This document shows positions 1 to 37,553 of a DNA stretch of 37,553 nt, one piece after another. The notes beneath the pieces are model-generated. The model had not been told where the DNA came from, searched no databases, and saw nothing but the letters and a program-made list of their open reading frames with translations. How positions within the stretch are numbered: the first letter of the stretch is position 1; every line of letters starts with the position of its first letter. The position numbers and the translations under genes were made by a program. Source of the stretch: Acidimicrobiales bacterium. GTDB taxonomy: Bacteria; Actinomycetota; Acidimicrobiia; Acidimicrobiales; MedAcidi-G1. The stretch covers positions 1-37,553 of the forward strand of contig JASLKB010000003.1 of the NCBI GenBank assembly GCA_030747775.1. Direction: 5' to 3'.

Positions 1-842
1 CAGTCCGCCGGTGTGGGCCCTTCCGGGTAGAGACGGGACTGGAACCGCTGCATGCCGCCCAGCCACCGGTCGACGTCGTCGGCCTTGCGTCGGACATACT
101 CGGCGACGTCAGGATGGGGCAGTACGTGGAACCGACCATCGGCAAGGGCCTCGACGACCGTATCGGCCAACTCAGAGGCGGTAAGCACCCCATCAACGGC
201 CGCCGCACCCGACGGCCCGTCACCGGGTATCAGGTCTGCGGTCGGGCTGTTGGTGATGATGTTGGTGGCTACTGCCTGCGGGCACAGGACCGATACGCCT
301 ATTCCACGGTCTCCGTAGGACACGCTGATCCACTCGGCCAAGGACACGGCGGCGTTCTTGGTCACGGAGTAGTGGAGAGAGCCAATCTGGGTCAGCAGGC
401 CGGCAGCCGAGGAGGTGTTGAGGAGATGCCCACCGCCGTTGGCCACCATGTGTGGAATGGCGTGTCGGGCGGCATACAGGTGGGCCATCACGTGAACCCC
501 GAACATGCGGTGGAGTTCCTCGTCGGGAGCCTCGAGACCACCGACGGTGACGTACCCGGCGTTGGAGACCATCAAGTCGATCCGACCGTGTCGCTCCACG
601 GTCCCGTCGACGAGGGACTTCACCGACGGCTCATCGGCCACGTCGCAGGCCACCGCCTCGCACACCACCCCACCCGCCGAGACCCGCTCGGCCAAGGCCT
701 CGACGCCAGCGGCGTCTCGGTCGACGGCCACCACGGCCCGGGCGCCCTCGACGACGAACCGCTCCACCATGGCCTCTCCGATGCCGCTTGCCGCACCGGT
801 CACCACGACGACAGCGTCACGGATCTGCACTGGACTCTGCAT
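1..842 (-). CDS. SDR-family short-chain dehydrogenase/reductase (3' end outside window)
   Basis: The reverse strand reads open from ATG at 842 to the window edge, giving 280 residues without a stop, so only the last few residues should be missing. The Rossmann nucleotide-binding motif TGAASGIG is at residues 15-22, the NAG motif at 94-96, and the SDR catalytic set is Ser145, Tyr158 and Lys162 (YSVTK). These are the hallmarks of classical NAD(P)-dependent SDRs that oxidise alcohols or reduce ketones in the cytoplasm. Substrate cannot be told from the sequence. It is divergent from ctaA with an 82-base spacer. A TAGGAT -10-like box lies 8 bases before the ATG and there is no clear ribosome site, so it may be leaderless. 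The TTAGCC operator of the nearby catabolic island is absent here. Confidence 0.85.
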   Translation of the reverse strand, partial: MQSPVQIRDAVVVVTGAASGIGEAMVERFVVEGARAVVAVDRDAAGVEALAERVSAGGVVCEAVACDVADEPSVKSLVDGTVERHGRIDLMVSNAGYVTVGGLEAPDEELHRMFGVHVMAHLYAARHAIPHMVANGGGHLLNTSSAAGLLTQIGSLHYSVTKNAAVSLAEWISVSYGDRGIGVSVLCPQAVATNIITNSPTADLIPGDGPSGAAAVDGVLTASELADTVVEALADGRFHVLPHPDVAEYVRRKADDVDRWLGGMQRFQSRLYPEGPTPAD

Positions 843-924
843 GGGAGCGGATCCTAGATACAGGACTCTCCTTCCACAGCCACGGCCGCCCCCACCTGTC
901 CGGGCCGCTCGTAGCCTTCTGGGG
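843..924. promoter_or_regulatory. Divergent promoter region between the SDR gene and ctaA
   Basis: On the minus strand a TAGGAT box (plus-strand 851-856) lies 8 bases before the SDR start. On the plus strand a TAGCCT box (912-917) lies 7 bases before the ctaA GTG. Both fit the TANNNT -10 consensus at a spacing expected for leaderless transcripts. No convincing -35 was seen for either. Confidence 0.4.
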
Positions 925-1869
925 GTGACGGTCGACGCCCCGGACCTCCGAACCGCCCCCCGCAGGCTCTCCCCCGATGCCTATCTCCGCATCTGCGGCG
1001 TGTCACTCGTCCTACTGGCCGGGATCGTGGTCACCGGCGCTGCGGTCCGCCTCACCGGATCGGGCCTCGGTTGTTCGGACTGGCCGACCTGCGAGCAGGA
1101 CCGATTCGTTCCCGAAGCCGAGATCCACGGATGGATCGAGTTCGGCAACCGGCTGATCACCGGGCTGGTCTCCATCGCCGTGATCGCCGCCGTGCTCGGC
1201 TCCCTCGCCCGGTCGCCCCGACGCTCCGACCTGGTGCGCTGGTCGTGGGGGCTGGTAGCCGGGGTAATCGGCCAGGTCGTACTGGGTGGCATCGTGGTCA
1301 TCAGCCACCTCAACCCGTGGCTGGTGCTCGGTCACTTCGCCCTCTCGATGGTGCTGGTGTTCAACGCCGTGGTTCTCCACCACCGGGCGGGCGACCACGC
1401 CCGACCCAGCCCACGGGCCATCACTCCTTCGGTCCGACGCCTCACCGGCCTACTGGCCGGCCTGGCCGTGGTGGTCCTGGCCACAGGCACGCTGGTAACC
1501 GGTACCGGCCCGCACACTGGGAGCCGGGAGGACCCCATCGCACGGCTGCCGTTCACCGTCCGGGAGGTGGCCCGAGTCCACGGAACCACGGTAATCATCG
1601 TCCTGATCGTGGTGGCCGCGCTCACTGTTGCCGTTCGCCGCCACGTTCCCTCTGGCAGCCCACTCCAACAGGTGGTCCGCTGGTTGATCGCTGTGGTCCT
1701 CGCGCAGGCAGCCATTGGTTGGACCCAGTACTTCACTGGCGTCCCCGTGCTGCTGGTCGGCCTGCACGTGGCAGGCGCGACGGCACTCTGGATGGTGGTG
1801 GTCAAGCTCCGCCTCCTAGCCGTTGACGCCACCGGCGCAACCTCGAATGAGGGCGGCGGCGAGCGATGA
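925..1869 (+). CDS. ctaA: Haem A synthase, COX15/CtaA family
   Basis: Product of 314 residues, the normal length for bacterial CtaA, with about eight hydrophobic segments. CtaA oxidises the C8 methyl of haem O to the formyl of haem A for aa3-type cytochrome oxidase, in the cytoplasmic membrane. Visible family marks: the first extracytoplasmic loop carries a Cys pair (C50, C56 in GCSDWPTC); His residues occur in [23 protein letters not shown] and GLHVAGA, where the family has haem-binding histidines. GTG at 925 is chosen because the translation upstream of it is low-complexity and antisense to the SDR gene, and because a TAGCCT -10-like box lies 7 bases before it (probable leaderless start). 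Its stop overlaps the clpS start (ATGA). The haem O synthase gene is not in the window. Confidence 0.9.
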
Positions 1870-2168
1870 GTCCGACCCCGGTCGAAGTGGACCGTCCCGA
1901 AACCGACCACGAGCACGACGAAGAGAAGGCAACCGACCGGCCATGGATCGTGCTGGTGTGGAACGACCCGATAAACCTGATGTCGTACGTGTCGTTCGTG
2001 TTCCAGAAGGTCTTCGGATACTCCCGGGAGAAGGCTGACCGGCTGATGCTGGACGTCCACCACAAGGGTCGGGCCGTAGTGTCCGGTGGTACGCGCGAGA
2101 AAGCCGAGATGGACGTCTTTCGCCTCCACGAACACGGCCTGTGGGCCACCCTCCAGCAAGACGACTGA
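1866..2168 (+). CDS. clpS: ATP-dependent Clp protease adaptor ClpS
   Basis: Product of 100 residues with a disordered acidic N-terminus followed by the ClpS core: [16 protein letters not shown], the helix around [14 protein letters not shown], and [17 protein letters not shown]. ClpS binds the ClpA/ClpC N-domain and delivers N-degron substrates to ClpP. The WNDP-type segment and the hydrophobic helix lining the N-degron pocket are present. The start overlaps the ctaA stop by 4 bases. The next gene is DUF2017, the usual partner of clpS in Actinomycetota. Confidence 0.93.
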
Positions 2169-2185
2169 CCGATGGGAGGGAAAGG

Positions 2186-2659
2186 ATGTTCCTGAGGAGG
2201 AAGGGTCCAGTGGCGCTCCGACGCGACGGCGACCGGACCACCGTGCTGCTGGGCGACGACGAACGTTCCATGTTGGTTGACCTAGCCGAACAGTTCCGCT
2301 CGGTCCTGGCCGCCGACGCCGACCCGGACCTGCGCCGGCTCTATCCCGCGGCCTACGCAGACGATGCTGAACGCGACGCCGACTACGCGGAGCTCGTCCA
2401 CGACGACCTGTTGCGAGCCAGGTTGGATGCCATCGAGAGCCTGGTCGAATCAGCCACTGAACCATCGATCGACGACGACCAGCTCGCCGCATGGATGCAG
2501 GTACTCAACGGGCTTCGCCTGCTGCTAGGGACCCGACTGGATGTGTCCGAGGAGGACCAGTTCGACCCCGAGGCACCCGACGCCCCATCGCGCGCTCTGA
2601 TCGCCTGGTTGGGCTTTCTGCTCGAGGAAGCGGTGGAGTCCGCCGCGGTAGGACTCTGA
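2186..2659 (+). CDS. DUF2017 family protein
   Basis: Product of 157 residues starting at ATG 2186, with a good ribosome site (GGGAGGGAAAGG) just before it; an upstream in-frame ATG at 2141 lies inside clpS and is less likely. The N-terminus is basic (MFLRRKG), followed by an acidic helical body that includes YADDAERDADYAELVHDDL and ends in a helix near ALIAWLGFLLEEAVESAA. This is the DUF2017 pattern; actinobacterial genomes conserve it directly after clpS (in M. tuberculosis Rv1332 follows the clpS gene Rv1331). Function is not known; the conserved pairing suggests a role with ClpS or Clp proteolysis (inference). Confidence 0.8.
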   Translation: MFLRRKGPVALRRDGDRTTVLLGDDERSMLVDLAEQFRSVLAADADPDLRRLYPAAYADDAERDADYAELVHDDLLRARLDAIESLVESATEPSIDDDQLAAWMQVLNGLRLLLGTRLDVSEEDQFDPEAPDAPSRALIAWLGFLLEEAVESAAVGL

Positions 2660-2678
2660 CCCACCCAACTACGGCGCG

Positions 2679-2708
2679 TGACGCGTCCCGGAGGGTCGCT
2701 GGTATCGT
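2679..2708 (+). promoter_or_regulatory. Possible promoter of the tRNA cluster
   Basis: TGACGC (2679-2684) and TATCGT (2703-2708), 18 bases apart, lie just before tRNA-Glu. The -10 fits TANNNT; the -35 is a partial match only. Confidence 0.35.
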
Positions 2709-2731
2709 GGCCCCGCTCTCAGCGAGGTCCG

Positions 2732-2804
2732 GCCCCCATCGTCCAGCGGCCTAGGACGCCGGCCTTTCACGCCGGTAACACGGGTTCGAATCCCGTTGGG
2801 GGTA
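2732..2804 (+). tRNA. tRNA-Glu (anticodon TTC)
   Basis: A 73-base cloverleaf: acceptor GCCCCCA pairs with TGGGGGT (G1-U72 wobble, common in actinobacterial tRNA-Glu), anticodon stem CCGGC/GCCGG with loop CTTTCAC, and T-loop TTCGAAT. The 3' CCA is not encoded. Confidence 0.96.
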
Positions 2805-2835
2805 CGAAGGCGGTACGGCTCCAGCCGGACCACCT

Positions 2836-2913
2836 GGTCCTGTGGTGCAGTTTGGAGTGCACGCCGGCCTGTCAAGCCGGAGGTCGCGGGTTCAAATCCC
2901 GTCAGGACCGCCA
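2836..2913 (+). tRNA. tRNA-Asp (anticodon GTC)
   Basis: Acceptor GGTCCTG/CAGGACC, D-stem GTGC/GCAC, anticodon stem CCGGC/GCCGG with loop CTGTCAA, T-loop TTCAAAT and discriminator G. The CCA end is encoded (2911-2913). Confidence 0.96.
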
Positions 2914-2945
2914 ATCTCACCGGCTCTTCGGAACAAGTGAGACGC

Positions 2946-3021
2946 GGTCGGGTAGCTCAGTTGGAAGAGCACTCGCCTGAAAAGCGAGGGGTCCCCGGAT
3001 CGACGCCGGGCCCGACCACCA
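2946..3021 (+). tRNA. tRNA-Phe (anticodon GAA)
   Basis: Acceptor GGTCGGG/CCCGACC, D-stem GCTC/GAGC, anticodon stem CTCGC/GCGAG with loop CTGAAAA, T-stem CCCGG/CCGGG, discriminator A, encoded CCA (3019-3021). The T-loop reads ATCGACG, so position 54 is A rather than the near-universal T. Confidence 0.95.
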
Positions 3022-3025
3022 CCAG

Positions 3026-3048
3026 AGGCCCGCCCTATGGGCGGGCCT
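3026..3048 (+). terminator. Terminator hairpin of the tRNA cluster
   Basis: Perfect 10-bp stem AGGCCCGCCC / GGGCGGGCCT with loop TAT, 4 bases after the tRNA-Phe CCA. No strong T-tract follows. Confidence 0.7.
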
Positions 3049-3263
3049 CGACGCATTCATGATTCTTCTCGACGGTCCAGCACGCGATCACAGCCCACCG
3101 CGACGGGCACCCCTCGGAGGCTTCAGGACTTCCGAAGATCCAACCTACAGTCGTCAACCATTGCCTCGACCCACCGCTCCATGTCGGTCCGGTCCGACGA
3201 AGGTCTTTGGGGCCAGTGGGTGATGGCCGTCGACAGGAGAACGACCTGACGACCCCACCCGCC
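3049..3263. other. Intergenic stretch without a recognisable gene
   Basis: About 215 bases between the tRNA terminator and the phosphatase promoter. A short open frame covers part of it, but it has no family resemblance and no good start signal, so I do not call it. Confidence 0.5.
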
Positions 3264-3269
3264 TAACGT
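3264..3269 (+). promoter_or_regulatory. -10 box of a probable leaderless promoter
   Basis: TAACGT ends 6 bases before the ATG at 3276, and no ribosome site is seen between them. Confidence 0.4.
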
Positions 3270-3275
3270 CCCGGG

Positions 3276-4079
3276 ATGACCCACGCATCTGATCCCCGAG
3301 TCCTCGTGGAGACGGCCAACCTTCGGGACCTCGGAGGTCTAGCCACTACCGACGGGCGGACCGTGCGCACCGGTCAACTTTTCCGATCCGGCCACCTCTG
3401 CGACCTGGAGGTCCCCGGCCGGGCCACGATCGACGCTCTAGGCCTGCGAACTATCGTCGATCTCCGGCGTCCCACCGAGGTGGCGAGGCGGCCGCACCCA
3501 GACCTGCCCGGCTGCGAGGTAGTGGGCATCTCGGTCTCAGACGACGACAACGAGTTCGCCGTGGTGGCCAACGCCATGGTCGACCCAGACGCCGAACCGC
3601 TCGGTCCAGACCACATCACCAGCTACTTCCGCACCTTGGTGACCGACCGACTGGACCGTTACCGCACGGTATTCGAGGTGGCCACCAACCCCGACCACCT
3701 TCCCCTGTTGTTCAACTGCACAGCCGGTAAGGACCGCACCGGGGTGGTGGCAGCCATCCTGCTGAGGATCCTCGGCGTGGATGAGGACACGGTCATGGCT
3801 GACTACCTGCTTTCCAACGAGGTCCGCCGGAGGTGGATCGAGACCGCCGAGATCGATTATCGACGGCGCATCGCAGAGCGCCTCGGGACCAAACCCGACG
3901 AGGTCCCAGAGAACCGCATGGCCTCCTTGTGGGCCCTGCTCTACTGCCGTCAGGAATACCTCGAAGCGATCCTCGAAACCGCTGTGGACCAGTGGGGAAC
4001 GTGGACCTCATTCGTCGCCGAAGGACTCGGCCTCGCTGACGATCACGTCGCCACGTTCCGGGCGGCCCTATTGCATTGA
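3276..4079 (+). CDS. Tyrosine/lipid phosphatase-like protein (Y_phosphatase3 / MptpB-LipA type)
   Basis: Product of 267 residues. The phosphatase P-loop CTAGKDRTG is at residues 148-156, with nucleophile Cys148 and Arg154 (CX5R). It is preceded by the family's N-terminal NLRDLGG motif (15-21), LFRSGHL and the segment IVDLRRPTEV. This layout matches the secreted or cytosolic dual-specificity protein and phosphoinositide phosphatases related to M. tuberculosis PtpB and Listeria LipA. No signal peptide is visible, so the product is probably cytoplasmic. It stands alone: tRNAs lie upstream and the catabolic island downstream. Its substrate (phosphotyrosine, phosphoserine or a phospholipid) cannot be assigned. 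Confidence 0.85.
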   Translation: MTHASDPRVLVETANLRDLGGLATTDGRTVRTGQLFRSGHLCDLEVPGRATIDALGLRTIVDLRRPTEVARRPHPDLPGCEVVGISVSDDDNEFAVVANAMVDPDAEPLGPDHITSYFRTLVTDRLDRYRTVFEVATNPDHLPLLFNCTAGKDRTGVVAAILLRILGVDEDTVMADYLLSNEVRRRWIETAEIDYRRRIAERLGTKPDEVPENRMASLWALLYCRQEYLEAILETAVDQWGTWTSFVAEGLGLADDHVATFRAALLH

Positions 4080-4141
4080 CCGGCAGGTGAGAGCCCCGGC
4101 CGGAAACTGCCTACCGACAACGCGCTATCCTTTCACCCGAC

Positions 4142-4159
4142 ATTAGCCAATCGGCTAAT
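4142..4159. promoter_or_regulatory. Operator 1: palindrome TTAGCC-N4-GGCTAA before ferredoxin-P450
   Basis: Perfect inverted repeat with 7-base arms, ATTAGCC-AATC-GGCTAAT, 31 bases before the ferredoxin ATG. The same palindrome recurs at 8091, 12489 and 13277. It overlaps the region where promoter elements are expected, so repression by steric block is likely. The best candidate binders are the two TetR proteins encoded at 9380-10584 (inference). Confidence 0.75.
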
Positions 4160-4190
4160 AACTGGGGCCACGCAGGCTAGGGGAACGCTG

Positions 4191-4388
4191 ATGAAGATCA
4201 AGGTCGACGCTGAGAAGTGTGAGGGCCACAGCCGCTGTTACTCGTTGGCCCCGGAGCTGGTCGACGTGGACGACCTGGGCAACGCCTTCGAGTTGAACGA
4301 CGGCGAGGTGCCGACCGGTCTAGAGGACAAGGCCCGTCTCATCTTGGATAACTGCCCCGAGTACGCCATCACCATCGAGGAGGACTGA
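4191..4388 (+). CDS. Single-cluster ferredoxin, P450 redox partner ([3Fe-4S] type)
   Basis: A 65-residue acidic protein. Cluster ligands are Cys10, Cys16 and Cys55 (CEGHSRC ... NCPEYAI). The position of the second canonical Cys is His13, giving the CxxHxxC pattern of [3Fe-4S] or unusual [4Fe-4S] ferredoxins encoded beside actinobacterial P450s. It would pass single electrons to the P450 encoded 4 bases downstream. A ribosome site (AGGGGAA) precedes the ATG, and operator 1 lies 31 bases upstream. No ferredoxin reductase gene is in the window, so one must be supplied from elsewhere. Confidence 0.92.
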   Translation: MKIKVDAEKCEGHSRCYSLAPELVDVDDLGNAFELNDGEVPTGLEDKARLILDNCPEYAITIEED

Positions 4389-4392
4389 GCCG

Positions 4393-5646
4393 ATGACCGA
4401 TACGGCTGATACCCAGAACGACGCGGTGGCGAACTCTGTACCCGAGCGCTGCCCGGTCCACGACGTCACCACCGACTACGACATGTTCGACCCGGAATAC
4501 CTCCGGGATCCCTTCTCAGCCTGGGCCGAGATGCGCGACGGATGCCCCATCGCCCACACCGACCGATACGGCGGCTCGTGGCTGCCCACGAAGTACGACG
4601 ACCTCCAGGCTCTGGCCAAGATGGTCCCGGAGCTGTCGTCCAAGTCGCCCATCGTGATCGACCTGCCCGAAGCACTCGTAAAGGATGACGCCACCGGCTA
4701 CAACGCGGCATCTCCGATCAGTGCGGACCCGCCTGAGCAGAGCTGGACCCGCCGAGCCCTGCTCCCCCACTTCACCCCCAAGGGCATCGCCGCGGACCAC
4801 GAATACACCAAACGGCTCTGTCACGAGCTGATCGACGGCTTCATCGAGGACGGGAAGTGTGACGCGGCGGTCGACTATGCCCAGCAGATCCCACCCCGGG
4901 TCATCGCCAAGAAGCTCGGTGTGGACGAGAGCATGGTCGACGACTTCATCGAGTGGGTCCGCGGCGTACTCGAGCTAGGCCTCCAGCAGCCCGAGTTACG
5001 GGCGAAGTACCGCGACATCATCCGGGAGTACTTCGCCACCGAGGTGGCCGATCGCCGGGCCAACCCGAAGGACGACCTCATCACCGCCCTGTGCCAGACC
5101 GAACACGAGGGCGAACTACTGCCCGACGAGGTTGTCATCGGCATGTGCAACCTTCAGTTGGTGGCGGGCATCGACACCACCTGGTCGTCGATCGGGTCTG
5201 CGCTGTGGCACTTCGCCGGCCATGAGGACGACCGCCGTCTCATGGTCGCCGAGCCCGAACTCTGGGACACCGCAGTCGAGGAGCTCCTGCGCTTTTATGC
5301 CCCGGTCACCATGGCCCGCAACGCGGCCGAGGATGTCAAGTACGGCGGAGTGGAATTCAAGAAGGGAGACAAGATCCTCATGAACTTTCCAGGCGCAAAC
5401 CACGACCCTGACCACTTCGAAAACGCCCACGAGGTACAACTGGACCGCCAACGGAACCGGCACGTGGCTTTCGGCATCGGCATCCACCGCTGCGCTGGAT
5501 CCAACCTGGCCCGCATGGAGATGGAGGTGGCGCTCAAGACTTGGTTTGAGCGAATCCCCGAGTTCACGTTGTCCGATCCGGACGCTGTGACGTGGGCCGG
5601 AGGACAAGTAAGGGGACCCCGCATCGTCCCCGTCACCTTCGGCTGA
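4393..5646 (+). CDS. Cytochrome P450 monooxygenase
   Basis: Product of 417 residues, soluble bacterial class. The I-helix oxygen-activation motif AGIDTT is at 258-263, the K-helix ExxR at Glu297-Arg300, and the haem loop AFGIGIHRCAG places the thiolate ligand at Cys367. It is co-transcribed with the ferredoxin (4-base gap) under operator 1. The role is hydroxylation of an organic substrate in the cytoplasm with electrons from the ferredoxin. The CYP family cannot be fixed by eye. Co-regulation with acyl-CoA dehydrogenase, hydratase and alcohol dehydrogenase genes suggests it opens a catabolic pathway rather than a biosynthetic one (inference). It ends convergently with the sulfatase gene. Confidence 0.95.
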   Translation: MTDTADTQNDAVANSVPERCPVHDVTTDYDMFDPEYLRDPFSAWAEMRDGCPIAHTDRYGGSWLPTKYDDLQALAKMVPELSSKSPIVIDLPEALVKDDATGYNAASPISADPPEQSWTRRALLPHFTPKGIAADHEYTKRLCHELIDGFIEDGKCDAAVDYAQQIPPRVIAKKLGVDESMVDDFIEWVRGVLELGLQQPELRAKYRDIIREYFATEVADRRANPKDDLITALCQTEHEGELLPDEVVIGMCNLQLVAGIDTTWSSIGSALWHFAGHEDDRRLMVAEPELWDTAVEELLRFYAPVTMARNAAEDVKYGGVEFKKGDKILMNFPGANHDPDHFENAHEVQLDRQRNRHVAFGIGIHRCAGSNLARMEMEVALKTWFERIPEFTLSDPDAVTWAGGQVRGPRIVPVTFG

Positions 5647-5659
5647 ACCAGCTGAGCCG

Positions 5660-5675
5660 CCAATAGCCCTATTGG
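5660..5675. terminator. Hairpin between convergent P450 and sulfatase genes
   Basis: CCAATA-GCCC-TATTGG, a perfect 6-bp stem (7-bp with a 2-base loop), overlaps the sulfatase stop codon. It could serve as a bidirectional terminator; there is no T-tract. Confidence 0.5.
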
Positions 5676-8014
5676 GTGACCGCCTCAGCCCGAAGCATCC
5701 CGGCAGCGACCTGGGCTCGGGTCTCATCGTCGACCTCGTCAAGGAGTTCGACAGTCACGCCGTGGATAGTCGCCGTACACGCAAACCCATGCGGGTACGG
5801 CCCGACCGGTGACCGGGTGTCGACGCCGACGTCAAACGACTCGCCACCCATGGCGAACACCACCGGGACGGTCCGCTCCAACCTGGTCTGACCGACCACC
5901 CGACCGTCCACGGCCAGCGTGGCCACACCACCGGCACCGAAGCCCCCGTCGGAGTCGAACAGGACAGTGACCTGCCGGCGACCGGGAACCAGCGCCTCGC
6001 CGGCGGCCACCGTGGTCCGCTCATGACCGTAAAGGTTGTAGTGCCAGGTCGGTCGACCCTCGTCGAGGTAGATCGACCAACCGTTGAAGCTGCCACCGTG
6101 GCACACGATGACCCCTTCTGGCACCCTCTCGGTCGACACACCGGCCGGCCCCGCTGGCACATCGAGGTCACACGTAATCCGGTAAGAGCGGTTCTTGATG
6201 TTCAACACGGCCTGCTCTGGCATACGGACGTGAGCTGTGGTGTACGTCATCCGCCTCAATCCGGCCAGCGCTCTCGGCGCCCTGACCGCCGGATCCCGGT
6301 TACCGGCGTCCCGCAAGGGATACACGCCGTTGCGCAGGCATTCCTCGTGAAACAGGTCCTGCATCTCGGCCAGCAGCTCGGGACGCTCATCGGCTAGGTC
6401 GTGACTCTGGGAGAAGTCGTCACGCACGTCGTAGAGCTCCCATGACTCCTGCGGACCGTCGAACGGCGCTGAACCGAACCGGACCCAAGGGACCTTCCCG
6501 TGGAAACAGGAAGCCATGAACCCGTCGTGGTAGATGCCGCGGTTGCCCATCACCTCGAAGTACTGGGTGCGCCGGCCGTCAACCCCAGGATCGGTAAACG
6601 AGGCCAGCATCGACTGGCCCTCGACGGGCATCTGCTCGATGCCGTTCACCATGGCTGGGGCCTCAATGCCCGCCGCGGCGAGGATGGTGGGCGCCAGGTC
6701 GATGACATGGTGAAACTGGTCCCGGAGTCCACCAGCGTCGGTGATGTACCGGGGCCACGAAACAGCCAAGCCGTTGCGGGTCCCCCCGAAGTGCGAAGCC
6801 ACCTGCTTCATCCACTGGAACGGTGCGTCCAGGGCCCACGCCCACCCGACGTTGTAGTGGCACTCACTTCGGACAGTGCCGAAGTCGTCGATGTGTTCGA
6901 GCAGGAACTCGGGGTCCTCCTCCTGCCCATTCTGAAGCGCGGGTAGGGACCAGGTCCCGTGAATGCGACCCTCGGCTGACGCGCCGTTGTCACCGGTGAC
7001 GTAGATGAAGAGGGTGTCGTCCCACTCCCCCATGGCCTCGATGGCGTCGATGAGGCGGGCCACCTGAGCATCGGTATGGGCCAGGAAGGCCGCGAACACC
7101 TCCATCAGGCGACGGGCCACCGGCTTGTACCGGTCGGGGTAGTCGTCCCAGGACGGGATCTCGTCAGGTCGGGAAGTGTTCTCCGTGCCCGGCGGAATAA
7201 CCCCCATGGCCAACTGCCGCTCGAAGATCGACTGGCGCAGTTCATCCCAGCCGTCGTCGAAGAAGCCTCGGAAGCGATCCAGCCAGGCGTCGGGTACGTG
7301 CAGCGGCGTGTGGACGGCACCGGGAGCGAAGTAGCACAGAAACGGCTTGTCGGGTCGGTGGGCCTTGACCCTCTGCATCCACTCGATGGCCTTGTCGGCC
7401 ATGTCCTCAGTGAGGTGGTAGTCGTCCCGCCCCTCGAACGGAGCGACCGGTGTGGTCTGGTCGTAGAGGTCGGGCTCGAACTGCGAGGTCTCAGCGCCCG
7501 GGAACCCGTAGAAGCGGTCGAAGCCCAACCCGGTTGGCCAACGGTCGAACGGACCCGCCGGGCCCCTCTCCCAAGACGGGGTGAGGTGGCCCTTGCCAAA
7601 CATCCCTGTGGCGTAGCCGTTCTGGCGGAGTACCTCTGCCACCGTGGCCGCCTCCCGGGGGATGACCGAGTCGAAGGCCGGGTAGGAGGTCGCCGCCTCG
7701 GTGATATGACCCATGTGAACGGTGTGGTGGTTACGGCCGGTGAGCATCGCGGCCCGGGTGGGGGCGCAGATGGCCGTGGTGTGAAACCGGTTGAAACGCA
7801 GGCCGTCGGCAGCCACCCGCTCCAGGCCGGGAGCCGGGACCGGTCCGCCAAAAGCCGCGAACGACCCGAAGCCCACGTCGTCCAGGAGGACGATCACCAC
7901 GTTGGGCGCCCCCTCGGGAGCACCCTCCATCTCGAGGGCGACCGGCTGGCAGTCCTCGGACAGGCGACCAATGGTGCCGGTATACGGCTTAGTGGGGCGG
8001 GGAATGGCGGTCAT
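5669..8014 (-). CDS. Sulfatase, arylsulfatase family (formylglycine type)
   Basis: Product of 781 residues. The sulfatase signature CAPTRAAMLTGR holds Cys83, the residue converted to formylglycine. Metal ligands expected in the family are visible: LLDDVG (Asp45, Asp46) near the N-terminus and TGDNG (about Asp341-Asn342). A C-terminal extension beyond about residue 580 looks like the beta-rich tail of large arylsulfatases. No signal peptide is seen, so the enzyme is probably cytoplasmic. ATG at 8014 is preferred over GTG at 8032 because GGGAGG lies 10 bases before the ATG and overlaps the GTG version. It hydrolyses a sulfate ester of unknown identity. It is divergent from the acyl-CoA dehydrogenase gene and shares operator 2. 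A formylglycine-generating enzyme is needed but not encoded here. Confidence 0.92.
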   Translation of the reverse strand: MTAIPRPTKPYTGTIGRLSEDCQPVALEMEGAPEGAPNVVIVLLDDVGFGSFAAFGGPVPAPGLERVAADGLRFNRFHTTAICAPTRAAMLTGRNHHTVHMGHITEAATSYPAFDSVIPREAATVAEVLRQNGYATGMFGKGHLTPSWERGPAGPFDRWPTGLGFDRFYGFPGAETSQFEPDLYDQTTPVAPFEGRDDYHLTEDMADKAIEWMQRVKAHRPDKPFLCYFAPGAVHTPLHVPDAWLDRFRGFFDDGWDELRQSIFERQLAMGVIPPGTENTSRPDEIPSWDDYPDRYKPVARRLMEVFAAFLAHTDAQVARLIDAIEAMGEWDDTLFIYVTGDNGASAEGRIHGTWSLPALQNGQEEDPEFLLEHIDDFGTVRSECHYNVGWAWALDAPFQWMKQVASHFGGTRNGLAVSWPRYITDAGGLRDQFHHVIDLAPTILAAAGIEAPAMVNGIEQMPVEGQSMLASFTDPGVDGRRTQYFEVMGNRGIYHDGFMASCFHGKVPWVRFGSAPFDGPQESWELYDVRDDFSQSHDLADERPELLAEMQDLFHEECLRNGVYPLRDAGNRDPAVRAPRALAGLRRMTYTTAHVRMPEQAVLNIKNRSYRITCDLDVPAGPAGVSTERVPEGVIVCHGGSFNGWSIYLDEGRPTWHYNLYGHERTTVAAGEALVPGRRQVTVLFDSDGGFGAGGVATLAVDGRVVGQTRLERTVPVVFAMGGESFDVGVDTRSPVGPYPHGFACTATIHGVTVELLDEVDDETRAQVAAGMLRAEAVTQ

Positions 8015-8090
8015 CTGCAGTGATCCTCCCACTCGATCGACAACCTGCCGGTACCGGCTGACCCCACGAGCCGGAGCCGATACGATCCAC

Positions 8091-8110
8091 GGTTAGCCAT
8101 CTGGCTAACC
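8091..8110. promoter_or_regulatory. Operator 2: palindrome shared by sulfatase and acyl-CoA dehydrogenase
   Basis: GGTTAGCCATCTGGCTAACC: perfect 8-base arms, the strongest of the four copies. It ends 9 bases before the acyl-CoA dehydrogenase ATG; its right arm supplies TAACCT (8106-8111), a TANNNT-type -10 for a leaderless transcript. On the minus strand it lies 77 bases before the sulfatase ATG, over the -35 expected for a TATCGG box at 8078-8083. Confidence 0.8.
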
Positions 8111-8119
8111 TCTGTCCAC

Positions 8120-9334
8120 ATGGGCGACCACAGCGACGATCCCACCGCTGAGCCCGAACTCGCCGAGTTCAGATCGGAGGTGCGAGCCTTCGCCGAACGG
8201 CTCCCTGAGATCCTGGCCGATGCCAACAGCTCCATCGACCGGACCCGACGGTTCTTGGCCGCCCGCTACGACGCCGGACTGGGAGCCCTGGACTACCCGG
8301 AGGCCGACGGAGGACGCGACCTGGACCGCCATCATGTTCGTGCCTACCGGGAGGAGATTGCCGGCTCGGAGCTGGGTAACGCGGGCGCCGGATTCGGCAT
8401 CGGGATCGACATGTGCCTACCCACCATCCGCGACCACGGATCGGAGGACCTCCGCCGACGATTCCTCCGGCCTGGACTCCGGGGAGATGAGATCTGGTGC
8501 CAGCTGTACTCCGAGCCGGGGGCCGGCTCGGACCTGGCCGGCCTCACGACCCGAGCCGAGCGCGATGGTGACGAGTGGGTGGTGACCGGCCAGAAGGTCT
8601 GGACGTCGGGAGCCTCGGTTGCCGACCTCGGCATTGTCCTGGCCCGTACCAACTGGGACGTCCCCAAGCACGCCGGCATCTCGATGCTCGTGTTGCCCAT
8701 GGACCAGCCAGGAGTTGAGGTCCGACCCCTCCACCAGATGACCGGCGTTGCCCACTTCAACGAGGTGTTCCTCGACGGCGCCCGTGTGCCCTCCGACTGG
8801 GTCGTGGGAACTGAGGGTGACGGTTGGCGGATGGCTGTGGCCCTGCTGGCTCACGAGCGCTCATCAATCGGCCGTGGGGGCGGCCGCCAACCGGTCCCCG
8901 TGGACCGCCTGATGGAGCTCGCCAAATCCATCGGGCGGACCGATGATCCGCTGGTCAGGCAGGACTTGGCCCGACTCCACACCGGATCACAGATCGTCCA
9001 GTGGCTGAACGCCCGACCGGGCATCCACCCGTCCATCCCCAAACTCTGGCGGTCCCGACAGGGACGCAACGCTGCCGACGTGACCGCCCGTCTCGCTTTT
9101 CCCGGCGGCGTGGCGTGGCTAGGCGAACCAATGGGTACCACCGAACCGGATCGAGCAGTAGAACCCACGTACGACCACTGGGCCTACGGCATCTGCGACT
9201 CACGTGCCCTGTCACTGGGCGGCGGCACCGACGAGGTGCAGAGGAACACGCTTGGCGAACGGGTCCTGGGGCTGCCCCGAGAACCGGCTACCGACCGGGA
9301 CATCCCGTTCCGACTCGTCCCACGCAACGGGTGA
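8120..9334 (+). CDS. Acyl-CoA dehydrogenase family flavoprotein
   Basis: Product of 404 residues, normal length for an ACAD. Family marks: YSEPGAGSDLAGL and VTGQKVWTSGA in the FAD/substrate region, and the C-terminal GGGTDEVQRNTLGERVLGLP. It would oxidise an acyl-CoA to the enoyl-CoA and pass electrons to ETF. The residue just before the last Gly-Thr is Gly, not the catalytic Glu of medium-chain enzymes; Glu246 in LLAHERSS occupies the place used as base by isovaleryl-CoA-type enzymes. No ribosome site lies before the ATG, and operator 2 overlaps its -10. It is convergent with the TetR gene at 9380. The substrate is unknown; actinobacterial relatives include steroid and fatty-acid FadE proteins. 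Confidence 0.92.
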   Translation: MGDHSDDPTAEPELAEFRSEVRAFAERLPEILADANSSIDRTRRFLAARYDAGLGALDYPEADGGRDLDRHHVRAYREEIAGSELGNAGAGFGIGIDMCLPTIRDHGSEDLRRRFLRPGLRGDEIWCQLYSEPGAGSDLAGLTTRAERDGDEWVVTGQKVWTSGASVADLGIVLARTNWDVPKHAGISMLVLPMDQPGVEVRPLHQMTGVAHFNEVFLDGARVPSDWVVGTEGDGWRMAVALLAHERSSIGRGGGRQPVPVDRLMELAKSIGRTDDPLVRQDLARLHTGSQIVQWLNARPGIHPSIPKLWRSRQGRNAADVTARLAFPGGVAWLGEPMGTTEPDRAVEPTYDHWAYGICDSRALSLGGGTDEVQRNTLGERVLGLPREPATDRDIPFRLVPRNG

Positions 9335-9348
9335 GGTTCTCTCGAACA

Positions 9349-9389
9349 GGGCATGAGATTCCGGGAAGACCGTTGCCACTCATGTGCCC
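9349..9389. terminator. Weak inverted repeat between convergent genes
   Basis: GGGCATGAG and CTCATGTGCCC can pair with a 2-base bulge across a loop of about 20 bases, between the acyl-CoA dehydrogenase and the TetR stop. A terminator role is possible but weakly supported. Confidence 0.25.
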
Positions 9390-9994
9390 TCGGACTCCCG
9401 GATGCCGCGGGCGGCCTCACCAACATCGAGTCCCAGTAGGACGGCTCTGAGCACGAGCCGTAACCGGGCCTCCACCTCTTCGCGCTCGATGGAGTCGAGT
9501 CCCAGCCCACCGATCACCATCTCGGCGAACAGGCACCACCCCAGTTGAAACATGGTCGCCACAGCCACGTCCACTCGCGTTTCGTCGGTCGGCTCCTCGC
9601 CACAACCTCGACGATCGGCCACCTCTGCCAATGACGCCTCCACCACGGGGTGGATGGTCGACACCTCGCCCATCTCGCCAGCGATCGAGGCGAAGGCGAT
9701 GGCCCGGAGGTAGTCCGGCCGGTTCCGTATCGAGAACGGCTGGGACGGCCGCCAGTCCCCAGGTTTGCCATCGGCTCGCTCACCGAGCGCATACGAAGCC
9801 GCCATATGGGCAAGCCCCTCGGACAAGAGGGCACCCTTCCCCCCGAAGTAGTGGTGCACCAGGCCGTAGTTGACCCCCGCGCGTTCGGCTAGTTCACGAC
9901 CGGTAATCCGCTGCGGAGGCTTCTCCCCGAGGAGAGTCGACGCCGCATCGACCAGGGCGGCACGGACCTCGTCGGAACCCCGGGGCACGGTCAC
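9380..9994 (-). CDS. TetR-family transcriptional regulator (last gene of NMO operon)
   Basis: Product of 204 residues from GTG 9994, which overlaps the stop of the preceding TetR gene as GTGA. An upstream extension of the frame lies entirely inside that gene and is rejected. The helix-turn-helix is at about residues 29-50 (ITGRELAERAGVNYGLVHHY), followed by the all-helical ligand-binding and dimerisation part. The recognition helix nearly matches that of its neighbour (AGVNYGLVH in both). It is co-transcribed with NMO, ECH and the other TetR behind operator 3, so it is a good candidate repressor of the TTAGCC-N4-GGCTAA regulon, including its own operon. The ligand is unknown, probably a pathway intermediate such as a CoA ester (inference). 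Confidence 0.9.
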   Translation of the reverse strand: MTVPRGSDEVRAALVDAASTLLGEKPPQRITGRELAERAGVNYGLVHHYFGGKGALLSEGLAHMAASYALGERADGKPGDWRPSQPFSIRNRPDYLRAIAFASIAGEMGEVSTIHPVVEASLAEVADRRGCGEEPTDETRVDVAVATMFQLGWCLFAEMVIGGLGLDSIEREEVEARLRLVLRAVLLGLDVGEAARGIRESEGT

Positions 9995-10584
9995 GAGCCG
10001 TTTTCCCCCCCGTTGGGTTCTCCGGACCGGAGCCCGACCGACCCCTCCAGAGCGGCGACCAACTCCTCGACTCGCGAACGGGCCATCGGAAGGTCCGCGG
10101 ACGACAGGCCGACGGTGGTCACGTTGGCCGGACCGAAGATGGGCCACCCCAGTTCCAGGGCGAACAACGCGGCGATGGTCGTCCAGTGGTGTACTGGATC
10201 CCCGTCGGGGTCGGAGGCGTCGACGAGGTCGCGGTAGGCGTCGAGCACCCGGCGGCGATCTCCGTCACCGGTGGCTTCCAACGGGTCGAGGGCCATGTGG
10301 CCGGCGACGGCCCACAGCGTCCGGTCCTCGGCTGTGGCCCGCACCGAAACGGGGCGTGTTCCACCCTCCATCTCCGTGTCCACCAGCCAGTCGAGGTGCT
10401 GACGCCATGCCATGTCGAGCAGACGGTTCTTGGATCCGAAGTGGTAATGGACGAGCCCGTAGTTCACGCCCGCCTCCTCGGCGATCTCACGACCCGAGAT
10501 GGCCGAGGGTGGACGATCGTCCAGCAGACGTAGTGCGGCGTCCAGGAGTTCACCGCGCGCCGCGCCGCGAGGGGCGACGGTCAC
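9991..10584 (-). CDS. TetR-family transcriptional regulator, paralogue of its neighbour
   Basis: Product of 197 residues from GTG 10584, overlapping the hydratase stop as GTGA. The HTH is at about 29-50 (SGREIAEEAGVNYGLVHYHF). The start (VTVAPRG) and HTH closely resemble those of the next gene (VTVPRGS), but the ligand domains diverge, for example TTIAALFALELGWPIFGPAN here versus TMFQLGWCLFAEM there. This indicates an old tandem duplication. Two repressors with near-identical reading heads may bind the same operator as homodimers or as a heterodimer and sense different ligands (inference). Confidence 0.9.
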   Translation of the reverse strand: MTVAPRGAARGELLDAALRLLDDRPPSAISGREIAEEAGVNYGLVHYHFGSKNRLLDMAWRQHLDWLVDTEMEGGTRPVSVRATAEDRTLWAVAGHMALDPLEATGDGDRRRVLDAYRDLVDASDPDGDPVHHWTTIAALFALELGWPIFGPANVTTVGLSSADLPMARSRVEELVAALEGSVGLRSGEPNGGENGS

Positions 10585-11363
10585 CGGTCGATTCCCTCCC
10601 CGTCCACGTGGATCGGGCGCATCGCACCTCCGGTAGGCAGGGGCGTCGAAGCCCGCGCCCGATCGAACCATGCCCGGCCGCCCATCGGATCCGATACAGG
10701 ACCCCCACCAGCGCCCAGGTCCCGGATCGCCCCCTTGAGGTTTCGCACGTTGGCCGACGGCCACGCGGCAAGGTCGGCAGCCAGGGCCATCGCCGACTCC
10801 CTCACCTCGGCATCGGCCACGACGTCAAGTGCCACCCCCAAACGATGTAGGTCCGGACCGTTGAACCGGCGACCAGTCAGGACCAGTTGAGAGGCCACCG
10901 ACACCGGATACCGGGCCAGGAGCCAGGCCAGGTTCATCGGTGCAGCCATCCCCTGACGGATCTCACCCACCTGGATGAACGACGTCTCCCCAACTACCAA
11001 CAGATCACAGGCCAGGGCGAATGCCGCCCCACCGTTGACAGCAAACCGCTCGAGGGCACCCACGACGGGAACCGGACAATCAAAGATCGCCAGGTGGGCG
11101 GCGACCAACGACTCTGTGGCCGTGGACATCCATAGCGGTGGCGGATCGGCGTTGTACTCGACGAGGTCGAGACCGGAACAGAAGCCGCCACCGGCACCCG
11201 ATAACAGGACGACGTTCACCTCCTCACAGGCCGATACCGCACGAAAGGCGTCGGCCAGCCCGTCAGCCAGCGGACCGGTGATGGCGTTCTTGCGGTGGGG
11301 TCGGTTCAGGGTGATCGAGGCCACTCCATCCTCCACCGACACGAGCACCTCCTCATTGCTCAT
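10581..11363 (-). CDS. Enoyl-CoA hydratase/isomerase (crotonase) family protein
   Basis: Product of 260 residues, usual crotonase length. The oxyanion-hole segments are GGGFCSGLDL (58-67) and NGGAAFALACDLLV (110-123); a Glu suitable as catalytic base is Glu134 in IQVGEIRQGMAAP. It should act on an enoyl-CoA or related thioester made by the co-regulated acyl-CoA dehydrogenase. ATG at 11363 overlaps the NMO stop as ATGA, and its own stop overlaps the TetR start as GTGA, so translation of the four genes is probably coupled. Crotonases also include ring-opening hydrolases and isomerases, so the exact reaction is open. Confidence 0.88.
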   Translation of the reverse strand: MSNEEVLVSVEDGVASITLNRPHRKNAITGPLADGLADAFRAVSACEEVNVVLLSGAGGGFCSGLDLVEYNADPPPLWMSTATESLVAAHLAIFDCPVPVVGALERFAVNGGAAFALACDLLVVGETSFIQVGEIRQGMAAPMNLAWLLARYPVSVASQLVLTGRRFNGPDLHRLGVALDVVADAEVRESAMALAADLAAWPSANVRNLKGAIRDLGAGGGPVSDPMGGRAWFDRARASTPLPTGGAMRPIHVDGEGIDR

Positions 11364-12460
11364 GTCCGACCAGCCCGGGAGCCGTCGACGTCTAGATCGG
11401 CCAGCACCCCCTCGACCTCACTAACCAGTCCGTCCATGATCTCGGCCACCGTCTGCTGGCCGGCCAGGTGGACCACGCCCTGACCCGCCCCCTCGTGAAC
11501 CAGGGGCGCCACATCATGCCGCATCACCTGACCCAAGAGGTCGCCAATCAGAATGTCCTGGTGGGGCATCTTCAGAGGCTCCGGTGCACCGGCGGCCGAC
11601 CACTCATCACTCCAGGCCGAACGCAACATGCGCAAGGTCTTCCCGCTCACCGACCGGCTGACCACCGTGTCGGTCGCGTCGGCGGCCAACAACTTCTCCA
11701 ACAGCACCGGTGACGGGGCCGCCTCCACCGAAGCGAGGAAGGCCGTACCCACCCACACCCCGTCAGCTCCGAGGGCCATGGCCGCCGCAATATGCCGGCC
11801 GGTGGCCACCCCACCAGCGGCCAGGACCGGTCGCCCGCCCGCCGCCTCGACGACCAGCGGGACGAGGGTAAAGGTGCCGATCGGCCCAGTGTGACCGCCC
11901 GAGTCGGTCCCCTGGGCCACCAGGATGTCGGCACCGGCCCGGATAGCCGTCTCGGCATGGGCCGGCCGACCCACCAAGCTGACAATTAGAGACCCCTGAT
12001 CGTGGGCCTGTTCGACAGCCCAAGTCGGCGACCCGACACCCAAAGCCAGAACCGGGATCCGATGGTCCATGGCAACGGCCAGCTGGTCGCGGGCGGTCTC
12101 CTCACTACGGACGAACCGGGACCGCATGCCGGGCAGCCCGTCATCGGGTACCCCATAGCGCTGGCGCATCGACGACACGAACTCGACGTGTTCCGGTGGC
12201 AGGGTCGACTCGATAGCCGACCGATCGTCACGCTCGGGCATTCCCGCCGGGATGACCAGATCCACACCCCATGGGAGGTCCCCGAGTTCGGCCTTCATCC
12301 GGCTGACCCCGGCCTCGATCTCGTCGGGGGTCTGACGTGTACAGCCCCAGATCCCGACGCCACCGGAGCGCGACACGGCGATCGCCACGTCAATCGACGA
12401 CCCGAAGCCGAAGCCGAAAATCGAGTGGGAACACCCCAGCAGGTCCTGCACTCGGCCCAT
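11360..12460 (-). CDS. Nitronate monooxygenase (2-nitropropane dioxygenase) family flavoprotein
   Basis: Product of 366 residues with the FMN-binding TIM-barrel of the NMO family: AQGTDSGGHTG (182-192) and VLAAGGVATGRH are the phosphate-loop and flavin motifs. The N-terminus (FGFGFGSSIDVAIAVSRSGG) departs from the usual PxxxAPM opening, so this is a divergent subgroup. Members include nitronate oxidases but also enoyl-thioester reductases; M. tuberculosis IpdC, in the TetR-controlled KstR2 steroid regulon, belongs to the wider family. With hydratase and acyl-CoA dehydrogenase beside it, a role on a CoA ester is as likely as nitronate oxidation (inference). It is first in a four-gene overlapping operon. 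TAGATT lies 6 bases before the ATG (leaderless) and operator 3 lies just upstream. Confidence 0.85.
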   Translation of the reverse strand: MGRVQDLLGCSHSIFGFGFGSSIDVAIAVSRSGGVGIWGCTRQTPDEIEAGVSRMKAELGDLPWGVDLVIPAGMPERDDRSAIESTLPPEHVEFVSSMRQRYGVPDDGLPGMRSRFVRSEETARDQLAVAMDHRIPVLALGVGSPTWAVEQAHDQGSLIVSLVGRPAHAETAIRAGADILVAQGTDSGGHTGPIGTFTLVPLVVEAAGGRPVLAAGGVATGRHIAAAMALGADGVWVGTAFLASVEAAPSPVLLEKLLAADATDTVVSRSVSGKTLRMLRSAWSDEWSAAGAPEPLKMPHQDILIGDLLGQVMRHDVAPLVHEGAGQGVVHLAGQQTVAEIMDGLVSEVEGVLADLDVDGSRAGRT

Positions 12461-12466
12461 CGAACG

Positions 12467-12504
12467 AATCTAGCCGTCGGCCGAGAAGTTGGCCATATGG
12501 CTAA
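12467..12504 (-). promoter_or_regulatory. Operator 3 (12489-12504) and leaderless promoter of the NMO-ECH-TetR-TetR operon
   Basis: TTGGCC-ATAT-GGCTAA, one mismatch from the palindrome of the other three sites, centred about 36 bases before the NMO ATG. On the minus strand a TAGATT -10 (plus-strand 12467-12472) ends 6 bases before the ATG, and the -35 position expected at 17 bases spacing (12490-12495) falls inside the operator. This places the TetR genes under their own probable operator. Confidence 0.65.
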
Positions 12505-12530
12505 AGATGCGGTCACCACTCAACGAACAA

Positions 12531-13247
12531 CTAGGTGAGCGACTCCACCACCACCGCCAAACCCCCTAGGCCAGATAGGCACAACAGGACCGGCCGGAAC
12601 CATGTGGCATCCACCCAACGACGGACCGGCGGGGCGAGTGTGAGGCCGATGAGCGTCGAACCACACACCAGCGCCGTGCGACCCAGGTCGCCAGCCCGGA
12701 CGTCACCCGCCGAGAACATCACGCCGAGGATCACCCCGGCGTTCACCATGTTCAGCGCCGACATGTTCGGACGGATCATCGACGGCGGCTGGTCGTGGTT
12801 CAGAATCATGAAGGCCGGACCGGGGAGGGCCGCCACCCTCGTCCCGAAGGCCACTAGGAGGCCGCAGATCGGATCGGTCCAGCGTCCGCGCGGCGGTGAT
12901 GCCCCCACGGCGACCAGGACCACAGCCACTACCACCAGAAGGCCCACCGCCAACTTCAGGTCCTGGTCCGAGAAGGTGGAAGCTGAGATCTGTCCGGCCA
13001 CCACGCCGATCGGCATGCCCAGAAGGCACCGGCCGAGGACGCCCCGATCCACGCCATGCCACTCGCGGACCAGATGGCGGGTCCCCACGAGGAGCCCACC
13101 GACCATGAGGGGAAGGGGCATGAAGTCCGGGTCGACGGCTACCAGTGCCGGGCCGGCGATCAGCGCGATGCCGAACCCCGCGGCTGCCTGGGCCAGGGAG
13201 CCGGCGACCACGGCGACCACGACCACCAGAACCTCCAGCCAGCCCAC
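12531..13247 (-). CDS. TauE/SafE family anion permease (sulfite exporter type)
   Basis: A very hydrophobic protein of 238 residues with about seven or eight membrane segments and the family's opening LAQAAAGFGIALIAGPALV. TauE/SafE proteins move sulfite, sulfoacetate or other small organic anions across the cytoplasmic membrane. GTG at 13247 is chosen: TATGGT (13254-13259 on the plus strand) lies 6 bases before it as a leaderless -10, and the nearby ATG at 13258 is out of frame. The -35 position expected at 17 bases spacing (13277-13282) coincides with operator 4, shared with the divergent alcohol dehydrogenase. Co-regulation with a sulfatase hints at export of a sulfur anion or carboxylate product, or uptake of substrate (inference). 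Confidence 0.87.
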   Translation of the reverse strand: MGWLEVLVVVVAVVAGSLAQAAAGFGIALIAGPALVAVDPDFMPLPLMVGGLLVGTRHLVREWHGVDRGVLGRCLLGMPIGVVAGQISASTFSDQDLKLAVGLLVVVAVVLVAVGASPPRGRWTDPICGLLVAFGTRVAALPGPAFMILNHDQPPSMIRPNMSALNMVNAGVILGVMFSAGDVRAGDLGRTALVCGSTLIGLTLAPPVRRWVDATWFRPVLLCLSGLGGLAVVVESLT

Positions 13248-13276
13248 CGGGCGACCATACCCGGCCCGATTCAGCG

Positions 13277-13294
13277 GTTAGCCGGACGGCTAAC
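13277..13294. promoter_or_regulatory. Operator 4: palindrome shared by TauE/SafE and alcohol dehydrogenase
   Basis: GTTAGCC-GGAC-GGCTAAC, perfect 7-base arms, 29 bases before the permease start and 42 before the dehydrogenase start. The right arm contributes TAACGT (13291-13296), a possible -10 for the dehydrogenase promoter. Confidence 0.78.
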
Positions 13295-13336
13295 GTCGGC
13301 GGTCCACGGCCCATGTCCACCCGAAGGGAGACCCTC

Positions 13337-14428
13337 ATGCGAGCAGCCGTCCTACACGAAGCCCCCGGTGACCTCGTCGTCGAGGACCTGACAGTCGCTG
13401 AACCAGTCGGACGGGAAGTACTGATCCGCACGAAGGCGTCGGGTCTCTGCCACAGCGACCTCCACGTCATCGAAGGCCTCCTGCCCCTGCCGTCGCTGCC
13501 CGCGGCACTCGGCCACGAGGCCTCGGGCATCGTGGAGGCCGTTGGACCCGACGTCACGGCGTTCGCCCCCGGCGACCACGTCATCACCTGCCTGACCCAG
13601 TTCTGCGGAGTGTGTCCCGAATGCCATGCCGGCCGGGTGTTCATCTGCCCGAACCGTCACGGTTTGGCCCGGGGACCAGAGTTGCCTCCGACCCTCTCGC
13701 TTGGAGACACCCCGGTGCTGCCCATGACCGGGCTCGGTGCGTTCGCCGAGCAGATGCTGGTGCACGAGAACGGAGTGGTAGCTATCGACCACTCCGTACC
13801 CTTCGACGTTGCCGCCCTCATCGGGTGTGCGGTCATGACCGGGGTGGGCTCGGCCGTAAACGGCGCCCGCATCCGGCCCGGAGAAACAGTCGCCGTCATC
13901 GGCTGCGGTGGCATCGGCCTCAACATCGTGCAGGGATGTCGCCTGGCCGGAGCCGGACGGATCATCGCCGTGGACCTCAACGCCGAGAAGCTAGATGCGG
14001 CTCGCGGCTTTGGCGCCACCGACGTGATCGACGCCTCGGCGGACGACCCGGTAGCCGCCGTGCACGCCCTGACCGGAGGCGGCGTGGACGCCGCCTTCGA
14101 GGCCATCGGGCTCACGACCACCGCTGATCAGGCATTGGCCATGATCCGACCGGGACGCACCGCCTACCTCGTCGGCGTGCCTCCGATCGATAGTGCCATG
14201 TCGGTTCCAGGTGCCTTCATGGTCCTCCAGGCCAAGGGACTTCAGGGACTGTTCATGGGCAACTCCAACTTCAAGGTGGAAATGCCCAACCTGGCCCGCC
14301 ACTATCTGGAGGGCCGCCTGGAACTGGACCGACTTGTCTCGGCCCACATCACCCTCGACGAGGTCAACGAGGGCTACGCCGAGTTGAAGGCTGGCGCAAC
14401 CCTGCGCTCGGTCATCATGTTCGACTGA
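13337..14428 (+). CDS. Zinc-dependent alcohol dehydrogenase (MDR superfamily, class III-like)
   Basis: Product of 363 residues. Catalytic zinc ligands Cys38 (GLCHSD), His60-Glu61 (GHEASG) and Cys164 (IGCAVMTG); structural zinc Cys90, Cys93, Cys96 and Cys104 in the CxxCxxCx7C spacing. The coenzyme loop GCGGIG is at 189-194, and Asp213 in AVDLN indicates NAD(H) rather than NADP(H). It resembles the long-chain class III and NDMA-dependent group of Actinomycetota. ATG 13337 is preceded by GAAGGGAGA; the upstream open frame overlaps operator 4 and the permease start and is not coding. It probably oxidises the alcohol made by the P450 or released by the sulfatase (inference). Confidence 0.93.
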   Translation: MRAAVLHEAPGDLVVEDLTVAEPVGREVLIRTKASGLCHSDLHVIEGLLPLPSLPAALGHEASGIVEAVGPDVTAFAPGDHVITCLTQFCGVCPECHAGRVFICPNRHGLARGPELPPTLSLGDTPVLPMTGLGAFAEQMLVHENGVVAIDHSVPFDVAALIGCAVMTGVGSAVNGARIRPGETVAVIGCGGIGLNIVQGCRLAGAGRIIAVDLNAEKLDAARGFGATDVIDASADDPVAAVHALTGGGVDAAFEAIGLTTTADQALAMIRPGRTAYLVGVPPIDSAMSVPGAFMVLQAKGLQGLFMGNSNFKVEMPNLARHYLEGRLELDRLVSAHITLDEVNEGYAELKAGATLRSVIMFD

Positions 14429-14445
14429 CGGTCCGAAGCCGTCGG
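14425..14445. terminator. Hairpin between convergent alcohol dehydrogenase and HAD genes
   Basis: CTGACGG-TCCGAAG-CCGTCGG forms a 7-bp stem with one G-U pair and a 7-base loop, starting at the dehydrogenase stop codon. Confidence 0.45.
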
Positions 14446-14450
14446 GACGA

Positions 14451-15182
14451 TCAGCGCCCGGTGCCGAAGTCGGACAACGACCCAAGCAGGGTGGCCAGTC
14501 GGTCGATGACCAGATCGGCCTCGTCTCCAGGCTCGTTGTCGTCCAGTGCACCGCGGAACCGCACGGTGCCCATGCCCATGGCCCGGGCCCCAGCTACATC
14601 AGTCCGCTTCAAGTCGCCCACGTGGACCACGGTGGAAGGATCGTCTATGTCGAGGCCCTCGAGGACTGCTCGGAAGATGGCTGGGTTCGGCTTGTAGACG
14701 CCCACCTCGTCCGAAAATGCGGCGAAGGTCACGTGTTTGAGGATCCCATGCTCTTTGAGATACGTCCTGAGGTGCCGTCCTACCGCCAGGTTCGTGTCGG
14801 AAACGATCCCGACGGCGACACCAGCCCCCGCCACGGCGGACACGACGTCCGCCGCATCGAGCACGGGTATCACCTCCAAGCAGTAGGAGGCCCGGTCGAA
14901 TGCATCGGCAAGCGCCTCCCGATCCCCACCGTCGATCCGGTCACCAAAGGCGGCGAAACACTCCGCGAGCGCCCGGTCCGGCCCATAGTGCCTACCCGCC
15001 CTCCACTCGGTCTCGAAGCGATCAGGAAGGATCGACAGGACGCCCCACAGGAGATCCTCTGGCACGGCGATATTCCGCGCTTCGATGACCTCCTGCCAGG
15101 ACCGGCGTCGGATCTCCAGGCCTCCGGGGACGCTAGTGAGGAGGGTGTTCCAAAGGTCGAAGGTGACGGCGCGGATCGACAC
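14451..15182 (-). CDS. HAD-superfamily hydrolase
   Basis: Product of 243 residues from GTG 15182. HAD motifs in order: I, FDLWNTL near residue 8 (nucleophile Asp with Asn and Thr); II, VSDTN; III, Lys in KPNPAIF; IV, VGDLKRTDVAGA. A helical cap lies between motifs I and II (C1 type), as in phosphoglycolate phosphatase and haloacid dehalogenase relatives. Substrate unknown. It lies 38 bases behind the malic enzyme gene and is probably read through from it. It has no TTAGCC operator, which separates it from the catabolic island it faces. Confidence 0.85.
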   Translation of the reverse strand: MSIRAVTFDLWNTLLTSVPGGLEIRRRSWQEVIEARNIAVPEDLLWGVLSILPDRFETEWRAGRHYGPDRALAECFAAFGDRIDGGDREALADAFDRASYCLEVIPVLDAADVVSAVAGAGVAVGIVSDTNLAVGRHLRTYLKEHGILKHVTFAAFSDEVGVYKPNPAIFRAVLEGLDIDDPSTVVHVGDLKRTDVAGARAMGMGTVRFRGALDDNEPGDEADLVIDRLATLLGSLSDFGTGR

Positions 15183-15220
15183 GATCCTGGTACCGATCCA
15201 ATCCCGGAGTAGCGGCCGGA

Positions 15221-16624
15221 TCAGGCCCGGCAGATGCCGTCGGCAACTGCAGCCGCTGCGACCGCCTCGGCCACCCGATACGGAACCGATTTGTCAAACA
15301 CCGATGGCACAACAAACGATGGCTGGAGGTCGGTCGGCAGTACCGAATCGGCGATTGCCTCCGCCGCCGCCAACTTCATGTTCTCGGTCACGTCAGTGGC
15401 CCCGGCATCTAGGGCGCCCCTGAAGATCCCCGGAAAGGCCAGGACGTTGTTGATCTGGTTCGGATAGTCGCTACGCCCGGTAGCCATAACCGCGGCAAGT
15501 CCGTCGGCCTCCTCCGGGCGGATCTCCGGCTCCGGATTAGCCATGGCGAACACGATCGGCTCAGGATTCATGGTGCGCAGATCAGCAGCATCGATCAAGC
15601 CTGGGCCACTCAGACCCACGAACACGTCGGTGCCGGCCAGTACGTCCTGCAGAGTGCCCATCTTTCGATCTGGATTGGTGTGCTCGGCGAACCACTCCTT
15701 GGCCATGTTCAGGTTCTCGCGCCCCGTGTAAACCGCACCGGCACGGTCCACGCCGACGATCTCACCTACCCCCGCATCCAAAAGGATCCGACCCACGGCC
15801 ACGCCAGCGGCTCCCATTCCGGCGATCACCACTGACAGGTCGCCGATTTCGCGTCCAGTCAGGCGACAGGCGTTCCATAGAGCAGCCAAAGTGACCACGG
15901 CAGTGCCGTGCTGGTCGTCGTGGAACACCGGAATGTCCAGTGCCTCGCGAAGGGCTTGCTCAACCTCGAAGGCAGCGGGCGCCGCGATGTCCTCCAGGTT
16001 GATCCCGCCGAAAGTGGGGGCGAGACGGATCACGGTGTCGATGATCTCCTGCGGATCGGTGACGTCCAAGCAGATCGGGAAGGCGTCAACGCCGGCGAAC
16101 TCCTTGAATAGGAGGGCCTTGCCCTCCATCACCGGCATGGCGGCCGCCGGTCCGATATCCCCTAGGCCCAGCACCGCGGTGCCGTCGGTGACGACGGCCA
16201 CCGTGTTCTTCTTGATAGTCAGGTCGTGAGCACGTCCTGGCTCCTCGTGGATGGCCATGCAGATCCGGGCCACCCCCGGCGTGTACGCCATTGACAGGTC
16301 ATGCCGGTCGTTGACCTCGGCGAGGGAGACCACCTCGATCTTGCCGCCCTCGTGCATGTCGAAGGTCCGGTCGTGCCAGTGGAGGATCTCCACCCCGTCC
16401 TGGTCCTCGATGGCACTGACTACGGCTGCCGCGTGGTCCTCGTCGCGGCAGTTGACCACCACATCGTTAACCAACAAGTCACCCCGGACGTCGAAGCCGC
16501 CCATCGACATGATGTTGGCGCCCGCCTCGCCGATGGCCGTGGCTAGGCGGCCCAAGGTGTTGGGCACGTTGTCCAACGCCACCTGAAGGTGGATCGAATA
16601 GGCCGCGGTGGGGAGGAATGGCAT
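15221..16624 (-). CDS. Malic enzyme with N-terminal ACT domain
   Basis: Product of 467 residues. Residues 8-80 form an ACT regulatory domain (IHLQVALDNVPNTLGRLATA). The malic-enzyme body follows: AYTPGVA (113-119), LGDIG (154-158), FHDDQHGTA (234-242) and the dinucleotide loop GMGAAG (269-274). It decarboxylates L-malate to pyruvate with NAD(P)+ and a divalent metal in the cytoplasm. ACT domains bind amino acids or other small ligands, so allosteric control is likely (inference). It starts its own unit: TAGGCT lies 6 bases before the ATG with no ribosome site. It is followed by the HAD gene. Confidence 0.93.
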   Translation of the reverse strand: MPFLPTAAYSIHLQVALDNVPNTLGRLATAIGEAGANIMSMGGFDVRGDLLVNDVVVNCRDEDHAAAVVSAIEDQDGVEILHWHDRTFDMHEGGKIEVVSLAEVNDRHDLSMAYTPGVARICMAIHEEPGRAHDLTIKKNTVAVVTDGTAVLGLGDIGPAAAMPVMEGKALLFKEFAGVDAFPICLDVTDPQEIIDTVIRLAPTFGGINLEDIAAPAAFEVEQALREALDIPVFHDDQHGTAVVTLAALWNACRLTGREIGDLSVVIAGMGAAGVAVGRILLDAGVGEIVGVDRAGAVYTGRENLNMAKEWFAEHTNPDRKMGTLQDVLAGTDVFVGLSGPGLIDAADLRTMNPEPIVFAMANPEPEIRPEEADGLAAVMATGRSDYPNQINNVLAFPGIFRGALDAGATDVTENMKLAAAEAIADSVLPTDLQPSFVVPSVFDKSVPYRVAEAVAAAAVADGICRA

Positions 16625-16630
16625 CGTCCG

Positions 16631-16636
16631 AGCCTA
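16631..16636 (-). promoter_or_regulatory. -10 box of the malic enzyme gene
   Basis: TAGGCT on the minus strand, 6 bases from the ATG; this matches the leaderless spacing seen at several other unit starts in the window. Confidence 0.4.
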
Positions 16637-16701
16637 GGAGTGACATGCCGGAACACCCCGATCGAAGCCAGTAGTCCTGCCACGGGCCGGGCTGGACCGA
16701 G

Positions 16702-17286
16702 TCAGGGACCCTCGTAGGGGAAGCCCAGGTCGGGAGCCGTGACCAGGGGCCGGAACTCGATCCCCTCCTCGCCGGCCGCCGCACCACACGTGCCGCCCCG
16801 GTCCACGATGGGGAGTACAGCCACCGCCTCAGCACCCAGCGCACGCACCACTGAGGCCGCCTCTAACGGCGAGGTCCCCCGAGTGACCGTGTCCTCGGTG
16901 ATGACCACCCGGTCACCGGGGAGAAGGGCGCCGGCGAGGCGGCCCCCCACACCGTGGTCCTTGGACTCCTTGCGGATGCTGAACGACCGGAGGAACCGGC
17001 CACGGCTAGCTGCCACCGCGGCAATGCCAAAAGCTACCGGGTCAGCTCCCGCCGTTAGCCCGCCGATGGCGGTGATCGGACCAACCCCCTCGTTGGCCGC
17101 CGCGGCATCCAGCGCCTCGATCTCCACCAGCGCGGCGTCGGCCACCAACAGAATCCCCTCAGCCCGGCACGCCGTCTGCTTGGCGTCGCAGAACCAGGTG
17201 CTCTTTCGACCCGACTTGAGAGTGAAGTCCCCGGTCCTGATGGAGTGCTCCAGCAGGTGGGCGATTAGGGCGTCCCTGGTGCTCAC
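16702..17286 (-). CDS. pyrE: Orotate phosphoribosyltransferase
   Basis: Product of 194 residues. It joins orotate to PRPP to give OMP in pyrimidine synthesis. The PRPP-binding motif is VVITEDTVTRGTS (about 126-138), and the flexible catalytic loop with Lys is RKESKDHGVGG. The N-terminal LKSGRKSTWFCDAK segment also fits OPRTase. GTG at 17286 overlaps the purM stop as GTGA, so this pyrimidine gene is translated with the purine genes purL-purF-purM. PRPP is used by both pathways, which may explain the pairing. Confidence 0.93.
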   Translation of the reverse strand: MSTRDALIAHLLEHSIRTGDFTLKSGRKSTWFCDAKQTACRAEGILLVADAALVEIEALDAAAANEGVGPITAIGGLTAGADPVAFGIAAVAASRGRFLRSFSIRKESKDHGVGGRLAGALLPGDRVVITEDTVTRGTSPLEAASVVRALGAEAVAVLPIVDRGGTCGAAAGEEGIEFRPLVTAPDLGFPYEGP

Positions 17287-18341
17287 GGTTCCATCCTGAC
17301 CTGACCGGATCCGGTCACCAACTCGCCGATCACCCGGGCCGACCGATCGTGGGCAGCCAAGGTGGCCACCACACCATCTACGTCGATGCCAGGCACGACC
17401 AGCACCATTCCCAGCCCCATGTTGAACACCCGGTCCATCTCGTTATCGGACACGTCGCCCATGGCCTGTAGCTCCCGGAAGATCCGCGGCACCTCCCACG
17501 TTGAACGCCTGACCACCGCGTCCAACTTGTCGTCCATGACCCGCGACAGGTTGCCGGGCAGGCCTCCACCGGTCACGTGGGCCACGGCGTGGACCTCATG
17601 GTCGGCCAAGGCGGCCACCACGGCCGGGGCGTAGATCACGCTGGGTGCCAGCAGTTCGTCTGTCAGGGTGGTCCCGGCCCCGTCCCATGCCGGGTCGTTC
17701 AGGTCGCGACCGGCCACGTCGAAGACGAGGCGACGGGCCAGAGAGAAGCCGTTGGAACGGAGGTTGGGCGACTCGATCCCGACCAGCACGTCACCGACAA
17801 CCGCCGCGCTGCCGTCCAGGACTGCATCGCGTTCGACTGCCCCCACAGCGAAGCCCACCAGATCGAACTGGTCGGTAGCCATAACCCCGGGATGCTCGGC
17901 CATCTCGCCCCCAATGAGGGCGCACTCCGCTTCGGCGCACCCCGCGGCGATGCCCGACACCAGCCCCTCCACGGCATCCGGGTCCAGCCGACCGACAGCG
18001 AGGTAGTCCAGGAAGAAGAGCGGTGCCGCACCCGCACACACCAGGTCGTCCACACACATGGCCACAAGGTCTCGTCCGATGGTGTCCAGCCGGCCGGTCT
18101 GACGGGCGATCTCGGCCTTGGTGCCCACCCCATCGGTGGCCGAAACCAGCAGGGGGTCCCGGTAGCCGGACCGGCCAATGTCGAACAAGCCGCCAAATCC
18201 CCCGATGTCACCGATGACCTCCGGCCGGTAGGTGCCGCGCACCAACGGACCGATCCGGCGCACCGCTTCTTCGCCTGCATCCAGGTCGACCCCAGCTGCC
18301 CGGTAGCTCTCGCTCGACCCGCCCTCCCCCACCGACGTCAC
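17283..18341 (-). CDS. purM: Phosphoribosylformylglycinamidine cyclo-ligase (AIR synthetase)
   Basis: Product of 352 residues, normal length. It closes FGAM to AIR with ATP. Family motifs: SATDGVGTKAEIA, GEMAEHPGVM, and GGGLPGNLSRV near the C-terminal half. GTG at 18341 overlaps the purF stop (GTGA) and its own stop overlaps pyrE (GTGA). Confidence 0.96.
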   Translation of the reverse strand: MTSVGEGGSSESYRAAGVDLDAGEEAVRRIGPLVRGTYRPEVIGDIGGFGGLFDIGRSGYRDPLLVSATDGVGTKAEIARQTGRLDTIGRDLVAMCVDDLVCAGAAPLFFLDYLAVGRLDPDAVEGLVSGIAAGCAEAECALIGGEMAEHPGVMATDQFDLVGFAVGAVERDAVLDGSAAVVGDVLVGIESPNLRSNGFSLARRLVFDVAGRDLNDPAWDGAGTTLTDELLAPSVIYAPAVVAALADHEVHAVAHVTGGGLPGNLSRVMDDKLDAVVRRSTWEVPRIFRELQAMGDVSDNEMDRVFNMGLGMVLVVPGIDVDGVVATLAAHDRSARVIGELVTGSGQVRMEP

Positions 18342-19909
18342 GAGCCGCGCCCGAACAGGCGGTTAGCAGCCTCGGTAGGAAGCTCTGCTTCGTCATCGTC
18401 GCCCCGCATCGGCATGGTCCTCTCAGGAGCGGATATGCCCTCCGGTCCCTCCAGCACCGCCTTGGAGAGATTCACCGGAATCTCGATGGGGTAGGTCCCG
18501 GTCAGGCAGGCGTCGCAGAAGCCGGCACCCACCGTACCGGTGGCCTCCAGCAGGTGGTCCAACCTCAGATAGGTGAGGCTTTCCACCTCGAGGTACTCAC
18601 GGATCTCGTCCACGGTGAGGTTGGCGGCCAGCAACTCGCCGCGGGTACCAGTGTCCATCCCGTAGAAGCAGGGCCAGCGGTAGGGCGGCGAGGAGACCCG
18701 CATATGGACCTCGGTCGCGCCCGCGTCGCGCAGCATCCGGACCATGGCCCGGGTGGTGGTGCCCCGCACGATGGAATCGTCGACCACAACCAGACGCTGA
18801 CCCTCGATGTTGTCGCGCAGGGGGTTTAGTTTCATGCGCACCGCGGCGGACCGCAGGGCCTGAGTGGGTGCGATGAACGTACGCCCGATGTATCGGTTCT
18901 TAACCAGTCCCTGGCCGTACGGAATGCCGCTGGCCCGCGCGTAGCCCTCGGCGGCTGGGATTCCCGACTCAGGCACCCCCATGATCAGATCGGCGTCCAC
19001 CGGAGCCTGAGCAGCCAATATCTCACCCATGCGAACGCGGGCATGGTGCACGCTCTGGCCGTAGAGGACGCTGTCGGGCCGGGCGAAGTAGACGAACTCG
19101 AACAGGCAGAGTCGCGGGTCGACGGCTTCGTCGTCGAATGGCCGTAGCGACCGCCAGCCGGTTTCGTCGATGACTACCACTTCGCCGGGGTCCAGCTCAC
19201 GGACCATGTGAGCCCCGATCACGTCCAGAGCCGGCGATTCAGACGCCAGCACCCATCCGTTGTCGAGTCGACCGAGGCATAGCGGCCGGAACCCGTTCGG
19301 ATCACGAACACCGATCACCCGCTCATGGTCGGCAATGACCAGCGAGAACGCCCCGTGCAACCGGGGCAGCACGGCGGTAAGGGCGGTGTCCATAGCCTCG
19401 GCTTGGGGGAGGTCCCCGTAGCGGGCTAGTTCAGTGACCAGTAGTTCGGCCATCAGATCGGTATCGGAGGTGACGGTGCCGGGCAGCATCCCGGCCTCGG
19501 CGGCTAGGTCCTCGGTGTTGACGAGGTTGCCGTTGTGGCCGAGTGCGAATTCGACGTCGTCCACGCCCCGGTAGACCGGCTGGGCATTACGCCACGTGCT
19601 GGACCCGGTGGTCGAGTACCTGGTCTGACCGATGGCCAGGTTGCCGGTCAGGGCGGCCAGCGTCCGATCGTCGAACGCGTTGGATACGAGGCCCATGTCC
19701 TTGACCACCGTCAGGGCCTCACCGTCGCTAACGGCCATGCCGGCCGACTCCTGGCCACGGTGCTGCAAGGCGTAGAGGCCTAGGTAGGTCAGATGGGCAA
19801 CGGGTTGGCCGGGCGCGTACACCCCGAAAACACCACATGCCTCCCGAGGGGTGTCGTCATCCGCACCAGCCACCGGGAGGTTCCCCTGGTCGACAGCCGA
19901 ACCGGTCAT
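18338..19909 (-). CDS. purF: Amidophosphoribosyltransferase
   Basis: Product of 523 residues. It makes phosphoribosylamine from PRPP and glutamine, the first committed purine step. The N-terminal glutaminase nucleophile is Cys25 in EACGVFG, behind a 24-residue propeptide, as in the B. subtilis-type enzyme. The PRPP loop [13 protein letters not shown] is at about 372-384. Four Cys residues suited to a [4Fe-4S] cluster are present (near 268, 413, 464 and 467, the last two in GFCDACLTG). ATG 19909 overlaps the purL stop (ATGA). The C-terminus ([18 protein letters not shown]) is acidic. Confidence 0.96.
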
Positions 19910-22113
19910 CGGTTCGTGGTGCCGGCGCCGAGGGCCTCGGGCAGTCGATCGCGGTGGGCGTGCCCTACGTCGTCGACGGCCACGTTGAGGAGACCCTTCA
20001 CGATGAGGCGATCACCGGTGGCCAGGCCGATCCTGGTCGTAGGTACTCCAGCGGCCTCAGCGGCAGCCAGCACCTCTGTGAGGCGCTCCGGGTCGACGCA
20101 GCACACCACTCGGCTTGGCCCCTCGCCGAACAGGGCTCGGTGGTCGGGCACCCGGGCCACGTGGGCACCCACACCGGAGCGGGCCACCATCTCGGCCAAG
20201 GCTACGCCCAGCCCACCGGCTGATACGTCGTGCACGCCGTCTACCAGGCCGTTGACGACCAGCGATCGGACGAAGTCGGCCACCCGCTGGTGCAGGTCGA
20301 GGTTCAGCGGGGCCAACGAACCGCCGGGAGCTTCGTGGGCTGACCCCCAGAGAGACCCACCGAGGGAGACGTCGTCGGGACCCAACAGAACCAGTCGGTG
20401 CCCGTCCACCAGGGTGGCCCCAGGTGGGCGCCGATCCAGCGCGTCGACCACGCCGAGCAGACCGATGACCGGCGTGGGGTCGATGTCGGTACCGGCCGAC
20501 TCGTTGTACAGGCTGACGTTTCCGCCGATGACCGGCGTACCGAAGGCCTCACAGGCCTCGGACATCCCGTCGACGGCCTCAGAGAGCTGCCACATGACCT
20601 CAGGGTGCTCGGGGTTTCCGAAGTTCAAGCAGTTCACGACGGCCAACGGTCGGGCCCCGACGCAGGCGAGGTTCATGATCGACTCGGCCACTACCTGGGC
20701 CGTTCCCCCACGGGGGTCGACCGCACACCAGCGGTGGTTGCCGTCGGTGGTCATGGCTAGGGCCCGTCCAGTCTCAATCCCGGTAATGGGATGGCGAAGC
20801 TTGAGCACCGAGGCGTCGTCACCCGGACCGATCACGGTATTCAGGAACAGTTGGTGGTCGTACTGGCGATACACCCAGGCCGGATCGACCAGTAGGTCGA
20901 GGAGGTCGGCACCGGGATCAGTCGGAGCGGCCAAGTCGTCGGCAGTAGGGCCACGAGGCTCGGCCGGTGCGGCACAGGGGCGGTCGTAGAGCGGAGCGTC
21001 CTCATGGAGCGAGACAGCAGGAACCTCGGCCAGCACCTCGCCGTCGAACCCGTCAAGGATCCGTAGGGCACCACCCTCGGTGACCCGGCCGATCACAGTC
21101 GAGGCCACCTCCCAGCGTTCACAGATGGCCAGCACCCGGTCGAGTCCCTCGGGCTCGACGATGGCCAGCATCCGCTCCTGGGACTCACTGGTCATGACCT
21201 CGTGGGCCTCCATACCGGGCTCGCGCCGCGGCACGGCCGACACGTCGACGTCCATACCCATGCCGCCACGCGATGCCGTCTCACTGGTGGCGCACGTCAG
21301 TCCGGCACCACCTAAGTCTTGGATGCCGACGACCAGACCCTCATCTAGAAGCTGAAGACACGCCTCGATGAGGCGCTTCTCCTCGTAGGGGTCACCCACC
21401 TGCACACTGGGCCGCTTGTCGCCATCGTCGTCGGCCGAGAAGCCAGCCGAAGCCAGCACACTGACCCCGCCGATGCCATCGCGACCGGTACTTGAGCCCA
21501 GCAGGACGGCGAGGTTGCCCACTCCGGAGGCCTGTCCGAGGACCAGACGCTCGATGGGTAGGACGCCGAGGCAAAGCACGTTGACCAGCGGATTGCCCTG
21601 ATAGGTACGGTCGAAGACCACCTCACCACCAACAGTCGGCACGCCCACCGCATTGCCGTAACCCGACACACCAGACACCACGCCTTCGGCGATCCACCGA
21701 CTACGAGGATCGTCCAACTGCCCAAAACGCAGCGGGTCCATCAGGGCGATAGGCCGAGCGCCCATGGTGAATATGTCGCGCAGAATGCCACCAACCCCGG
21801 TAGCCGCCCCCTGGTAGGGCTCAATGGCCGACGGGTGGTTGTGGGACTCGATCCGGATAGCCGCCGCGATGCCATCGCCTACGTCGACCACACCGGCGTT
21901 CTCACCCGGACCAACAAGAACCCACGGGGCCTCGGTGGGTAAGCGCTTCAGGTGGATACGGCTGCTCTTGTATGAACAATGCTCGGACCACATGACCGAG
22001 TACATGGCCAGTTCCAAGCCGTTGGCCGGGCGATCCAGGATCGAGTCGATCCGCTCCGCCTCATCGTCGGTGAGTCCGAGGGCTCGGTGGAGGGACTCGC
22101 TCACGTCGGGCAC
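19906..22113 (-). CDS. purL: FGAM synthase subunit PurL (small form)
   Basis: Product of 735 residues from GTG 22113. This is the small PurL without fused PurS or glutaminase parts, which needs the PurS and PurQ encoded at 22767-23713. It converts FGAR to FGAM with ATP and ammonia channelled from PurQ. Marks: [14 protein letters not shown] near the N-terminus, [21 protein letters not shown], and repeated AIRS-type halves ([12 protein letters not shown] near the end). A longer start (TTG 22143) sits directly against GGGAGG with no spacing and is unlikely; GTG 22113 has GGGGA five bases before it. It heads the L-F-M-pyrE unit, separated from purQ by a plus-strand gene and a minus-strand terminator-like hairpin. 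Confidence 0.94.
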
Positions 22114-22212
22114 CGTAGTCCCCGACGACAGCCCGTCAGGCAACCTCCCAAATGCCCGCAGATGAGTTCAGCAGGGCCTCCTATACCGCATTGTTAGAAC
22201 CTGATTTGACCC

Positions 22213-22240
22213 AAAAAAAACTACGAATCTGTATACGTAG
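22213..22240 (-). terminator. Terminator-like hairpin with T8 on the minus strand, upstream of purL
   Basis: On the minus strand CTACG-(10)-CGTAG is followed directly by eight T (plus-strand A 22213-22220). It is positioned to stop transcripts coming from purQ before they enter purL, or to attenuate a purL leader. The stem is only 5 bp, so it may be weak. Confidence 0.45.
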
Positions 22241-22273
22241 ATCCCTGTATAAACCGCAGTAATGCTGAACCCA

Positions 22274-22302
22274 TTGAGGGACGATGTAATAATTAATAGG
22301 AT
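22274..22302 (+). promoter_or_regulatory. Sigma70-type promoter of the small gene at 22365
   Basis: TTGAGG (22274-22279) and TAGGAT (22297-22302), exactly 17 bases apart, within an AT-rich island that stands out from the GC-rich surroundings. A start point near 22309 would give a leader of about 55 bases with the ribosome site AGAGG before ATG 22365. Confidence 0.65.
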
Positions 22303-22364
22303 CGTTCTGGAACCTTCCCTATCTAATCGACCACTTGAGGGAAACCAAGAAAGAGGTACGTGCG

Positions 22365-22751
22365 ATGACACGCCCGAAGATGACCAATGCCGAAAAAGCC
22401 GAGGTGGCCGGGGTCCGTGAGTACCTCAAGGCCCTGGAGCAGAACGCCCCCCGTCGGGGACGCAAGCGCACTCCCGAGAGCGTGGACCGCCAGATTGCTG
22501 CGATCGACGCCCAAATGGCCGAAGCCACCGTCACCAAGCGCCTGGACCTGATCCAGCAGCGCATGGACCTCGAGGCCGAAAAGGAGGCACTGGCCACCGC
22601 TGGCATGATCGACATGACGGTACTGGAGCGCAACTTCGTGCAGCACGCCGCGGCCTACGGCAGCCGCCGGAACATCTCCTACGCCGCGTGGCGGGAAGTG
22701 GGCGTCTCGTCAGCAACCCTCAAGGCTGCCGGGGTGCGACGCAGCAGATAG
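22365..22751 (+). CDS. Uncharacterised small basic coiled-coil protein
   Basis: Product of 128 residues; I do not recognise a named family. ATG 22365 is chosen for the AGAGG site 8 bases before it; a TTG at 22335 is the only longer option. Residues 8-26 form a helix; a basic patch PRRGRKRTP (29-37) resembles an AT-hook-like or nucleic-acid-binding linker; 38-80 is a charged coiled coil (DRQIAAIDAQMAEATVTKRL and onward). The C-terminus (ISYAAWREVGVSSATLKAAG, 104-123) looks like a compact helix-turn-helix-like or nucleoid-protein end. It is the only plus-strand gene within the minus-strand purine cluster, has its own promoter, and is convergent with purQ (15-base gap). A nucleoid or RNA-binding role is a guess from composition. 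Confidence 0.85.
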   Translation: MTRPKMTNAEKAEVAGVREYLKALEQNAPRRGRKRTPESVDRQIAAIDAQMAEATVTKRLDLIQQRMDLEAEKEALATAGMIDMTVLERNFVQHAAAYGSRRNISYAAWREVGVSSATLKAAGVRRSR

Positions 22752-22766
22752 CCCCGAGAGCCAGCC

Positions 22767-23444
22767 TCAGGCCGCGACGACCGGCGAAGAACCCAGTAGC
22801 GAGGAGATGAGCACCTCACCGTCAATGCTGCCCAGCAACTCATCACAGGCTCGCTCCGGATGGGGCATCAACCCAACCACGTTGCGTTCCTCGTTGCACA
22901 CCCCGGCGATGTCATCCACCGACCCATTGGGGTTGTCCACATAACGCAGGACGATCCGGTCTTCGTCCCGAAGCCGGGCCAGGGTCTCGACATCGCACGT
23001 ATAGTTGCCCTCGAAGTGGTTGATGGGCACTGAGAGTTCGGCACCAAAAACTGCCCGACAGGTCAGAACAGAGTCGATGGAATCCACTCGAAGCGCCGTG
23101 GGCTGGCACAGAAACTTCAGGCCGCTGTTCTTCTGGAGGGCACCGGGCAACAACCCGGCCTCGGTCAGTACCTGAAAGCCATTGCAGATGCCGACCACTG
23201 GCCCACCGTCGGCAGCGAATCGGGTGATGGCACCCATCATGGGCGAGAAACGGGCAATCGCACCGGGCCGCAGGTAGTCGCCGTGGGCGAACCCGCCGGG
23301 CACGATCACTGCGTCCACCCCAGCCACATCATCGTCCGCATGCCAGAGGAGGCGTCCCTCTCCTCCCAGCCGCTCCACGGCGGTCACGGCATCCATTTCG
23401 CAGTTGGTACCGGGGAAGACCACGACCCCAACCGTCGTCGACAT
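22767..23444 (-). CDS. purQ: FGAM synthase glutaminase subunit PurQ
   Basis: Product of 225 residues, class I glutamine amidotransferase. Nucleophile Cys in GICNGFQ (about residue 87) and the catalytic His-Glu in MPHPE near the C-terminus (about 195-200). It supplies ammonia to PurL in complex with PurS. The start shares one base with the purS stop (TGATG). It is the last gene of the minus-strand purA-to-purQ run before the plus-strand insertion. Confidence 0.96.
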   Translation of the reverse strand: MSTTVGVVVFPGTNCEMDAVTAVERLGGEGRLLWHADDDVAGVDAVIVPGGFAHGDYLRPGAIARFSPMMGAITRFAADGGPVVGICNGFQVLTEAGLLPGALQKNSGLKFLCQPTALRVDSIDSVLTCRAVFGAELSVPINHFEGNYTCDVETLARLRDEDRIVLRYVDNPNGSVDDIAGVCNEERNVVGLMPHPERACDELLGSIDGEVLISSLLGSSPVVAA

Positions 23445-23713
23445 CAGGCATCGAATCCGTCGTCAACAAGGGTCACCGTCACCGTGGCGTCCTCGATAAC
23501 CGGGTTGGTCAGAAACGAGGAACACAGATCCTCAGACCGGGACGTCGCCTCGACCTCGTCGGTCGCCTCGATGGTGAACCGGACCGTCTTTCCGACTGTC
23601 ACCCCCACTACGCCGTCGTATCCGAGGGCGGGCAGGGCCCGCTCGATCGTCGCCCCGGCCGGGTCGGCGATGCCACCCCTCAACCGCACATCCACCAGAA
23701 CGTCATACCTCAC
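23444..23713 (-). CDS. purS: FGAM synthase subunit PurS
   Basis: Product of 89 residues with the PurS fold pattern: YDVLVDVRLRGGIADPAGAT at the start and SFLTNPVIEDATVTV at the end. PurS dimers bridge PurL and PurQ. GTG at 23713 is preferred over GTG 23722 because GAGG lies 8 bases before it and the resulting N-terminus (VRYDVLVDV) matches family length. Confidence 0.9.
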   Translation of the reverse strand: MRYDVLVDVRLRGGIADPAGATIERALPALGYDGVVGVTVGKTVRFTIEATDEVEATSRSEDLCSSFLTNPVIEDATVTVTLVDDGFDA

Positions 23714-23773
23714 AACCAGCACCTCATGATCCGTACCCCGTCTCCATCTGCCTTCGGTGCCCGTCGAATCTGT

Positions 23774-24691
23774 TCACGCGCCCACCCCAGGCCAGTCGGC
23801 GAACAACCGGCCGGTGATGCGTTCGTAGGCCTCCACATACCGAGACGAGGTGGCCGACACCACTTCGTCGGGCAGCGGCGGAGGCGGTGGCTGCTTGTCC
23901 CAATCCAGACCCTCGAGGTGGTCACGGACAGGTTGCTTGTCGAATGACGGAGGGGTGGCCCCCGGCGCCCACCCCTCGGCGGGCCAGAACCTCGAGGAGT
24001 CCGGGGTGAGGACTTCATCGGCCAGCACCAGGCGGCCGTCAACCATGCCGAACTCGAACTTGGTATCGGCGATGATTATCCCCCGCTCGGCAGCCCACTT
24101 AGCACCCCGCAGGTAACAGGTGATCGATGCATCCCGGGCCGCCTCGGCCACCTCGGTGCCCACCAGGTCGACGGCCTCGGCGTACGAGATGTTGACGTCG
24201 TGGCCCTCGTCGGCCTTGGTGGACGGAGTGAAGACCGGCTCGGAAAGACGGCTGGCCTCGAGGAGGTCGTCGGGCATCGGTGTGCCGTGCATAGTCCCCG
24301 AGGAGCGGTACTCCTTCCATGCCGAACCGGTGATGTAGCCCCGGACTATGCACTCGATGGGCAACATCTCGGCCTTGTGGCAGAGCATGGTGCGCCCGGC
24401 CAGACCAGCCAGCACGTCGTCCTCGCTGCCGATCGCGCTGCCCAGGACCTCACCGAGATCGGCGGTGTCCGTGGAGATGAGGTGACCGTCCACCAGGTCG
24501 GCAAACTGCTCGAACCAGAAGGCAGTCATCGCAGTGAGCACCCGACCCTTGTCCGTTATGGGTTCGGCCATCACGACGTCGAAGGCCGAGATGCGGTCCG
24601 AGGTGACCATCAGTAGACGGTCGTCACCGGCTTCGTAGATGTCTCGCACCTTCCCCGAGTGGAGATGGGGAAGCGGGATTTGGGGCGACAT
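23774..24691 (-). CDS. purC: Phosphoribosylaminoimidazole-succinocarboxamide (SAICAR) synthase
   Basis: Product of 305 residues. It joins CAIR and aspartate with ATP to give SAICAR. Motifs: SGKVRDIYE (12-20), RISAFD, the signature IECIVRGYITGSAWKEY, and DTKFEFG in the C-terminal half. ATG 24691 lies 23 bases behind the purB stop; purS follows after 60 bases. The C-terminal extension makes it the longer (about 300-residue) PurC form. Confidence 0.96.
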   Translation of the reverse strand: MSPQIPLPHLHSGKVRDIYEAGDDRLLMVTSDRISAFDVVMAEPITDKGRVLTAMTAFWFEQFADLVDGHLISTDTADLGEVLGSAIGSEDDVLAGLAGRTMLCHKAEMLPIECIVRGYITGSAWKEYRSSGTMHGTPMPDDLLEASRLSEPVFTPSTKADEGHDVNISYAEAVDLVGTEVAEAARDASITCYLRGAKWAAERGIIIADTKFEFGMVDGRLVLADEVLTPDSSRFWPAEGWAPGATPPSFDKQPVRDHLEGLDWDKQPPPPPLPDEVVSATSSRYVEAYERITGRLFADWPGVGA

Positions 24692-24714
24692 GTGACTCCG
24701 GCCGGCGACGGGAA

Positions 24715-26130
24715 CTAGAGGATCGGTTCGGGATCGTAGGCGGCGGCCTGTGGGTGGGCGGCCACCACCGCGGCTACCCGTTCGACCACTGCCGAGACCT
24801 GGGCCGAGGCGTTGCCGACGAGGCCCGACCGGTCATCCAAGAGCCCGTCCAGCGTTGTCCGATCCAGCAGCAGACGATCATCAGCGGACAGCCGATCCAA
24901 CAGATCGGTCTCGGAAACACCCTGGTCCCGGCGGGCCAGAGCGGCGTCCACCGCGTGAGCCTTGATGACCTCGTGGGCCTCCTCGCGACCCATGCCGGCC
25001 TGGACTGCGGCCACCAGCACCCGAGTGGTGGCCAGGAACGGTAGGTACTGTCGGAGTTCGCGTTCCACGACTGCCGGGTAGGCACCGAACTCGTCCAGCA
25101 CCGTCAGGAAGGTCTGGAACAACCCGTCGGCGGCCAGAAAGGCGTCAGGCAGGGCGATACGGCGCACCACCGAACAGCTCACATCGCCTTCGTTCCATTG
25201 GTCGCCGACCAGACCACCGACCATGGCCAGGTGGCCACGTAGCACGACCGCTAGGCCGCCGACCCGCTCACACGAGCGGGCGTTCATCTTGTGGGGCATG
25301 GCCGAGGACCCGACCTGCCCGGGACGAAAGCCCTCTGTGGCCAACTCGTTGCCGGCCATCAGGCGGATGGTGCGGGCGAGGTTGGCCGGGCCCCCCGAAG
25401 TCTGGACGAGTGCCGAAACCACGTCGAAGTCCAGCGACCGCGGATACACCTGCCCCACCGAGTCCAGGACCCGTTCGAAGCCGAGGTGGCTGGCCACCAA
25501 CGACTCGAGGCGATCCAGCTTGGCGGCATCACCGTCGAATAGGTCCAACTGGTCCTGCTGGGTGCCGACCGGCCCCTTGAGCCCCCGCAGCGGGTAGGCA
25601 GCAAGCAGGTCGGCCACCCGGCGGTGGGCGACCAGCAACTCCTCGGCCGCTGTGGCAAAGCGCTTGCCCAGCGTGGTGGCCTGGGCAGCAACGTTGTGAC
25701 TACGACCCACCATGACCAGCCCGTCGTATTCAGCAGCCAGGCGGGCCAGACGGGCCAGGGTGGCCACTACCCGGTCGCGGACCACCTCGAGGCTGCGCCG
25801 TACCTGGAGCTGTTCAACGTTCTCTGTGAGGTCCCGTGACGTCATTCCCTTGTGGACGTGCTCGTGGCCAGCCAGGGCACAGAACTCCTCGATCCGAGCC
25901 TTGACGTCGTGTCGGGTAACCCGTTCCCGTTCACGGATCGAGTCGAGGTCGACCCGGTACACCACCGACCGATGGTCGTCGACCACGCCGTCGCCGATGT
26001 CCACGCCCAGCTCCTGTTGGGCCTCCAGCACCGCGATCCAGAACTCGCGTTCCATGACGACCTTGGCCTCCGGGGTCCACAGATCGGCCATGGGCCGGCT
26101 TGCGTAGCGGGAGGCGAGAACGTTCTCCAT
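24715..26130 (-). CDS. purB: Adenylosuccinate lyase
   Basis: Product of 471 residues. It releases fumarate from SAICAR and from adenylosuccinate. The fumarase/aspartase superfamily signature SSAMPHKMN is at about 275-283; other catalytic segments are HEHVHKGMTSRDLTEN near 90-104 and VGRSHNVAAQATTLGKR, with the active-site His, further on. ATG 26130 is used; Met14 (MADLW) is an alternative start. It sits between purE (26-base gap) and purC. Confidence 0.95.
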   Translation of the reverse strand: MENVLASRYASRPMADLWTPEAKVVMEREFWIAVLEAQQELGVDIGDGVVDDHRSVVYRVDLDSIRERERVTRHDVKARIEEFCALAGHEHVHKGMTSRDLTENVEQLQVRRSLEVVRDRVVATLARLARLAAEYDGLVMVGRSHNVAAQATTLGKRFATAAEELLVAHRRVADLLAAYPLRGLKGPVGTQQDQLDLFDGDAAKLDRLESLVASHLGFERVLDSVGQVYPRSLDFDVVSALVQTSGGPANLARTIRLMAGNELATEGFRPGQVGSSAMPHKMNARSCERVGGLAVVLRGHLAMVGGLVGDQWNEGDVSCSVVRRIALPDAFLAADGLFQTFLTVLDEFGAYPAVVERELRQYLPFLATTRVLVAAVQAGMGREEAHEVIKAHAVDAALARRDQGVSETDLLDRLSADDRLLLDRTTLDGLLDDRSGLVGNASAQVSAVVERVAAVVAAHPQAAAYDPEPIL

Positions 26131-26156
26131 GAGCGAGATCCAGCGGGGTTCGGGGT

Positions 26157-26612
26157 CTACTTCGGAACCATCTCGGCGCGATGCGTCTCGAGTTCGGCCA
26201 CGAGCACCGGATCGTTCACAGCAAGCATCTGGACGACCAGTAGGGCGGCGTTCATGGCTCCGTCCACGGCCACGGTGGCCACCGGGATCCCCTTGGGCAT
26301 CTGAACGGTGGCTAGCAGTGAATCCCAGCCATTGATGGCGCCACCCGAGAGAGGCACCCCGATGACGGGGAGTGTGGTGTGGGCGGCGGCCGCCCCGGCC
26401 AGGTGGGCCGCCATGCCGGCTCCGCAGATGACCGCCTGATAGCCGGCGCCGCGGGCCCCGGAGATGAACTCCGACACCAACGCCGGGCTGCGGTGAGCCG
26501 ACATGACCCGTACGTCAGCCTCTATCCCGTAGCGCTCGAGGGTCGCCGCAGCGGGTGCCATCTTGTCGCTGTCGTTCGGCGAGCCCATCAGCACCGCCAC
26601 CTTGTAACCCAT
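26157..26612 (-). CDS. purE: N5-carboxyaminoimidazole ribonucleotide mutase (class I PurE)
   Basis: Product of 151 residues. Motifs GSPNDSDKM (10-18) and SAHRSP (39-44), with the catalytic His in SAHR, are those of class I PurE, which converts N5-CAIR to CAIR. That class needs PurK to make N5-CAIR; no purK is in this window, so it should lie elsewhere. It is 58 bases behind purD. Confidence 0.95.
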   Translation of the reverse strand: MGYKVAVLMGSPNDSDKMAPAAATLERYGIEADVRVMSAHRSPALVSEFISGARGAGYQAVICGAGMAAHLAGAAAAHTTLPVIGVPLSGGAINGWDSLLATVQMPKGIPVATVAVDGAMNAALLVVQMLAVNDPVLVAELETHRAEMVPK

Positions 26613-26670
26613 GTCCTGCTCCTAGTTGCTTCTACCACCGGTAACTGCCGGTACCACTGGATTCTGGCCG

Positions 26671-27894
26671 CTATCGGCCCGTCGATGAGGACGCGATGTC
26701 CGTCCGATGCTGCATTCCAGGCCACGAAAGCCTCGACACCGCCTCGTAGGCACGCATTTGCGCCTCGACGACCGTCGGACCCTGGCCGGTAACGGCTAGC
26801 ACCCGACCCCCGGCCGTGACCAACCGTTCCCGGTCGCCAGTCACCCCGGCGACAAAAACCGTTACCCCGTCCACAGCCGACGCCTCCTCCAGTCCATCGA
26901 TTGGATCACCGGTCCGAGGTGCTGTCGGATAGCCCTCGGATGCGCAGACCACGGCCAAGGCTGCTCCGTCATCGCAGGTCGGGGTTGTCCCTGCAAGGTC
27001 TCCGCCAGCTGCTGCAGCCAGCAGGATGCCCAGGTCACTGGTCAGCCTCGGCAGCACCACCTGGGTCTCCGGGTCACCGAAGCGGACGTTGTACTCCAGC
27101 ACTCGGGGGCCGGTCGGGGTGAACATCAGCCCGCAGTAGAGGACACCCCGGTAATCGATCCCCCGGGCCCGCAAGGCGGCCAGCGTGGGTCGCACGGCCC
27201 TATCCATGAGGTCGTCTACTGCATCGTCGGTAGCCATCGGAACCGGCGAGTAGGCGCCCATGCCCCCGGTGTTGGGTCCGGCGTCGCCATCACCGAGCCG
27301 CTTGAAGTCTTGGGCGGGGGCGAGGGCGACAGCGTCGGTCCCGTCGCACACGGCCAGCACCGAAAGCTCGGGACCGGTCAGACCCTCCTCAATGACCAAA
27401 GTCCGGCCGGCGTCACCGAAGGCCTCCCCGGAAAGGTACGTGCGTACTGCATCGACGGCCTCGGCCCGGTCGGTGGTGACCACCACGCCCTTGCCGGCCG
27501 CTAGACCGTCGGTCTTGACAACAAACAGGTCGCCCATGGTGTCCAGGAAGGCCAGCGCCTCGACCTCGTCGGTGAACGTCCCGTGGGCGGCGGTCGGGAC
27601 TCCGGCATCGACCAGGACGTCTTTCATCCACGCCTTGGACCCTTCCAACCGGGCACCATCGGCTCCCGGTCCGAAGACCAGCCGTCCGGCGGCCCGTAGG
27701 CGATCGGCGAGGCCTGCGACTAGTGGTGCCTCGGGACCGATCACGAATAGGTCGGCCTCGACCTCTTCTGGAGGAGTAGCGACCGAACCGGGGATGCCCG
27801 GATTGCCGGGGGTAACCACCACGTCATGGTGGCGACCCAGCACGTGAGCAAGGGCGTGCTCGCGCCCTCCGGACCCGACGACGCAGACCTGCAT
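26671..27894 (-). CDS. purD: Phosphoribosylamine-glycine ligase (GAR synthetase)
   Basis: Product of 407 residues from ATG 27894. The N-terminal Rossmann-like start VCVVGSGGREHALA, the ATP-grasp glycine loop KTDGLAAGKGVVV and the metal-site segment EYNVRFGDPETQ are diagnostic. A longer open frame runs upstream, antisense-free but inside the 3' part of purA in another frame; it has no family similarity and is rejected as the start. The C-terminus ends in a short Ser-rich tail (IASSSTGR). Confidence 0.95.
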   Translation of the reverse strand: MQVCVVGSGGREHALAHVLGRHHDVVVTPGNPGIPGSVATPPEEVEADLFVIGPEAPLVAGLADRLRAAGRLVFGPGADGARLEGSKAWMKDVLVDAGVPTAAHGTFTDEVEALAFLDTMGDLFVVKTDGLAAGKGVVVTTDRAEAVDAVRTYLSGEAFGDAGRTLVIEEGLTGPELSVLAVCDGTDAVALAPAQDFKRLGDGDAGPNTGGMGAYSPVPMATDDAVDDLMDRAVRPTLAALRARGIDYRGVLYCGLMFTPTGPRVLEYNVRFGDPETQVVLPRLTSDLGILLAAAAGGDLAGTTPTCDDGAALAVVCASEGYPTAPRTGDPIDGLEEASAVDGVTVFVAGVTGDRERLVTAGGRVLAVTGQGPTVVEAQMRAYEAVSRLSWPGMQHRTDIASSSTGR

Positions 27895-27923
27895 CCGGCT
27901 CTTCGGCTCCGTGTCCGGCCTGC

Positions 27924-29449
<1,526 letters not shown>

Positions 29450-29473
29450 AGTAGCTCCACTTCGGGAACTACT
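29450..29473 (-). terminator. Terminator hairpin of the dnaK-grpE-dnaJ-hspR operon
   Basis: On the minus strand AGTAGTTCC and GGAGCTACT pair with one mismatch around a 6-base loop, 13 bases after the hspR stop, followed by TTGATTTGAG. Confidence 0.55.
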
Positions 29474-29486
29474 GGGAAAGCGCAGG

Positions 29487-29879
29487 TCAGCGGGTCCGGC
29501 GCCCCCGATAGATGGTGACGCTCTGGTTCATCGGCACGAGGTCCCGGCGGTACTGGCGATGCACCTCGGCGACCGCCTGGTCCCCTTCGGACCGGGTGGT
29601 GGCCAACTCTGCCTCCAAGTCCGCCACCTCGGCCTCGAGAGCTAATACCCGCTTCACGCCGGCGAGGTTGAGCCCCTCCTCGGTGAGTCGGGCGATCCGC
29701 AGCAGCAACGCGATATCGGCCTCGCTGTAGCGCCGGTTACCGCCGGTCGTGCGAGCCGGATCCACCAGACCCCTGCGCTCGTAGATCCGTAGGGTCTGGG
29801 GATGCATGCCAGCCAGCTCGGCGGCAACCGAGATGACGTAGACAGCCTGGTGGGGTCCGGGGCGGGGCAAGGTGTTCAT
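29487..29879 (-). CDS. hspR: Heat-shock repressor HspR (MerR family)
   Basis: Product of 130 residues. The MerR-type winged HTH spans about 12-80 ([20 protein letters not shown], then the wing [14 protein letters not shown]), followed by a coiled coil of about 35 residues. HspR binds HAIR sites with DnaK as co-repressor and represses dnaK operons in Actinomycetota. ATG 29879 overlaps the dnaJ stop (ATGA), giving the classic dnaK-grpE-dnaJ-hspR order. A degenerate HAIR-like repeat lies over the dnaK promoter at 33685-33717. Confidence 0.94.
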
Positions 29880-30994
29880 GACGTCTCCTCCTCGATTCTG
29901 TCAGGCGACGGATCCTCATGTGTCCGTGGACGAGTCATGGCCTCGGCTAGCGCCTCGACGGCCGCCCTCTCGGCATCGGTGGGGTCAGCGGGCACGTCTA
30001 CCTCGATGCTGGCCAGCAGGTCACCAGTGCCACCCTTGGCGGGGACACCCCGCCGCTTGACCCGGAAGGTCTGGCCGCTGCGAGTGCCAGCCGGGACCTT
30101 GAGCGTCACCGTCCCGCCCTCCAGCAGCGGTACCTCGATCTGGGCACCCAGCACCGCCTGCGGGTAGGAGATCGGCACCGAGACCGTGAGGTGTCGGCCA
30201 CGGCGACCGAACCGCCCATCGGAATCCACAGCTACCACGACGAATAGGTCGCCATCGGGCCCACCCCGACCCGGTTCGCCTCGGCCCTTGATTCGAATTC
30301 GCTGGCCATCGTCCACACCGGCAGGGACCCGAACCTTCACCTCCCGAGGTCGACGCTCCATGCCCGAGCCCCGACATGGTGCGCACGGGTCCTCGATGTG
30401 GTGACCCCGACCACCACACTGGCCACAAGGTCGACTGAACGAGAAGGGGCCCTGGTCCTCGGCCTGCACGCCACGGCCTCCACACGACGAACAGGGCATT
30501 GGGCGGGTTCCCGGGCGGGCGCCATTGCCCGAGCAAGTACTACAGGCGGCATCGCTGACCAGATGAACCGACGTGGTGACGCCATTGACCGCCTCGGTGA
30601 ATGAGAGGGTCAACCGGGTCTCCAAGTCGGCACCGCGCTGGCCACGGCCACCGCCACCATGACCACCACGAAACATTTCACCGAACAGGTCGCCGAGGTC
30701 GAACCCGCCGCCCGGAAAGCCTCCGGGGCCCGGACCGCCACTGAACCCCCCCATGGGGCCCATCTGCCGTACCTGGTCGTACTCGGCCCGCCGAGCCTCG
30801 TCGCCCACCACGTCGTAGGCAGCCGACACCTCCTTGAACCGGGCCTCGGTGGCCTGGTTGCCGGGGTTAGCATCGGGGTGAAGTTGACGGGCCAACTTCC
30901 GGTAGGCCCGGGTGATGTCCTTTCCTGACGCATCCTTCGAGACGCCGAGCGTCGCGTAGTAGTCCTTTTCGAACCACTCGCGCTGCGCGGTCAT
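29876..30994 (-). CDS. dnaJ: Chaperone DnaJ (type I Hsp40)
   Basis: Product of 372 residues from ATG 30994, which has GAGGAG six bases before it; a longer frame into grpE is rejected. Domains: J-domain about 10-75 with HPD at 39-41; Gly/Phe-rich linker ([19 protein letters not shown]); four zinc motifs ([32 protein letters not shown]); then the C-terminal substrate-binding domains. It stimulates DnaK ATPase and delivers unfolded clients. The third gene of the operon. Confidence 0.96.
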
Positions 30995-31040
30995 CGGAGG
31001 CTCCTCGTCGGGATCGTGACAGAGCGCACCGGCTGATGCG

Positions 31041-31721
31041 TCAGCCCCGTACCCGGACCATGGCCGGACGGAGAACTCGGCCATCCCACGCGTAACCGCG
31101 TCGCAAAACCTCGACGACCACCTGCCCGGTGTCGTCGCCGTCGTCGGCCGGCTCGTGGAAGACCGCTTCGTGTCGATTGGGATCGAACGGTTCGTCCACC
31201 GGATCGAGCACCTCGAGTCCGGCGGACTCCAGAATCTGGGCTAGGGATGCTCGGATGGGGGCCACGTCGTCTGCACCATGCTCGAGGGCCAGATCGCAGG
31301 CGTCGAACACCGGCAGCAGCTTTTCAGCCAATTCTCCCCGTGCCCGGCCACCCACCTCGACGGTGCGACGGTCGGCCTGCCTCCGGTAGTTGGCGAACTC
31401 GGCCTTCATCCGCTGGAGGTCCAGAAGGTGCCCGTCACGCTCTGCCTCAAGAGCAGCCATGACATCCAACACCGGGTCACCGGCCTCATGGGTCTCGCCG
31501 GGGTCGCCACAAACGGAAGCCTCCGAGCCGTCGGATGCCTCCGGATGGGTCTCGCCGGGGTCATCACCAACGGAAGCCTCCGAGTCGTCGGGTGCCTCCT
31601 TTGGGGCGCCAGCTGTCGGAGAGGAGACGCCGGTCGACGAGCTGGTGTCAGTCGGCCCGGCAGCCGTGGTATCGGAGTCGTCGGAGCCGGAACTGGGGCC
31701 GTCGACGGCCGGTTCGCTCAT
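31041..31721 (-). CDS. grpE: Nucleotide exchange factor GrpE
   Basis: Product of 226 residues. The N-terminal 80 residues are disordered and acidic and hold a 19-residue tandem repeat ([19 protein letters not shown] and [16 protein letters not shown]). A long coiled coil follows ([20 protein letters not shown]), then the GrpE C-terminal beta domain ending [16 protein letters not shown]. It releases ADP from DnaK. ATG 31721 overlaps the dnaK stop (ATGA). Confidence 0.94.
31488..31601. repeat. 57-bp tandem direct repeat inside grpE
   Basis: Two adjacent copies of a 57-bp unit (31488-31544 and 31545-31601), each starting ATGGGTCTCGCCGGGGTC on the plus strand and diverged at several bases. The period is a multiple of three, so it lengthens the acidic tail of GrpE by 19 residues without a frameshift. 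Confidence 0.85.
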
Positions 31722-33538
31722 GACTCGTCGACGATCTCGGCGTCCACGACGTCATCATCGGACCCACCCTCAGCACCTCCGCCGGCTGCGGCCGACTCGG
31801 CCTGCGCGGCCTCGTAGAGTCGCTGCCCGAACTCCTGGCTGGCCGCCATGAGCGCCTCGGTAGCCGTCCCGATGACCTCGACGTCGTTGTCGACTAGGGC
31901 CTTCTTCAAGTCCTCCAGCTTGCCGGTGACGTTGGTGGTCTCATCCTCGGTGAGTTGGTCACCCTGGTCGGCTAACAACTTCTCGGTCTGGTACACGAGG
32001 TTGTCGGCGTTGTTGCGCACTTCGGCCTCGGCCTTGCGCTGGCGATCCTCATCTGCGTGGGACTCGGCGTCACGCACCATCTGGTCGATGACGTCCTTGC
32101 CCAGCGAAGACTGGCCGGTGATGGTCATGGACTGCTCGTTGTCGGTCGCCCGGTCCTTTGCCGACACGTGAACGATGCCGTTGGCGTCGATGTCGAAGGA
32201 GACCTCGATCTGTGGGGTGCCTCGGGGGGCCGGCGGGAGTTCGACCAGCTGAAACTTGCCCAGAGTCTTGTTGAATTGCGACATTTCGCGTTCACCCTGC
32301 AGTACGTGGATCTCCACCGACGGCTGGCCATCCTCGGCGGTGGTGAACACCTCCGACTTTTGGATCGGGATGGTGGTGTTGCGCTCGATGAGTCGGGTCA
32401 TGACCCCACCCTTGGTCTCGATGCCCAGCGACAGCGGAGTGACGTCTAGCAGGAGGACATCCTTGACCTCGCCGACCAGCACGCCGGCTTGGACCGCGGC
32501 GCCGATGGCCACTACCTCGTCCGGGTTGACGTTCTTGGACGGGTCGCGGCCGGCGATCTCCTTGGCTAGGTCGACGACCGCGGGCATCCGAGTGGAACCA
32601 CCGACCAGGATCACGTGGTCCACCTCCCCCTTGGAGAGGCCGGCGTCCTTCACGGCCTGTTCGAACGGGGCCCGACAGCGAGCCAGTAAGTCAGTGGTGA
32701 GCTCGTGAAACTTCGCCCGGGTCAGGGTGTAGTCGAGGTGCAGAGGTCCGGAGTCCGTCGCCGTGACGAATGGCAGATTGATCTGGGTCTGTTGGACCTG
32801 GGACAACTCGATCTTGGCCTTCTCAGCAGCCTCCTTGAGGCGCTGCGCGGCCATGGCGTCCGCACCCAGGTCGACACCGTGATCATTGCGGAACGAGGTG
32901 ACGAGCCACTCGATGACGGCGTCGTCCCAGTCGTCGCCGCCGAGGTTGGTGTCCCCGTGGGTGGCCTTGACCTCGAAGACGCCGTCACCGATCTCCAGCA
33001 CCGATACGTCGAACGTGCCGCCACCAAGGTCGAACACCAGGATCGTCTGTTCGGATTCGTCCTTGTCGAGGCCGTAGGCCAGTGCGGCAGCCGTCGGCTC
33101 GTTGATGATACGCAGCACCTCTAGGCCCGCGATCTGGCCCGCTTCCTTGGTGGCGGTGCGCTGGGCGTCGTCGAAGTAGGCAGGCACGGTGATGACGGCC
33201 TGGTCGACGGTGGTCCCCAGGTAAGCCTCGGCGTCGCGCTTGAGCTTCTGAAGCGTGCGGGCCGAGATCTCCTGCGCGGTGTAGTCCTTGCCGTCGACAT
33301 CCTGGGACCAGCTGGTGCCCATGTGACGCTTGACAGACCGGATGGTGCGCCCGGGGTTGGTGATGGCCTGTCGTTTCGCCACCTCGCCGACCAGCACCTC
33401 GCCGTCCTTGGCGAACGCCACCACCGACGGGGTGGTGCGCGAGCCCTCAGCATTGGCGATGACGACAGGGTCGCCACCCTCCAGCACGCTGACGACCGAG
33501 TTGGTAGTTCCGAGGTCGATGCCCACGGCCTTGCCCAT
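31718..33538 (-). CDS. dnaK: Molecular chaperone DnaK (Hsp70)
   Basis: Product of 606 residues, the usual actinobacterial length. The nucleotide-binding domain begins [18 protein letters not shown]; other Hsp70 signatures are [20 protein letters not shown] and [13 protein letters not shown]. The linker [19 protein letters not shown] leads into the substrate-binding domain, and the C-terminus is acidic ([16 protein letters not shown]). GGAG lies before the ATG. It heads the heat-shock operon with a 5' region of about 230 bases containing a promoter and HAIR-like site. Confidence 0.97.
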
Positions 33539-33684
33539 GATTGATACTCCTTGTTCCTGTCGCGTTCCTGTTTTGCATCTCGGGGCGGGTGGACCCCGTC
33601 GGCCCGGGTGGGGGAGGGTTCCCGGGACCGACGGTGCAGGCTATGGACTGCCTGTCATGGCACCACCCTTCATTGCTGTACTCC

Positions 33685-33717
33685 ACTATAGAAAGTTGAG
33701 TGGGGTATTAGCAACTT
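33685..33717 (-). promoter_or_regulatory. dnaK promoter with degenerate HAIR-like (HspR) operator
   Basis: On the minus strand TTGCTA (plus 33709-33714) and TATAGT (plus 33685-33690) are spaced by 18 bases. The same bases contain an inverted repeat AAGTTG (33693-33698) / CAACTT (33712-33717), within which GTTGAGT-N7-TAGCAAC has the 7-7-7 layout of the HAIR consensus CTTGAGT-N7-ACTCAAG. The left half matches 6 of 7; the right half is poor. Confidence 0.55.
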
Positions 33718-33756
33718 CTGATACGAATTTCCCCAAACCCCGGAAATCTCATCCAG

Positions 33757-33762
33757 TACGGT
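33757..33762 (+). promoter_or_regulatory. -10 box of the gpmA gene
   Basis: TACGGT ends 6 bases before the gpmA ATG, and no ribosome site is visible; a leaderless transcript is likely. Confidence 0.4.
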
Positions 33763-33768
33763 GGCCAA

Positions 33769-34512
33769 ATGCCCACCCTGATCCTTCTCCGGCACGGCCA
33801 GAGCACCTGGAACGCCACCAACCAGTTCACGGGCTGGTACGACTGCAACCTCACCCCCCAGGGTGAAGCCGAGGCCCGGACCAGCGCTCACCTATTGGCC
33901 GAAGCTGGGCTGCTCCCCGACGTGGTCCACACCTCCCTCCAGCTCAGGGCCATCCGCACCGCGGAACTGACCCTCGCTGAACTGGGGCGGTCGTGGATCC
34001 CGGTTCGCCGAGACTGGCGCCTCAACGAGCGGCACTACGGTGACCTCACTGGCCTCGACAAGGCTGAGACCCGCGAGCGCCACGGTGCTGAACAGCTACA
34101 GGCATGGCGGCGGGGCTATACCACCCCACCGCCACCCATCTCGGACGACAACCCCTTCAATCCCAATGGAGACGTCCGCTACGCCGACATTGAGCCGCCG
34201 CTGACCGAGTGCCTGGCCGACGTGGTGGCACGGATCCTCCCCTACTGGGACGCTGCCATCGCTCCAGACCTCCTTGCCGAGCGAACCGTGCTGGTGGCTG
34301 CCCACGGCAACAGCCTGAGGGCCCTGTGTAAGGAACTGGATTCCATCTCCGACAACGACATCACCGACCTGAACATCCCCACCGGAACCCCCCTGCGCTA
34401 CGAATTGGACGACGACCTCAAGCCAGTCGAAGCCAAGGCTGTCCTTGAACGCTCGCTGGACCCCGAGACCGCGCGGGACGCCGCCGAGGCCGTGGCCCGT
34501 CAGGCCGGCTAA
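33769..34512 (+). CDS. gpmA: 2,3-bisphosphoglycerate-dependent phosphoglycerate mutase
   Basis: Product of 247 residues. It interconverts 3- and 2-phosphoglycerate in glycolysis. The phosphohistidine motif [10 protein letters not shown] (6-15, His9), [16 protein letters not shown] with the acid Glu, and the second His in [10 protein letters not shown] are all present; length and the insert [15 protein letters not shown] mark the dPGM type rather than a general histidine phosphatase. It is divergent from dnaK with about 230 bases between. Confidence 0.96.
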
Positions 34513-34550
34513 ACGGACGAGTGAGCACGACCCGACGAACAGGCGGCCAG

Positions 34551-34556
34551 TAGTCT
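34551..34556 (+). promoter_or_regulatory. Possible -10 box of the EtfD-like gene
   Basis: TAGTCT lies 9 bases before the ATG at 34566, without a ribosome site between. Read-through from gpmA (53-base gap) is also possible. Confidence 0.3.
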
Positions 34557-34565
34557 CCGGTCGCC

Positions 34566-36800
34566 ATGACTGACACCGCTGCAAACAACGAGACCGCCCG
34601 CCGGCTCCGCCCCAACCATGCCGTCATCGGGCTCGGGGTACTGGTTGCCCTGTTCACCGCAGCATCCGGTGTGGCCTCGGTGGTCAACGAGTTCCACGAC
34701 GACTCACTGATCACCCGTGAGGTGTTTGCCAACGTCCCGGGCTCGTTGAAACTGGCCTTCTACTCGGTCATTCCGCTCCTGATCATCTACGGGGCTGTCC
34801 TGTTCTCATACCGCGTCCAGAACTGGCAGCGGGGTGTCCCCGACGACCGCTCTACCAAGCCGGCTAACGCCAAGCGGCGGTTCGGCGACTTCCGATCCGG
34901 CGTCTACATGCAGACCCTGCTGCGCGATCCCGCAGCCGGTGTCATGCACGCCCTCATCTACTTCCCGTTCCTGATCCTGATGGCAGTGACCACGGTCCTG
35001 GAGATCAACCACCAGGTCCCGGAGGGAATGAAGTTCCTACATGGTGACGTCTACCGGGCCTACACCGCCGTAGGCGACATCGCCGGCGTGCTCTACCTGG
35101 TCGGCGTGGTGTGGGCCATATTGCGGCGGTACGGCCCTCGCCGGTTCCGGCCATACCGCATCCGCATCAAGTCCAAGCCCGAACACGCTGCAGTACTTGT
35201 CATCTTCCTGGCCATCGGGATTACCGGCTTCGGTGCCGAAGCATTCCGCATCGCCCTACAGGACGCCACTGCTGGCGGCTACGGAACCAACCCCGAGACC
35301 TGGTCAGTGATCGGATACCCGCTCGCCATGGCTATCGGCGAGGCCGACTGGCTGGTTGACGATGTGGCGGGCTGGCACCAGGGCTGGTGGATTGCCCACG
35401 TGGCCTCCTTCATGGCCTTCCTGGCCCTGCTGCCCATCACCATGATCCGACACATGTTCACCTCGCCGCTGAACATGTACCTGAAGGACCGGTCCCGCCC
35501 CAAGGGCGCAATGAAGCCGATGCCGGACCTCATGGAAACCGAGTTGGAGAGCTTCGGCGCGGCAACCATCGAGGACTTCACCTGGAAGCAACTGCTGGAC
35601 ACCGACTCGTGCACCATGTGCGGCCGCTGCACCAGCGTCTGTCCGGCCCACGCCACTGGCAAGCCGCTGGACCCCCGTGAGATCGTGCTCAAGACCGGCG
35701 AGATCATGGCCGCCACCGGTGACCCGAAAGTATCTCCCCCCATTGGAACCGACGCCGAAATCACCGTGCCTGCAAACTGGATGTTCGACCGCATCACCAA
35801 CGACGAGTTGTGGGCGTGTACCTCATGCAGGGCCTGCGACGAGAACTGTCCAGTCAACATCGAGATCCTGGACAAGATCCTGGATATGCGGCGCTACCTG
35901 TCGCTGATGGAGTCGGACTTCCCCAGCGAGCTAGGTTCCGCCTACCGATCGATGGAGAACTCGGGCAACCCGTGGGGCTTGTCCCAGAGCGAGCGAGCCG
36001 ACTGGGTGGGCGACCTAGAGGGCATCGAAGTGCTCGACGGTGGCGACCCGTTCGAGGCCGACTACCTCTACTGGGTGGGCTGTGCCGGCTCGTTCGACGA
36101 CAAGAACAAGAAGGTGTCCCGGGCCATGGCCACGCTCATGCAGAGGGCCGGCGTGTCATTCTCGATCCTGGGCCCGTCAGAGATGTGCACCGGTGACCCA
36201 GCCCGACGGTCGGGCAACGAATACATCTTCCAGATGCTGGCCATGCAGAACGTAGAGACCCTTGACGGCATGGGCGTGAAGAAGATCGTCACCCAATGCC
36301 CACACTGCTTCAATACGCTCGCCAACGAATACCCCCAGTTGGGCGGCCACTACGAGGTGGTCCACCACAGCCAGCTTCTGGAGTGGCTGATCGCCGAAGG
36401 GAAGCTGGATATGAGCGAGGCCCGCCTGGACGAACGAGTCGTCTACCACGACTCCTGCTACCTAGGTCGCCACAACGACGTGTACTCGTCGCCCCGAAAC
36501 GTCATCGGCAGCCTGGCCGGCATCGACCTCGTGGAGGCCGACCGCCAGGGGACCAAGGGTATGTGCTGCGGGGCGGGCGGCGGCCGGATGTTCATGGAAG
36601 AGCACATCGGTAAGAACATCAACGTCGAGCGCTCACAGGAACTACTTGCCACGGGAGCCGGACGCATCGCCACGGCCTGCCCGTTCTGCTACATCATGAT
36701 CGACGACGGGGTGAAGGGCGAGGGCGTCGAAGACTCAGAAGTAAAAGTGGGCGACATCGCCCTGCACCTGCTCGAAGCGCTCGACGCCAGCAACAACTGA
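34566..36800 (+). CDS. Membrane-anchored Fe-S oxidoreductase (EtfD-like; HdrD/GlpC-type CCG domains)
   Basis: Product of 744 residues. The first 300 hold about six membrane segments (starting AVIGLGVLVALFTAASG), resembling a NarI/HdrE-type haem b anchor. Then come two 4Fe-4S motifs, CTMCGRCTSVCP (349-360) and CTSCRACDENCP (418-429), and two CCG-type cysteine domains (TQCPHCFNT, CCGAGGGRMFMEE, ATACPFCYI). This layout is that of mycobacterial EtfD (Rv0338c), which passes electrons from ETF to menaquinone during beta-oxidation; related proteins serve heterodisulfide or glycerol-phosphate reductases. An ETF link is the favoured reading, and the window has an acyl-CoA dehydrogenase. No etfAB genes are here. 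Confidence 0.88.
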   Translation: MTDTAANNETARRLRPNHAVIGLGVLVALFTAASGVASVVNEFHDDSLITREVFANVPGSLKLAFYSVIPLLIIYGAVLFSYRVQNWQRGVPDDRSTKPANAKRRFGDFRSGVYMQTLLRDPAAGVMHALIYFPFLILMAVTTVLEINHQVPEGMKFLHGDVYRAYTAVGDIAGVLYLVGVVWAILRRYGPRRFRPYRIRIKSKPEHAAVLVIFLAIGITGFGAEAFRIALQDATAGGYGTNPETWSVIGYPLAMAIGEADWLVDDVAGWHQGWWIAHVASFMAFLALLPITMIRHMFTSPLNMYLKDRSRPKGAMKPMPDLMETELESFGAATIEDFTWKQLLDTDSCTMCGRCTSVCPAHATGKPLDPREIVLKTGEIMAATGDPKVSPPIGTDAEITVPANWMFDRITNDELWACTSCRACDENCPVNIEILDKILDMRRYLSLMESDFPSELGSAYRSMENSGNPWGLSQSERADWVGDLEGIEVLDGGDPFEADYLYWVGCAGSFDDKNKKVSRAMATLMQRAGVSFSILGPSEMCTGDPARRSGNEYIFQMLAMQNVETLDGMGVKKIVTQCPHCFNTLANEYPQLGGHYEVVHHSQLLEWLIAEGKLDMSEARLDERVVYHDSCYLGRHNDVYSSPRNVIGSLAGIDLVEADRQGTKGMCCGAGGGRMFMEEHIGKNINVERSQELLATGAGRIATACPFCYIMIDDGVKGEGVEDSEVKVGDIALHLLEALDASNN

Positions 36801-36805
36801 TCAAC

Positions 36806-36832
36806 CCGCCTAAGCAGCGCCGGCCTTAGCGG
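36806..36832. terminator. Bidirectional terminator hairpin between EtfD-like gene and dcd
   Basis: CCGCCTAAG and CTTAGCGG pair with a single bulged C around a 10-base loop. It lies just after the plus-strand stop and overlaps the dcd stop. Confidence 0.5.
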
Positions 36833-37392
36833 TCGAAATTCTCCCAGTACCGGCTGGGCCGCGGGCCCTCCTGGCCCCGGTACTTCGACCCCAGTTCACT
36901 AGAGCCATAGGGCCGATCGGCCGCCGTTGTCATACGGACGAATGAGATCTGGCCGATCTTCATCCCCGGATAGAGGGTGATAGGGAGACTGGCCACGTTG
37001 GACAATTCCAGGGTGAGTTGACCGTCCCATCCGGCATCCACGTAACCCGCCGTGGAGTGGATGAGCAACCCGAGCCGGCCAAGGCTGGACTTGCCCTCCA
37101 GACGAGCCACCAGATCGTCGGGCACCACCACCCGTTCGGCGGTGGAGCCGAGCACGAACTCCCCGGGATGGAGGATGAACGGATCATCGTCGGCGGCCTC
37201 CACCTGCTCGGTGAGCTCGGTCAGGTCGGTCCGGACATCGATGTGACCCATGGTGTGGTTGCGAAACACCAGAAACCGATGGTCGAGGCGGAGGTCGATC
37301 GACGAAGGCTGCACGCTGGCCTCGTCGAACGGCTCGACCACGATACGGCCAGCGGCGATCTCCTCAAGGAGTGTGTGATCGGAAAGGATCAT
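36826..37392 (-). CDS. dcd: dCTP deaminase, probably bifunctional dCTP deaminase/dUTPase
   Basis: Product of 188 residues. It deaminates dCTP toward dUMP for thymidylate synthesis. The core motif [20 protein letters not shown] and the catalytic Glu in LTLELSN fit the family. The GKSS plus HSTAG wording is closer to the bifunctional enzymes of Actinomycetota and archaea than to the E. coli form (RSSLARLGLMVHVTAH), so it may give dUMP directly (inference). ATG 37392 lies 12 bases behind the upstream gene's stop, so the two are probably co-transcribed. Confidence 0.93.
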
Positions 37393-37404
37393 GAGTCGCC
37401 GATG

Positions 37405-37553
37405 CTACCCAGCGGTCCGATCGGCGATGAGCGAGAGGATCTCGAACATCACCGCCATCGCCCGGTAACTGGTGATGGAGTTCGGTGAATCCACGGTCGG
37501 CATCAGGCACACCACGTCACCGCCGATCACGTTGCGACCCCGCACCGAACGAA
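37405..37553 (-). CDS. Ureohydrolase (agmatinase/arginase) family protein, C-terminal fragment
   Basis: Only the last 48 or so residues are in the window, ending at TAG 37405-37407. The readable end, NVIGGDVVCLMPTVDSPN then ITSYRAMAVMFEILSLIADR, resembles the C-terminal beta strand and helix of agmatinase-type enzymes (GxDVVE...P...T..A......L). Metal ligands lie outside the window, so the call rests on a short match. Confidence 0.5.
   Translation of the reverse strand, partial: RSVRGRNVIGGDVVCLMPTVDSPNSITSYRAMAVMFEILSLIADRTAG

Follow-up and report, generated by a model that had tools for sequence, protein, structure and literature searches.

The window, i.e. the whole stretch of 37,553 nucleotides that was analysed, carries a 10.3-kb island of catabolic and regulatory genes. 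The island opens on the plus strand with a small ferredoxin (Fd; 4191..4388, 65 aa), assigned from its sequence (C-x2-H-x2-C...CP) to the kind seen beside actinobacterial P450s and without an NCBIfam match, followed by a cytochrome P450 (4393..5646, plus strand) whose closest solved relatives are P450cin, CYP107 and CYP125. A type I sulfatase of 781 aa with the active-site motif CAPTR (5669..8014, minus strand; closest solved relative, a Pseudomonas arylsulfatase) lies beside an acyl-CoA dehydrogenase (ACAD; 8120..9334, plus strand). One minus-strand operon comprises a nitronate monooxygenase or FabK-like flavoenzyme (NMO; 11360..12460), an enoyl-CoA hydratase/isomerase (ECH; 10581..11363) and two TetR-type regulators, TetR2 (9991..10584, 197 aa) and TetR1 (9380..9994, 204 aa), with TetR2 overlapping the start of TetR1 by 4 bp. 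The island ends with a TauE/SafE anion exporter (12531..13247, minus strand), whose GTG start lies 7 nt past a putative -10 element, and a zinc alcohol dehydrogenase (ADH; 13337..14428, plus strand).

Scanning the window for the 16-base palindrome TTAGCC-N4-GGCTAA returned exact copies at 4143-4158, 8093-8108 and 13278-13293 and a copy with one mismatch at 12489-12504. A previous sequence-only reading had reported these four copies, three exact and one with a single mismatch, and its statement that all are intergenic is borne out by the gene coordinates. It had also seen no further full copy in the window; indeed, the remaining nine matches have 3 mismatches each and can be put down to noise, chance alone predicting 4.4 matches with <=3 mismatches. 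Across the genome as a whole (2,257,090 bases, 92% complete), the island copies are the sole matches at <=1 mismatch, so that the genome-wide scatter which would have spoken against a regulon is absent, while the pattern read backwards yields 8 such matches. With a background rate of 0.016 exact sites per Mb, derived from 101 order-level genomes, 1.6e-4 exact sites are expected in the island and 3 are seen (Poisson p about 7e-13). The arms are constant, as had been claimed, yet the centres are not free to differ: the four bases are constrained to R-N-N-Y in 4/4 window copies and in 51/51 sites of the window and its relatives. We thus refined the motif to TTAGCC-RNNY-GGCTAA. A search of open-licence papers for the operator sequence TTAGCC/GGCTAA returned no matching TetR operator and mostly unrelated papers.

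The four copies, for which no strand is assigned, are located at putative promoters. Putative operator 1 (TTAGCC-AATC-GGCTAA, 4143..4158) stands 32 bp before the ferredoxin gene and is kept there in 12 genomes; a putative -10 element, TATCCT, lies at 4126-4131, 11 bp upstream, which would place operator 1 over the start-site region. Putative operator 2 (TTAGCC-ATCT-GGCTAA, 8093..8108), between sulfatase (minus strand) and ACAD (plus strand), is kept before ACAD in 13 genomes. Its final TAA begins the putative ACAD -10 TAACCT (8106-8111), the ATG follows 8 bp beyond, and the ACAD transcript is probably leaderless. Putative operator 3 (TTGGCC-ATAT-GGCTAA, 12489..12504), the copy with 1 mismatch, precedes NMO-ECH-TetR2-TetR1; with the putative NMO -10 TAGATT (12467-12472, minus strand) located downstream, operator 3 would overlap the -35 region. 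Putative operator 4 (TTAGCC-GGAC-GGCTAA, 13278..13293), between TauE/SafE (minus strand) and ADH (plus strand), is kept before TauE in 10 genomes and before ADH in 10 genomes, and overlaps both the putative ADH -10 (TAACGT, 13291-13296) and the TauE -35 region, the TauE -10 TATGGT being at 13254-13259 on the minus strand. The right-arm TAA opens a TANNNT -10 element at 10/10 ADH promoters, 10/10 ECH promoters and most ACAD promoters, which is the geometry of a repressor, and the TauE -10 is found at a constant 18-20 bp past the site.

The 51 sites, each of the form TTAGCC-R-NN-Y-GGCTAA, occupy syntenic promoters before Fd, ACAD/sulfatase, NMO or ECH, and TauE/ADH, within variable flanking DNA. 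Conservation upstream of orthologues, a check proposed by the sequence-only reading, is seen in both the genus and the family, although the site before Fd is missing in G007 and the NMO/ECH site shifts or is absent in some genomes. The motif is present in 16/16 genomes with the TetR genes versus 9/133 without them (Fisher p = 1.7e-15). Close relatives without the TetR genes keep Fd, P450 and sulfatase (95-96% sulfatase identity) and have no site at <=2 mismatches at Fd-P450-sulfatase. Across five independent presence/absence contrasts, the motif follows TetR in four, opposes it in none and is unchanged in one; because further pathway genes have likewise been lost from the TetR-less genomes, and intergenic regions there align poorly, this co-loss is no clean point-mutation test. 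The motif, its promoter positions, its linkage to the TetR pair and its loss together with that pair can be read directly from the genomes, and they support the TetR-controlled catabolic pathway that had been suggested. The label "self-contained" fits the regulon in this genome but not in the relatives, where an Opp-type ABC transporter, a CoA transferase and extra P450s join it. Sporadic copies in G031, G041, G043, G067, G098, G128 and G138 have no regulon genes nearby and lie mostly within coding sequence; both G098 copies are a repeat within a 5,824-aa ORF, and that of G138 is intergenic, with no related TetR better than E 3e-9.

Both regulators contain a TetR_N helix-turn-helix domain (Pfam PF00440; E 2e-10 and 3e-12). 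The model of TetR1 (pLDDT 88) has the all-helical TetR fold, and its best PDB matches are TetR regulators (e.g. 5wm9_B: Z 12.6, 168 residues aligned, rmsd 3.2); the TetR2 model is weaker (pLDDT 73). The two genes occur together and adjacent in 15/15 genomes, while G028 shows one of them, at a contig end. The sequence-only reading had treated the two TetRs as alternatives, yet they look like one functional unit, which in another family is fused.

Indeed, a second, related family contains fused double-TetR proteins of 386-396 aa, whose gene adjoins genes for a P450, an alkylsulfatase, TauD and an ABC transporter. Their predicted operator, YTAGCC-RNNY-GGCTGC, is asymmetric, occurs in 7/9 fused-TetR genomes versus 3/30 others, and precedes both the fused gene and an SBP_bac_5 gene, a homologue of which (69% identical) likewise lies behind such an operator in the window's genus. 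The altered arm (GNAGCC versus TTAGCC) is accompanied by an Arg-bearing recognition helix in one half, and the N-unit of the fused proteins has an Arg in HRHFGSK. A tree of TetR2 and TetR1 against the fused halves did not assign the two proteins to particular halves (support 79/74; alternatives at p-AU 0.38). A class-wide, thinly sampled search for the fused protein found scattered distant double TetRs only.

As a rule, TetR repressors bind palindromes as homodimers, and an equal-arm palindrome is equally expected for homodimers. Given the constant pairing and the fused counterpart, however, TetR2 and TetR1 most likely form one heterodimer with each subunit on one arm. That they form an obligate heterodimeric repressor, a split double-TetR whose system also exists as a fused chain on an asymmetric operator whose changed arm is matched to the Arg helix, is in our view an even bet.

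A less probable but serious possibility is that the two TetRs work as separate homodimers on a common operator, either as redundant repressors or as two sensors with different inducers. The near-identical recognition helices (VNYGLVHHYFG in TetR1, VNYGLVHYHFG in TetR2) and the equal arms in the window's genus would suit such an arrangement, as would the precedent of AvaR1/AvaR2, which compete for common sites as homodimers as well as a heterodimer (PMC5744401). Yet redundant repressors should disappear one at a time, and the two genes are never single, the contig edge in G028 apart; a single-chain form with an asymmetric operator in the related family also argues against it. It is rather unlikely that only one TetR reads the palindrome while the other serves as an auxiliary sensor or regulates something else. 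The canonical G-x-K after the recognition helix is gone from TetR2 in most genomes (HYYFESA, HYYFDS), whereas TetR1 retains HHYFGGK or HHYFGSK, but the NYGL recognition residues of TetR2 are kept in nearly all sequences and no second locus-linked palindrome was noticed. It is very improbable that the motif is recognised by a global regulator and clusters here by coincidence: G012 retains a perfect site although no relative of TetR1 (E 1e-4) or of TetR2 (E 1e-15) was detected there, which also speaks against the TetR pair as reader of the motif, but the genome under study has no other copies, and the sporadic copies elsewhere lack regulon neighbours and are mostly coding. RNA hairpins, leader or terminator-like, would account for perfect inverted repeats close to gene starts, but we rejected this scarcely credible reading, as flank symmetry past the arms gives no consistent signal in 30 de-duplicated sites, many of the sites coincide with the inferred start of transcription or precede it, the arm sequence itself is invariant and not just its pairing, and a T-run is absent.

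The operators of KstR and KstR2 are TnnAACnnGTTnnA and AnCAAGnnCTTGnT, respectively. These regulators likewise govern actinobacterial TetR regulons with P450, ACAD and ECH genes, but the island has a sulfatase and TauE and lacks mce4 and ring-degradation genes; in agreement with the distinction drawn earlier, TTAGCC-RNNY-GGCTAA does not match their consensus. A phmmer search of TetR1 against PDB sequences retrieved neither KstR nor KstR2 at E 1e-4, and KstR structures are among the fold matches of TetR1, as weak ones. The mycobacterial BkaR, a single TetR, controls an acyl-CoA pathway through a 16-bp palindrome, GTTA-N-T-N4-A-N-TAAC (PMC3920632), and shares with the system proposed here the TetR-type regulation, the 4-bp centre and the kind of pathway; its operator, however, lacks the GCC/GGC inner block and has arms one base closer to the centre, so that the window motif differs from it in both spacing and inner bases. 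AvaR1/AvaR2 and ScbR/ScbR2 of Streptomyces are, similarly, paralogous TetRs able to pair and with operators in common; they are active as homodimers too, and the signal sensed by AvaR1/AvaR2 is a butenolide (PMC5744401). Unlike these pairs, TetR1 and TetR2 are always adjacent, overlap in the window and have a fused counterpart. Mce3R of Mycobacterium tuberculosis, whose structure was reported in 2024 as the first to be solved for a double-TetR, joins two TetR units in one asymmetric, autoregulated repressor of lipid/steroid-type catabolism, and its Arg53 enters the major groove of a 25-bp, non-palindromic operator (PMC11667970). The fused proteins share this two-TetR layout, and the Arg of HRHFGSK aligns with Arg53, although our search of solved structures gave no sequence match to Mce3R. 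The window family, in contrast, has two separate genes and a short perfect palindrome with a 4-bp centre, i.e. neither two units in one polypeptide nor an asymmetric operator; since the fusion occurs only in another family, we do not class the window pair as a double-TetR protein.

Altogether, we consider it likely that TTAGCC-RNNY-GGCTAA is the operator of TetR2-TetR1, probably acting as one heterodimer, which would silence the whole sulfate-ester pathway and its own operon; binding, repression, heterodimer, inducer and substrate are what we infer from the comparative data. When substrate is absent, TetR2-TetR1 would occupy all four operators and obstruct RNA polymerase, by covering the -10 (ACAD, ADH) or the -35 (TauE, NMO) or by sitting just past the -10 (ferredoxin-P450). 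Repression would cover all pathway genes and NMO-ECH-TetR2-TetR1 itself, implying autoregulation, and would be lifted by an intermediate of the pathway; an acyl-CoA, or the substrate in de-sulfated or hydroxylated form, is the probable candidate. The gene content suggests that the regulon most likely governs sulfate-ester uptake and catabolism: a sulfate ester would be taken up and stripped of its sulfate by the sulfatase, the carbon skeleton would be oxidised by P450 and ADH, ACAD and ECH would run a CoA-dependent, beta-oxidation-like route, and the sulfur anion would be exported by TauE/SafE.

In summary, what is new here is a TetR pair that, a contig edge aside, is never single and that is fused in a second family with an asymmetric operator: in uncultured marine Acidimicrobiales, one regulon exists in a split version with a symmetric operator and in a fused version with an asymmetric one. 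This makes it possible to test directly, with short proteins and short DNA, how half-sites are recognised and whether heterodimerisation is obligate. If true, the split/fused pair would amount to an experiment of nature on how an operator is shared between the two subunits of a TetR dimer, and the motif allows precise annotation, in uncultured marine actinobacteria, of what is probably a regulon for sulfate-ester catabolism.

Three exact copies of TTAGCC-N4-GGCTAA were located by a pattern scan of the window at 4143, 8093 and 13278, and a fourth with one mismatch at 12489, while nine other matches carry three mismatches each and are at chance level. All four copies are intergenic and lie upstream of all transcription units of the catabolic island, just as the sequence-only reading had claimed. 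Nor is the motif scattered: the whole genome (2.26 Mb, 92% complete) holds no further copy at ≤1 mismatch. The background rate, estimated on 101 genomes from this order, is 0.016 exact sites per Mb, which gives three exact copies in 10.3 kb a Poisson probability of ~7e-13. By Pfam and NCBIfam, the island encodes a P450 with a small ferredoxin (Fd; C-x2-H-x2-C...CP), a type I sulfatase, an acyl-CoA dehydrogenase (ACAD), and an operon of an NMO/FabK-like flavoenzyme, enoyl-CoA hydratase (ECH) and two TetRs, the end of TetR2 reaching 4 bp into TetR1. A TauE/SafE exporter and a zinc alcohol dehydrogenase (ADH) form a divergent pair. Beyond it (14451-23444) lie a HAD hydrolase, a malic enzyme with an ACT-like domain and a purine-synthesis cluster (AIRS, amidophosphoribosyltransferase-like, FGAR-AT, GATase). 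Isolate names suggest a marine origin.

The exact motif occurs in 25 of 149 genomes searched, mostly of the window's own genus and family, and is present in 16/16 genomes with TetR1 vs 9/133 without (p = 1.7e-15). TetR2 lies beside TetR1 in 15 of these 16, a contig end interrupting the sixteenth; the two genes invariably sit side by side in a constant order, and they form distinct clades in the tree. Across 30 mapped neighbourhoods the same promoters bear the motif (Fd in 12 genomes, ACAD in 13, TauE, ADH and ECH in 10 each), and the consensus over 51 sites is TTAGCC-R-NN-Y-GGCTAA. We regard this putative TetR operator and its regulon as real and well conserved, and the motif probably serves the adjacent TetR genes' products as operator.

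Fd, P450 and sulfatase are retained, and the TetR pair is lacking, in three very close relatives, whose sulfatase is 95-96% identical, and in a fourth genome, G011; the regions checked in these four contain no site at ≤2 mismatches, except a two-mismatch remnant upstream of Fd in G011. The sulfatase tree yields five independent contrasts of TetR presence and absence, too few for a sign test to reach 0.05; the motif follows TetR in four, stays the same in one and never opposes it. Since TetR-less genomes have lost further pathway genes as well, this co-loss supports the TetR link and does not isolate it. The unchanged case, G012 (locus L090, 7629-9782), has no TetR genes between ECH and ACAD and keeps a perfect motif; TetR loss is possibly recent there, making it a potential test case.

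Judged from consensus and conservation, the TAA of the right arm supplies the first three bases of a TANNNT -10 element at the ADH (10/10), ECH (10/10) and most ACAD promoters. At TauE the -10 (TATGGT/TAGGGT) lies 18-20 bp past the motif, with the start codon 6-8 nt after it, and at the window Fd promoter the -10 sits 11 bp ahead of the motif. A protein bound at any of these positions would obstruct RNA polymerase, which makes repression the natural reading. An RNA hairpin is disfavoured, because the flanks show no consistent symmetry past the arms. The motif departs from the operators of KstR and KstR2. It is also unlike that of BkaR (PMC3920632).

Another family of the same order has an equivalent gene that encodes a single ~390-aa protein with two TetR domains, an N-unit and a C-unit (G105, G145, G506-G510, G492; truncated in G494). 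Most of these genes neighbour a P450 (60-62% identical), a second P450, TauD, a type III alkylsulfatase, a type I sulfatase homologue and an SBP_bac_5 transporter protein. An asymmetric motif, YTAGCC-RNNY-GGCTGC, lies at the start codon of the fused gene itself and upstream of SBP_bac_5, with variants TTAGCC-ATAT-GGCTAC and CTAGCC-GTTT-GGCTTC in G492; the pattern is found in 7/9 fused-TetR genomes vs 3/30 others of the family (p = 2e-4). In G013, of the window's genus, a 69% identical SBP_bac_5 homologue lies downstream of two motif copies 22 bp apart. The regulon is thus common to both families. Pairs of weaker motif copies spaced exactly 22 bp, two helical turns, occur at L088 13244-13281 and L091 12709-12746; they suggest that two repressor units bind cooperatively at the transporter or CoA-transferase promoter. 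At three loci (L151 9308-9323, L228 7139-7154, L230 8716-8731) the repressor start codon falls within the motif, directly after a TANNNT -10 (TAGATT, TAGCTT), suggesting leaderless, autoregulated expression in the fused-TetR family. Tandem or double TetR genes are present in two genomes further removed (L162 ~9800-10870, minus strand; L163 9335-10441, plus strand), in one of them adjoining alkylsulfatases; no operator of the island type was found at either locus.

TetR1 has the recognition helix NYGLxHHYFG, as do most fused proteins in their C-unit. Most TetR2 have NYGLVHY[HY]F, paired with arm TTAGCC, and the fused N-unit has NYAQIHRHFG or SYGQIHRLFG, paired with GNAGCC. The Arg of HRHFGSK in the N-unit aligns with Mce3R Arg53, which inserts in the major groove and is required for binding (PMC11667970). 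A match of this Arg to the outer G of the arm is a lead, not proof, because it draws on two variants of the protein and a small number of independent sites, and the arm at the fused gene's own promoter doubles as coding sequence.

The islands combine type I sulfatase, type III alkylsulfatase and TauD with TauE/SafE, P450, CoA transferase and acyl-CoA enzymes; the TauD fold includes the alkylsulfatase AtsK. This gene content indicates, with moderate confidence, a sulfate ester as substrate. As the nearest solved relative of the island P450 is P450cin, the substrate may plausibly have a terpenoid- or alkyl-like skeleton.

TetR paralogues form heterodimers in AvaR1/AvaR2 and ScbR/ScbR2 (PMC5744401), and we lean slightly towards a TetR1-TetR2 heterodimer. 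The tree accommodates descent of TetR2/TetR1 and the N/C units from one ancestral pair as well as separate origins. Conceptually, Mce3R comes closest, being a double TetR with an asymmetric site; the window pair, with two genes and a symmetric site, differs from it in both respects, yet may function like a double-TetR protein. What is new here is a putative paired repressor that occurs in split and fused forms.
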